From positions 20,561 to 84,560 of the forward strand of contig JAKSYS010000222.1 of NCBI GenBank assembly GCA_022925895.1: a stretch of 64,000 bases of DNA, written 5' to 3'. The notes beneath the pieces are model-generated. The model searched no databases. It saw only the letters and a list, made by a program, of their open reading frames with translations, and was not told the DNA's origin. This document shows positions 1-64,000 of the stretch, in pieces. This stretch comes from Fragilaria crotonensis. Lineage: Eukaryota; Bacillariophyta; Fragilariophyceae; Fragilariales; Fragilariaceae. The position numbers and the translations under genes are program-made. Numbering within the stretch: the first letter of the stretch is position 1; each line of letters opens with the position of its first letter.

Positions 1-279
1 CTTCATCATCAAAGTTATTATTGCTATTGAGCTCCAGTGAGCTGGACAATCCCAGTCGCAGTGGCTTGGTAGATTGTATGTTTTCGGACATGGTCAACAG
101 ACGTGATCTTATGTGATATGGTAGCAGAAGCAGCAGCTTAGAATCGACCAAGGAAGCAGCTTCAGTGGTAAATAAACAAGCTACTTGGAGTGCAGAATTA
201 GGATGTGTGTCATATGCGACACCAGGAGTTGTATCTTTTACTTCCGGTAGAATTTGGGGGTTCGCTGTAAGGTGGGGAG

Positions 280-885
280 TATCGTTGTGTTTGTTTAATT
301 GCTGTTTAAAACACCCTGTTTTAAACAGCTGTTTAAAACAACTTTTTTTTTTCCAAAAAACAATTTGTTTAATTGAAATCTAGGTTAGGGTTAAGGTTTT
401 ACGGTTATGATACGGTTTTTTCATCGACAAGTCTCATTGCTCATCACATAACTATACTGTTTACAGGTTGAAACAGCATCAAAATGCATAACATCAGTTA
501 AGTGATGCATGTGAGACAATTCAATTCATTTTGATTCAAGAATGGTGAGATGAAAGGATGTTATCAGTGGACACTTAGGGGATCCATACCATTCAGTTGG
601 TGGGATACCTGCATGCAACAAGGCAGAGTATTGTCAGGCATAAGTGCAATTATAAGTTCATGCTGATTAGTCCTTAGGGCTCCTTTCTATCTTGGTTATC
701 CTTGTTGTCTTGTTCTCAAGCCAATGAACCGTATTGATTGGTGGTCTACTCCGAGTACTGGACTACTTGGAGTACTGTAGTACTTACTACTGTGAACTGT
801 TGCTGTTTTAAACAAAGTTGTTTTAAACAGTTTTAAACTGTTTAAAACAAATTCAAAATCTGAATTTGTTTAAAACACAACGATA
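280..885. mobile_element. MITE-like element with 8-bp target-site duplication
   Basis: The two ends are inverted repeats: the left end reads TATCGTTGTGTTT and the right end is its reverse complement, 13 bases perfect. Both ends are flanked by the same 8 bases, gtggggag (272-279 and 886-893), which is a target-site duplication. Inside each end lie several copies of the palindromic core GTTTAAAACA/TGTTTTAAAC (about 301-345 and 805-875). The 606 bases hold no credible gene, so this is a non-autonomous DNA transposon. An 8-bp duplication fits the hAT or P superfamilies; the TATCG terminus is not a classic hAT end, so the superfamily is left open. Confidence 0.8.
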
Positions 886-1695
886 GTGGGGAGTCACTTC
901 ACTCTCGTACTGGGAGCCGGTGTACGACGTATGATATCGCTGTCCCCTAATCCCTAATCGAGCCGGCCATCACCTGCACTCATGTACGGGAGTAGTGACT
1001 TCAACTTACTACTGGTACGGTAAAATGCATTTCTATCCTCAGAGGAGCAGCCAGAGATTCGTAGGGAACAAGGCGATATGCTGTAATTTTGATTTTTGAT
1101 TTCCACCATGTACTCGTATACTCGTATATTATGGAGTCGATACATTTTGGAAAGCTCGATCAATACTTCGCCAAGATGTACCGGTGTGGATGTACTGTGC
1201 CACTGTGCCTATTATGATAGATGAGTTTCTGTACAGTATGTACTGTACAGGAGAGCTTTGAAGAGTGCCGAAAGTGGGATCGACTTCGGTAGTAGCAATA
1301 TAGTACTGCAGTGCGGGTTTTCAAATTTAACCGAAACGACATCTCTAAAAAAAATCATCCTAATAACACAACAATTAGATTATTGTATTGTTAGCATATA
1401 TTCATTATTCATCCCAGTACAGACACCGTGATTTAAAAACTACACACACTTAAAGCTCAATCGGCACGATTGGGGCTCCCAGTTGAACCACAAATTGCCC
1501 GCATTTGAAGTTCACAGTCGTCGAGAGTGAGAAGTGCAAATGCTGGTCATACGGCAATCATCTTTGAAACAAATTGTCAAAAATGAAAGAAGAATGAAGT
1601 ATATTTGGGCAAACTGCAAAAACCACTAGTAGTAATAAAGTGTTGACGCACTCCGACACTTGAAGTGTATGCCACATGATAGGGAGCATGGCTGT
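886..1695. other. intergenic, no gene seen
   Basis: No coding region can be supported. The stretch after about 1340 is the 3' flank of the kinesin gene, which is read leftwards and ends at 1696. Short palindromic GTAC/TACAGTAC-type runs occur, as in the other intergenic regions of this window. Confidence 0.5.
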
Positions 1696-4600
1696 CTAGT
1701 CAACACGACGTGAACTTGACCTCCGCGATGACGGTTGGTCCTCGCCGACTGTTTTCTTCCTCCGCCGACGTTCTTCATCACCACGTCGGTCGCGTTCTTC
1801 GCGGACTGCCTCCAAGTCGACCTCACTACTTCTGTGGCGGCGGTGACTACTGCTGTGCCGCTTTCGTTCTTCACTGCTGTTCACGTCTAGTAGTACGTCT
1901 TCCACAGGTTCCGCTTCTTGACTTGCGCGACGTGGAGGAGCACCATCAACATCGGGCTCGACAGGTCGACTTTTACGGCGACGCCCTTCTCCACGAACAG
2001 CATCGGTGCTATCCTCGCCACCGCTGGCGCGAGTTGAACTCTTATGCCGACGACGTTCCCCAGAACCTTCTCCCCTGTCGTCGCTAACGCCGACGTGGCG
2101 GCTGCTCTTGTGTCGCCGCAGCTTTCCAACATCGCCAACATCTTCCCCACCGCTAGAATGACGACTACTCCTGTGCCGACGTTCGCTCTCAGCTACTCCC
2201 CCTTCATTGTCGACCGCAGCACCATGGCTGTGCTTGTGACGATGTTCACGATGGCTGCGGTGACGTCGACCATCGTCTGCCCCACCGTGCGCACGACTGC
2301 TACGCCTTCGGGATTTCGAATCAGAGCCAAATTCGCCGCTATCGGCAAGGCTGGCATTCGCGCGACGTCTCACCTCTTTTTCGAATTCGGCACTATCGGA
2401 AAGGCGCGTTGCTTCGATACCAGCCTCACCGTTTCCATTGTGGCGACTGCTACTGTTTCGTCGTGATTCGCCGCCGCTATCACCATACAGATGGCGACTG
2501 CTGCTGCGGCTGTACTCGAGAGGCAAAATTCCTCCTTCATCATTGCTTGTTCGCTTATGGCTTCGCGAACGTCGTTCACCGTCGTCCGCTTCATTGGACC
2601 GCCTACTTGATTTGCTTTTGTGCCGACGCTCGTCCTCAACACGCTCTGGACGCGGCGGTCGACGCGATGGGGACTTGCTTGATCGTCGACTCTTCTTCTT
2701 TTTCTCGTCGTGGCGTCTTCCACTAGAGTGCGAATCCTTCTTCCTGGACGAATCCGCTGACAAAGCTATAGGTGTCACCGTCTCGTCCTCCTGGTGTGAC
2801 TCCCTGTTTCCAGAGGATTGAATCACTTCCTTGCCAATGCCAATGCCATCACCATCACTGCCTGCAACGTGAAGCGGAGTAGCAGGCTGGACATCCTCTT
2901 CCAAATCGGGGACGAAATGAGGGCTTTTGTACTCGCCGGACTTACCTCCTGTCACCGTGAAAGGATCAACATCCGTGGCACCGGATAGTGGCTCGTCGCT
3001 CGTACTTTCCTGTCGCCCCTCTTGCCCAGCGAAACGGCTTTCTCGAGCACTTCTGAACGAATCTTTCTCGGCACGGGCAATGTCCGAGATCGGGACTTCG
3101 TAATCGTGATCCCCATTTTCATAATCTCCAGAGTCATCAAAGTTTTCCTCACCACCGTCTAATCCAAGACTTGCATTCGCAGCGGCCAGAGCAGCAACTG
3201 TCTCACCCATAAGCTTTTCGAAATCGTCATCGTGGACGGCATCCTGCGACTCGTCGGCAACCTGGTCGTTTTCAGCTTCGCTCAATTTCCTTTCGGTAAG
3301 TCCACGGGCGCGTCCAGCGCCTTGCGCAGACCCGATACTCAATCTCGTTTCAGGACCGTGGCTTGATCGCCATTCGTCAAAGTCGTTGTCAAATAAACTG
3401 CGTTCCTCCCCGTCAACGCTGTTGTCACTGTGCGGAGTCTCCTCTTCGGAGTCTTCGTCGATGGTGCTGCTCGCAGCAACTGCACTGCTTTCAGGCTTTC
3501 GGTTATCGTCATGGGGCGTCTTCAAGACTGCCGCATCCGCCGCAATCTCATCGTCCGTCAAGCCCCAACGAAGGCCAAGCTCGTCGTATCCCTCGCCTTC
3601 ATCAAGGCGCTCGAACGACTCATGTGCCGATGAAAGGACTGGGGTTGTTGGATTTCGACGTGAAGACAGGTTCTGGGAAAGGAGGTCATCGTCTAACATG
3701 AAGCGTCGACCTGCTCGGCTTGCAGGTTTTGGTGCATCGTTCTGGTTCATGAACCTGCTTGTGTCTGGCCGCGTGGTCGTGCCCACGGGCATAAAACGAC
3801 TGATCGGGGACTTGGGTGCGACACTTCTCTGGAGCACGACGTTGCTTGACGGCGAGGGATTGTTTGGTGCGGGTCGGGTCGGAACAGAATGGTCTTCAAC
3901 CAAGGAAGGACGATCGCCGGAAATGAAAGTAGTTTTGGACGCTTCTTCGTCGCCTTCGCCGGCATATATGACTCCATGTGTCATGTCTACAGCTTGCAAA
4001 GAGATCGGTTCGTCGGAACGTACAGCAGCCGACACCGCATCGGACCTTGCTTGGCCATCTTCTGGCATTCTTGAGTCTCTACGCGCCATGTCAACATCAC
4101 GTGAAGAGTGTGGTTCGTCCGATGTTTCAACGTTCGAGGACTCATCGGAGCTTTCTGCTCCGAAGTCATTGTCAAACGGAAAATTAAAGGCAGGAAATGT
4201 TGGTGCTTCCTCTGCTGCCTCGTCGCCGCCCATATTCCTTGACTCGTGAGCCTCCTCGTTTCGAAACCCATCGTCTGCGACTTCCATCGGAGGCTTGGCT
4301 GCTTGGTCCAAAGGCGGGAATGCTTGTTCCCAGATTGTATCATCACCTGCCGCATCATATTCTTTACGAACATTAAAGCCCCCTGCTTCTTCTTCATTAA
4401 AGTCATCGTCGTCCGTGTCTTCCTCGTCAAACGCATAGTCATCACTGTCTTCCTCGCTAAAGTCGTCGCCATCAGTGTCACTTCCTTGCTCTGAGTCCTC
4501 CAGGTCGAACAAGTCCTCTTCGTGCCAGTTTTCATTAAATTGAGCCATGGCGTCCTTCTTTATAAAGTTCTCTTCGTTCCACAAGGCTTCCGCAACAATA

Positions 4601-7600
4601 GGTTGATCGATTCCGCCTCTTTTAACACCAGCGTCAGGTGGCTCGGCAAGACTTTCAAGGGGCTGCTGGTAAGGTTCGAATTCAAAATCCAATGCGGCGT
4701 CATTCGTATCAATACGATCTGATACATCCTCACGGCTATTCCCAGAAACGGCATCGTCACCATCGACGTCGCTGCCTGGGCTTCCGTCAGTTTCCTGAAG
4801 CGATGCATTATCGAAAGGCGCTTCGTCGCCGGTTCCAGGGGGGCTTTTGCTTTTCAAAAGCACATGCGACGGTGAACCTGCTTGGACTGGTTCGATTGCG
4901 CGAGAGGGCGACGCCAGAGGTTCGTCGCTGTCGTGCAAATCGAGATGTCGAATTTGAACTTGATAATCAGGAATGTCGCTCGCTTCGACATTTCTAGGCA
5001 ACATGGTTTCATCGACCTCGGTGTCATTTTTCGAGGACGAGCTATCACGCGCATCATCTGTTTGGATACTGGCGCTGCTTGTTGCAATATGATCTGTTTG
5101 CGCCTCACCGTCAATCCTGTCTGGTTGCTGATCGAGCAGAACAGGAACACCAACTTCGAAGACGTGGACATCGTCAGTCTGCGCCTCTACGTCGCAAGTC
5201 TCAATTTGTAGGTCGAGCTTCACCTGTGCATCACTATCATTGATTTGAACGGCATCCGTTTGAATGATTGCATCATTGCATTCAGGCTCGCCTTGGTCAA
5301 TTATCACAGGGATACCAACCTCGAATATCTGAACTTCCTGCGTTTGAGCACCACTATCCGCCGTGATCACTTCCTCGTCGGTCTGTGTCTCAATGTCTCG
5401 AGTTTCCACTGCGACACTAGAGGGGTTGAATGCGATGGATCGGTTGCCTGATGTCAACCCTTCCGAAACGAAGCCAGCTGAACGGATCGCACCAACATTC
5501 CGTGACTCTGACATAGGTTTTGACGATTCCTCTTGTACCGCCAGAGAACTACCGAATTGGCTCAGAGCATTGAGAACATTTAACTTCTTGACGGTCATTT
5601 TCAACCTGTCAGAAGGTCGGCGTTTTGGTCTCTTTGGGTTCTCAACAGCGTTTTCTTGAACACCCGAATCTGGGAAAACGACGTCCGGCGAAAAGACATC
5701 ATCGTCAACGGAATTGTCGCTCTCGCTGCTCCTAGAGAGCACAACGTCGGGCCCCGAACTTTCAGGCAATGTGGGGAATTCCATGTCCGGTTCTTGCTCA
5801 CCGATCGATCGACGTTGTGGCGGTGCGTCGAAGTCTTGCGCACGATCGCCTCCGGCAGATGTAATAACAATTCTTGAAGCTAGCGGTTTGTCGCCGACAC
5901 TCTTTTCTCCAAACTGCCATAGTGGCACCGTCATGCCCCCGACAACCCGGTGAAGGCTGTCTATCTCATCTCGCAGCTTCTTTTCATTTTCTGCGCAATC
6001 AATGACGAGCCTTCGATTGCTATTCTGAAGCTCAACGAGCTGTTCTTCCAAGTACATCACGTGCAACTCACGATTAGCCATCTTCTCGTTGTGCGTTTTG
6101 TTTATGAGATTCAGCTCGTTCATCTTCCAGGCAATGGCGGTAAGACTGGCGGTCTTCTTTTCCACCTGCTGACGCAAAGAATTAGCCTCTTGAGCCAAAC
6201 GCTTCTTCCCAAGACCTCCAGATTTGTTCGTCAGTGCATCAACAACAGCTTTCTCCTCGTTCAGAGCCATTTGAAGATCTATACACCTCTCAGACATTTC
6301 CAAAAGCTCCTTTTCCACGTCTTTCTCACGCATGGCAGTGAGTATGCCAGCTGGTGTCTTCAGCATCCTCTGTCGTCTAGTCACCAAGACACCAGTTGAT
6401 TGAACAGGAGCTATTGAATGAGCGATCGATATTGCATCATTGCTAATGTACGTCTTCTCATCGTGGTGTTGCGTTCCCGCTCCCGCGTCTGCTCCTGCCG
6501 CGAGTGCACCATCTTCTTCCTCACTTTCCTCAGCTTTCAATTCTCCAAGCATACTCTGTTCTTCTCCTTTGGCAGCCATTGGTACGTCAGGCCCGGGGAG
6601 GCGTAGAGGGCCAGCAACTCGTGAGATACTATGAGCACAATACGTATCAAACGTTTCGTCGTCGTCGTCGTCATCCTCAGTGTCTTCTCTGGCTAGTTCA
6701 GCTTCGGCAGCTGCTGCTCGTTGCGCTGCACTGGCAGAACGCATCAATGCATCCTTTGAAGGTAAGTAAGAATTCGATGCTCTGTCACTGTCTACCTCGT
6801 AATCTTCTAGAAGACCACTTTCAACCAGGAGACGATCGATGTCATACAATTCGCTGAGATCAGGAGCATTAGGAACTTTCTTGGTAACTTCAGAAGTAAT
6901 GGCAGCGATCGAACCAGCACCATGGGACGCCTTGTCTTTCAACACATTACGATAGAATCGCCGAAATTGGCGCAAGAACACGATCGCCTCATTCTCACGG
7001 AATTGAGACGTTCTAAGATTATGTTCGACCTCCAGTTTTCGCAGACTCAATGCTTGCACTTCATTCTTTGCATTTACGAGCTCTTCAACATTGCGCTTCT
7101 TGTCCAACGTTAAGTTTTCATTCTGAGTCCTGAGGACAGCAACCTCAGACTGGAGTTCGGCCAATTGCCCTTCCACATCGAGTCGCTGTCGTGACAAGAT
7201 ATCAATCTCCTCTTTGAGACCTTCCACTTCATCTTGAAGCTGAACACGCTCGTCGGCGAAGATACGAACTTCCTCAGTACCAGTTTTTCCCTGCTCAGAT
7301 GGATGCTTGACAATTGAAACTTTGAAGCTAACTGGGGGGTCATGTTTTTTGCCCAGGTATGAAATAGTATCCCAAAGAGGTCCAATTCCTGTGGACTCTC
7401 CGTCTTTCATTCGAAGGCATTCACTAGCTAACGCTCGAACCAACGCCATCGCATCCTCGTACTGCGTCTTCGTTTCTTTGATCTGTTTACGGTAATACTC
7501 CGAAGTCTCTTCCTCAATGTTTGGCACCGGCTCATTGTAGATGCGTCGACAACGCTGTCCAAAATTGATAGACGAAATCGTTTCACCAATATTGTACGAC

Positions 7601-8924
7601 GAGGGAGACGCTGTCAAGATGAGCGTGGTAAGACAGTTCCCTCCAAATGCCGGTCTGATCAATCTCGACAGTTTTGATTGACGAGCGATTTCATCCAATG
7701 GAACATCCTTTTCCCCGTCTTGGTGTGCCAATTGGGCCCGAATCATTTTATTCAGCGCTGAGAGTGATTTGTTGATCATGAGAGCTTCCGAATGTACAGC
7801 GGACACGTTTGCAGCCATACTCGATCGTTTGTTTGCCTCTTTCGAACCCAACTCCGAGCCAGCCAAATCGACCATGTGCAAAACGCTCTTTTTGACTCTT
7901 CCCGTTAGCATATCTCTTTGTTCGAGTCGAAGCACAAATACAGCATGACTTCTGGAAGACTCGGTATTCATTTCAGTTGACGACATTGTGCGACACGCAT
8001 TACCTCGCGTCAAAAGCGCACATACGTCGGCCTCGTCGAAACAACACAATTCGGATGCACCCTTTATTCGCACCGAGACACGAGACCCGGCTGCCTTGTC
8101 TGCTTCTTCATCTTCTTCGATAGTGATGGATCCACTCGACCCCTGAGGATTTAATAAATCTAAAATCTTTTCAAGATATATCTCAACGTATGAGACTCGA
8201 ATCGTAAATTCAGTCGTTGGCTTAACTTTCTTCATCAAGGCAAATAGTGAGGAAACTGTGCGGTATATCATTCCCTCTGATTCTGAATCTCCCAACTCCT
8301 TTTCACTCGAAACTTCAAATTTTCCAGACGAGTTTCCACTTTCCCTGGCTAATTCATCATTGGCAGCAACAGCAGCAGCCCCTGTGGGACTTGACAAGCT
8401 CGTTGGCGTATCAAATTTTAACAAACGCGACGATTTGTGCATGACACCGTGCGCTCCCCATTTGGCACCCAGCATCGTATGAGTCTTTCCCGTCCCAGTT
8501 TGCCCATACGCTATGCATGTGCAATTGAACCCTTCCAAAATTGATATCGGAATGTCAGCAACAGCATGCTCAAAGACTTCTTCCTGTGTGGCATACTCTT
8601 CAAACACCTGTGTCAATCATGGCAAACAAAGGGGGTAATAAAGCATGTTTGTTCGTGACGTCATGAGTGAGTAAACAATTTAAACAAAAAATCGTCATCT
8701 ACTGCCCCACATATTGCCCTACGTACATGATCGAACGTAAAATCATACTCCCCCTCGAGCGGCGAATCGACCGTGATGAGAGTTGGGTCTTCGTGCAATT
8801 CAATGCAATTCTTGGACCGCCGCGACTGTTCCAACTTGTTGATCGGTCGCAGTCGTAAGAAGACCCGCATGTCATCCCGAAACTCTTCCTCTTCTGAGCT
8901 GTATTCAGATCCAGACACGGACAT
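1696..8924 (-). CDS. giant kinesin, N-terminal motor, two exons
   Basis: Two exons, 8727-8924 and 1696-8607 (minus), joined across a 119-bp intron (donor GTACGT, acceptor CACAG). The join restores the conserved motor sequence FDH|VFEEYA, giving about 2369 residues. The motor has the P-loop GQTGTGKT (about 101-108), switch I NTESSRSH (about 280-287) and switch II DLAGSE (about 313-318), all intact, so ATP-driven movement on microtubules is expected. An extra loop of about 60 residues, rich in Ser and Ala, follows the P-loop. After the motor come coiled-coil stretches (about 440-560 and 780-900), then a long acidic, disordered region with repeated QT motifs, Asp/Glu runs, and a strongly basic Ser/Arg/His-rich tail. 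The basic tail may bind microtubules or RNA (inference). The subfamily is not assigned. Most kinesins have about 500-1500 residues, so this one is unusually long. The frame is intact throughout. Confidence 0.93.
5050..5400 (-). other. array of LC8-type QT motifs in the kinesin tail
   Basis: About 115 residues of the kinesin tail hold six short motifs: ETQTDEE, GAQTQEV, IIQTDAV, EAQTDDV, EAQTDHI and SIQTDDA. They match the known consensus for binding dynein light chain LC8 (TQT or IQTD/IQVD core in a disordered acidic context). Two of them lie in an internal duplication containing FEVGIPVIIDQ and FEVGVPVLLDQ. Multisite LC8 arrays are known to zip two chains into a dimer; that role here is inference. 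Confidence 0.6.
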
Positions 8925-9446
8925 GGTGGAGACGATGGAAATATAACAGTGTATGTATATATGCAGAAGGGATTCCCTCTGCTACCAGAGACCTGCGATC
9001 TCTAAAATTTGGTCATTCCACGAGCCACTCCTTTTAGTCACGGTGCGATTATGCTGTGAGCTGGTGTCACCCTGTATTTAACAAAGATGTGTTTTTTCTC
9101 CATGAATTTCCAATAAATGATTGAAGTACTCTGAAGAGAAAAGAGCTTAAGCACATATTCCGGAAACTTCCTCTACTGTACTTGTCTACTATCGTACTAC
9201 ATTGCAGAACTACACGTTCCGTATTCAGGACGTTGTGCATATCGATTCATTGTTTAAGCTCGTATGAATCATTTTCTAAACGTGAAACTTCATTCGCCGT
9301 TTCGCAGAATTTTCATTATTTCGCCGCACCTATCCGATTTCGCGATACACGATACTACAGTACTTTAGCACAATACAGTACATGACTGATCTTGCTTTGA
9401 CCGTCATATAAATGTTGTGCAAGACCTGCGTAGCTCACGATGAAAT
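8925..9446. other. divergent intergenic region
   Basis: Lies between the start of the kinesin (leftward) and the ankyrin gene (rightward), so it should hold both promoters. No clear TATA box or other named site stands out. A short upstream ATG at 9440 overlaps the ankyrin start in another frame and opens a peptide of about two dozen codons; it could act as an upstream ORF. Confidence 0.4.
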
Positions 9447-10337
9447 ATGGTGCACGTCAATGCTGTCGACACTACAGATTTGTCCTACTCAGAACTGATT
9501 CAAGCAGTTGAATGGAATGATTTGGCTGAAGTTCGCGAGTTGCTGGATCACGACAAGGTGGTGTTGTCCGATGCCGATACGAGTCAAGCCCTCATACGGG
9601 CAATTACGTTGGACCGTGTGGCCATGTTTCGAGAAGTATTGACACATGACAATGTGAATGTCAATGCCATTGATCATGATGGCTTCACACCTTTCAATTG
9701 GGCAAGTCTCATGGGTCACGTGAACTATGTTCGCGAGATGGCAAATCACGACAGGATGAATGTCAATGCTCTAGACAAATTTGGCTTTACAGCACTTATC
9801 TGGGCAAGTTTCGAGGGCCTTTGTGATGTTGTTCGTGAATTACTAAATCATGAGAAAGTCGACATTAATGCCATCGACGAGGATTGCGCCACTGCCCTCA
9901 TGCGTGCAAGCGAAGAAGGCCATTTGAATGTGGTTCGGGAGCTGTTGAAAGAGCCCACGATATGTTTAAATGCAAAAGATAATGCTGGTCAGACTGCATG
10001 TTACATGGCGAGCCTCAACGGCCATTGGAACATTGTTTGGGAGTTGTTACATCATGACGAAGTGGATGTGAATGTTCAAGGATCACTTGGATGCACAGCA
10101 CTCATGTGGGCGATCCTTCAAGGTAATTTGGAAGCGGTGTGTAAGTTGTTGAAACACGACAAGGTGGATACAAGCGTAAAGAATAAAGCTGGCTCGACAG
10201 CTCTTGATCTTGCTCGCAATTGTGATTTGGTCGCCATCGTGGAATGCCTAGAGGAGCACGCCAAGGTTTGTTTACGACGCCGTGAGGCGGAAGAGAGCAG
10301 CAAACGAAATGAAGCCAGGTGGAAGGAAGACGTTTAA
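9447..10337 (+). CDS. ankyrin-repeat protein
   Basis: A single-exon protein of 296 residues made almost wholly of ankyrin repeats, about seven units of 33-35 residues, with the TALIWAS, TALMRAS and TALMWAI turns and the helix pattern VVRELL. Such repeats form a protein-binding solenoid. There is no signal peptide or membrane segment, so it is probably soluble. The last 25 residues are charged (Arg/Glu/Lys). The start at 9447 is the first ATG in frame. The partner is unknown. Two decayed relatives lie nearby: a remnant at 12768-12905 and a longer pseudogene at 18496-19542, so this is an expanding local family. Confidence 0.85.
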   Translation: MVHVNAVDTTDLSYSELIQAVEWNDLAEVRELLDHDKVVLSDADTSQALIRAITLDRVAMFREVLTHDNVNVNAIDHDGFTPFNWASLMGHVNYVREMANHDRMNVNALDKFGFTALIWASFEGLCDVVRELLNHEKVDINAIDEDCATALMRASEEGHLNVVRELLKEPTICLNAKDNAGQTACYMASLNGHWNIVWELLHHDEVDVNVQGSLGCTALMWAILQGNLEAVCKLLKHDKVDTSVKNKAGSTALDLARNCDLVAIVECLEEHAKVCLRRREAEESSKRNEARWKEDV

Positions 10338-10600
10338 TCCAATCTACTCCGTACTCAGCAATTGAAGTGTATCTGTGGACCTCAGATGCGAGGATCTGTA
10401 GCCGATAGTGAGGGAATTGTGCACTGCAGAACCAAGAGCAGTGATGTATAACAGTATTACCAATCGCCAAGTAGCACACGCGTTTGGCCTGGATTTTCGA
10501 CATCTAATGGCCTACATCGAAAGGCCTAGCAACGTAACACCCGGGAAGCCAATAGGAATAGGCTTCTATTAGCAATAGAGAACTTAACAGCTAAGCGTGC

Positions 10601-10714
10601 CTGATACTATGTGATGCGAGGCCTGAGTTAAGTGACGACTGATACTATGTGATCCGAGGCCTGGCTTGAGTGACGCCTGTTGCTTTGTGATATGCGACCT
10701 GAGTTGAGTGACGT
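10601..10714. repeat. three tandem 38-bp repeats
   Basis: Three head-to-tail units of 38 bases start at 10601, 10639 and 10677. Each contains TGTGAT, a GCGACCTGAG-like block and AGTGACG. The first two units are close copies; the third is more diverged. They lie 160-270 bases upstream of the SnoaL-like gene start, so they may be part of its promoter (inference). Confidence 0.75.
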
Positions 10715-10871
10715 TGTCAACAACATTCACAAGGAAGATGTACTCTACCGGTAGGTCTAGTGCGTTGACAAGAACATTCACAAGCAACGGGTTAGTTGCC
10801 AAAAAATGCTGGACAAACTTTGTGGCCGACCTCTCCTCACAACTTCAGTTTCTTGACAGCTTTACCCTAAG

Positions 10872-11970
10872 ATGCTTTCCTCCGTCGCTCGCTCCCTTCC
10901 TCGTGTCGTAGTTCGTCGAGAACTACAATCGTTGTCGAAGGTAAGATCTACTCATAAGATGTAGGAAACTTGGGAAAAATGTACGATGGTTCTTCAAGTT
11001 GTTGAAACAAGTAGTTCCTCACCAACCTTGACTTCATCAACCTAAGTTCGCTGGAGAGTCGTTTCATTCTTCTGCGATTCCACCAACTCAAGTAACTGCA
11101 TCAAGTCAAGGGACGTTCACTGATTGGACCAAGAACAAGAACGCTTCCTCGAATGTTCACATTCGTTCATTCTTTTCAGGTGCAAAGGAATCCAGTGTGC
11201 CTTCTATTTCTGAAACCGAAGTGAAAGGCCTTTTCGGTCTTTGGAATGACGCCCTCGCAACGCTCAATCCAGAGACTGTTGCCAAACGTTACGCCACGAA
11301 AGCAATCCTCCTTCCAACTGTTTCTGACACTCCGCGCACAAGCTTCGATTTGATTCACTCGTACTTTGTGGATTTCTTGAAGAAGAAGCCGCAAGGCGTC
11401 ATTCTCGAAAGCAACGTGCTCCAAGGCGATGATTGGGCTCTGGATGCTGGCATATACGAGTTCACCCTCGGAGCGACCGGTGATACGGTCAAGGCCCGTT
11501 ACACGTACATGTACACGTATGAAGACAACGAATGGAAAATCTCGCACCATCATTCGTCTGTCATGCCGGAAGGCATCCCTTCGGCCCAGCCCATTACAGA
11601 CGAAGAAGTGAAGGGACTATTCCACCTCTGGAATGATGCGTTGGCTACTTTGGATTCAGACGTTGTTGCGAAGCGATACTCGAAGACTCCTGTGCTTCTT
11701 CCGACAGTTTCTGACATTCCTCGTACGGACTACAACCTCATCAAATCCTATTTCGACGATTTCTTGAAGAAAAAGCCGCAGGGTGAAATCCTCGAGAGCC
11801 ATGTTCTTCGTGGTTTCAATTGGGCTCAGGATGCAGGTATCTATGAATTTACTCTTGGTGCAACTGGGGACAAAGTGAAGGCTCGTTACACCTTTGTTTA
11901 TGTCTTTGAAGATGGAGAATGGAAGATTTCTCATCACCATTCTTCTGTCATGCCAGAAGCCAAAAGCTAA
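10872..11970 (+). CDS. tandem SnoaL/CaMKII-association-like domain protein, mitochondrial-type presequence
   Basis: Exon 1 is 10872-10940 and exon 2 is 11047-11970, separated by a 106-bp intron (AAG|GTAAGA donor, CCTAAG acceptor), both in phase 0; 330 residues. Exon 1 begins MLSSVARSLPRVVVRREL, a Ser/Arg-rich amphipathic leader with no acids before Glu17, and the sequence IRSFFSGA follows later, so mitochondrial import is likely. The rest is two very similar copies (about 120 residues each) of one domain, both with VKGLF.LWNDALATL, LLPTVSD.PRT, DFLKKKPQG and WKISHHHSSVMPE. This pattern fits the SgcJ/EcaC or CaMKII-association-domain family of the NTF2-like fold. The family includes uncharacterised and oxidoreductase-associated members; no substrate can be named. 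A broken copy lies at 13150-13690. Confidence 0.82.
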
Positions 11971-12317
11971 TAAGATATCCCACGGACGATTGGGTTCGCG
12001 GAGCGTGACATGTTTTCGTAGTATTCGAACTCCCTACAGTATTGTACAGGAGCACTCAGTGTATTGCCGAATCCCAGTAAATGAGTATCTAATTTCCTCA
12101 TTTTACTAAAGAATTGATGGATTTCCTATGCTTGCTGAATGTATGTGCAAATGACGTTACAGAAAACGGTGCTAGTACCCTGGTACTGTACAATGTACTG
12201 GGTACAGCCGAATGGTGGCAGGTGGCAGCATAAGTTCACCAGCAAATGCTCCAGCACGAAGCGGAAAAGGGCGGCAATCGGCAATACAGAAGATTATATC
12301 TTCGAAAGAAACTTGTG
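11971..12317. other. intergenic, promoter of short secreted protein
   Basis: No gene seen. The last 70 bases (from about 12255) closely match the bases just upstream of the long secreted paralogue (about 14410-14464), including GAAGCGGAAA and GGGCGGCAAT, so this is a duplicated promoter/5' leader. Confidence 0.55.
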
Positions 12318-12827
12318 ATGATCCCCATGAGATTGCTACTTCTGGCTTCATTGGCTGTATCAGCCCAATCTCAATATCCATCATGCTCAATATGTGGCGA
12401 TGGAAAGACAGTAGGAGCACCGGATGTCATCTTTTCTTTCTCACAACAACCTGACGTTCCTTGTGGTCTTTTGGAAATTGCTGGTAATCTTGGTCAGATT
12501 ACGCAAGAACAATGCGCCTTCCTACCAGGACTTGTTGCCGTTGATTGTTCTTGCCAAGAAGCCTCTGACCCTCCCGCCGTGGCGTCACCAACCGCAGCAC
12601 CAATTGCACCTGCGACAGCCAAACCAATACCAGATGCTAGCAGCGCTCCGGTATCAGATGCTACCGATGCTCCAGTATCTTATCCCACCGGTGCCCCCGT
12701 GCCAGATCCTACAAAGCCTCCGGCATCGAATGCCAAAACTCAAGTTCCACTGACGGATGTCTCAATGGCCATTGGGATATTGTTTGGGAGTTATGTAATC
12801 GTGACGACAAGGTGGATACAGATTTAG
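12318..12827 (+). CDS. short secreted Cys-rich/Pro-Thr protein, truncated paralogue
   Basis: 169 residues counted from the ATG at 12318, chosen because it is followed at once by a signal peptide (MRLLLLASLAVSAQS) and matches the start of the paralogue at 14465. The mature head has six cysteines spaced CxxC-x22-C-x16-C-x10-CxC, exactly as in the paralogue; the domain is not one I can name. A Pro/Ala/Thr/Asp linker follows. After PLTD (about 12762) the similarity stops, and the last 20 or so codons read through a fragment of the neighbouring ankyrin gene in a foreign frame, which supplies a hydrophobic stretch (IGILFGSYVIVTT). The Lys/Asp repeat tail of the paralogue is missing. It could still be made and secreted, or be a chimeric pseudogene. 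Confidence 0.6.
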   Translation: MIPMRLLLLASLAVSAQSQYPSCSICGDGKTVGAPDVIFSFSQQPDVPCGLLEIAGNLGQITQEQCAFLPGLVAVDCSCQEASDPPAVASPTAAPIAPATAKPIPDASSAPVSDATDAPVSYPTGAPVPDPTKPPASNAKTQVPLTDVSMAIGILFGSYVIVTTRWIQI

Positions 12828-12905
12828 AGAATCAAGCTGGCTTGAGAGCACCGTATGTAGCTCGCAATTGTGAAATGTTCGATAAGGGGAAATGTCTGGA
12901 CGGAA
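12768..12905 (+). pseudogene. remnant of duplicated ankyrin gene
   Basis: Read in its own frame, this gives NGHWDIVWELCN followed by DKVDTD, NQAGL and ARNCE. These match NGHWNIVWELLH, DKVDTS, NKAGS and ARNCD of the ankyrin protein at 9447, but with the intervening repeat deleted. The non-coding DNA after it (about 13018-13145) also matches the 3' flank of that gene (about 10385-10505). It is the scar of a duplicated ankyrin gene and supplies the 3' end of the short secreted protein. Confidence 0.75.
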
Positions 12906-13149
12906 ACGCCTAGGTGTGTCTGCAACAGCCGCGGGGACGAACAGAGTACTCGTACCAGACGAAAAGGATCTGCTCACCAGCGAAAGTGGAAAAGTGGATA
13001 AAGGAGCCTCGGGTGCAAGGATATAAGTGCCCGATACTGTAGTTAAGTGGAGGAGAACGCTGCAACCTGCGAAACCAAGAACTTCAATGCATAATTGTTT
13101 TACCAATAGGCAAGTAAAGCACGGCTTTGGCCTCGATTATGGACATCAA

Positions 13150-13690
13150 CACGCTACGGTTTGATTCACTGGTTCTTATTGGAGGAATTGAAGAAGAACA
13201 AGCATCATCATTGAAAGCAACTCGTTTTCCAAAGCGATATGTACGAAGTGCTCACTCGGAGCCACCGGTACTAAGGACGAGTGCTGTAACATGTTCTCCA
13301 GTACGCTCGTAACGACAGCGACTATGGAAAATCATTCTTCTGATATGCAGGGAGACATCCCCTATGCCCAGGCTATTACAGACGACTACGTGAAAGGACA
13401 ACTGGAAGGAAGCAAAGACTCCAGTGCTTCTTCCTACTGCATGTGATATTCCTCGTATACTAATGTTGACCTATCATCAAATCATGGTTCGACGATTTCT
13501 GGAAGAAAAAGTCGCAGGGTGCTATTCTTGAGAGCCATGTTCTTTCGTGGCTTCACAATTGGGCCCAGGATGCAGGCATCTATGAATTTATTCCTGGCGC
13601 AACTGGGGACAGGGTTGAAGGCTCGTAAAAATGCCTTTCTTTACTCCTTTGAAGATATCGGGAGAGTAGATGATTTGTGGCGATGCCAGA
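13150..13690 (+). pseudogene. decayed copy of SnoaL-like gene
   Basis: The DNA aligns with about 11345-11910 of the intact gene. Examples: GGTTTGATTCACT for its GATTTGATTCACT, TGGAAAATC near TCATTCTTCTG, ATTACAGACGA, and GAGAGCCATGTTCTTCGTGG with one extra base. Several small insertions and deletions and stop codons break the frame, and the first exon and half of the first domain are gone. It follows the ankyrin remnant in the same order as the intact pair. Confidence 0.8.
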
Positions 13691-14464
13691 TTCTGTTTTC
13701 GCTGGTGGTAAGAATTTCCCATAGGCCTCAGAGAATTCAGTTCTCTACAGTTCCAATTCGCACGGGCGTGCTTGCAAGATTGACGTGTCTGCGCACCTTC
13801 CCAGGCGTGTCTCATACGATATGCCTGCGTGACCGTAAGTGGTATAATACCATAGTACCAAAAAAATTGGATTGCAGATTGCAGTTTACACTACCTGGTA
13901 GTATACTACAAGTACTACACTTCAGGTGATGTATCGGACTATGATGTATGCGGATGCTCGTTCTTGTTATGTCACAGATACACATCATGTGTATAGTGTA
14001 CCTCTTGTTTTCGCTCGTATGACTCTAGGCGGGAGGGTCGGTGGTTCAAACCTCGATCCTTTGTTTTGAATTCAAGTCTTGTCAACTCGTTATGCACATA
14101 GGGGAAGGCCGCTCAGTGGGAAGGAATTTGGAGGGGTTACTTCGAATCTTTAGCATACTCTGTGCTGGAATAGAATTTGAATTCAAGAATGAAATTATAC
14201 ATACATTATAAAATACATAAGAGGCGATCGTGCAATTCTCCTATAGTGACACGATCGGAAACATGTGTGGTACACGTCATGTATAGTGGAGCAATGGACT
14301 GCTTAATGTATGATGTATTCCCACTACACACAAAGGGTGCGCTTACTCGGAAGTTCGCGGAAAAAAGCTTCCTTCAATTACATTGCGGCACAAGCTAAAC
14401 AAAAACGCAAGCATAAAGCGGAAAGGGCGGCAATATTACAAGCAATCTTTGAGAGAATCTTGTG
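13691..14464. other. intergenic, promoter of long secreted protein
   Basis: No gene seen. The last 60 bases are shared with the promoter of the short paralogue. At 14041-14055 there is a tRNA B-box-like string (GGTTCAAACC), but no tRNA fold can be drawn around it. Confidence 0.45.
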
Positions 14465-17143
14465 ATGCCTCCCATGAGATTGCTACTTCTTGCTTCGTTG
14501 GCTGTATCAGTCCAATCTCAATCTCAACCTTGCTCAGTATGCGGTGATGGAAAGACGGTAGGAGCGCCGGATGCCATCTTTTCTTTCCCACAACAACCTG
14601 ACGTCCCATGTGGTCTTTTGGAACTCGCTGGTAGTCTTGGTCAGATTCCACAAGAACAATGTGGCTTCCTCCCACGTCTTGTTGCCGAGGACTGCTCTTG
14701 CCAAGGACCCTCTGAGCCTCCTGCCGTGGCAACTCCAACCGCAGCGCCAATTCCCCCTCCGACTGCTAAACCAGTACCAGATCCGACATCACCACCAGTT
14801 CCAGATCCTACCAGCGCTCCTGTTCCTGATCCTACCGATGCCCCCGTGCCAGATCCTACCAGCGCTCCTGTTCCAGATCCAACCGAGCCTCCTGCATCGA
14901 GTGCCGGAACTCCAGTTCCTCTGACGGATGCTCCTGTTGTACCTCTGTCGGACGCTCCAGTGACATCGGCTCCTATACCAGTACCGACTACGTTTCCTTC
15001 CCAAACTGCGCCAATTTCAGCTCCACCACAGGAGCCATTTACCGAGGCTCCTGTATCGACTGATGCTCCCGTAATTTTGGAATCTCCGGTATTAGAACCA
15101 AGTTTGGGTGACCTTCCAACGATCGCGCCAATGATTGTGATTGAGGAACCTCCGACATCTGCTCCTCTGCTTGTGATTGAGGAACCTCCGACAGTGGTCC
15201 CAGTTCAAGTTGTTACACCAACTTTTGCACCAGCAGCTGTCACGATTCCCACCAAACCATCGCCAGTGTACAGTGGTGATGATGACGATGGTGACGACGA
15301 TGCTGGTGACAAGCCAGCACCATCACCTGTCAAGACACCTACCAAACATTCTCCAGTGTCCAGTGGTGATGATGACGATGATGGTGAGGTACCTGCACCA
15401 GCACCAGTTCCAAGCAAACCAGCTCCAACTAAAGAAGATGCGGGTAAGGGCAAGGGTGTTGTAGACAAAAAGCCCAAGGGCAAAAAGGATAAAAAGGCAA
15501 AGAAAGAAGACGACAAGAAGGGTCCGAAGGTAAAGAAGGGAGATGATGACGACGACGATGGCAAAGGAAAGGGCAAGGGCTCGGACGGAAAGAAGGGAGA
15601 TGATGATGACGATGATGGCAAAGGAAAGGGCAAGGGCTCCGATGGAAAGAAGGGAGATGATGACGATGATGGCAAAGGAAAGGGCAAGGGTTCTGATGGA
15701 AAGAAGGGAGATGATGACGATGATGGCAAAGGAAAGGGCAAGGGCTCGGATGGAAAGAAGGGAGATGATGACGACGATGATGGCAAAGGAAAGGGCAAGG
15801 GCTCCGATGGAAAGAAGGGAGATGATGATGACGACGATGGCAAAGGTAAGGGCAAGGGCTCGGATGGAAAGAAGGGAGATGATGATGACGACGATGCAGG
15901 TAAGGGCAAGGGCTCCGATGGAAAGAAGGGAGATGATGACGACGATGATGGCAAAGGAAAGGGCAAGGGCTCTGATGGAAAGAAGGGAGATGATGATGAC
16001 GACGATGATGGCAAAGGAAAGGGCAAGGGCTCGGACGGAAAGAAGGGAGATGACGACGACAACGATGGAAAAGGAAAGGGCAAGGGATCCGATGGAAAGA
16101 AGGGAGATGATGACGACGATGATGGCAAAGGAAAGGGCAAGGGCTCGGACGGAAAGAAGGGAGATGATGACGACGATGATGGCAAAGGAAAGGGCAAGGG
16201 CTCGGACGGAAAGAAGGGAGATGACGACGACGACGATGGAAAAGGAAAGGGCAAGGGATCCGATGGAAAGAAGGGAGATGATGACGACGATGATGGCAAA
16301 GGAAAGGGCAAGGGCTCGGACGGAAAGAAGGGAGATGATGACGACGATGATGGCAAAGGAAAGGGCAAGGGCTCTGATGGAAAGAAGGGTGGTGATGATG
16401 ACGATGATGGCAAAGGAAAGGGCAAGGGCTCCGATGGAAAGAAGGGAGATGATGACGACGATGATGGCAAAGGAAAGGGCAAGGGCTCGGACGGAAAGAA
16501 GGGAGATGATGACGACGATGATGGCAAAGGAAAGGGCAAGGGCTCTGATGGAAAGAAGGGTGGTGATGATGACGATGATGGCAAAGGAAAGGGCAAGGGC
16601 TCTGATGGAAAGAAGGGTGGTGATGATGACGATGATGGCAAAGGAAAGGGCAAGGGCTCTGATGGAAAGAAGGGTGGTGATGATGACGATGATGGCAAAG
16701 GAAAGGGCAAGGGCTCTGATGGAAAGAAGGGTGGTGATGATGATGATGATGGCAAAGGTAAGGGCAAGGGCTCTGATGGAAAGAAGGGTGGTGATGATGA
16801 CGATGATGGCAAAGGAAAGGGCAAGGGCTCTGATGGAAAGAAGGGAGATGATGACGACGATGATGGCAAAGGAAAGGGCAAGGGCTCGGACGGAAAGAAG
16901 GGTGGTGATGACGACGATGATGGAAAAGGAAAGGGCAAGGGCTCCGATGGAAAGAAGGGTGGTGATGATGACGATGATTCCGGCAAGGGCAAGGGCTCAG
17001 CCGAAGGAAAGGGCGTCGGCCCTAAAGGAAAGAAGGGCGATGATGACGATGGCGACGAAGGAAAGGGCAAAGGAAAGGGCTCTGAAACAAACATTGGCGA
17101 TGACGATGATGACGATGACTACAAATTAAAAACCGGCGAGTAA
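14465..17143 (+). CDS. secreted protein with Cys-rich head and K/G/S/D repeat tail
   Basis: 892 residues from the ATG at 14465. Layout: signal peptide (MPPMRLLLLASLAVSVQS); Cys-rich head with CxxC-x22-C-x16-C-x10-CxC spacing; Pro/Thr/Asp repeats of the form VPDPTSAP (about residues 95-150); a Pro/Ala/Val/Thr-rich linker (about 150-320); a Lys-rich segment; then about 25 copies of a 19-21-residue repeat made of GKGKGKGSDGKKG plus a run of Asp. It ends in an Asp-rich tail. The tail is a polyampholyte with alternating Lys and Asp blocks. Diatoms use Lys- and Ser-rich or acidic secreted proteins in silica cell walls (silaffins, silacidins), so a wall or extracellular-matrix role is a reasonable inference, but I know of no proof. 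A short paralogue lies at 12318. Confidence 0.85.
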   Translation: MPPMRLLLLASLAVSVQSQSQPCSVCGDGKTVGAPDAIFSFPQQPDVPCGLLELAGSLGQIPQEQCGFLPRLVAEDCSCQGPSEPPAVATPTAAPIPPPTAKPVPDPTSPPVPDPTSAPVPDPTDAPVPDPTSAPVPDPTEPPASSAGTPVPLTDAPVVPLSDAPVTSAPIPVPTTFPSQTAPISAPPQEPFTEAPVSTDAPVILESPVLEPSLGDLPTIAPMIVIEEPPTSAPLLVIEEPPTVVPVQVVTPTFAPAAVTIPTKPSPVYSGDDDDGDDDAGDKPAPSPVKTPTKHSPVSSGDDDDDGEVPAPAPVPSKPAPTKEDAGKGKGVVDKKPKGKKDKKAKKEDDKKGPKVKKGDDDDDDGKGKGKGSDGKKGDDDDDDGKGKGKGSDGKKGDDDDDGKGKGKGSDGKKGDDDDDGKGKGKGSDGKKGDDDDDDGKGKGKGSDGKKGDDDDDDGKGKGKGSDGKKGDDDDDDAGKGKGSDGKKGDDDDDDGKGKGKGSDGKKGDDDDDDDGKGKGKGSDGKKGDDDDNDGKGKGKGSDGKKGDDDDDDGKGKGKGSDGKKGDDDDDDGKGKGKGSDGKKGDDDDDDGKGKGKGSDGKKGDDDDDDGKGKGKGSDGKKGDDDDDDGKGKGKGSDGKKGGDDDDDGKGKGKGSDGKKGDDDDDDGKGKGKGSDGKKGDDDDDDGKGKGKGSDGKKGGDDDDDGKGKGKGSDGKKGGDDDDDGKGKGKGSDGKKGGDDDDDGKGKGKGSDGKKGGDDDDDGKGKGKGSDGKKGGDDDDDGKGKGKGSDGKKGDDDDDDGKGKGKGSDGKKGGDDDDDGKGKGKGSDGKKGGDDDDDSGKGKGSAEGKGVGPKGKKGDDDDGDEGKGKGKGSETNIGDDDDDDDYKLKTGE
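15540..16990 (+). repeat. about 25 in-frame 57-63-bp coding repeats
   Basis: Head-to-tail units such as GGCAAAGGAAAGGGCAAGGG + CTC + GATGGAAAGAAGGG + a (GAT/GAC)n run. Units differ mainly at synonymous sites, in the length of the Asp run (5-7 codons) and in a GAT/GGT switch (D to G) shared by a block of late units, which indicates recent unit duplication and homogenisation. The coding strand is almost pure purine for 1.45 kb. The lack of stops in other frames here is a by-product of the repeat, not evidence for extra genes. Confidence 0.95.
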
Positions 17144-18495
17144 GATTGTGCGGATTCTTCACTATGATATGCATGGGAAATAGAGGGTGAGCTCCAGTCA
17201 CCAAAAAAGAAGATATCTATCGACGCCAAGATGCTTTGTGGCTTCGGCTGTGTTTTGCTCGATAGTTTGTTACAATAAAAGATATGTCGATTTCGCTTTC
17301 GCTTCAAAGCAATGATTATTAATTTCCGCTTATTTTTGCATTGTTTGACTCACATTGTGGAAACAACGTTGATCGAACTATGCGACATGTACTCCTACGG
17401 TATTCCTTGCTTGGCTTAGCTTTGACTTGCTATGCTATTGAGTGCCTTGTCGGGCCAGTCATGGGTCCAACTACGATCATGCTTGTGATTGTTTCTACCA
17501 CCCTTGCAGTCATGCGGGTTCACGAGAAGAAAGCAGGAGGCATGAAAGTCAAATTCGATTCGATACTCAATGATTTCCAGGTTCATGGCCGCGTGTGCAT
17601 GCATGCAAAGGACAGATAGGTACATGTTAACAAGTTCCCCAACGAATGAAGCTCCTTGCGTTGCGTCAACATTTAAACAGTGTTTGAAAGAATTTGAAAC
17701 CATCTTTGTTGAATCTTTTAATGAGAGACATCCAATATCCCGAATATCCATGCGGTTATTGTCCATGTAGTAGGGATGCATATGATATAGCGTCTATGGC
17801 GTACGACATAGTTCGAGTTTGCACCAGAAAGTACTTCCTGCTTTCCCCCCATGCGCCAGAGCGAGGAAGGAACGCGTGTGCATTCGTTTTTTACAATGCC
17901 ATTTTTGATAGGGTTGTTGTTGCCACTGGAATGAAGCAATCCTACAACACTTTCAGTGGAATATTCAATGTTTGTAGTACGTGCAATTTGTTGTGACCTG
18001 CGGCCTTTATTGTCTGATACCAGAAGGAGCAGGAGCGGTCGATTGTTTCAATTAGACACTATCAGTTGATGATGGCTTGGCATGTGGAGTGTGGAATGCA
18101 AGAGATGAGGGATGCGAGTGAAGGTCTTCTTGTCTAGGAGTTATTATCGTCCACTGCATGTGTGTATGAATATATGTGTTCGTACCGGTAGTCTAGTTCC
18201 TAAATCCGTATGTCACTCTATAATTTTTTAAACTTGCAGTACAACTGTACTTGTACAAACTGCCAACTTACCGGTAGGGTTACATCCCGTATGCATACAG
18301 TACATACTACATACCCTTTACGGTGATTTACGGTTATGTTTTAACGGATCGCATAGGAAGTTGGGCGAATCCCGATCTGTCCAGACGCGCGCGGCGCCAG
18401 TTTTGTCGGCACATACCACCGGGCACTGGGCACCGGGTATGCCAACAGCCCTAACTATCACATTCCATTTCTTCCTCCATTATTATCTTCTCACC
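17144..18495. other. intergenic with weak coding-like traces
   Basis: No gene can be supported. Between 17380 and 17996 three overlapping plus-strand frames look faintly protein-like: a hydrophobic stretch at 17400-17520 with GPTTIMLVIVSTTLAVM, and a later Cys/Tyr-rich stretch around 17750-17990. They could be scraps of a frameshifted gene, but none matches anything I recognise. The last 150 bases lead the ankyrin pseudogene. Confidence 0.35.
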
Positions 18496-19542
18496 ATGTC
18501 GCTTGTTGCGCAGCCACGCTCCAATTATGCACAACTACTTGCCGACGACGAGTTGCACAAGCATGCCGCGAATGGCAATGTCACCAAGGTGAAGGAGGCA
18601 TTGCAACAGGGTGCCAATATCAGTAGCACAGATGCTGGTGGGAACACCGCACTCATCGCGGCCGTGTGTTGTGGATACTTGCATGGTGGTGATGATGGTG
18701 GAAGAGTCCAAAGAAGGTCAAAATCAAAGGAATAGTTGAACATTGTTCGGGAGTTGTTGAAACACAATGAAGTAAATTTGTGAATTCAAAAAGATGAATG
18801 TGGTATCAGAGCCATTGACTGGGCCTGCGAATGCGAAAATTTAGATTGTCTTCGTGAGATTTTGAAACACCCCAAACTGGATGTAAATGCCCAAGAACAA
18901 GAAAAAAGAAGATGGTATGACAACTCTCATGGCAGCATGTATCGGTGGATATACCAATGTTGTCATTGAGTTATTGAAACATGACATGATTGATGTGAAT
19001 GCAGTCGATAAAAATGGCGACACGGCGCTGATCATGGCATGTGCATCAATTACAATAATGATGTTGATATGGACGTGATCCATGAATTGTTGGTAAAACG
19101 AAATGGTGGATGTTGACATCAAGAACCATCTTGGTCGTACACCCCTCATGGCGTCAAGCGCCAAGGGCAGTTTGGATCTGGTTGACAATCTTGTGGAACG
19201 TATGTGTTACTATTGATGTGAGATGCCCACGATGTTCATGGTCGCACAGCCTTTTACCTCGCAAGTCATGGGGGTCATTGGGATGTTGCGGAAGCCTTGC
19301 TATATCAGGACATTGATGCGAATGTTCAAGGTCCACTAGGCTACACAGCTCTTCTCTGGGCGATTCTTCATGGCAAGTTGGACGCTGTTTCCATGTTGTT
19401 GAAACATGACATAGTTGATATCAGTGTCAAGAAGAAAGCAGGATCAACACCTCTTGATATTGCCCGCATCTGTGAACTACATGATATTGCGCAAAGTTTG
19501 AAAAACATATCAGCTCATGACGTGAACATGTCCACGACTTGA
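18496..19542 (+). pseudogene. ankyrin-repeat pseudogene
   Basis: It starts at a good ATG (TCACCATGTC) with MSLVAQPRSNYAQLL and one ankyrin repeat, then breaks near 18690. Ankyrin fragments continue in changing frames: VVIELLKHDMIDVNAVDKNG (around 18960), PLMASSAKGSLDLVDNLVE (around 19145), and finally 19297-19542 with NVQGPLGYTALLWAIL and KKKAGSTPLDIAR, which parallels the end of the intact protein at 9447. At least four frameshifts and stops occur. A functional spliced product cannot be built without odd junctions. Confidence 0.85.
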
Positions 19543-20060
19543 GAAAGAGGATGGTCAACAAAGAGGAATCGTGTAAAAAGCCACGATGGCACAATTCACA
19601 ATCATTCAAACGCCTTGAACAACCGTAAATCATGTGGTCTCATAACACCCAGTCGTAGACGATTGCTCTATAGCTTACTGTGTGTTTCAATGCAGGTGCT
19701 CTAGAGATGTGAAATCTTCCCTCCTTGCATCAAAAGAGGCAGTGTACCTGGACGTCACAACCTATTCCTGTCTAAAGAATTCCATAACAACGCGAGGCGT
19801 TGTAACGAGAGACAGCGTCGAGAAGAATCACACATGGTTCAAGCCAGAGTAACCCAATAACGAGAATCTTCAGGATTACGATTGCAGGGTGTATTTAGGC
19901 AGGCTGGTGAGAATGTTGGCTAATACTACCAGAAGGATGACAAATTGCTTTTCAAATGCGATTGTCTGTCCAGCTGATCACACTTGTTGTGAAATGGGCA
20001 ATAAATCACCTCCTTCTCGACCACAAACTCCCTACGGCTTCGACACTGCTTCACCGCCAT
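19543..20060. other. intergenic between converging genes
   Basis: No gene or RNA seen; 3' flanks of the ankyrin pseudogene and of the pseudouridine synthase gene. Confidence 0.5.
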
Positions 20061-21776
20061 TCATACTTGCGTGTAATTGAACTTTTTTCCTTCGGCTGCT
20101 AGAAATGATTCAAATTTCGGTGGGACGGGAATCGATACACGGACCATGGATCCCTGCTCTTCTTCTTCTTCACCTTCCTGTTCTTCGTGCAACAGACTAT
20201 CATCGGCTCTCATGTCCGACAATGGATGACGGAATGCGACACTGGTGGCACACAAGAATAGTCCTCGACCCCACCGTTTCTTCTCCCTTTCATCTAAAAC
20301 ACCCCCATAGGTTGTATCACCCACAATGGGACAATGGTACATCCATGCCATTTGACGACGTAATTGATGATGTCGACCAGTTTTGGGTTTCAATTCCACA
20401 ACTGTGAGAGTTTGATTCTGTGCCTTGATGGAGGATTGGTACTGTACGACACGCCAGAGCGTAATTGCAACTTTATCATCCAATACATTCTCGGCAACAC
20501 ACCAACAATGAGTACTGTTGGGATCTACATCAATTCCCATGGCATGTGCTTCCTTGGAGGAAACGATGGATGATGATGTCGATGATGATTCCATTGGCAC
20601 CTCCAACTTGCCATTCAGAATTGCAGTATACGTTTTCTTCACTTGACGATCTTCAAATTGTCGTGACATGCTGACAGACGCACGTTTGGTTTTGGCAACA
20701 ATCAAAAGTCCAGATGTTGGTTTATCGAGTCGATGACAAAGTTCGGGTCGATCCAATCGATCCGACAGAGTCATGGGTGGTGGAGTAATGACGTAGGGCA
20801 ATGCGAATTTAATCGTATTGCGTCCTGCACCATCACGACGAGAGTTTTGTGATTGTTGACCTTTTTGTTCATCACCAGGATTCATGGCATCGTACACGAG
20901 AACACCTGGTGGCTTGTTGACAATGGCAATGTAATCATCTTCATAGACAATTGGTAAATCAAAGGATGGCTTGGCAATGTCGGAAATGTATTCGGAATAA
21001 CTCCCATGACTGCGTCGGATCTGTTTGCAAAGTATGTCTCCTGGATAGACTCGATCTCCGACAAGTCCTCGACGATATTTGAGATTCATGTTTTGGAATG
21101 GTTCAGAAGATGGTAATAAAGTATCATCATCATCCATGACACTGTCATGATTTTCATGACGATGGATTAGAATGGAACCTTTACGACATGCTTTTCGAGC
21201 TCTGGACAAGGATGGGTATTCCTCGGGTTGCAAGAGACAAAGTGCCGCAGGAAGAGTTACATTCTCGGATGTTAGTTTCAATCGTTCAATATCTTCAATC
21301 CCAAACACCGTATCAATATCAAAGTAGGTATTTGGTTGTGTCGCGTAGTAATCAACAATGACATGACCATCTTGCAGTCCTGATGGATCTGTTGGTGGAT
21401 CTGTATCTGTATCTGGAGAGTCCACTATTGCATTATTCGTACTACCAGTGCAACTACTACTTTCTTCACCACTTGTTGCATCACTGCTCCAATGCGAATG
21501 GAGACTGGATGATGTCGCATGATATGCACGACTACCGGTAGCAGTGGTAAATGTACCTGTATTGGTAACGCTTGTGCTGAATAATAATGAGCGCTCATGG
21601 ACACGTATTATTCTTGGTAATAGTGGCACACGAATACCCTTGGCGGAGATGAAACTCATGCGATTACAATAGTTCCTGGCAGTGGCCAGGGCATTGACAT
21701 TCTTCACAACGACAATCATGATCAATAACAACAACCACCATTTCATGGAACATGTACACAATTGTAACACAAACAT
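20061..21776 (-). CDS. RluA-family RNA pseudouridine synthase with secretory-type leader
   Basis: 571 residues, single exon. The catalytic core is clear: YEDDYIAIVNKPPGVLVY (about 278-295), the motif II HRLDKPTSG with the catalytic Asp at about 351, and a C-terminal KPKTGRHHQLRRQMAW with GDTTYGG. These are the marks of the RluA/TruC class, which turns uridine into pseudouridine in rRNA or tRNA. A weak S4-like RNA-binding segment (SRARKACRKGSILI ... VYPGDILC) precedes it. The N-terminus MKWWLLLLIMIVVVKNVNALA (second Met, residue 11) is a strong signal peptide, so the enzyme probably enters the ER and may go on to the plastid; there is no clear Phe at the cleavage point. A loop of about 25 residues (around 300-325) lies between the motifs. 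Confidence 0.88.
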   Translation of the reverse strand: MFVLQLCTCSMKWWLLLLIMIVVVKNVNALATARNYCNRMSFISAKGIRVPLLPRIIRVHERSLLFSTSVTNTGTFTTATGSRAYHATSSSLHSHWSSDATSGEESSSCTGSTNNAIVDSPDTDTDPPTDPSGLQDGHVIVDYYATQPNTYFDIDTVFGIEDIERLKLTSENVTLPAALCLLQPEEYPSLSRARKACRKGSILIHRHENHDSVMDDDDTLLPSSEPFQNMNLKYRRGLVGDRVYPGDILCKQIRRSHGSYSEYISDIAKPSFDLPIVYEDDYIAIVNKPPGVLVYDAMNPGDEQKGQQSQNSRRDGAGRNTIKFALPYVITPPPMTLSDRLDRPELCHRLDKPTSGLLIVAKTKRASVSMSRQFEDRQVKKTYTAILNGKLEVPMESSSTSSSIVSSKEAHAMGIDVDPNSTHCWCVAENVLDDKVAITLWRVVQYQSSIKAQNQTLTVVELKPKTGRHHQLRRQMAWMYHCPIVGDTTYGGVLDEREKKRWGRGLFLCATSVAFRHPLSDMRADDSLLHEEQEGEEEEEQGSMVRVSIPVPPKFESFLAAEGKKFNYTQV

Positions 21777-22480
21777 GAAACATCAACGTTTCAACATGCG
21801 AATTGAACTGGAACCGTCCTTCCTGAACATCGTGAGAAATGAGAAATGAAGGGCTGTGGGCGGACACATCGGATTTCGTACCGGTACAACTGGTAATGTA
21901 ATTTGTTCTCATGTACCAGTACCATGTACAGTAGCCTCGGTTATGGAATTCAAGTACTTGTGTACTCCAGTACTCGTACGGCGCTACCGTTGGTACCCGT
22001 GCTAATCATGATCCTTGTCATCCTGGTACTCAAACAGACATATGTTCGTAGATGAATAGGTATGATACAAGCAGTCCCTTTAGAAATAGTATGCATACAG
22101 TACAGTCGTCGTCTGTATAGGAGACACGAGACACGTCAGTCACAAATCTGAAGCAGACCTGCGATCGACCTTTGACACATCATTGAGAAATTGACTGTGT
22201 GACAACACACTGACATACTCACCTCCGCTTGATTCCGAACACGAACCTTTGACGTTGACGACCCACAACGTTACGAATTACTCCATTGTTACGCTTCGAC
22301 TAGATTGACGAAAGGTGTTTACAGTTGACAACGTTCACGTCCACAGTACACAACACAGTATCTACTTCATATCGTCGTTCTTGATTGTGTTTATTATCCT
22401 CAATCTCCTTGTACTTGCTACTAGCACCCATCTGCCATCAGCCTTCGCCTTATCTTAACCCATCTCATCAAATCACCACC
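21777..22480. other. intergenic, promoter of PDZ-like gene
   Basis: No gene seen. Bases 22145-22260 match a stretch at about 27005-27110 (shared strings GAAGCAGACCTG, CCTTTGAC, GACACATCA, CTCACCTC.GCTTGAT.CC), so this promoter has a second, gene-less copy. Confidence 0.5.
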
Positions 22481-23287
22481 ATGAAGTTCACTTCTCTCCA
22501 AGCGCGTCTTGCAATGCTCATCGCCATGATTGCATGTCATGTCACTGTAACTTATGGATTCGCCCCTGGCGCATTATCATCGTCATTGACTGCCAAAACG
22601 TATATGCCACAAACACAAACAACAGCAACGACTACTACATTCCTAAACATGGTGGACAATGACAAGGAAGAATTCATGAAATTTGCACGTCAATCTCGAT
22701 CGGCTGGATCGAATGATCGTGTCGTCGAATTGGTCCGTCCCCTTGGAATTGTCTTGGCCGATGATGGTCAGGGCAATGTTTACGTGCAAACTGTTGCACC
22801 ACGAGGTAATGCCGCACGAACGGGTATGGTACGTGTGGTTTATCTGTCTTTTACACAAATAGTTGACTCTGTCATGCGAGTATTCGTTTTTGTGTATCAC
22901 TGGGTAGATACTGCACACTAGACTCGTCTATCAACTCTGAAAACACCCGGTCTCACACCCTTGCTACTCTCATCTCCATTCATCATGAATTCAAAACAAA
23001 AACGCATCAACAACAACATTAATCAGGTCAAGGAGGGTGACATTGTGACCATGTGCAGTGCCACCTTTGGGAATGAAATGTGGTCGACTCGTGGGGTGGG
23101 CCTCACTCGTGTCTTGGCGGCCATTCGGGTCCGTGCCGGATCGACGGTCAAGTTGGCCCTGGAAAGTCCCGGTGAGGGGAAACGCAAGGCTGCCCTCACT
23201 GCCAAACAAGTCAAGGAGGCCAACGAGGCACGCATGGCCGCGCAGGCCAAGAAAGATCGACTCTTGTCGGAATTGGAGAGGGGATGA
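22481..23287 (+). CDS. small plastid-targeted PDZ-like protein
   Basis: Exons 22481-22828 and 23027-23287, separated by a 198-bp intron (ATG|GTACGT, AATCAG|GTC), phase 0; 202 residues. The N-terminus is a signal peptide ending VTVTYG followed by FAPGALSSS: the Phe at the cleavage site and the Ser/Thr-rich transit part are the bipartite plastid signal of diatoms. The mature part (about 82-165) has PLGIVLADDGQGNVYVQTV, GNAARTGMVKEGDIV and STVKLALE, a PDZ-like fold with the usual 'damage-of-G ... G-D-I' spacing. It ends in a charged Lys/Ala/Glu helix. PDZ domains bind C-terminal peptides; the target inside the plastid is unknown. The intron interrupts the PDZ domain, and without it the frame is lost. 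Confidence 0.82.
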
Positions 23288-24672
23288 ACAGAAATTGAAG
23301 GGCAAGTTCTTTGGTCTTTTTTGAAATGTTGATCCAGCAACACAACAATACTACTAGTTCGACGACCTAATAACAGTTCAAATTACTGCCCAATATGCTT
23401 TTGACTTTCATATCACTGTCGACATCTCTGTATTCTCAGTTTCAAGCGTGTTGGACTGACATCTTAAACGCAACGTTGGGCGTCAGGTGCACAATCACGT
23501 GCGACAATATTTTCAGTTACTGATAGAATGGTTTATCACTCGGATGACCTCGAACGAATTTGTGATCTTTCGTTTCGTGCAGCGTTTGCGTACGCCGGAC
23601 TCTACATGCTGACGTCAAGTTCGTCAAGTGCTTTCTTGACTCGGAGTCTAATCTTGGATTCGAAAGCGCAGCATGCAGCGTACTGAGCCGCTTTGAACCA
23701 ATAATTTACCGCACGATCCGACTAAGGATATCTGTTTCACGCGGCCTCCAGCTTCATTTCCGTTGCGTTAAGAATTCTTTTCAATGTTCTCGTTTATGCC
23801 GAAAATGAATCATTCTTGTACTGGACTAAGTATTCATTGAGTTATCAAACATTCTGAAGGCCTCGCTTCGGCACTTTTTGGTTCAATGCGGAGCATTAAA
23901 AAATAAACGTACATTAAGTAAAATCAATAGGTGGGCGCGTAGTTTTTTTTCACACGTTTACATGTATTCTCGCCAAACAAATTTCTACTGCTACGCTCTT
24001 GGCAACGTGTATGTTCATATTGTAACTGTGACAGCACCAGATTTCATGGATTACCAAACTAATCACGTAGATTTCATGGCGCGGTACGAGAGTTCAGGCG
24101 CAGCTAAAAATGTCGCAAGCATTGACAAATATTAAGCGCCTTGAGGTAGCATATAAAGTGAGGCCCGGCTCAACGTGGGAAAAATTCAAACTCCAAACAA
24201 TTCTCCCAATCAAAAACTCAGTGCAATGCACTGTAAGACAGATCACTCAAGCTTGCTTTTAACCAAGTAGAGTAATTCTTCATCATGAGAAAATGAACAA
24301 GTTCTCCATACAAAAAATGCTCGAATATGACTTTTTACCAAATGTTTGCGTAGGAACCAAAAAAATTACCACTTGATTGGTTCAAAGCGAATTATTGGTT
24401 CAAAGCGGTTTTTAACTGGTACAGTACTGCATACATATCATACATAGATCACGCAATCATGCATGAGCAAAAACACATCTTGTTGTAAACATCTCTTCAT
24501 CGCTGTTGCCTAAAAGGCATAATTACAAGTATCATCAAGCAGGTCTCCTAGAGTCCTAGAGAGCGAGAGAGAAGGTCGTTGCATTACCCCGTTTCCTCAT
24601 TTGGTCTGCAAACCTACAGTTCTCTAACCTCCTTGCGTACCCACTTCCCTAAAGCTATGCTGAATGTTCACT
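23288..24672. other. intergenic, repeats only
   Basis: No gene can be supported. Bases 23418-23500 match about 27287-27360. GGTTCAAAGCG occurs twice near 24380-24405. The 80-bp repeat at 24451 is listed separately. Confidence 0.45.
24451..24530. repeat. 80-bp direct repeat, copy A
   Basis: Matches 26418-26497 with only about four or five mismatches (ACGCAATCATGCATGAGCAA ... AATTACAAGT). The two copies lie on either side of the MDR oxidoreductase gene. They may be arms of an old duplication or ends of an inserted segment. Confidence 0.8.
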
Positions 24673-25854
24673 TTAGTCATCTGCAATCTTGATAACCACC
24701 TTGCCATGAGCATGTATAGACTGTTGTAATCGAAAGGCTTTACGGACCCCCTCCTCAGTAAAGTCAAAAGGCGAGGATGGATCAAGCACCGGTTGGAGCT
24801 TCCCGTCCGTTACATCTTGGAACAATCCCGCAAAGTCTCCCTCCTCGAGCTTGAGTGCTGCCGGAACGACCCAGAGTGGCAAACGTGGATTGAGACGCGT
24901 CCACAGCATGCGTCCGATCACCCACGTCATCACTCGAGTCATATCCAGAAAAGAATGTATCTCAATATCGTTTTCGACGCCCGGCAATAGCGAAACGTAC
25001 GTACCGCCTCTTCGAATGGCGGTTCCAGGACCTACGACTCCGCCCTTGCTCCAATTGGGTCCGTCCACTAAGTCAATAACCACATCCAATTGCTGTGATG
25101 ATGATGATGACGACGACGAGGATGCATCGCAAAACGTGGGATCTTCCCACCAGTTGTGTGTACGGTAGTCGATGACTCGATCCGCGCCTAGCTGGAGGCA
25201 CAAGTCGCATTGGGTGGAAACCGTTGCGACAAAGGAAGCCCCTCCAAGAGGTTTGGCATATTGTAGGAGAGACGTTCCCACACCGCCGCTCCCCCCAATG
25301 ACCAAAACACGGTCTCCGGCCTTGACATATTCTCGAATAATTCGCTTCGCAGCCATGCTCGAGGCGGGGAGTCCACAAGATAAAACTGAAGGAATTGACG
25401 AGGGACAGTGTTCGGTCAAGCTCGTCTTGACGAGCCGATACTCGGCCACGCCTCCTACCGGACCCGGTTCCTCAAATCGGGACACCACATAGTTTCCCGG
25501 CTGAAACTTGGAGTTGTGCGATTTCACTACGACTCCGCTCGCATCGCTGCCCACGACGTAGGGGTGGCCAGATTTTGGGAGCTGGGCATAGTCGCAGCTG
25601 CCCTTAAGGACTCGCACGTCTCCCGGAGCCAGAGCACACGCCAGGACACGAATCAGGAGGTGATCGTGATCACATTCCTCAAGAGTCGGAACGGGCCAAT
25701 CTGTAACCACAAACACCTGGTCCTCAATGCTTCCAAATCCACGCGAAATGGCCGCCTTCATGGTGGTAGGAATGCTGCCGCTGACAAGACGTGCTGCAAC
25801 TGTCTCGTTCGATACTTTCGTCGCTGTGCTCATTGTTTCGTCTGTGAACCTCAC
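24673..25854 (-). CDS. MDR-superfamily NADPH oxidoreductase (quinone-oxidoreductase type)
   Basis: 393 residues, single exon. The GroES-like half has ACALAPGDVRVLKG and PYVVGSDASGVV; the Rossmann half has VLVIGGSGGVGTSLLQYAK (glycine-rich NADPH loop at about 187-195) and LGADRVIDYRT. The catalytic and structural zinc cysteines of true alcohol dehydrogenases are absent, so it belongs to the zinc-free quinone-oxidoreductase/RTN4IP1-like branch that reduces quinones or enals. A run of Ser codons (around 25100) fills a loop. A second Met at residue 8 (MSTATK) is an equally good start. No targeting peptide is clear, so it is probably cytosolic. Confidence 0.87.
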   Translation of the reverse strand: MRFTDETMSTATKVSNETVAARLVSGSIPTTMKAAISRGFGSIEDQVFVVTDWPVPTLEECDHDHLLIRVLACALAPGDVRVLKGSCDYAQLPKSGHPYVVGSDASGVVVKSHNSKFQPGNYVVSRFEEPGPVGGVAEYRLVKTSLTEHCPSSIPSVLSCGLPASSMAAKRIIREYVKAGDRVLVIGGSGGVGTSLLQYAKPLGGASFVATVSTQCDLCLQLGADRVIDYRTHNWWEDPTFCDASSSSSSSSSQQLDVVIDLVDGPNWSKGGVVGPGTAIRRGGTYVSLLPGVENDIEIHSFLDMTRVMTWVIGRMLWTRLNPRLPLWVVPAALKLEEGDFAGLFQDVTDGKLQPVLDPSSPFDFTEEGVRKAFRLQQSIHAHGKVVIKIADD

Positions 25855-26044
25855 CTTGCATGCTTCTACTGAACAAATGAGCTCTTAATCTCTGTTTTAT
25901 GAGCTTCTCGTTTCGTTCTTCGCACTTGTACTGTATCTTTCTGTAAGCAACTACATTTTGATCGTTCCAAGCACTATATTTGTAGATGCGCGCTTTTGGG
26001 TGTCAGGTTTGTGTTCGCATTATGGCTGGATGCAAATTCTTGTC

Positions 26045-26386
26045 TTTTTAAGGCGATCTGGCCGGCGCGCCTACGAGCGCCTAAAACTCGCAAATTTAGG
26101 CGCTTTGTCGAAGTCTAATTTAGGCGCTGGGGTTAGGGGTTAGGGTTACAGTACAGTGTCACAGTGCCAGTACTAAAATCAAGACAAAGGCGGATCACCA
26201 CAGTACTACTGTACAACTTATGTATCGTCGTACTGGTACCGGCTACTGTTTATAGTTGTACTGTCTACTGTATATAAATATATATACAGTATTTTTATCT
26301 CTATTCTCGTTTAATTTCTTAGGCGCTTTGTCGAAGTCGAACTTTAGGCCCGATCATGCTCATTTTTTAGGCGCCCGCCTTAAAAA
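26045..26386. mobile_element. possible small MITE with TTTTTAAGGCG ends
   Basis: The left end reads TTTTTAAGGCG and the right end its reverse complement (CGCCTTAAAAA). Inside are a direct repeat around TAGGCGCTTTGTCGAAGTC (26093 and 26321) and several GGCGCC/TTTAGGCGC palindromes, plus three telomere-like GGTTAG units at 26129-26149. I cannot find a matching target duplication, so the boundaries are uncertain. Confidence 0.4.
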
Positions 26387-26417
26387 ATCACCCCTGAGCA
26401 TACCGCATAAATAAACC

Positions 26418-26497
26418 ACGCAATCATGCATGAGCAAAAACATATCTTGTTGTAAACATCTCTTCATCGGTGTTGCCTAAAAGGCCTGATTACAAGT
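26418..26497. repeat. 80-bp direct repeat, copy B
   Basis: Second copy of the repeat at 24451-24530, same orientation, about 95% alike. It lies just outside the possible MITE at 26045-26386. Confidence 0.8.
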
Positions 26498-27470
26498 GTC
26501 GACTTGATGACTTTACAATCTGGCATTCTCAACATAAGTTTTGGCGATCGCTAATCAAAACGTGGACTACTTCACATGGTTTCTGGTCGCAAGCACGTAT
26601 CATGAAGCCGAAGTCATCCCACAACCTCCTATTGTACTGGCGCAATTTATGCCATGAGTGTCTTGCCGAACAGGATACCACACAGTTCTTCACTGCTGGT
26701 GAACTTGATTTATCCAACCTGCCTTCTGACACTGCGTGTGCAATCTTGTAAAGGTTGGTTTGCTCAGCGATTGGTTATTCAAGGCGTCCACGTATCATTC
26801 TATGACTAAATCCAACCAAAATTGTTCCACCTTCGCGACATCAGAAACAACAATAGGAATACACTCGATTATCCGCGCAAACTATTCTTGATGGAGGCAT
26901 TTCATGTTGCTTGCCAGAAATGGGCAGCCACATTTGTCAGTGACAGAGATCGTGGGAGTATAGCTTGAATCATGAGGTGGATGTAGCGATAGGCGACACG
27001 CCAGTCCCGAATCGGAAGCAGACCTGCCTTTGACCTATGACACATCAAAGACAATTACCCTGCCATTCTCACCTCTGCTTGATCCCAAATACGAATAAAA
27101 TTTCAGAGGCACAAAGTATAACAAGTTTCATAAATAGTAGCGCGTATCAGAGGTGTTGACCCCCCAAACACGATCACCGTCAACACTGGCACAATAACAA
27201 CCACACAGCGCCCCCTTCATCTTGTCATGGTTGATCTTAATCCCAACGACCTCCTCCGAATTCTCTATCTACTTCCTAAATGATCTGTCGACATCTCTGC
27301 ATTCTCTGTTTCAAGAATATTTGAGTGACGTTCGAAACGCAACGAACGTAAGGTGTACATTATGTTTGACGACAACTACATGAACACATAAAATCATCGC
27401 TATTCTGTTATATAGCACGCAATTGTGGTTCGTACATAAGTAGACGGCCACATATGGCAATCGTTCCATT
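26498..27470. repeat. intergenic; gene-less copy of the PDZ locus flanks at about 27000-27400
   Basis: No gene is supported. From 27005 to 27110 the DNA matches the promoter of the PDZ-like gene (22145-22260), and from 27287 to 27370 it matches that gene's 3' region (23418-23500; shared CTGTCGACATCTCTG, TTTCAAG, AAACGCAACG). The coding part between them is missing, so this is a decayed duplicate of the locus. The 93-codon open frame at 26470-26751 has no recognisable content. Confidence 0.6.
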
Positions 27471-29533
27471 TTATAATGTATGTTGGCAGCACGGTGTGCT
27501 ACCTTCTGGTACGCCATCGCTGTCACCATGGTCGAGAGTAACAGAGCCATACGATGTCGCGTTCGACGACTCACTACCAGTTGACGGCTGGTCTGGATGA
27601 TGAGGACAGCACGAGTTGGTTTGCACTCCAGCTTCGGCTCTGACATCCTTGGAGGGCGGCATCTTTGCAGCAAAGACAGCATCCTTGGCATTAAACAGAA
27701 TGTGGCCGCCAACAATGCCCAAGATGATACACATAAAGAGAGGACCTGAATAAGTCATAACGACCAACATGGCAAAGTACCCAATGGTAAGTTGGAGGCC
27801 GTAAAACATGGCGGAAGCAGCTAATCGACGGTAGCCTGCTCCCATGGATGATATGACCATGCGTCGACGCATGATTACAGCCTCCAAAAAGACGCCGACG
27901 ACAAGTGAGCCAATGGCGGCTGCCACAAACTTGCCCTCGGTATTCAAGACCCATTCCGGAAAGAGGTAAATGACACACACCGTGTCCATCCAATGGAAAC
28001 CATCCATGTACATGGAAGTGCCACCGTAGCAAAATGGTTCTTTGGCAGAGTTGGTGGAATTGTAAACGACGGATGTCGAGGGGACACCGGGCACCGTAAA
28101 TTGCCAACTGCCCATGCATTTGGCGTTGTGGACACCATAAGGGCATTCTGCAACGGCCTGTGCTACATCGTGACCCGATGTTGACAATGCATTTGGGTCA
28201 AGGCAGTATAACGAGTATCCCGAAGTGACGTATGATTCGGCACGATCCGCATTCGGAATGTCGAGACAACTCATCCAACAAAAAAAGTTGGTAGAATTGT
28301 TACAGTCGCCTGGGCTTCCAACCATTTGCAGGCGGCGGCGCGAAGGTACAATCGGAAATGGCAGTTTTGAAAAGTTCGGAGGCGAGGCAGCACTGGCCGA
28401 TCCGCATCCAATTGAGATGGAATCGGAAGTGTCACCTTGTCCGTATACTCGCTTGGAGGAGAGTGTCATCGACTGCTTCATTTCACGAAACGTTTTTGGA
28501 GGAGATTCCTGAATGATGGCACTTTCAGGAACCAAGTGCACTGTATTGGAAGGAATAAGATCAGGAACAGAATATAGAGAAGCATTGACGTTGGATCCAT
28601 TTGGTGACACTTACTCATTCCGTACCACGCTCGTTCGTCGCCCTTTTGCATGGTCACAGCGTGCCGAGTTGCTCTAAGTGGTACAGGAGAATGCAGCCAA
28701 TGTTCCGCCCCAGCACCGAGCATGATGGCAATAGAGTTTGGTTGAAATATCGCTCTCGTGCTCACGCCGTCTTCATCCTTGAACCAGAACGATTCGTCTG
28801 CATCGTGGTCACCAGTCGTAGACTCTCGACAATTCAAGGCAGGAACGAATGCAAGAAAGAGTCCAGCATCAGAATGCCAGTCCAAAGACGATTGTTCATG
28901 TGCACTCTTCTTAGAATACACGTGGAAATGTTCAAGATGATTTCCAGCCTTGACGATGGATGCCACACGATCATACGAAAGACCCTTGGAATCGCGCAAT
29001 AGCACCGAGCTGTAGTTGTTGTTATTGTTGCTGCTGCCGCTGTCACGAATCAAACGGTCCAAAGCGTCGACAAAGGCATCTGCAGCAACCGCAACTTCAT
29101 CACGAATCTGCTCCATGGAAGTTGCCGTATCCAGGCCACAATATTGTGCAAGATTTGTAGGAAGAGGACGAGGCGTGTTTCCGGCAGTCGCGGTTGCCAC
29201 GGTGGTTCGTACCGTGCTTCCGTCGTCCAGTAGTGCAGTGTCCGAGTTATCAACCTGTAAGAGTTGATTTTCACATCGACAGAGCCCATCGAGAGCGGCA
29301 TGTCGAAACATATTGTTGAAGGATGATGATTCAATAGACAAGAGACCAGTTGTCTTGAGGATAGTGGCAAACTCCTCAGATCGCTGATTCGAAAGGAGGT
29401 CCTGCAAGCTAAAGGAAGGGACAATTCTCTCTCCCGCTTGCGGTGGCATTCCTTCAACAGTTGAGAAGCATATGCTTGCTGCAGTCACCAACAGCAGCTT
29501 AAACAACGAGGGTATCATTTTGGATTGGATCAA
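27471..29533 (-). CDS. 2OG-oxygenase-like ectodomain fused to a Ctr copper transporter
   Basis: Exons 28615-29533 and 27471-28540 are joined across a 74-bp intron (ATGA|GTAAGT, CCAATACAG|TG, phase 1), giving 662 residues and the junction WYGM-M-HLVPES. Part 1: signal peptide (MIPSLFKLLLVTAASICFS), then a domain with WHSDAG (His220, Asp222), a distal His291 in RATRHAV and Arg301, the HxD...H...R pattern of Fe(II)/2-oxoglutarate oxygenases. Part 2: a Cys-rich linker (CNNSTNFFCWMSC and others), then the Ctr/SLC31 module with MYMDGF (about 483), MLVVM (MxxxM copper site, about 564-568) and GIVGG (GxxxG, about 581-585), three membrane helices, and a cytosolic tail with CCPHH and CCQH metal motifs. 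It should import Cu(I) at the plasma membrane or another membrane. Whether the oxygenase-like part is active or only binds metal is unknown. The two parts could be read as separate genes only if the intron were ignored. Confidence 0.78.
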
Positions 29534-30100
29534 TTTGTATTGAAGAGTAGAAAGTGTGCTTGAAGCAGAGGACGATTGAAAGAGCGCAAGTTGTTTTGTG
29601 CCTTTCTCGTGTCAAATTCATTAACAGCAGTGTTCGAAATCGTGCTGCTGCGTGCCTTTCTCCTGGTCATTTGAGTCCGATCAGTCCTCTGTGCAAGATA
29701 CAACAACAGCCACGAATTCAGTAGGCTATTTAATGCCATTCCACTATCGATTTCCTGCACATGTTGAAACGTCATGCGTCATCGACGTTGAAAACAATGC
29801 ATAAGTGGGAATGGATTCCTTAATACTGCACGCAATCCGATCCGTGAATTATGACCAATAAAAGGCCTCTCAAAAATTTCAGTGGGAATTCTCAGGAAGA
29901 GCTTCAAGTCGTGGGCTGTACGGCAAGGAATCCTGATCCGATTCTACAGTACTACAAGAACAAGTACTAGTACAAGAGTATATACCGCAAAGCACCACCC
30001 ACTTATGATGCCTAACTCCGACGACCATGCATTTGCTTGCCCCGTACGACCAGAGTAGAATCGATCGGATCCACCTGTCTGAAATCCACACCCAATAGAT
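29534..30100. other. intergenic upstream of the transporter gene
   Basis: No gene seen; should hold the promoter of the oxygenase-Ctr gene. No copper-response element can be named. Confidence 0.45.
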
Positions 30101-30114
30101 CAGAATCATTCAAG

Positions 30115-32160
30115 CAGCACTCGGAGATGATGCTAAAATTTTCAATAATGCAAATCGCCCTGTTAAGAATCTACTGGAGTAGACACTAGTGCCACAGCCA
30201 ATTGAGTGATTTCATTTGCCCAACCACAGTCCAACAATGTACACCCTAAACTGCTTGGTAACAGCCCAACAACAGGAATGCCCAAGACGGCCAACACAAT
30301 CATCAACTCTTGACGGATAACCACTGCTGTCTCAACGAGCACTTGTGGGACGATCAGGAGTAGGATCTACATCAAATCAGATTTGTTACAGGCTTCAACC
30401 CAGATAACTCTAAACGAACGTGTGACGACCATGTTTTGTGATCTTCTCAATCAAGCCATGCCCTGCGCAAGGATATCAAAGTTCCAAAGGATACTAAAGT
30501 CTCCTCATCAAATGAATCACAATGGGTGCAAGTCTAGCATCCAAGCATGCTCTATTGAAGCACCAAATCATGCTGTTACCCTCAGTTGATTCCAATCCTC
30601 AAAGATGTTACAAATGACACAAAGGAATTTGTAACATTCAAAATGTGCCGTTACAACCTAGCTGTGCTGCTTCAAGGAGCAATCTGATTCCAGAACCATT
30701 TGCTCTCAAGACAGCATGTAATGTTCATGATGTATATCGGGAAAGAAGCCATGCACCATCTCACGGATAGAATCCAAGCAACCTCTGGTATTCAAGGTCG
30801 ACAAACTCTGCAAGAAGCTTTAGTATGGCTTTTCAGTGTAGTGACAATGCAATGAACGGGAGCGGCAGCGGAAGACACCAACAGTGACGTCCACTAGCTC
30901 GGTCACAGGAAGAGTCGACATCCACTCGGCCGATAGAGAAAACACACCCTTCTTATGCAGCGGTGACAGCTGGATCCGATAATGTTTCTGGAATTCCAGA
31001 ATCGGAACCTTGGCCTAGAGATGTCATACATGATGAGCATAGCCTGAAAAGTGTGCACAGGTTCAAGCATTGACATCCATTTTGCAGGTTGAAAGAGCTC
31101 TACCACAAAGCAAACCTGAGAGAGGCATCTCAACATCAAGAAAAACAGCACAGACCAACACCTGCAGATATCACAAGCAGAATTGGCCAAGATGTTTCAA
31201 ATGAGCAATACTGGATAATGACATGTGTTAGATCTTTGCCAACTATCACCCAGTGGAATTGATAGAGGACATTCGACCATACCATTCCCGGCAACATATG
31301 CTAGAGGAAGGGATCAATTGGAATTCGAATTAGAAATGCTCCACGTAGCATCAGCACTTATGTTCGCAGGATACAAGGCTCTCAACAAGCAATTTGTCCT
31401 GTCAGATCAAAGGGCTTTTTTCTTCGATTTTGATACTGACACAATGTTCGGTAACTCAACACCAGCTCTCACAACTCCAACTCTGAGGATATTAAAGTCA
31501 AAAAATGTTTAGCAGGTCAGTCAATCCATTTCAGACCGAAAAATTGTCAGCAGGAAAACTGTAACGCATTCAGAAGAGGAGATCAACTCTAGGCACAAGG
31601 AGACATGCATGAGCATGTGGAGCAATTGGATAAGACATCATACAAGCTCGTTCCTCAGCGGAACACAAGGTACAGAAATGTCACTTTCCAGCTTGGTCAG
31701 TAGCATGTGCAAAAGTGAGAACAAAAAATGTTGTGTCAACAAAAATGTGCATCCATGATGCGAATGTACAGGAGGGAATGTTGTCATTGAGCAATACGCA
31801 CCGAGATACATGCCCAAGCCATAAGGCAATTCCCTGTCTTTACTCTGCTTCGTGGATGCCAGTCATGGCAGTGACCAGCATGCTGCATGCAGCTAACAGA
31901 CTGGGATTCTTATCTTTTGCAACAGGGTGCCTATGGCGATGTGGCACAGCACGCAACATAATACGGTTGAAGCTAGTACCTTCGGATGTGAATTTAGTTC
32001 TATTTTTGCAATACAACCTCTGTATGTTCAGGGCACCCATCGAGGGCATAGGAGTGAAGCGCATGAGGGATTCTCGGACAAGGCAGTGTTACTTTGTTGG
32101 GACCGAGCAAATCCTACCAAAGTACTTGTGGCTGGACAGTAAATATATGAATACTGTGTG
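30115..32160 (+). pseudogene. old, decayed copia retrotransposon relic
   Basis: The only clear piece is the RNase H end at about 31840-32010. Read in one frame with a single stop, it gives CFVDASHGSDQ, then TGILIFCNR and WHSTQHNTVEASTFGCEF, the hallmark of Ty1/copia RNase H (VDAxHA, TG.LIF, NTVE.STF..EF). Upstream, short open pieces such as FELEMLHVASALMFAGYKAL occur in the same orientation between many stops, consistent with decayed pol and gag. No LTR pair is visible. This relic is unrelated in sequence to the four younger copia elements at 41689-64000. Confidence 0.6.
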
Positions 32161-32330
32161 ATTGATGGCAGTGTTACTTCGAGGGTCCGAGCAAATCCTA
32201 CCGTACGTGTGGACTATATATATATGAAAGCTGTGTGATTGATGGCAATGTTTACTGTACTTCGAGGGGGCCGAGCAAATCCTACCATAAGTTTCGACAG
32301 TAAATATATGAATACTGTGTGATTGCTTTT
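32103..32330. repeat. three tandem 84-bp units at the end of the copia relic
   Basis: CCGAGCAAATCCTACC recurs at 32103, 32187 and 32271, an exact period of 84. Each unit also has TATATGAA.ACTGTGTGATTG and TGTTACTTCGAGGG-like blocks. The array begins inside the relic's last open frame, so it arose after that element died or near its 3' end. Confidence 0.85.
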
Positions 32331-32889
32331 TCCCGTGGTGTCCTATTCATGTATATGTCAACAATTACCAGTGATCTATTAAAGGGGAAATTGCTATTCC
32401 ACCTGTTTTTTCACAACAACTTTAAATTTTCTTTCTTGTGACACATGTTTTCTATGTAGACAACAGGTGTTTTTACAAAGATAACAGGTGTTTGCATAGT
32501 TTAACAGGTACAATACCCAGCCATATCCCCTTTGTTATGTTGTATGTTGCTAAGTTAGCAATGCGGTGGTCACCCAACTGGTCTGAAAGCACACTCTATT
32601 ATCAAGCAACCTTTTTGTGATCATTGATCGAGCAGTAAGTCTTTTGACCATGGGATAACAATCATCCCATGTACTTACTCGATATTGTAAAAATCACTAT
32701 TCCAGTTGTGATGGTAATTGGCTGTTATTGTAATAAGTTTTTCTAGTCATGGAGCAATTTACAGCAAAAACGAAGGCAAAAGGATCAAGGTGAATATTAT
32801 AGGCATGTGTTACGTGTAGCTACTGCCAACTGGTGGTGCAAGTGAGTACGTCATCGATCGGTTTCAGAACAAATCCAATGTAGGACTAC
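32331..32889. other. intergenic, no gene seen
   Basis: AT-rich DNA with a few ACAGGTGTTT repeats (around 32461-32510). Nothing coding can be supported. Confidence 0.5.
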
Positions 32890-33340
32890 CAAGGGTGGCA
32901 TCATAAGGTTTAAATACGAAAGGTTTATTCAGGTTTAAATACTAAACCTTGATTTTGTTATTAGACGCACGGTTTTAAGGTTTAAAAACAGAAGACATTG
33001 TACAGTAGTCAGTACGTCAGTACTCAATGGTGACTCCTATTTCTAGCATTGCTGTTCGTTGAGCAAAGCAAGACAATGGCTACTAGCCATTGTGGATTGT
33101 GATGCAGTCCCTATGGTGCATCCCTGTGTGGATTCACATATTGCAGTGTTGCTATCATCATTGAAGTGCCAGCTAAAGTCCCCAAGCTTGTGTCCAGTGC
33201 ACAAGATACTGAGTACTAGCTTGTAGTGGAGTACTACAAATGACTCTTATTAGGTTTATTAATAAAATGTTTAATTATGGTTTAAATACTTAAACCTTAT
33301 TTGAGACAGAGAAGAAATTAGGTTTAGCATGCCACCCTCG
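32890..33340. mobile_element. hAT-type MITE with 8-bp target-site duplication
   Basis: The left end is CAAGGGTGGCAT and the right end, reversed and complemented, is CGAGGGTGGCAT (11 of 12 match). Both are flanked by AGGACTAC (32882-32889 and 33341-33348), an 8-bp target-site duplication. The CA(A/G)GGGTGGCA terminus and the 8-bp duplication are classic for the hAT superfamily. Subterminal GGTTTAAATAC/GGTTTAATAA repeats occur near both ends. With 451 bases and no gene it is non-autonomous. Confidence 0.88.
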
Positions 33341-33348
33341 AGGACTAC

Positions 33349-33919
33349 TAACTTCGTAACTTCCCCTATGTTTTATCATGTCAACTACCGGTATACTGCG
33401 ATCGATTCGACAGTACAGTTCTATCGTCGGTTCTTTCGCCCATCGATAACGCAGCCTTTGCCGTCTCCGAGCGATTACCCTTTTTCATATCTATATCCAT
33501 GTGTTTTGTTATAGTCATTTCCTTAATATCGTTAGTTCACGATGGCAGCGTTTACAAGTTATCTGAAAACTGGTTTTGGCTGAAGTCTTGGAAAAAAAAT
33601 CTCTCGGGGTATCATGTTTTATTACCATAACACATAGAGCTTACGAAATGAGTCGTAACTCCATGAAGCCAGTCTTGTGTACCCGTCGTTTCTGCGTATT
33701 ATTCACAATAAACAAACTCGAGAGGAAAGATTCGAGGCCGACTTGCTCACATGGTGTTATTCGATGAAGCGACTAGTAAGGACGCGGTAATGCGGCAGCA
33801 GGTTTCTGGCTTACTGCTCATTATGTAAATGCAGTCTTTTCTCGTCAGAGAAACCAAAGATCGTCTCCGAGAAAAGCTCCTCCGCTTCTTTAAATTGTGC
33901 ACCAAGAGGTCAGCAGAAC
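33349..33919. other. intergenic, promoter of the ZZ-finger gene
   Basis: No gene seen. A plus-strand frame open from 33829 to past the ZZ-finger start is in a different frame and has no known motif. Confidence 0.45.
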
Positions 33920-35617
33920 ATGCCAGCATTCGTTATTGCCTCCGAAGAAACGGGCTTCAAGGCGACGGGAGTGTCCGTTACAGTTCCCGACTACGATGTG
34001 TGTCGCCTCTCTTACTACTTAAAGTGCGGGACGGTCAGCTGCGGGGTCGATATCATCGTTGACGAGCTTGTCGATTTCAAGAATGCTCATAAACTTCCAG
34101 AAGCACGTCAAGATTCGATCTTCAGGCTTGCGTACGAGGACTATGACCTGGAGAAGCTAGCCAATGTCACCATCTTTCTTGATGATGAGAACGAACTCCT
34201 CCCCAAAGGCACAAGCAATGAGTTCTACGAAGTCTCGACAGTGTCAAACATTCTAGCGATTCAGGAAGATGCCATCCTTGGTGGTCAGCATACGCAGATT
34301 CGCAAGATCATGGTTTGTGACAAAGACTGGCTCGAGAAGTTCTACGTCAAGCCCTTACAGAATAACTCTGGCCGTTTGAGTCGTATTCTTTCGGGTAGGA
34401 CAGCCACGTCTGGAGTGGCGACCCTCGGCGTGCTCCTCGGCGCGCTCCTCGTCGGCGCCATGCTGAAAGATGACGATGACAAAAGTAGTGATCACTGCGA
34501 TCACTGCAAAGGAGGTTCTGGTCAATGCGCCTGCAAAAGCGGCTGCGCCGTCAAGTCTTCCACCAAGTGCAGTGCATCCAGAAATCACTGTTCACATTGC
34601 AAGGGCCTGGATGGCATATGCTGCTGCAACGAAGGCTGCCCAGCCAAGGCCGAGAGCTTGTGCAAGGTCGTGCATTCCGGAATCACATGTGATTCCTGCC
34701 ATTCTCGATCCATCGAAGGCGCCCGATACAAGTGCAACACGTGCCCAAACTACGACCTCTGCGAGAAGTGCTACAACAGCGGCGCGCACAACAAGACCCA
34801 TGCGTTCGAAAGGTACGCCAGAGTCGGGTCCACTGCGTGCTTTCTACTCCCGCGCGAGGAACCCGCCACGCACAAACACTGCTCGCATTGCAGTGGAGCA
34901 GAAGGAAAGTGCATGTGCACCCAAGGATGCACTGCCAATGCCGAGACCAAGTGCATTGTGGTACATGATGCCACGTGCCGTTCTTGCCAGCAGATCGGCA
35001 TTCGAGGACCTTGCTACAAGTGTGACGAGTGCTGGGATATTCATCTCTGCCAAAAGTGCTACGATGCTGATGAGCACGTCCTTACGCATTCCTTCCAGCG
35101 GATTGCTCGCGTTGGATCACGACCCATTTCCATGGTTCCTCGCTCTGGTCCGGAAGTTTCCAAGGCGAAACCTAGCCCTCCCGAAGCGAAGCCAAGTTTT
35201 TCGCCGCCAAGGGATGACGTTCCGATTGCGAAAGCTGTCCGCGTCGAAGTCAGTTCCTTCGAGAAAGGACAGTTGGTTACTCTGATGAACATGTCTTCAA
35301 ACCCAGACATGAATGGCACCAGCGCCGTGGTTCTCAATGTCGTTGGAGACCGCGTCATCGTTGAAGTTCCTAGTCTCTCCAAGAAGAAGATTACTGTCCG
35401 GCCCGAAAATCTGCAGCTTTCATACACGCCTTTCGCAGTGGGAAGTTTGGTCGAGCTCAAGGATCTTGCCAAAGCGGAAATGAATGGCTTATTGGCTGTC
35501 GTGGTGGAGGCTGGTGCTGGCTCCGATTACCGCCTTCAAGTGAAACTTTTGGACGATCAGAACCGTATCCTCCGCATCAAGCCTGACAACCTTAAGATCG
35601 TCGAAGATTTTTTCTGA
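33920..35617 (+). CDS. two-ZZ zinc-finger protein with tandem KOW/SH3-like tail
   Basis: 565 residues, single exon. The N-terminal 160 residues are not recognised. A hydrophobic stretch GVATLGVLLGALLVGAML (about 166-183) may be a membrane anchor, followed by an Asp cluster. Then come three short Cys/His boxes of the form HCxHC-GxxGxCxC-GC-C (about 192, 215, 315). The second and third lead into full ZZ-type zinc fingers (CDSCHSRSIEGARYKCNTCP-DLCEKCY...H..H and CRSCQQIGIRGPCYKCDECW-LCQKCY...H..H). The C-terminus has two similar segments (about 450-500 and 510-562) with LVTLMNM..NPDMNGT.AVV and LVELKDL.KAEMNGLLAVV, a KOW/SH3-like pattern. ZZ fingers bind proteins, histone tails or N-degrons; the HCxHC box in front of each looks like a duplicated extra metal site. 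The function is unknown. Confidence 0.82.
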   Translation: MPAFVIASEETGFKATGVSVTVPDYDVCRLSYYLKCGTVSCGVDIIVDELVDFKNAHKLPEARQDSIFRLAYEDYDLEKLANVTIFLDDENELLPKGTSNEFYEVSTVSNILAIQEDAILGGQHTQIRKIMVCDKDWLEKFYVKPLQNNSGRLSRILSGRTATSGVATLGVLLGALLVGAMLKDDDDKSSDHCDHCKGGSGQCACKSGCAVKSSTKCSASRNHCSHCKGLDGICCCNEGCPAKAESLCKVVHSGITCDSCHSRSIEGARYKCNTCPNYDLCEKCYNSGAHNKTHAFERYARVGSTACFLLPREEPATHKHCSHCSGAEGKCMCTQGCTANAETKCIVVHDATCRSCQQIGIRGPCYKCDECWDIHLCQKCYDADEHVLTHSFQRIARVGSRPISMVPRSGPEVSKAKPSPPEAKPSFSPPRDDVPIAKAVRVEVSSFEKGQLVTLMNMSSNPDMNGTSAVVLNVVGDRVIVEVPSLSKKKITVRPENLQLSYTPFAVGSLVELKDLAKAEMNGLLAVVVEAGAGSDYRLQVKLLDDQNRILRIKPDNLKIVEDFF

Positions 35618-36849
35618 GATTATAACCAACAAGCCCAAAACCAATCTTCGTCTGCACACTTTCACAATAATAAGCCCATTCACCGGAGTGTTGTCTTGAC
35701 ATGACATTCTTCTTGACAATGGCTTTCATTCTTCTATATATGAGTGAAAAGAACGACGCCGCTGTGCTGTAAGAAGAAGAGCATCAATGGCTGAATCTCA
35801 TTTACATACACAATCTTTAGCGATCACAAACCTATTATTCTTTGATCTTCCATTCATTATATTGAATGGAAAGTGTCGTGAATGCCAAAACCTTGTTTGT
35901 CTCGTTCCATAAAAGTAACCACTGCATAAAATCTCTCTGTTGACAGTCGGCTCTTGCTGGTCCTTTTCCAACGCACCGTCATCGTCGTTCGACGCCGCGG
36001 TCGATCACTGCGGGAGATGCGCTTACATGAGACCGTGCTTATCAACTGTCAGTTCTGCTGCGACTTCAAAATTTGTGCCTTTTGAGGAAAGCGGGCTGAG
36101 GTGACAGTCTTCCTAATAGGCCTTCCGTGCCAATGAGGCAACGGCAATGGCCCAAGAGTAAGAACAGAGCGGTTTACGTGAATGAACCAGTTTATTGAAC
36201 GATAATGAGTGTAACGATACACTCACTTCTTTCCATTCGCCGAATATCTGCGGTCATCGTTCACGCCATCGTATGTCCGTGTCACGTTTATCCCGTGACT
36301 CCTCGTTTCTCCTCTTGCTCGCACGCTCAAGTCGCAAACATATCCTGCACGCATACCGTGGGATGTTTGCACATCATGTGTATTCATTGTTCACAGCGAA
36401 CATAAATGATACTCATACCCTGGAGATTCGGAAATCCTTCTCTGGAGTTAGGGATACCCGTATTTTACCGTTATTATTTTATTTAATCAATTACTTATCA
36501 TGCGTTGTTGAGTCATATTGGAGCGCATGCCGAAAAAGGCTGGCTCGCGCTCATGAGCTTTTCCAAAACCATAAAATGCATGAGAACTCTTCAATTCATG
36601 TATGTCAAAGAATGAACTCGTCGTCAACACAGCGCACTCATTGGTGTCTCTCAATTTTGGCAACGTTCTGGGTCTTCGGTTTTTGCTCCAGTACGTGCGG
36701 CGTGTTGCCTTGTTCTGGCAATGATTGTTACCTGATTCAAGACTTGACTTTCTGCACAGCGACATGGTCGACGGTGTACTTTTCGATCGAAGATGCATGC
36801 CGCAAGACTATGGCACGACCGGCTCTTGTACCAACTACGGACGAGTATT
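35618..36849. other. intergenic, no gene supported
   Basis: The open plus-strand frame at 36195-36851 (218 codons) has no known motif, mixed composition and no good start context; I do not call it a gene. Confidence 0.4.
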
Positions 36850-37795
36850 AGGAGCATAATCGACAAATTTCCGAACTGCAAAGCAAAATGAAAGTGCTCC
36901 CTGATGAAAACAAGCAAGTAGCCAACGAGTTACAATTGTCCAAGGACGAAACGAAAAATACAGGCGCCATGTCGTTGATGCCCAACATATTGTCAGGATC
37001 TCGCACACGCTTCCCCATCCTTTTCGTTGGGAGAGCTAGGCGTACAGAAATAAGCAACACCGTCAGAACCTATCTCTTCCTAAACTTCCGATTTGTTCTT
37101 CCTCGAACTCGACGTTATCCAGTGACTTACAAAATCTCAAACCGAATTGGCAACCGATTGCAGACATGACTTCGTCAGTACCGAAGCTTCCAACCAGGTA
37201 CATCCATCGTCATCGTTTGATGAAACAACTCCTGAATTGGCTTATGCGACATGTATGACAGCCGAGGTGACTTGCAACACTATAATTCCATCTATCACAT
37301 CTCACCACGCTGACAACGCAGGAAATGGGAAGACAAGCTTGGCGGTTGCAGCCATTCTGACTTCAGACAGTTGAGAAACGTAAGCAATTCTGCGAACACA
37401 TAACCTGGATCCAACTTGTTCACTACCCACTAACCGAGAAAGAAGTGTGTAGGTTGTTCGAGGATGAGTGTCGACAGTCAACAGCAACGAAAGTAACAAA
37501 ATACCAGGATAACCAAGAAGCGGAGAATGCGACTGAAGATTGGAGCGCTAATGGTAATCAAGTAAATGGTTGCGATTCTCTAGCATCGAGCGTTTATAAT
37601 CTTGGCCATGTTCTGGGCATTATAGTAGACGCGCCATTTGTCTTGCGGAAAGTTGAAGCATTCAGCGAGGATCTCGCTAACGACATCGACGCGATTCTCC
37701 CCCAGCAAATTGCGATAGCTTACTGCAGCCTCTTCAACACGCAACATCGCATATCGTGCTTGTTTTCGCTTGATGAGACCCTCGCCGACAATTGA
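36850..37795 (+). pseudogene. possible decayed P-loop NTPase gene
   Basis: Plus-strand pieces in changing frames: a charged helix (ISELQSKMKVLPDENKQVA, about 36860-36916), a P-loop-like GNGKTSLAVAAIL (about 37322-37360), and after a shift KQFCEHITWIQL and LTEKEVCRLFEDECRQ (about 37385-37460). The order Walker A, then a hydrophobic 'ITWI' strand resembles NB-ARC/NACHT-type ATPases. Stops and shifts break it. The match is short and could be chance. Confidence 0.3.
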
Positions 37796-38110
37796 GGCAC
37801 AAATAGCCATGCCTAGTGAGCCCGATGTACCAATGCGTTTGAAACGACACGACGAACTTCTTCGGCCACCGCCTGACTGTCGTCGCGCCGAACCATACTT
37901 GCATCAAAATGACTCAGATTTCTTCGGGGACCCTGTCGGCTAATTGCGTGACTATGGGCGTAAGAGCAGGATCCCTGAGAAACACATGGTAGTCCTTCGG
38001 TGGCGATGAAGGCTTTTTGGTCGACTTTGGAGCGGGAGTTTGCTCAGCTTCAGAAGGTGGGCGACGTGTCGTCTCGTTGCCTCAGCTGCCCCGAGTGTCT
38101 TGCATAAACG
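37580..38110 (-). pseudogene. relic of an unrecognised gene
   Basis: Three minus-strand pieces read on from one another after single-base shifts: PPKDYHVFLRDPALTPIV (about 38010-37960), then FDASMVRRDDSQAVAEEVRR (about 37905-37845), then GMAICASIVGEGLIKRKQAR and NLLGENRVDVVSEILAECF (37810-37660). They look like one soluble, helical protein. I do not recognise the family. It overlaps the plus-strand relic, so at least one of the two is not real. Confidence 0.35.
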
Positions 38111-38358
38111 TTTCATTTCCTAAATGTTGGAACTTACCTCCAGCAGGTGTCGTTTAGTACATAAATATATATAGAAGTTTATAATGAACAACGCACATAA
38201 ACAGTGATCCACGCTCCAACTACAGCACCTAGTAACGTGACAATAATAGCCCAGAGAGTTAGGGTTAGGGCTCTGATGGGAGCAAGATGCAAGGTACTCG
38301 AGTTCAAGTGTTTCTGATGGTACTTGCATCCTTCTTATTTCACAAACACACCACGTGT

Positions 38359-41032
38359 TCACACTTCATAATGAGCCTCATAACCACTCTTCACCCAAAT
38401 GGGCGTTCCGTTGTGACGACAAACAGGAACCATGTGTGCTTTCCAGTTTACATTCGCTCTGGCCTTTTCTGCGATGAATTTGAATGCATCTCCTGCTAGT
38501 GCTTGCATTTGACCTGAAGCTTCGATAGTTGACATGGTGCCACTCTCTATGAGAGCCTCACAGTGTGCCAAGACTGCATTCGATGCCTCTTCAACCGCAG
38601 AATCGAGAAAAGTCTTCATAATTTCGTATTGCTCAAGAAAGGGGAGGTTTGGGATTGGGAACGGAAGACCTTGAGAGGTGGCAACGGCTTTGATTGCCTG
38701 GAGGCATAGCTTCAGCCAAGGGGCAACCTTCACAATCCATCTTCGAGGCACCTCGATCTGAAAAGGTTCGTGCCCTGGCAAACCTGAGTGTGCACAGATG
38801 AAGACGACGCTGTATTTTTGCAGCACTTTGTCCCTGATCCACTTCTTTGGGGTGAACCGATCCTTCTTCTCAACCGAGATGGGATTCAACCAAACCAAGT
38901 TCGGGCACTCCTTGAACTGATTCGATGACAGTAGCGCCAATGCTGCCATTGACCGGTTCAATCCCTTGGTCAACCTCTGTAGCATCTGCTGCTGTTTCTG
39001 TAGCAGCTCATTAGTGTGTTCAACGCCAATGTGGACCACGTATAAATCAGATCTCACGAGGTGCAGTTGCCGGAGACATTCGTCCAACTTCGTCTGGAAC
39101 ATCGCCATGTCGGCTCGTTTTTGAACGTACCGATTGTACGTCTCAACAGGAATGCGTCGACATAGATCTTCGTCTCGGAGTTTGCTTGAGCACTCCTTGA
39201 TCAGGCATAAAAGTTGGCATCCGTTGTCATCACCAAGCTTGTCCACGATACAAGCTGTGCACAGCGCATGACCTTCGCTGCACCTCAAATCCGTACGATA
39301 TTCGTTGCAAATAAGACAGTAGGGGCCGCTGTCGACTGCACTCGCCGCCACGGGATGCTGAAGGCCTACATTGGTATTCAACAGGATTGAATCTCGAAGC
39401 TGACCGAGGAGTTCCTTCGTGCTCAACCTTTCTTCAGGGATGGGAGCCATGCACTGAATAGCAGCCTTACATGCAAGTTCAAGGGGAGTCCGGATTCCAG
39501 ATGATGGTGGGGATCGGCATCGTTCTTGAGCTTTTCACATCCATCGACAATCCGTTGATATGTGTGCTCGTCTTGGACGTACAGGTCAAACACGTCATGG
39601 AAATGAGAGTCCTTTATCGTCGATTGCCCTAGATTTAAGCGTCCCAAAATAAGTTCAGATAAGACAACGCCAATGGAATATACATCAAAGGCGGCGATGT
39701 AAGGGCATGGATGCCCTTTACCCTTCATCTTGACATACACCGGGCACATGTATCCAGGCGTTCCAAACGCAAGCCCGCCAGTTGTGCTCTGCAAAGTGAC
39801 TGTGTACGACCCCGATGTCGCCCTGAGTTGTCGTCTGGTACAAACTTGGCCAGGCCACAATCAATCAGTCGGGGTGAAATCATCCGCCAGACAAATGTTG
39901 GCACTCTTGATATCGCAATGAAAACATTCCAACCCTTGCCTGCAACCTTGCACCCGCCTGTGTGTAAGAAATGCACTGCTCTCACCAATTTGAACATGAT
40001 AGACAATCGAGTATCTGCAGACAGGCGGGCTCTGTTGCCATCATCAGTAAAGAAGCCAGCGAGGAGCCATTAGTGGCATATTCATACACCAAGCACTGCT
40101 GTGTGCTGTTGGCATTTAGACTGTAGCCAAACAAGACGATGATGTTGGGATGCCGGAAATTTTTGAGCGTCTGGTAATGGTGCATGAAATGCGCCGTAAG
40201 TAGATGTCCGAGTAGTGAAAAGGGATCATCGCTCCCTGTGAATAACGGATTCACTCCATAAAGAACTTACCAACAGTTCGTTCTGAAAAGTTTTCCGAAT
40301 TTCCTTAATAGCGGCCTCGTTGCAGTGAGTAGGACTAATCATTTTCACTGCAAATTTCTTCGGCAGATGACTATCTTCCGCCAAGAAAACGTCGCCAAAT
40401 GTCCCTGTTCCAAGTAAGTGGTTGGTGAGGCATTGCATGATGTACTCCAAGGAGAGTTCCACAGGATCAGCGGAGCTTGTATTCATCACGTGAAGAAGCT
40501 TGCTTCGGTCTTGTTCAATCATGGTGTCATCGCTTAAAGGGCTGTTCTCGTTTGGACGAGGGGGGTCGATTGTCACTTGATGTTCATCTCCGCTTCCTGT
40601 CGGCCTTCCACTGCTCTGATCTTCCTTCTCAAGACGACTCGTGTGTTCAATTAAGAGAAGTACAACATCATCGTGTTTATTCTGGAGAGCAATATCCAGA
40701 GCTGTAAATCCATTTGTAAATTGGAGATTCACATCCACCTGCTTGTGTTGGAGCAACTCGCGGACGACTTCCGCATGGCCCTCTTGACTCGCTATGTACA
40801 GGGCTGTTGCACCATCTATACATCGGAGATTTACATCCAAATTGTATTCCCCAAGCAATTCGCGAACAACTTCCACATGGCCGAATTGACTCGCAATGAA
40901 AAGGGCAGTTACACCATCATTATCATCTTGAGCATTCACATTGGCTCCCGCTTGTAACAGGTCACGAACCTCCTGGAGATTACCATAATCGGCAAAGAAA
41001 ATCAAACAGCGATCATGCTCACTCAACGGCAT
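38359..41032 (-). pseudogene. ankyrin-kinase-RING protein gene, frameshifted
   Basis: Start at 41032. Order: four ankyrin repeats, kinase P-loop LGTGTFGDVFLAED with FAVKMI, then an intron at 40171-40270 (TTG|GTAAGT, TACCAG|ACG) leading to TLKNFRHPNIIVLFGYS. The kinase continues only by shifting frame near 40050, 39920, 39872 and 39821, where most shifts sit in short T, C or G runs. It passes HCDIKSANICL (usual HRD), LIDCGLAKF (DFG replaced by DCG) and GTPGYMCPVY (usual APE/PE lost to V). Two more shifts near 39507 and 39481 lead into the last open frame (38359-39477), which has the end of the kinase, a RING/U-box-like CLIC-x8-CSEGH-x2-C-x2-C finger, and a helical tail. Six shifts plus changed catalytic residues argue for a pseudogene or pseudokinase relic. 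Confidence 0.8.
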
Positions 41033-41400
41033 AGCTTGAAGTTTAAGGACACAAGGTCAAGAGATGCAATGCATAAAAACCATCAAGAATGAATAAACGC
41101 CTTTTTTCGTGCGAATATGGAGTCCATGATTGAAATTGGTTTCAAGTTCGGCGAAGGAGTGTCTTGATTCGGGTTGCCCGATGTTTCAAGCGTGTATCAC
41201 TATCACTACGCTACTACCGTAGTGAAAATACCGGTACATTACTTGAGAACACGCCAAAAAAAAACCGAAGATCTTCTATTTTTACCGTGCTGCCGCTCTC
41301 CCCGAGGATTTGGTGACTCGAGACTCGAGACTCGACTCACTCCGTTTAAGTATGAACGATACGGTATAGAAATCGTACACCAGTAGTAACCCCTAGTCTT
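41033..41400. other. intergenic, upstream of the ankyrin-kinase gene
   Basis: No gene seen. It separates the kinase start from the duplicated kinase fragment. Confidence 0.45.
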
Positions 41401-41602
41401 GATGTTGGGATGCCGGAACGTCTTGAGCGTCTGGTAATGGTGCATGAAATGCGCCGTAAGTAGATGTCAGAGTAGTGAAAAGGGATCATCGCTCCCTGTG
41501 TATAACGGATTCACTCCACAAAGCACTTACCAACAGTTCGTTCTGAAAAGTTTTCCGAATTTCCTTAATAGCGGCCTCGTTGCAGTGAGTAGGACTAATC
41601 AT
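41401..41602 (-). repeat. 202-bp fragment of a second ankyrin-kinase gene
   Basis: Collinear with 40141-40342 without indels and with about seven differences (about 96% alike). It holds the end of kinase exon 1, the whole intron and the first codons of exon 2. Similarity stops abruptly at both ends, so it is the remnant of a truncated tandem copy. Confidence 0.9.
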
Positions 41603-41688
41603 GAAATTAAAGTTGATTCACTTCGGTGAAAAAGTAAAATTATAAAGCTAAATCTATTCTTCAAACTCCGAACACAAGTAGTGGTTCG

Positions 41689-42119
41689 TGTGAGACCCTC
41701 CCTAGTACGACGGCTCCACATACATTGACTCACTTGGGAATCGAGTTAGTGCGAGGCCGTCAGGAAACAGAAGGGGAGGAACACGACAGCACAATGAATA
41801 AGAGCGCGGCGGTATCCGGCGAGGTACGTAGTAGTCGCGAAGGTACCGGCGATGGTGGTGTCGTGAGTTGTAGATGTGGACGAAGCAGCAACTGTACCTC
41901 TTCACCCTTACGATCGTAGACCGGCAAGAATGCAGTGGAGGTAATAGTTTAGGCTAAGTTAAAGTTGTGAGCAATGTCAAAAGACACTGCCTTAAACTAG
42001 TACAGTAGTCGGCTCGGCACTGCGAAGTAAGTCGGTAAAGCAGTAAACCCGAGTAGATGTAGTAACTGTGCGCAGTAGATGGTAGCACAGTGACGACAAT
42101 GATGAGATATGCACTGACA
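41689..42119 (-). repeat. 3' LTR of element 1
   Basis: 431 bases. In element sense it runs from TGTCAGTGCATATC to GGGTCTCACA, so it has the TG...CA ends. It contains the block shared by all LTRs here (TCACCCTTACGATCGT with GACCGGCAAGAATGCAG on this strand) and a hairpin at 41971-41990 (GCAATGTC/GACACTGC, loop AAAA). Confidence 0.92.
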
Positions 42120-42229
42120 CACTCCCCCATTGTGAGCATAGTAAGCTTGCAATGAGCAACAGAAGTGTATCTTGAAGAGTATGGGACATCAGGGGGCCGA
42201 AGGCGTCCATGGGGCGCCATAGTGACCCA

Positions 42230-44523
42230 TCAAGCGGCGGACATGGCGGTGATGGAGTGTGGAACCGGGGACTTGGTCAACGAATCTGCGGAGTTCACGA
42301 CGCCAGGGATATGGGAGAGGACAATCTCGTTGGCAGCTTTCCATTCTTGGAGGGCAAAGTGTTGAATGTCGATATGGCGAGCACGCGGCGTTGGACGACT
42401 CGCGTTTACCATCAGGATGGCCGCAGCGTTATCCTCGAACAACGTAGTCGGACCAATCTGAGGGTACCCAAGTTCCGAAAGGATCGACCGAAGGTACTTG
42501 GCAATCTTGGCGGCGTGGACAGCAGCGAGGAGTTCGGCTTCGGTGGAGCTGGTGGAAACCGTTGACTGAATCTTGGACTTGTAAGCCAAAGGTCCGCCGC
42601 AGAACATAAACACAAGCCCAGTGATCGAGCGGCGCGTGACAAGGTCCGTTGCATGCGCGGCGTCGACATATCCAGCTAGCTCGACCGAGGAATGTGGTTG
42701 CGGGAAGTCAGGAAGAGTCGGATCGGGAGTGAGAATCTGAAAATCACCATGTGGAAGCGTCGATAAAAGCACGGATCGCCAGTAGAGTAAACCCCAATTT
42801 TTCGTCATGCGTAGGTACCGAGCGACACGACGTAACGCGTTGTAGTGCACTTTCGCCGGATGATCGGAGAATCGCGCGAGCGTCGTGACCGCGTACCCGA
42901 TGTCCGGGCGAGCAACCACATAGGCATAAATTAATGCGCCCAAGACACTTCGATACGAAAACCCAGCAGCCGTTTCCAGATCACAATATTCGGGAGTTCC
43001 GTCACGAGGCGCAGTGGTGTAGTCGTCGAACATTTGTTGCGTCGTTGAAGCGGCGAGAGGCTCAATGGGCTTTGCATCCGTCTCGTGTGATCCGGAGGAC
43101 AACCAGCCGTAGTGCGCGAGCAGTTTGTCGATGTAGGATTCGCATGTGATTTTGATATATCGGTCATATATGCTGTTCGACGTCGACGCCATTGAAAGAA
43201 TCCAAAACGCCTTCGTCACGGAGGTCGATACCGTCTTCCGAGCAGATGACGCGCACAAGGTCTCTGATCGCGTCGGGGTCGACGCAACCGATGGCCAAAT
43301 CGTCGACTTGACGACAGATGAGCATGCGATGACCCTTGTATTCACCTTGGTAGAGGCTTCGCTCATGGGTTGTCGAAGTGAAACCATGACGAGCGATGAC
43401 GGAATTTACAAACTTTTCCCAGAGCGCCCCAGATTCCGGATGACCTTGAAGGGCATGTTGGACAGGGAGCACCATGTCGCGAGATATGGCAACTTTGTAT
43501 CGGGCAAGATACCAATCGGCGTACTGATCGTCGATGACCACAAAAGTTGGTTGATTCGGTGGCGGTGAGTTCGCATATGCGTTCGTCGCGTCCACTTTCA
43601 GGCTGACATAACCCTCGTGGGCGCATAGAGCAAAGAAAAGGCGCATACAAGGTTGTTCAATGCAGCTAGAATATGTGTTAGCCAACTTGAGCTGCGGGGC
43701 TGCGCGAGGGGAACCGTCGCAGCAATTTCTTGCCTTCCGAGTGCCGTCGCCTTTGATGGCATAGTTCCAGTGCTGTCGGAGTGCGATGGCATCTCTGGGT
43801 GCGGCAACGGGGACGCCATACATTTCTTGTTTGGCCATCGAATCGAGCTGCTTGAACTCGGCATTCTGCCATTCCTTCCAGTTTGGGAGGCGTCGGAGCT
43901 TGCGTCGAGTGAAACTTCCGAGGCCTTGTTCTTCGGGAGTCCCATGCGTCGTCGTATTCAGAGAGCGAAGGAGCAACTGGGCATGGTCATCGTCAAAGTT
44001 GCTGTCGTCGTCACTGTTGAATACGATATCGTCGTCGTTTGGCGCTTCCGATTGCGGGAGGGAGGACAAGATGACGGAGACCGTACGCAATTGTTCCACA
44101 GATAGATGGATCGGCTGGTCGAGATGTCGATCGGCGACTGGAATATATCGGTCCGGGGCGAAAACAATCTTGAACGTTTGTTCGTCCGACGCGGCTGCAG
44201 CTCGGAGTGCATCCAAGATGGATGCCGCAGTGAACACAGCGACGTCATTGATGGACACAACAAAGGCGCCGATGTATTTGCGGCGAACATTCCTGATTCG
44301 CCAGGCCGTGGTATTTGCAACGACACCAGAAACATACCCTCGTCTTGAATGTGACACTCCATGATCTCGAAGCCGAGGCAGGGATGCTCGCAGGTGATGG
44401 GCGAGGACAATTCGTCGAGGCGCTCGAAAGGATCGTCAGAGACTTCCAGATTGAGAAGAGGGAGATCCATGCGATCGGGGTCGATAACGCCATCATCAGC
44501 AAGGTTCCGGAGGAGTTTCACAT
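42230..44523 (-). pseudogene. element 1 pol C-terminal part: reverse transcriptase and RNase H
   Basis: Three frames of one polyprotein. 44523-44345 joins integrase to RT; 43164-44350 holds the copia RT (GSFTRRKLRRLPNW, MYGVPV, LKVDATNAYANS, PVQHALQGHPESG, and the catalytic box CRQVDDLAIG); 42230-43190 holds the end of RT and RNase H (LAGYVDAAHATD, STSSTEAE, FEDNAAAI, PRARHIDIQHF). In the catalytic box the usual YVDD reads QVDD. Shifts at about 44340 and 43178 separate the pieces, so no full-length enzyme is made without recoding. Confidence 0.9.
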
Positions 44524-47500
44524 TAGGGGCGGTTCATCCAGATCGTTCATCCCCTCGTCGAAACGTGCATGGGTGGCGGTCTTGACGGTCGAGCTGCCAA
44601 GGTCGAAGTAATACATGACCTTCAGGGAGCGCGAGTATCCGAGAAAAATACCGAGGCGGGAGTTTGGAACGACGCGACCGTATCGAGCAGCCGTTGGACG
44701 AACGTGGATGCGACATCCAAAAGTTTGACGCTTCGCAAGGTTTGGGAGCGGAGCACCACACATCTCGTACGGACTTGAAGGTCGATCGCCGTGGGGAACG
44801 AAGTTGTACAAGCGAATGTAGTGGTAGAACGCATACGGCCAGAAGTTGGGCTGGAGGTTTGCGCCGGAAAGCATGGTGCGAAGAGCATCTCCGATCGTCT
44901 GATGTGGACGCTCTCCAGGTCCATTCTGGTGCGACGAGTCTGGACCGGTCAGTTCCACGGCATATCCAAAGTTCGCAAACGTACGATGGATGTCGCGACA
45001 CTTTCCGAGCTCACCGCCTCCATCCATGCGGACATACTTGTCGGGACATTGTGGAGAGTTGCTGGCGAGCCAGCTGTTGATCCAATCGACGGGAGGTGCT
45101 TTCGTTGCAAAGGCGCGACCAAAGATTCGACCACTGAAGTGATCAGTCAGAAGGACATAGCACGTTTCGCCGTTACCAAAATCAATCGACAAACCTTGAT
45201 TGCACGCCGTTGCTCGCATCGTAGTTCCAATTCCTTTCGGTGCCTTGCGGAGTTTGGCAGCAAGGCATATGGGACATCCTTCAAGCTCAGTTGGGATCTG
45301 GAACTGCGGCATCCCTTTTATGAAACGATGCATTTCCGACAACCGGCGAAAGTTGATGTGCCCGAGACGTTGGTGCCATAGCATTCGCAGAGCCGAACGA
45401 CTCAACGAGCGCACGGCATACGCTTCCGTGGGGACCGCCGAGGAGAATTCCGGGAAGTGAACGTCGCCGTCCAAGATCGTTGGGCGTTGGGCAAGGAGAT
45501 CTTCTGAGTGATGGCCTTCATGGCTTGGGTGATCCATGTCGACCCTGGCGGGGACAACGAAATTGAGACCTGCCGGAGCCATGCCTTGTCCATAAACGTA
45601 AGGCCTTGCGTTGCCGTCAGGTGAGACGGGCAGCATGTCAGAATCCGAAACAGGTGGAGAATGACAGGCGTCGCAGGTCATGCCATCGATGGGATCAAGG
45701 ATCGTCGCAGCAGTGGCAGGAGCATGTTCGGTGCACAGTTTCCGAACGACTTGACCCGATGGTAGCGGTTCCAAATGAGCCTTCGATGTTGGAGCAATCA
45801 AGGTGAATGTGAGGCCGCCGCGGCTCGCCGTCGGCTGCAAGATGATGTAGATATCCTGTGAGCGGCGGAGGCGGTGCGGAAAGTGAATGTGTCCGGCTGT
45901 CTCGGTGAAGCTCGACATGTGATATCCATCAGTGCCGAGCTGCTTTGAAATAGCCGCGTGGGAAATGATGATTCCTGGAATCGTGGGAGTGTAGTATGTC
46001 CGAATGAATACGGACGATGGGCCTCCGGCATTTCCACGATTATCAACCGGCACACACAGGAAACCGACGCCAACAGGTTGATGCGCATGGTGGCCCGCAT
46101 CAAAGAGGCGGACGTTGGTGCAAGTGAGAGGGCGGTAAGCAAACAGGAGCTTGTGGTCGTTGGCGGTGCAAGCCATTGACCCATTGTCGGCATGAGCGAA
46201 CGAGAGTTGGCGTTCGCGGTCATACGTTTCAGCCAGGCGACGAAGCAGGATGGGATCTGGAGCGTCGTTGATGTGGATAGTCTCGGACGCGGGGAGTCCA
46301 GGGATCATATCGGCAACAGGGACGGTGACGGAGTTGGTGCTTGGTACGGCGAAGCATGCCTCGAAGTCGACCTCCTCGGCGGCGGTGACACAGAGGGAAT
46401 TCTGTTGGAAGCCGATTAAGTCGTCTTCGTCATCGTCGTCGACCTTTTCATCGATGGCAGGGACCTCAACATTGGCCGGCTCATGTTCCAGGATGCGACG
46501 CATGGTCCGGGTGGTGGAGGGCGTTGGGCGACCACGGGCATTGGCTGAGTTCAGGCGGCTGCGAAACTGCTTGTGCGAGTTCGCGATCTGAGCTTTGAGC
46601 TGGGGATTGCGTTGCGTCAAACCTTCGGCGACGATGTAGTCGACGAAGCGGTTGCAGTCTTCCAGTTCATGACCCGGCAATTGACAACCGAGACAAACAG
46701 AGGACGCATCTTGGTTCTGGGAAATGGCACGAACCATCAGGTTGATTTCTTCGTCGTCGAGGGTCGTTGCGGACACGGACGACGAGAAGTCAGGCGACGC
46801 GGTTTCGATGCGCCGAATGATGGACGTCGGTGTTCTTCCCGTCGATGCATGCTGCGAGGACGGTGGATCGCGGCCGATCTCGGATGCATACTCGACGAAT
46901 GTCGTCGCGAGTTGCGCCAACGAGAGTTTGAACGGGAGCGCGCCGTCATGGCCGGTGCGCTTATCACGTTCGACTAGGCGTCGGATCTCGGGACGCCATT
47001 CGGACGTCAGGTTGCGAACGGATAGGTCGAGGGCCTCCGATTCGGTGTACGTGCGAGTGGCTTGGCGCTCACGCACCATGAAGTCCTGAAGCCGGCGGAT
47101 ATACAGGCTGAAGGGTTCGGTGCGGCGCTGGCGAGGAATCTTGCTGGCGGTTGAGAAGACAGAATGGAGAAGGGGGTGGTGTAGGCGGAACAGCGAGTAC
47201 ACCACATGATAGCCCGCTTGAGGGGGACAACCTTCAACTGCACTCTGTTCTCTGGAACCAGTTGGAAAAACGGATTCCTGAGTGAGGGCAGTGTAGATCA
47301 ATCCCGACATAAACGAATCCTTCTCACGAACGGAGGCAGGTAGCCAAGTCCACCATTTTCCATGGATCGAATCTTCCTCTGCGGATTCGTATGGTGGACA
47401 CCAAACCCCCCATTGGAGACAAGTTGAGCAAAACAGCTTATACCAATGGACGAACGAATCGTTTTTCGAAGAGTCAAACTTTGGGATGCTTGCTTTGCAA

Positions 47501-48348
47501 AAATCCTTGAACTTCACGTCATCACACATGAATTGGCACATGTAGTCTTCAAAAGACTCGGCGCCGAAGGTCACTTCGGCCGAGAAGGGATGCATCCTGG
47601 TCGGTGTCCGTGTCAAGATTCCAGCGCGTGTCGTGTTCGTCGAGTTGAACAATGGGCGAACGGGTGCGCTATCCGGGGGAGTCTGGAAACGACCGGCAGT
47701 GATTGGTGGTCCATGGCCATCGGTGGGTTGGGTGTCAATTGGGTGTCCTCGAAAAGTCGGTGCGACTGCGACGGCGGGTCTTGTGGTCTCGCCGACGTTA
47801 ACACTTGGTCCGACGGGCGTCGCGTCATTCGTGGCGGGCTCCGTAGCGAGGGGGACATCGACAAGGATGGACGTGTCAATCACTGATGGCGGGCCCTGGC
47901 GAGAACGTCGAGAGCGGCTTCCATGAACGCTGTCGGATGCGGTAGAGGATCCGGGGGGTTTTGGAATGTTGATGTCCGGGATCAAAAAACGGATCAAGAC
48001 GGGGACATGGACCATGTCCGAGGGTTGAGAACGATCCTTGAGGCGCTGGATGATCAATCGTTGCAGCGCGGGCTTTCGCAACGATATGATGGAGTTGCGA
48101 TCGCGTGCATGGTACATACCAAAACCGGGATCGACCAATGTTTGCAATAAGTCCTCCGACAGCCAGGTTGTGTCTTGGAGTTGCTGGAGGACCGACTTGC
48201 GAATTTCATCGTGATAGGTTTCACGAAGGGACATGGTAAGAACGTCGAAGACTTCTGTGAGTGGGATTTCTGCCATTGGGCAGTCCACAATGTCGATGGT
48301 GATCACAAGACAGTCATCATCGTGTCGAATCTCCTCAGCGTTCACCAT
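44518..48348 (-). CDS. element 1 gag-protease-integrase polyprotein
   Basis: 1276 residues. The N-terminus carries an acidic motif shared with the other elements (VDCPMAEIPLTEVFDV). Then come the gag core, a CCHC zinc knuckle (CLGCQLPGHELEDC), an aspartic protease with ADNGSMACT (usually D-S/T-G), and integrase: WHQRLGH and CPICLAAK form the HHCC zinc site, and the catalytic triad is SIDF, RMDGGGE and PGER. It stops at LDEPPLM, where the related element 4 keeps going; the loss of one C in a C-run at about 44528 explains the stop. Confidence 0.92.
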   Translation of the reverse strand: MVNAEEIRHDDDCLVITIDIVDCPMAEIPLTEVFDVLTMSLRETYHDEIRKSVLQQLQDTTWLSEDLLQTLVDPGFGMYHARDRNSIISLRKPALQRLIIQRLKDRSQPSDMVHVPVLIRFLIPDINIPKPPGSSTASDSVHGSRSRRSRQGPPSVIDTSILVDVPLATEPATNDATPVGPSVNVGETTRPAVAVAPTFRGHPIDTQPTDGHGPPITAGRFQTPPDSAPVRPLFNSTNTTRAGILTRTPTRMHPFSAEVTFGAESFEDYMCQFMCDDVKFKDFCKASIPKFDSSKNDSFVHWYKLFCSTCLQWGVWCPPYESAEEDSIHGKWWTWLPASVREKDSFMSGLIYTALTQESVFPTGSREQSAVEGCPPQAGYHVVYSLFRLHHPLLHSVFSTASKIPRQRRTEPFSLYIRRLQDFMVRERQATRTYTESEALDLSVRNLTSEWRPEIRRLVERDKRTGHDGALPFKLSLAQLATTFVEYASEIGRDPPSSQHASTGRTPTSIIRRIETASPDFSSSVSATTLDDEEINLMVRAISQNQDASSVCLGCQLPGHELEDCNRFVDYIVAEGLTQRNPQLKAQIANSHKQFRSRLNSANARGRPTPSTTRTMRRILEHEPANVEVPAIDEKVDDDDEDDLIGFQQNSLCVTAAEEVDFEACFAVPSTNSVTVPVADMIPGLPASETIHINDAPDPILLRRLAETYDRERQLSFAHADNGSMACTANDHKLLFAYRPLTCTNVRLFDAGHHAHQPVGVGFLCVPVDNRGNAGGPSSVFIRTYYTPTIPGIIISHAAISKQLGTDGYHMSSFTETAGHIHFPHRLRRSQDIYIILQPTASRGGLTFTLIAPTSKAHLEPLPSGQVVRKLCTEHAPATAATILDPIDGMTCDACHSPPVSDSDMLPVSPDGNARPYVYGQGMAPAGLNFVVPARVDMDHPSHEGHHSEDLLAQRPTILDGDVHFPEFSSAVPTEAYAVRSLSRSALRMLWHQRLGHINFRRLSEMHRFIKGMPQFQIPTELEGCPICLAAKLRKAPKGIGTTMRATACNQGLSIDFGNGETCYVLLTDHFSGRIFGRAFATKAPPVDWINSWLASNSPQCPDKYVRMDGGGELGKCRDIHRTFANFGYAVELTGPDSSHQNGPGERPHQTIGDALRTMLSGANLQPNFWPYAFYHYIRLYNFVPHGDRPSSPYEMCGAPLPNLAKRQTFGCRIHVRPTAARYGRVVPNSRLGIFLGYSRSLKVMYYFDLGSSTVKTATHARFDEGMNDLDEPPLM

Positions 48349-48504
48349 GATAGTATCGAGGTTCAGAAATATGCGGTCCCGGATGGATGGCCGAAGAGAA
48401 ATCTAACTCAGAGTGGCTACGTGGTTCTTAGTATCGTGTGACACAAAGAACACGAAAGAACGCAGACTTCGTCGGAGTTGACGCAGAATATAGTCGTAGA
48501 CTTT

Positions 48505-48516
48505 AGGCTCATAACC
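48505..48516 (-). promoter_or_regulatory. primer binding site of element 1
   Basis: In element sense GGTTATGAGCCT follows directly on the LTR end. Ten or more bases are complementary to the anticodon stem-loop of initiator tRNA-Met (GGGCTCATAACC), not to a tRNA 3' end. Confidence 0.8.
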
Positions 48517-48875
48517 TGTGAGACCCTCCCTAGTACGACGGCTCCACATACATTGACTCACTTGGGAGTCGAGTTAGTGCGAGGCCGTCAGGAAACAGAA
48601 GGGGAGGAACACGACAGCACAATGAATAAGAGCGCGGCGGTATCCGGCGAGGTACGTAGTCGCGAAGGTACCGGCGATGGTGGTGTTGTGAGTTGTAGAT
48701 GTGGACGAAGCAGCAACTGTACCTCTTCACCCTTACGATCGTAGACCGGCAAAAATGCAGTGGAGGTAATAGTTTAGGCTAAGTTAAAGTTGTGAGCAAT
48801 GTCAAAAGACACTGCCTTAAACTAGTACAGTAGTCGGCTCGGCACTGCGAAGTAAGTCGGTAAAGCAGTAAACCC
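48517..48875 (-). repeat. 5' LTR of element 1, truncated
   Basis: 359 bases, 99% like the 3' LTR. The last 69 bases of the full LTR (up to TGTCAGTGC in element sense) are missing because another LTR starts directly at 48876. The hairpin is at 48796-48815. Confidence 0.9.
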
Positions 48876-49388
48876 TGTGAGACCCTCCCTATTTACGAGC
48901 GCTCACGCTCAGGGGTAGGAAGGAGGGAATGGGTGGTCCACAATCGTCCACGGTAAGTCACACGTAAACGCGGAAACAGTTAACAGAACGAAACGCAAAT
49001 ATCAGCGGCAATGGCGTTCTGTATACAATTACTCGATGGCGCTGTACGACGATGTGGTTACTGTAGTAGATACGTAGTTGTCAATACACCCTATTGCCTC
49101 TTCACCCTTACGATCATCGAGACCGGCAAGAATGCAGTTGAGGTATAAAAGGGTTATATTTGAAGTTGTGAGAACCGATGTGTGTGAAACACATCGGCAG
49201 TAGACTACCGGTAGACTAATCCGACTAGTGCCGGGGAGGTATCAGCATTCATGACAATACCCGTACGACAGTGATGGCGGTACAGTAACATCTCTGAATA
49301 ACTTGACCGTGTGCAGTAGGCAGTATGAACATCATAGCACGGTATTGGAGAGCGACATAGATATACCAACAATGCAGATGCACTGACA
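48876..49388 (-). repeat. LTR of a second copia subfamily (element 2)
   Basis: 513 bases in the same orientation as element 1, with ends TGTCAGTGCATCTG...GTCTCACA in element sense, followed on the right by a polypurine tract (CTTCCCCATTGTATGC on this strand) and about 90 bases of element 3'UTR. It keeps the shared block TCACCCTTACGATC...GAATGCAG, a TATAAAAGGG box (this strand) and a hairpin at 49175-49197 (stem CCGATGTGT/ACACATCGG). No coding part of its element remains. Confidence 0.85.
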
Positions 49389-50085
49389 CACTTCCCCATT
49401 GTATGCACCGGAACAAGTGGAGCATCACAATGAGCAAACATGAGTGCATCATCATCAGAAAATAACAAGATGAAGGTCCATTGCTGTCCAAGGAGAAATA
49501 GAATGCACTGACACACTTGCAGAAATGTCACGGGTGTAGCTCTGTAACATTGAGAAACAGCACTGCACAACACTCTACCCTGGAAGACCGTGGGAGGGAG
49601 CAAGCAAGCAACCACCGAGCATTTGAGTTGTTGCTGTGCAGAATTTGGATATGCTTGCTTCTTGAGTGCATGGCCTTGAGGGTTGTGGAGAGTTAGGACG
49701 GCCAAGAAGAAGGCATTGCTTCTGTTCATGGGTTGCGACAACCACGTCGAAGGCGCACGGCTTGGTAGGATACCACAAGATTCGTCGATGGATCAAGGGA
49801 CGCAGCCGTCCACTCGGGAATTTCCGCAAACCGGCGCGAGCAAACTACACCAGGGTTACACTTGGAAGCCTTGTCGTTGCCATCGAAAACCAAGGAAGGC
49901 ATCAAACAAAGCAGGAGCCAAAATGAAACAGCAAGCCAACATGTGAACTGCTGCCTAATGGAAGTGGCAGGGCAGCTAAGCGCAGTGCGGAGTTTCCATT
50001 GCTGTCATCGCTGGGCGGTACAAAGCCACCAGAAATTGAGTACCAAGAAATTGAGTTCAGATGTCCAGCCTACTTGACTGCGCCA
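49389..50085. other. spacer between two head-to-head LTRs
   Basis: The first 90 bases are element-2 3'UTR. At 49503-49519 there is a second copy of the LTR edge (GAATGCACTGACACACTT). The rest, up to the start of the plus-strand LTR at 50086, has no gene and no match I can see in the window. Confidence 0.5.
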
Positions 50086-50525
50086 TGTCAGTGCATCACG
50101 GCAGTCTAATGCCAATGTGACTGTACAATACCGCGATACTACTATCCCTCCGTATCTACTGTACAATGTCTACCGCCACATGGACTACTTTAGCCTAGTC
50201 TAAGAACTGGAGTGCTTCACACACTCCGGTCACAACTTCAAATATAACCCTTTTATACCTCAACTGCATTCTTGCCGGTCTCGACGATCGTAAGGGTGAA
50301 GAGGCAATAGGGTGTATTGACAACTACGTATCTACTACAGGAACCACATCGCCGTACAGCGCCATCGAGTAATTGTATACAGAACGCCATTGCCGCTGAT
50401 ATTTGCGTTTCGTTCTGTCAACTGTTTCCGCGTTTGCGTGTGACTTACCGTGGACGATTGTGGACCACCCATTCCCTCCTTCCTACCCCTGAGCGTGAGC
50501 GCTCATAAATAGGGAGGGTCTCACA
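50086..50525 (+). repeat. 5' LTR of element 3 (same subfamily as element 2, opposite strand)
   Basis: 440 bases, TGTCAGTGCATC...TCTCACA, closely matching the reverse complement of 48876-49170 over its last 300 bases. It has its own hairpin at 50206-50230 (stem GGAGTG/CACTCC extended by three pairs). It forms a large inverted repeat with 48876-49388. Confidence 0.88.
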
Positions 50526-50540
50526 GGTTATGAGCCCAAG
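50526..50540 (+). promoter_or_regulatory. primer binding site of element 3
   Basis: GGTTATGAGCCCAAG directly after the LTR. Its complement CTTGGGCTCATAACC folds as an anticodon stem-loop with a CTCATAA loop (CAT anticodon) of initiator tRNA-Met. Confidence 0.82.
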
Positions 50541-50596
50541 TACGCCCCGTACTTTCTTTCGTGGCTGACAAGGTAACCCTATCCAAGATACTAACC

Positions 50597-51730
50597 ATGT
50601 CAGCACCTTGGGAGTTGAACAACCAAGATGACTCTGTCATTCTGACAGTGGACGTTGCGGATTCCCCGATAGCAGAACTACGGCTCTCGGAAATCTACGA
50701 TGTGAAAACTTCCTCCATGAATGATGACTACATCGTTGTCCTTCACAATTATATTGCTCTACAGCTGAAAACTACTGTTGGACTTTGTGATCGGTCTATA
50801 ATTCATTTGCTGGGTTCCCGCTTTATCCCCTTACACTGCCGAGCAAACGGGGATATTGTCTCTCTTCGGAAGCCTGCTATGGAGCGTTTGATCCAACAGA
50901 CTTTGCAGAGCAGGCTCGATACTTGCAGTCCAGTCTCTGTTTCAATCCTCATCCAATTCAAGACTCCGGGTTTCAGGATCCCACGACGTTTGCATGAGTC
51001 CCTTTGCTTTCCGCCAAAGATTGGTGGAGTTGAAAGGGACAACAACGATGTGATCACTGCTTTACCAGCAGGTGTCAGGGAGGACTCCCAACACACCTTT
51101 CCTTGTCTGTTGCAGCATCTTGCAGGAAACAAACCTACTGTTGGTGGCATTCCATTGACCGACTCTACCATGGTCGACAGCTTTGTTACTTTGGAGCCGG
51201 TTCCTTGTCTTTTGTTCCGGATCTACCCCCCAGTGTACTACCCAGGCAACGTTATCGATTGTCCTACTGCATCTGAGGGTGACGCAGCACTTGACTCGGC
51301 CAGAACAGCCGACAATAGCCTCGACGTGACAGCAAACGAAGGAGAGACCGTCACACCACTGAACGACTTCATTGAAAGTGCAAATGATCACACCAGTGAA
51401 ACCGTGAAGTATCCCCCGGTTGATCGCGGACGCCTTCTTTTGGACACGTCAAGGCTGGCGCCATCTTCGACTTCTACTCGGGTTGTTGCAAATAATCCTA
51501 TTTGTGTGAGGACAACGAATAGTACTCTTCCAGGCATCACGACTCCCCAGGCTGGCATTGCATGCAATACAGACAACCGATTGGTCCGACGCAACGAGCA
51601 TGTTGTCAACACAAAGTTTGCTCCTCTTGCTTCAACCTGGCTGCCCATTCTCCTGAGGTATCAACCAGTTGACCGTGGACGCTGCCACCTTCTCCACCAG
51701 ACTGCCACCTTCTCCACCAGACTGTATTGA
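50597..51730 (+). CDS. element 3 gag-like protein
   Basis: 377 residues from the ATG at 50597. The first 120 residues match the N-termini of the gag proteins of elements 1 and 4 (VDVADSPIAELRLSEIYDV, then FIPLHCRANGDIVSLRKPAM), after which the sequence is unlike them and has no zinc knuckle. The last codons include a 20-base tandem duplication (from 51682). It may be a dead or non-autonomous gag. Confidence 0.75.
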   Translation: MSAPWELNNQDDSVILTVDVADSPIAELRLSEIYDVKTSSMNDDYIVVLHNYIALQLKTTVGLCDRSIIHLLGSRFIPLHCRANGDIVSLRKPAMERLIQQTLQSRLDTCSPVSVSILIQFKTPGFRIPRRLHESLCFPPKIGGVERDNNDVITALPAGVREDSQHTFPCLLQHLAGNKPTVGGIPLTDSTMVDSFVTLEPVPCLLFRIYPPVYYPGNVIDCPTASEGDAALDSARTADNSLDVTANEGETVTPLNDFIESANDHTSETVKYPPVDRGRLLLDTSRLAPSSTSTRVVANNPICVRTTNSTLPGITTPQAGIACNTDNRLVRRNEHVVNTKFAPLASTWLPILLRYQPVDRGRCHLLHQTATFSTRLY

Positions 51731-53737
51731 TAAGGTCCGCGTTGGCGCATACCGGTCTTTATTGATAATGTTTGCGTGCCGGATTCTGGTTCGTTGCACT
51801 CGGGTTTGCTCATTCCGTTACATCTTCGACTGATGACGCTTTATGAGGGGTAGTCGGTGTGTATCCGTGCATGCAGTTTGTTCGACCCACCACCCCAACA
51901 TAAAGTCTTGTACTACACACTGTGCTCGATCAGCCAATGTCTTCATCCTGAGACATTTTTCGGGAAAGGACTACGGTGCACTTCTTATTCACTATGAGTA
52001 TCGGAACAATACCAGTCTGTATTGAGTGATCTGCACACGGGTGCGCCCGGAAGATTTAATCCAAACACAACTTTTGCTAAAGTGCGTGACTGTGTTGCCT
52101 TCACCTCTCCTGCAAGACCGCCACTCAAGCAAACATTGACGGCGGATTTCAGAGCAAATTCATGACTTGTCATTAGATGCTGTGAAGGACATCAATCACA
52201 ACGGTTTCAACAACGTCACGTGCTTTTACTTGCTATCGGGAGGTGTCCTTTTATTCCCATGGCCTTAACCCTCTACTGAACATGTGCACCGTTGTCGATT
52301 CTTTTCGTGAATCTCCTTGCATGATTTACTGTCGCAGTGCGCTTCAATTGGGGATGAGCGCTCAAATGCCCTACAATGATTGGATGCTGATGAACTGCTA
52401 GGACAAATTTCCTCTTGCCAAGTGGACGTCCAAACTCTGGGTCATTCTGATGCATCGGAGCACCGTGAAATGTTGACAGAACTCGGATTGCTTCTGTCCA
52501 ATTGAACCAGCTGGATTTGGTGACTTTGCAAATGTTGAGCACAAAATGGTTGAAGAACATATGGCTCCGCCAATGTGCTTGTGTTTTTACTGTGTTGTTG
52601 CTGTCTCACGGTCACAGCCCGAAATGAAACATTGCCCTGCAGCCTGTTGTTCCTTCGGAATTGGCACACTCTCCCACCTAGTACAGTCCTGGACGCATTG
52701 TTCCTTGAAGGACGACGCGATGCTACTTGTTTTTTTATGTATCCCTGCTCCCGCCCCTGTTCACTCATTGTCACCATTCCTCCCGCCGTTGCTGACAATG
52801 GGGGAGTGTGATGATGCATGAAATAGCTTCCTACTACGCCGAATGTTGCCGGCAAGCACACACCTGCTTCTCTGGCCATCCAACACGCGTGCCAGATGAA
52901 TGACTTTGGAAGTCCGCTCGCCTGCGCATCGTTCTGACATTGTCTACTCTAGAGTTGATGGACAGTGACGAGGGTGCAAATCGGAGTCTCGGGTACACTG
53001 TAACCAGTCGCAGGACGACTAAGCATTCAAGTGTTACGGCGGTGTTCTTATCCTGGCTGTTGGAACCTTGTTGGAGGGTGAAACTTGTAGGAGAATGCAC
53101 CGACATACTGAATGCTATAGCTCAAGGCATTAATTCCGCAGCAGCTTTCACAAGCCACAGGCTGGAGGTTTCATCGCTCAAGATTGTGGATTGTGACAAA
53201 CAAAGAGTATCGTTTCACATCGCCTTGCCGGATGAAACGGATGTCGTTGTAGTCCATGTCACATGTCACAGGCCTCCATGTCTTGACCGCCTCTACTCGG
53301 TGCCGCCGGTGTATGATTGTATTGCCACCACGGCGACTTCTTTTGGGTTCCTGCTTCATGGCTGTGCCGGTGGCATGCAACCCCGCATTTCTCTCCAAAG
53401 TCTGCTCACCAGATTGCTTTCATGCTGCTGCAGCACCGTAAAAAGGGTCTAAGTTTTACAATCACAATTCGCAATGATTAAGCCCACACGACTTGTGAAC
53501 AACGAATGCACTGGCATTCAGAAATCATCTAGTAGATGACAAGGATATGTGCACCACGCGACATGATCATGCAGTTGTCCGGATGAAGCAGCGCATCCCG
53601 TACTCTTCTTCCTAATTGCAAAGTCGATGAATCCTGGTTCGGTACCACCGAGCTGCATTCATCCGTCACAACTCCATCCCCTTCGGATCGAGTAGTACGG
53701 TGGGATTTTGAGCACAACTTCTCACTGGATAAACCCA
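51731..53737. other. non-coding or unrecognised DNA between element 3 and element 4
   Basis: The only landmark is the polypurine tract near 52793. The plus-strand open frame at 52940-53452 (170 codons) has no known motif. The last five bases before the element-4 LTR (ACCCA) would be its target-site duplication. Confidence 0.45.
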
Positions 53738-54150
53738 TGCCGCGACAGGACTAGCGAGCGCGATTCGCACACGGGAGTAGCAACGTGAGTTCGTGCGAGT
53801 CACAAGGATTCACAAGACAAAACGGGTGAAACCACGATGGTGTAATCGGATGGAACTGCAATACCGTTCGGTCGGATCTCTCTTGTCTTGGAGTATGTCG
53901 CTAGTACCGTCGCTCTTGTTGTCTATATAGAAGCCTGAAGCCTCAGTACCCTTACGATCGTCGGAGACCGGCAAAGATGCAGATGAGGCAAATAAAGGCT
54001 ATAATAGAAGTTGTGCGGAGTACATAAGGTACTCCGATTAGACTAGCTAACCAACTGCCGGCACTTTAATACTGTCGTTGTCGCTAGTACAACGCAGCAT
54101 AGTATGCTCGGACGTTTCAGACATATAGTGTGATATGTAATGCAGTGACA
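53738..54150 (-). repeat. 3' LTR of element 4
   Basis: 413 bases, TGTCACTGCATTAC...CGCGGCA in element sense. It has the shared block TACCCTTACGATCGTCGGAGA and a hairpin at 54016-54036 (CGGAGTAC/GTACTCCG, loop ATAAG). Confidence 0.92.
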
Positions 54151-54323
54151 CACTCCCCCATTGTATGCATCCACAAAGGCAAACAATGAGTACACAGGAG
54201 TGCATTCACATATCGAGGATCGACAAGAACCGTAGGCGTTGTCATCGTGAAGGGACCAGGGCACGGCATAGTGTCCCATCATGCGGCGGACGTGGCGATA
54301 GTGAAGCGTTGACCCCAAAGATT

Positions 54324-54341
54324 TAGTGAGGGCATCCGCGG
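54324..54341. repeat. LINE target-site duplication, left copy
   Basis: TAGTGAGGGCATCCGCGG, identical to 57576-57593. It is codon sequence of the end of the element-4 polyprotein, which shows where the LINE entered. Confidence 0.95.
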
Positions 54342-57300
54342 TTATTGGAACTCATGCGGTACACGGTGAAGACGGTCTATGGCATATCCGAGAAATCATA
54401 CGGTGGCACACCAGTAGCACCATTGTTTGGCACGGGGCAAGGCAGTGGAGCATCACCAGCGGTTTGGCTCACCTTAGTGGTTTTGATGCTCAATACATTA
54501 GACCGCGTAATACCGGACCGCATCAGCTTTCGATCGGCGGATGGTTCAATCGCTCATAGTAGGTTAGTCGATGCATTTGTCGATGACACAGCTCTGGGAT
54601 TCACGGACGACGGATCTCGATCTTTCGAGGAACTAGTGACGACCCTAGAACAAATAGCACAAACATGGGAGAAAGTATTACATTTCTCCGGCGGCGCGTT
54701 GAATTTGAGCAAATGCTCGTGGTACGCAATGGTTTGGGACTGGCGGAAAGGCCGACCGCAGTTGCGCGAAATATTACCGACTGATAAGGAGGTTCAGTTG
54801 ACTCAAGGATCAGGTTCCATACCAGTGACTATAAAACGACAAGAACTGAATCAGTCCACCAGAATACTGGGAGTTCACCAAACCCGTTGGGAGACTTCAC
54901 GGATCATATTGAGTTCTCAAGACAAAAGCCGATCAACTTTCAAGATATCTAAAGTCTCCCCGACTGCAACCGTCTGATATCAGAGTTTTCCACAAAACTG
55001 TATACATCCCGGCAATGAAGTATTCACTACCCGCACTGGCAGTTGACGAGGAAGAACTTGGGAAGATCCAGACAAAGATAATTCCGACCATCGTACAACG
55101 ACTCGGACTGAGCAGCAAATTGCCAACAGCAATACGTCACGGACCGATATCAATGGGGGGACTTGGACTCATGGATCTCCGAACGGAATGCGGGATTGAG
55201 ATGTTAAAAACGTTCCGTCACGCGGTTCATCGCAACACAGAAGTGGGAAAGCTTTTCATCCTTCAGGTACAAACATCGCAATTGGAGTCCGGTATTCCGA
55301 ACCCAATACTCGAGGAACCCAACCGTCCGATACCATACCTTACTCCAAACTGGGTGCTATCTATGCGACAGTTTATGTCGAATCATAAGAACATTACCAT
55401 TACACTCACCAACTCAAATGCTCCGACGCTTAACAGTCCAAGAGACAAGTTCATCATGTTCCTCGAGGCATTATCGGCATATACCACCGCTCAGCAAAGA
55501 GACATCAACCTTGTCCGAATGTATCTCCAAGTCTGTACCTTGTCCGACATGACTGATCCACAGAATCCACATCACATAACGCAGTGGGCCATACAGGCCA
55601 ACCGACCAGAAGGCTTCGAATCCCAATCATGTTGGCCACGTCAAAGCGATCCCAGCGCAACCCAACGTCGACTTTGGCGTCGGTACATCACGTCTCAATT
55701 TCTTCGCTACGGCAGGCTCTGGAAACGACCACCAAGAGCGACTCTCAAGGAGCTGAACTCTGATTGCAAACGGGACGAATCGGAGTCCTCGACAGAGGGA
55801 GTTGCAACTCTAATCAAACGACTTCCTCATGGTAAACGACGACTTCTCTCACATATTCAACAGACAGTAACTGACGACACATTATGGAAAGCATTGCGTG
55901 AGAAACAATCCATCACAGTGGCATCTGACGGGGGGCTAAAAGGAAATAAAGGTACGTTTGGGTGGCAAGTGCGATCATCGTCAGACGAGGTCCTAGCCGA
56001 AGGAGCGGGACCCGTTGATGGACCCTTCGACGTGGCAAATTCGACAAGGTGCGAATTGGGAGGCTACGCCTCTGCCCTCCTCTTTTTATCGCTTCTTCAC
56101 CGGGCGTGGGGTGTCGACATAGGTGCAAGCTACGATGGGTCACCGATAGCAAGACGGCAATCTCCAACGTGACAAAACAACTACACCCAGAAGCAAATCG
56201 GAGCACTAAACAACCAGACAATGCCGACTATCTGGCGATCATAAAGGCCGGTAATAGGAGTATCCGAAGAATAGCAAAACCAGTGTGGATAAAAGGGCAT
56301 CAGACAGTACCAACGGCAGGCGCTATATCTACCCGCAGAACCCAGGACATAATTAGCAACAACCGCGCCGACTACCTTGCAACATGGTACCGCGATCAGT
56401 CAGGAAAGAGGCAAGCAAGGGAACGAACAGATCACGTTGACGAAGCACAGATCTCAATTTCAATTAACGGAAAACGGTTGGTAAGCCAAGTGGAGTCCTG
56501 CATACGATATCATATCAACGGTTATCATCTTCGACTATATATACAGGCAAAGAATAGGTGGAGCAACACCACGTGGGATAAACTGGATTTAGAGGGATTG
56601 GGAGCCTATCATACCAAGTTACCTGCAAACGCTCAAATTACGCATACGAAGTTCATGTTCGATCAATGGCACACAGGCGACAGAAGACATAAAGTTTCGG
56701 CGATCAAAGACAACACCCTGTTACTGTGTCCATGCTGCCGAGGAGAACTCGAAACGACAACTCACGTTCTCCAATGTAAAGCAAATCCCGAACGAACGAC
56801 CAGCATAAAAGCGTTCAGAACTACCATGGCAAAACAGGAGTACCATCCTGTCTTCCGAGTCCTAATGATCAGCGTGCTCGCTTGGCTCAACAAGGAGACT
56901 GACGTGATCGATCTAGCGGAATTTCCATCAAAATTTCGGCTAGGGTTACAACAGGCATTACAGGATCAGGACAAACTCGGGTGGGAACAGGCGATCAAAG
57001 GCTTCGTGAGTGTGGAATGGCGACACTTATTGACTTTAGGCATGGGGGATAACGAGAGCGAACCGGCGAGAGTGGGGATGCAAAGACTGCGGTTCGTGCT
57101 GAAGACTTTCAGTCAATTAGCATCATCATTGTGGACGGCGAGGAATCAAGCGCACGGGACAACAGAGGAAGGTATGAAGGCCATCAGACAGGAGGAGGTA
57201 GCTGAAATCAGCCGGATGTACCAACAACCAGAGCTGATATCGGCAACTGATCGTCACTACTGCGAGCAACCATTGAGTGCGATACTGAAGAAATCACCAG

Positions 57301-57575
57301 CGTCGCGCAGACGCTGGCTCAGATACATGAGAATGGCGAGGGCAAGGTTCACAAGGGACGGAAAAAGGCAAATGTTAATAACGTCATTCTTCAGGGTCAA
57401 TCACAGTTGAGTCAGTCACGGACGGTAACGGGACTCAATTCACATGAGGGTTAGGTATTAGATAAGTTGCCGCGATTCCGCACCGCGGTCTCGCCACAAC
57501 GGGGTACACTCATCGGCCTTGACAAAAGACCGTTGGCGGTGACAACCCTATAATTAGGTTTGATTTATTTATTTA
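54342..57575 (+). mobile_element. 5'-truncated non-LTR retrotransposon (LINE) inside element 4
   Basis: 3234 bases between two exact 18-bp target-site copies. The 3' end finishes in a short TTTATTTATTTA tail. The 5' part, including any endonuclease and the N-terminal half of RT, is missing, as is usual for incomplete reverse transcription. It lies opposite to element 4. Confidence 0.93.
54345..57410 (+). pseudogene. LINE ORF2 fragment: RT, RNase H, CCHC
   Basis: The RT part has FGTGQGSGASPA and the catalytic AFVDDTALGF (about 54345-54980). After two shifts (about 54877 and 54918) the frame 54920-56135 runs through VYIPAMKYSLPALAVDEEEL and ISMGGLGLMDL to RNase H (ASDGG, TRCELGG). One more shift (about 56127) leads into WVTDSKTAI, NNRADYLATWY and a CPCCRGELETTTHVLQC finger. 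The RNase H has all four acidic residues. The C-terminal 200 residues are not recognised. The RT plus RNase H plus Cys-finger order recalls the I/R1-like clades. Confidence 0.88.
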
Positions 57576-57593
57576 TAGTGAGGGCATCCGCGG
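57576..57593. repeat. LINE target-site duplication, right copy
   Basis: Exact copy of 54324-54341. Element-4 coding sequence resumes directly after it. Confidence 0.95.
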
Positions 57594-58400
57594 GGTTGAT
57601 AATACCGGGGATATGGCAAAGGATGATATCGCCATTCGACTTCCACTCTTGGATGGCAAAGTGCTGAATGTCGATGTGACGAGCTCGAGGAGTTGGGCGA
57701 CTGGCGTTGATCATAAGAATGGCGGCTTCATTGTCCTCGTATAAAACGGTTGGCCCGGATTGAGTGTAGTCGAGTTCATGTAAGATAGAACGGAGATACT
57801 TTGCAATCTTGGCGGCATGGACAGCAGCAATAAACTCAGCTTCGGTAGAACTGGTGGACACAGTCGACTGCACCTTCGATTTGTACGCAATGGGTCCGCC
57901 ACAGAGCATGAACACAAGACCAGTTATGGATCGTCGAGTCGTCAAATCGGTGGCGTGGGCGGCATCGACATATCCGGCGAGAGTGGTGGGCAAAAGCGGT
58001 TGCGGAAAACTTGGTAGGTCGGGGTCAGAGGTCAGAGCGACAAAAGTCCCCATAGGCAAAGAGAGGATGGGGGTCGGTCGCCAATATAGGAGACCCCAAT
58101 CTTTCGTCATTCGAAGATACCGAGCGAGACGTCGAAGAGAATCGAAATGAATCTTGTTTGGGTGATCTGAGAATCGTGCGAGCAAAGTGACAGCGAAACC
58201 AATATCGATACGGGCCACAACATAGATGTAGATAACAGCTCCGAGAACGCTTCGATATACAAATCCGGCGGCGGTCTCGAACTCTTGCAAAGTACTCGCG
58301 TCAGCATTAGCGTTAGCCTCGTAGTCTGAGAAGAGTTGCGGGATCGTCGAGAGCGAGAGGTTCAATAGGCTTCTCGCTGGATTCGTTTGATGCTGCGGAC
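57594..58400 (-). pseudogene. element 4 RNase H
   Basis: Holds LAGYVDAAHATDLTTRRSITG, STSSTEAE, YEDNEAAI, PRARHIDIQHF and IPGIINPADALT, then is cut by the LINE. Its proper end (HYRHVRRMMGHYAVP) lies beyond the LINE at about 54230-54310. A one-base loss near 58345 separates it from RT. Confidence 0.88.
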
Positions 58401-60345
58401 GACCATCCGTAGTGTGTGAGGAATTTATCAATATAGGATTCACACGTTATCTGAATGTACTGTCGGGTCTGTTTTACGTCGATACCGTTAAACGAGCTAA
58501 GTACCCCTTCGTCGCGGAGATCAATCTTGTCTTCGGAGCAAATGATTGCCACTAGTTTGCGGATGGAATCGGCGTTAACGCAACCGATGGCAAGATCATC
58601 CACTTGTCGCGAAATGAGCATCTTGAATCCATCAAAACTGCCGGTGTAGATGCTACGTTCATGCGTCGTTGAAACGAATCCGTGTCGGGATAAGACTTTA
58701 TTGAGGAAACGTTCCCATAAGGAGCCGGATTCGGGATGGCCTTGTAGTGCGTGTTGAACTGGAAGCACATGGTCGCGAGAGATGTCTATTCCATAAGTTG
58801 TCGCGTACCAGTCGGCGTATTGTTCATCGATATAAACGAAGGTTGGTTGGTCCGGCGGAGGTGAGTTGGCGTAGGCGTTCGTAGCGTCAACTTTGATGAT
58901 GAGATATCCTTCGTTGGCGCACAGGGCAAAGAAGAGGCGCATAATCGGTTGCTCAATGCATGACGAGTATGTGTTGGCAAGTTTCAATTCGGGTGCTGCG
59001 CGAGGAGATCCGTCACAACAGTTGCGTGCCTTCCTTGTTCCGTCGGACTTGATCGAATAGTTCCAATGTTGTCGAAGGATGATGGCGCCGGGAGGCGGAT
59101 GAACCGGGGAGCCATACATTTCTTGTTTCGCCATGGAGTCGAGTTGTTTCGATTCCGCTTGGAGCCAGTCGTTCCAGTTGGAGAGTCGTTTGAGTTTACG
59201 ACGAGTGAATCCACCAAGCGCTTGCTCTTCCGTGGTCCCAAAAACAGTAGTATTAAGAGAACGCATCATGATGAGAATCTGGTCATGTGACATGGGCTCA
59301 TGAATGGTAGCGTACCCGGGCTCCGGTGCTGCTGGGATGGGGACAGGAAGAGGAGGGTCGAGAATGGTCGAACGCAGAGAGTTGATGACGGACAGCTGGT
59401 CAACTGAAAGATGGATAGGGTCGTCGCGTGGGCGATTGTGAACAGGAATGTAACGGTCGGGAGCAAACACGATGGTGACAGACGGGGCGTCGGAGGCGGC
59501 CACGGACATCAACGCGGTGACAATCGAATCGCAGGAAAAGACCGGGGTATCATTCACGGAAACGATGAAAGCACCAATATATTTGCGACGGACGTTGCGA
59601 ATACGAGCCGCCGTAGAACTGGCGACGATGCCGGAAACATATCCGCGTTTGCGGATGTGACAAGCCGTGATGTCAAAGCCAAGTGAGGGATGGTCACATT
59701 TAATGAGTTGAGTGACGGTGTCCAACCGATTGAAGGGATCATCGCTGACCTCGAGATTCAAAGGGGACAAAACAGGACGCTCGGCGGGAATGGAACCATC
59801 GAGAGAGAGGTGGCGGAGCGCGAGGACATCCGGCGGGGCATCCGTATGAAGGTCATTCATACCTTCATCAAAACGCGCATGAGTGGCAGTTTTGACGACG
59901 GCGCTGTGCAAGTCATAATAGTAGAGGACTTTCAGGGTACGGGAGTAGCCCAGAAAAATGCCGAGGCGCGAATTGGGAACGACACGACCATAGCGAGCCG
60001 TGGTAGGGCGTACATGGACACGGCATCCGAACGTACGAAGTTTGGATAAATCGGGGAGTTCACCGCCGCACATCTCATGGGGACTGGAAGGGCGTGAGCC
60101 GCGTGGGACAAAATTGTACAAGCGGACATAGTGATAAAAGGCATATGGCCAGAAAGCAGGACGGAGAGCCGCGCCAGATAACATAGCACGAAGTGCGTTC
60201 CCAATAGTTTGATGGGGGCGCTCTCCTGGGCCATTTTGGTGAGAGGAATCCGGACCAGTGAGCTGAACTTGGTATCCAAAATTGGCGAATGTCTCTCGAA
60301 TCTCGTGGCATTTACCGAGTTCACCCCCACCGTCCATGCGAACAT
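58313..60345 (-). pseudogene. element 4 integrase C-terminus and reverse transcriptase
   Basis: 674 codons open: the MDGGGELG catalytic box and PGERPHQTIGNALR of integrase, then GGFTRRKLKRLSNW, IKVDATNAYANSPP, PVQHALQGHPESGSLW and ISRQVDDLAIG of RT. The RT box reads QVDD as in element 1. It lacks the integrase zinc finger and first Asp, which lie in other frames to the right. Confidence 0.9.
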
Positions 60346-62050
60346 ATTTGCCGAGACAAGCCGGGGTATTATTGGCGAGCCAGCGGTTTAACCAATCAAC
60401 AGGGGAGCTTTGGTTGCGAAAGCACGACCATAGATACGCCCACTGAAGTGATCAGTGAGCAGAACGTAGCACGTTTCACCATTGAGGCCCACGAGGTTAT
60501 CGAAGCGCAGAGTCGGAACTCTTCTGAACCATGAACGCGAAGTCAATAGAGAGCCCTTGGAGGCATTGCGTTGCAACCATGATAGATATAGAGCCACGAG
60601 GAGCTTTGCGGAGTTTGGCAGCAAGACAAACGGCGCAATTGTCGGTGATATCGGGCATGGGAAGCGCTGGCAGGCCGCGAGTATGACGATGAAGCTCGGA
60701 CAAACGTCGGAAGTTGAGGTGACCGAGACGTTGATGCCATAGCAAAGAGGGCAGGACGGCTGAGGCTGCCGACAAGGAGATCATGGGTGACGGAAGAGAA
60801 CTCGGGGTATCGATCCAGAGAATGAAGCAGAGACAGGGAAGCAACGGGCGTGGGGAACGTGAGGGACAACGGAGCAAGGGACGTGGTGGAGATGGCGCTC
60901 GCAACGTAGCGATCGGCGGAACGTGGAAGAGCTGCCGATTGTTCGGCGGTGGTTGGGATATACAACGCAGGTGTAAATGTCAATCCACCGCGGAGATGTG
61001 TGGGTTGCAGATGAACGAACGTATCGAATGTGAGGGCCGTAGGGTTTCGGTGCGGAAAGCGAATGAAACCGGTGTCGTTATCCGAACTCGTCATGCTGTA
61101 GCTCACAGCGGCCAGTTGTTTCGCGATCGCACAGTGGCTGATGATCACTCCGGGGATCGTCTCGGTGTGATAGGTGCGAACGAATAAGCAGCATGGTGTT
61201 GGTATGACTGCATCCGATGACGTCATGGGCGGCTGAGATGGCAAACGATAAGCAGGGACGCGGAGATACCCGACGCCGCTGGGGTGATGCAGGTGACTAC
61301 CAGCATCAAAGAGACGGATACGTGTTTGATGTGGTAAGAGGGGGCGGTATGCGTAGAGCAAAGTAGCATCACTGGTGGTACACGCCATGGAGCCACTGTC
61401 GGCGTGTGCATAAACGGCACGAGCCTCGGAATCATACGTGCCGACCAAGCGTCGGAGCAGAAAATCGTCATGGTCAAACGGTGCGTTCTCGAGGGAGAGA
61501 TCATCGAGTTGGAGGGACGGCGCGTTGACGGAATCAAACATCGGGGACTGCAGAGAGGGGATGAAACACGTACGTAGGTCGACGTCGGAGAAGCAGACCT
61601 CAAAATCCTCGTTATCAAGATCAATACGTGAACCACGGACAGCGTTAACTTGGTAGCCATGTTTAGACTCGAGGTCATCGTGTTCCTGTTCGGCAAGCAT
61701 GAGAACATTACTATCAACGGGGTCGATAGGAACATTGTCATGATCCGATGATGATATCAGACTACGAACGGCACTGGGACGTGGGCGCGCATCGCGACCG
61801 TTATTGATGCGACTGCGGAATTGGGAGTGCGCCGACGCAACCTGTGCACGCAATTGAGGATGACGTTGTGCCAAACTCTCGGCCACGATGTAGTCGACGA
61901 ATCGATTACAGTCTGTCAGAGTATGGCCGGGTTGCTGGCATCCCAGACAGACCGCAGAGTTCGCCTGATTCGTAGACATAGCATGTACGAGGAGGTTGAT
62001 CTCATTATCACCCAACGTGATGTCGGTACCGTGGAGGAATTCGTCCGTAG
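60346..62050 (-). pseudogene. element 4 zinc knuckle, protease and integrase N-terminus
   Basis: The main frame (60543-62015) has CLGCQQPGHTLTDC, the protease site ADSGSMACTT, and a long spacer. The integrase zinc finger WHQRLGHLNFRRL...CAVCLAAKLRKAP reads in a second frame (60500-60780), and GETCYVLLTDHFSGR in a third (about 60480-60390). Three or more shifts break this section. Confidence 0.85.
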
Positions 62051-63673
62051 GGGGACGGTTTCGATGCGACGAATAGTTGGTGTAGAATTGGAGAACCGAT
62101 CACGCGCGTTTGATGGGGCAGAAGAAGTTGTCACATCACGTCCGATCTCAGTCGCATATTGCATGAAGGATGTGGCGAGTTGCGACATGGATAGGTGGAA
62201 CGGCAAAACACCTTCGTGACGACCGGTGCGGCGATCACGTTCGACGAGGCGGCGGAACTCAGAACGCCATTCGGTACTCAAGTTGCGCACGCTCAAATCC
62301 AAAGCTTCGGTCTCGGTATAATTTCGACCAGCAATGCGCTCTCGTGCCAAAAAGTCATGCAAGCGACGGAGATAGACACTGAAAGTCTCTGAACGTCGTT
62401 GTCGGGGTATTTCGGTGACGGTATAGATGACCGATTGTAGGCGTGGGTGGTGAAGACGAAGGAAGGAGTAAATGGCATCATATCCCGCGTTGGCGGAACA
62501 TCCTTGTATCGCACTATGCTCACGGCTATCGTTCGGGAATACCGTCTCAGCCGATAATACACCATAGAGGAGCGAAGACATGAATGCTTCTTGGTTTCGC
62601 ACCGATGCTGGGAGGAGGGTCCACCAAGAACCATGCACATTGTCTTCTTGTACCGACTCGTAAGGAGGGCACCAGATTCCCCATTGCAGACAAGTAGCAC
62701 AAAACAGTTTATACCAGTGTATGAAAGAGTCTTGGCGACTGGAATCAAAACGCTGGAATGCCGCTTTCCTGAAGTCTTTATAACGTACTTCCGACGACAT
62801 GAATTGTTGCATGTACTCCTCAAACGATTCTGATCCGTAACGGAGGATGGTCGTTGCAGATGTTGCAGTTCGACCGGATAGATTCGTCGTATGTGTTCGA
62901 GGTGTACCGGTGTTGCGATCTTGAAACAACGTGCGTTGTTCCGGGGAATCGTCATGCACACGAACATGTCGACGCTGAGGTTCACGACGATCGTTACTGT
63001 CTTGAGATCCGTCAGGTGCTAGTTGTACTGGCAATCCTCTGAAGTGTGTCCCAGCGGTGGGTGCCGGTGTTGGATTTTCAACGTTGACGTCAACGGGATC
63101 ATCAAGAAGAGGCGCAAGAGATCCTCCGAATTGTAGATCCGTGGCGATGCGGGCTTGAGGTGCGACGGTATCCGTCACTTCCTGAGAGCGGGTCTCTGAT
63201 AATCCGACCGCTGACTCATTTCCACTTGTACTCTCGACTCGTCCCCCAACCATGGATGGTACCGTGGTTGATCGGTTCTCCCGGTTTGGGAGGCCGGACT
63301 CTGGTACCATAAATCGGATGAGGATGGGGATCGATACGGGTTCCAACGCATTTGGGCGACTGCGTAAAGTCTGCCTGATCAGGCGTAGGAGCGCGGGTTT
63401 CCGGAGCGATAGGATATCTCCGTTCGCTCGGCGGTGGAACGTCGCGAATCCAGCGTCAAAAAGGGGCGATACCGATTGGTCCTCAAGCCATGTGGTATCC
63501 TCGAGTTGTTGCGTTATATACGCACGCAGAGTGTCGAGATAGTCGTCCTTTAGGAGGGATGATGTGACATCGTAGATCTCTGTGAGCGGTAATTCAGCAA
63601 TAGGACAATCGTCGATGTCCACCGTGAGAATAACGAAGTCGTCGTCGTGATTCGACTCCTCAAAGACCGACAT
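62030..63673 (-). pseudogene. element 4 gag
   Basis: From the ATG at 63673. It opens with the conserved acidic N-terminus (VDIDDCPIAELPLTEIYDV) and the RANGDILSLRKPALLRLIRQ block, then the gag core (LFCATCLQWGIWCPPYESVQEDNVHG, in parts), ending in IRRIETV just before a shift at about 62030 that cuts it off from its zinc knuckle. Confidence 0.88.
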
Positions 63674-63733
63674 GCTGATTATCTTCGTTAAGGATAGTTT
63701 GATCAGCCACTAGGATTAGTACTCGTTGTACTT

Positions 63734-63745
63734 GGGCTCATAACC
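63734..63745 (-). promoter_or_regulatory. primer binding site of element 4
   Basis: In element sense GGTTATGAGCCC directly after the LTR (continuing AAGTAC), the same initiator tRNA-Met anticodon-loop complement as in the other elements. Confidence 0.82.
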
Positions 63746-64000
63746 TGCCGCGACAGGACTAGCGAGCGCGATTCGCACACGGGAGTAGCAACGTGAGTTC
63801 GTGCGAGTCACAAGGATTCACAAGACAAAACGGGTGAAACCACGATGGTGTAATCGGATGGAACTGCAATACCGTTCGGTCGGATCTCTCTTGTCTTGGA
63901 GTATGTCGCTAGTATCGTCGCTCTTGTTGTCTATATAGAAGCCTGGAGCCTCAGTACCCTTACGATCGTCGGCGACCGGCAAAGATGCAGATGAGGCAAA
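63746..64000 (-). repeat. 5' LTR of element 4, cut by the window end
   Basis: 255 bases with three differences from 53738-53992. It ends at the window edge within the GAGGCAAA box. Confidence 0.92.

Follow-up and report, generated by a model that had tools for sequence, protein, structure and literature searches.

A diatom gene predicted to join a divergent oxygenase-like domain and a cysteine module to a Ctr copper channel

Does one gene of the diatom Fragilaria crotonensis join an enzyme-like secreted domain to a copper channel and, if so, what might such a protein do? The question was raised by a first-pass annotation of the window analyzed here, a stretch of 64,000 nucleotides of contig JAKSYS010000222.1, in which a 74-bp intron was proposed to link an oxygenase-like domain to a full Ctr module in a single 662-residue protein. 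Our analysis recovered both the intron and its join as described. This is a minus-strand gene, with a start ATG at 29518, a stop at 27471 and one 74-bp GT-AG intron (28614-28541) whose ends, GTAAGT...AATACAG, bring together WYGM and MHLVPES. The spliced product from this ATG has 657 residues; the length of 662 is obtained only by beginning at a TTG at 29533, from which the upstream frame is open and which adds five residues. Based on the reading frames, exon 1 (28615..29518, minus strand) encodes a signal-peptide-like segment and the oxygenase-like domain up to WYGM. The signal-peptide-like segment comprises residues 1-23 (29450..29518, minus strand), with a hydropathy peak of 1.76 at residues 1-19 and a cleavage site placed by eye. 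Exon 2 (27471..28540, minus strand), delimited from its frame, Pfam and a profile of related host proteins, encodes a cysteine module, a linker, the Ctr domain, a Cys/His tail and the stop.

The join was compared with all in-frame GT-AG pairs having a donor between 28768 and 28477, an intron of 40-399 bp (the proposed intron being 28541..28614, minus strand) and a product of at least 600 residues. Scored with a three-paralogue profile, the proposed join ranked first among these 36 candidates (114.5 bits), ahead of a runner-up with the identical acceptor (106.6 bits) and of the unspliced product (84.0 bits). Among the 20 of the 36 candidates that were listed, no other donor came as near to consensus as its GTAAGT.

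The C-terminal half was the more readily identified. Pfam PF04145 (Ctr) matched exon 2 with an E value of 9.4e-13 and 49.4 bits, above the cut-off of 25.3, and a PDB sequence search matched the Ctr part to a CTR1-cytochrome chimera (E 3e-05). In addition, MLVVM-x12-GIVGG (residues 559-580; 27705..27770, minus strand) is by pattern match an exact instance of MxxxM-x12-GxxxG, which the accessible part of one paper gives as the Ctr signature (PMC9502191), so that the description of this half as a full Ctr module holds. The protein resembles the Ctr/COPT family further in having MYM directly ahead of the first Ctr helix (28005..28013, minus strand, read from the sequence) and Cys/His motifs in its tail (CCPHH and CCQH). 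Its hydrophobicity may accommodate three helices: a 19-residue hydropathy scan picked out residues 506-531 and a longer segment, 545-591, which the simple scan did not split but which has room for two helices, fitting a 1+2 arrangement. It differs from that family, whose N-termini are described as Met/His-containing in the available portion of the same source (PMC9502191) and are typically short, in its ectodomain of ~480 residues made up of the oxygenase-like domain and the cysteine module. Taken on sequence, the evidence supports a Ctr half that carries this ectodomain together with a predicted Cu(I) channel module. A search of the whole host genome (62.1 Mb, 881 contigs) gave three Ctr matches at E<=10, two of which lie inside the fusion gene (E 1.8e-7 and 0.059). 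The fusion gene was the only convincing Ctr found by this six-frame, intron-blind search, in which four first-look candidates were scored and which a strongly split or diverged Ctr could escape. The third match, on contig C133 (E 2.1), was chance-like on inspection.

The N-terminal domain has relatives in the same genome, where a search with it returned six further places at E<=10. Two of these, L003 and L004, are long genes with open frames; three more (L005, L006 and L008) are closely related, apparently broken copies, and L007 is a short relic; a short degenerate relic on contig C843 resembles residues 243-289. L005, L006 and L008 are situated on contigs C273 and C578, and the same retroelement-like fragment adjoins both L005 and L006, suggesting segmental duplication. 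L003 and L004 each read without an intron from the oxygenase-like domain, by way of WYGRMVLxPxDAxHP, to a cysteine module containing CWHxCM. The counterpart in the fusion protein is divided by the intron, with WYGM closing exon 1 and HLVPESA...CWMSC situated in exon 2. A profile of the region downstream of WYG, built from four paralogue pieces alone, scored 25.5 bits on residues 301-475 of the fusion protein, split over two segments (5.0 and 18.5), whereas none of 2000 shuffles exceeded 7.7. The module (C347, CWMSC at 389-393, C414 and C434; 28143..28406, minus strand) has its cysteines invariant in all four aligned sequences, an alignment that represents about three lineages and not four independent ones, since the sequence in its fourth row is that of a broken copy similar to L004. 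Exon 2 therefore opens with a module that is continuous with the oxygenase in the paralogues, and the fusion has support beyond the one splice on which the first-pass annotation had taken it to rest: the intronless paralogues back it as well. With the proposed join ranked first and the similarity to these paralogues continuing beyond it, a single predicted fusion protein is well sustained. The cysteine module between the halves, and the membership of the oxygenase-cysteine core in a multigene family with differing C-termini, are additions to that annotation.

The identity of the N-terminal domain was more difficult to establish. Searches of family members against Pfam and NCBIfam gave no meaningful match to it, the stray matches being to urease gamma (the best, E 0.026, in one member), DUF3641 and a Leptospira N-terminal domain (E 0.026-0.15), and hmmscan with PF03171 gave no match in any of the four members tested. 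In the PDB, the best match of an N-domain profile was unrelated (E 1.1), as were two chains returned by a single-protein search (E 0.13 and 0.65). A single-sequence AlphaFold2 model of the exon 1 domain had a mean pLDDT of 33.8 and was unusable for fold. Profiles were compared within the host genome, using a DIOX profile made from the whole frames of seven of its ten PF03171 matches; L025 and L028, two pieces of one place on contig C483, were left out, as was L024, whose picked frame was not an oxygenase. HHalign aligned the family profile to the DIOX profile over 73 columns with a score of 38.7 (P 1.5e-4, probability 51%), compared with a best score of 24.4 in 300 column shuffles and 14.9 for the reversed alignment. 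The fusion protein by itself scored 22.0 (P 0.035), inside the shuffle range, with the same positions aligned. In a global alignment, a GIVSITN-like segment near the N-terminus falls on GFFQIVN of the DIOX proteins; in oxygenases of this type PF03171 comes with the DIOX_N domain.

Two further host profiles served as controls, both made from the match plus flanks in place of whole frames. The P4H-type profile (PF13640; 11 of 49 matches in the genome, 16 loci fetched) gave a score of 13.1 with the family profile (P 0.53), and a P4H-type identity was not supported; a peptidase C1 profile (6 of 14 matches, 12 loci fetched) gave 16.9. The P4H-type control separates subtypes and says little on remoter kinship, since that profile itself scored just 19.1 against the DIOX profile.

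The alignment also bears on the active site. The HxD...H...R motif had been read in WHSDAG (residues 214-219) and RATRHAV (282-288), and H215, D217, R282, H286 and R296 are each invariant in the four aligned sequences. In the HHalign alignment, H215, D217, H286 and R296 coincide with the residues that bind iron and carboxylate in the DIOX proteins. H215 and D217 (28868..28876, minus strand), aligned with the HxD of the host DIOX-type oxygenases, are likely Fe(II) ligands, and H286 (28661..28663, minus strand), aligned with the H of HRV, is the likely distal ligand. In this alignment H286 falls at the distal histidine and R296 at the arginine, which makes R296 (28631..28633, minus strand), in ERxWYG at the RxS place of the DIOX proteins, the likely arginine for 2-oxoglutarate in preference to the arginine of RATRHAV. 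Three further histidines, H194, H197 and H199 of HLEHFH (28922..28939, minus strand), are likewise invariant in the four sequences and, from their position ahead of HxD, may be near the active site. We thus regard the N-terminal domain as probably a non-haem iron oxygenase of the IPNS/DIOX type, divergent in sequence and with an active site that seems complete; the oxygenase reading is sustained by the family profile and its aligned motifs, the fusion protein alone being not significant. It is like the IPNS/DIOX-type Fe(II)/2OG oxygenases (PF03171) in the alignment of its HxD...H...R positions, whereas it differs from them in falling below Pfam detection, in having RxW for RxS, in its predicted secretion, in the extra HLEHFH and in the added cysteine and Ctr modules.

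What the fusion protein does can be proposed more tentatively. Our main reading, to which we give a probability of roughly 45%, is that one gene encodes a surface protein, composed of a signal peptide, an IPNS-type oxygenase, a cysteine module and a Ctr channel, that serves most likely in copper acquisition. The N-terminus of Ctr proteins faces outside, for which reason the ectodomain would be situated outside the cell. There it would bind Fe(II), and the tethered oxygenase would act on a substrate beside the channel. A copper-holding ligand at the surface would be bound, or altered by oxidation, by the oxygenase or its cysteine module, and Cu(I) would then be released or passed on at the channel mouth. 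The parts of this proposal that the sequence supports are the arrangement of the gene, its Ctr signature, the core of oxygenase and cysteine module that the paralogues have in common, and the conserved HxD...H...R. A role in copper uptake fits with the fusion gene being the only convincing Ctr that we found in the genome. The scarcity of 2-oxoglutarate expected outside cells counts against the proposed role of the oxygenase. A more specific version, in which a copper importer has a built-in IPNS-type enzyme that breaks or modifies organic copper ligands and delivers the copper straight into the Ctr pore, we consider quite improbable; IPNS itself oxidises a thiol peptide.

A precedent for an oxygenase-like surface partner of Ctr exists in fungi. 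In the available text of two papers, Cryptococcus is described as having an LPMO-like surface protein that acts with Ctr1 (PMC9258870, PMC7924993), reported in the first as a GPI-anchored copper-binding protein of limited homology to LPMOs (PMC9258870). This protein, Cbi1/Bim1 (X325, LPMO-like), is similar to what is predicted for the fusion protein in being at the surface, in having an oxygenase-like fold and in partnering a Ctr importer. It is dissimilar in being a separate GPI-anchored protein with a copper His-brace that is not an iron oxygenase, and in those parts of the sources no fusion is described (PMC9258870, PMC7924993).

Of the other explanations, the likeliest makes the core an enzyme of general use at the surface or in the cell wall, its C-terminal anchors being interchangeable, in which case Ctr would be mainly an anchor, or a channel turned sensor, and the substrate, a wall protein or glycan, would be unrelated to copper. 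This we regard as somewhat unlikely. It draws on the diversity of the paralogues beyond the cysteine module, all read by eye: L004 ends in a hydrophobic, GPI-signal-like tail, L003 has ~240 extra residues with a Lys-rich end, and stretches rich in Lys or PTRK occur in L005, L006 and L008, with the likely active-site residues kept whatever the C-terminus. (The C-terminal part of L003 resembled DOMON by eye, an assignment dropped because a Pfam search to E 10 returned nothing.) The core looks like a secreted unit joined to exchangeable surface-attachment or working modules, and the enzyme need not concern copper, since Ctr matches are absent from paralogues that share this core. Against this stands the intact Ctr signature, as a protein part used just for anchoring would have no need of the selectivity motif; that signature and the fusion gene's being the only Ctr found favor the copper-uptake reading modestly over the general surface enzyme.

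It is unlikely that the ectodomain is instead a metal binder and no longer a catalyst, with HxD/H, HLEHFH and the cysteine module gathering copper (or iron) for the channel. The invariance of the HLEHFH histidines and of five cysteines in the four aligned sequences is consistent with such a role, for which Cbi1/Bim1, characterized in the accessible part of its description as an LPMO-like copper binder that works with Ctr1 and is without the usual redox activity (PMC9258870), would be a parallel. However, the carboxylate-binding position R296 is likewise invariant, and a pure metal binder would not need it. Highly improbable is a pair of genes or transcripts, a secreted oxygenase that keeps the intron and a Ctr made from a downstream ATG: the frame that retains the intron stays open for 351 residues counted from the TTG (346 from the ATG) and ends without Ctr in a hydrophobic stretch, but splicing gains 30.5 bits over the unspliced product and exon 2 starts with the cysteine module to which the oxygenase is joined in the paralogues. 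That hydrophobic end is encoded by the pyrimidine-rich tract of 28541-28614 and is probably a by-product of it; if the intron-retained form were real, it would be a membrane-tethered short version of the oxygenase.

Other features of the window and genome were recorded. In the window, two fragmented copia-like retroelement copies were recognized by eye on the minus strand (42230-48348 and 57565-63673), with gag, integrase-like, RT and RNase H-like frames, and reverse-transcriptase and RNase H-like frames resembling a non-LTR element on the plus strand (54345-57410). The region 14462-17143 encodes a secreted-looking, highly charged protein with many GKGKGSDGKKGDDDDD repeats (by eye), possibly wall or silica-associated, and a frame at 11197-11970 consists of two similar tandem halves of ~125 residues each, presumably SnoaL-like. 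Outside the window, the host genome has 19 silicon transporter matches at E<=0.001 (best 4e-193), compared with one match, below the cut-off, in 14 control genomes; these matches mark the host as a diatom. One open frame of 1456 residues on contig C97 (29749-33762) contains three silicon transporter units in head-to-tail order, and a frame of 1008 residues on contig C771 (21664-24330) contains two. Tandem-fused SIT genes are known in araphid diatoms, for example Synedra.

A pattern search for relatives of the protein gave 88 matching stretches in viral contigs and 37 matches in bacterial and archaeal genomes, none of which was confirmed as a relative. No Ctr-oxygenase fusion was described in the titles and abstract openings among the matches listed, in which subscription literature is thinly covered. 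Each half is of a known kind; their combination, like the core family, appears new relative to the databases consulted.

Copper in the open ocean is predominantly bound by strong organic ligands. In marine microalgae, high-affinity copper uptake is attributed to CTR together with cupric reductases, with reduction obligatory in one diatom tested, and the accessible part of this source stresses reductive release of copper ahead of uptake by CTR (PMC9502191). A built-in ligand-processing enzyme, if it is true, would give diatoms a route to ligand-bound copper beside reductase-dependent uptake, and an enzyme-like domain within a copper channel would be a concrete, testable candidate for another way of freeing copper. 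In addition, the core family, unmatched in Pfam here, groups diatom proteins that look secreted and whose C-termini are exchangeable.
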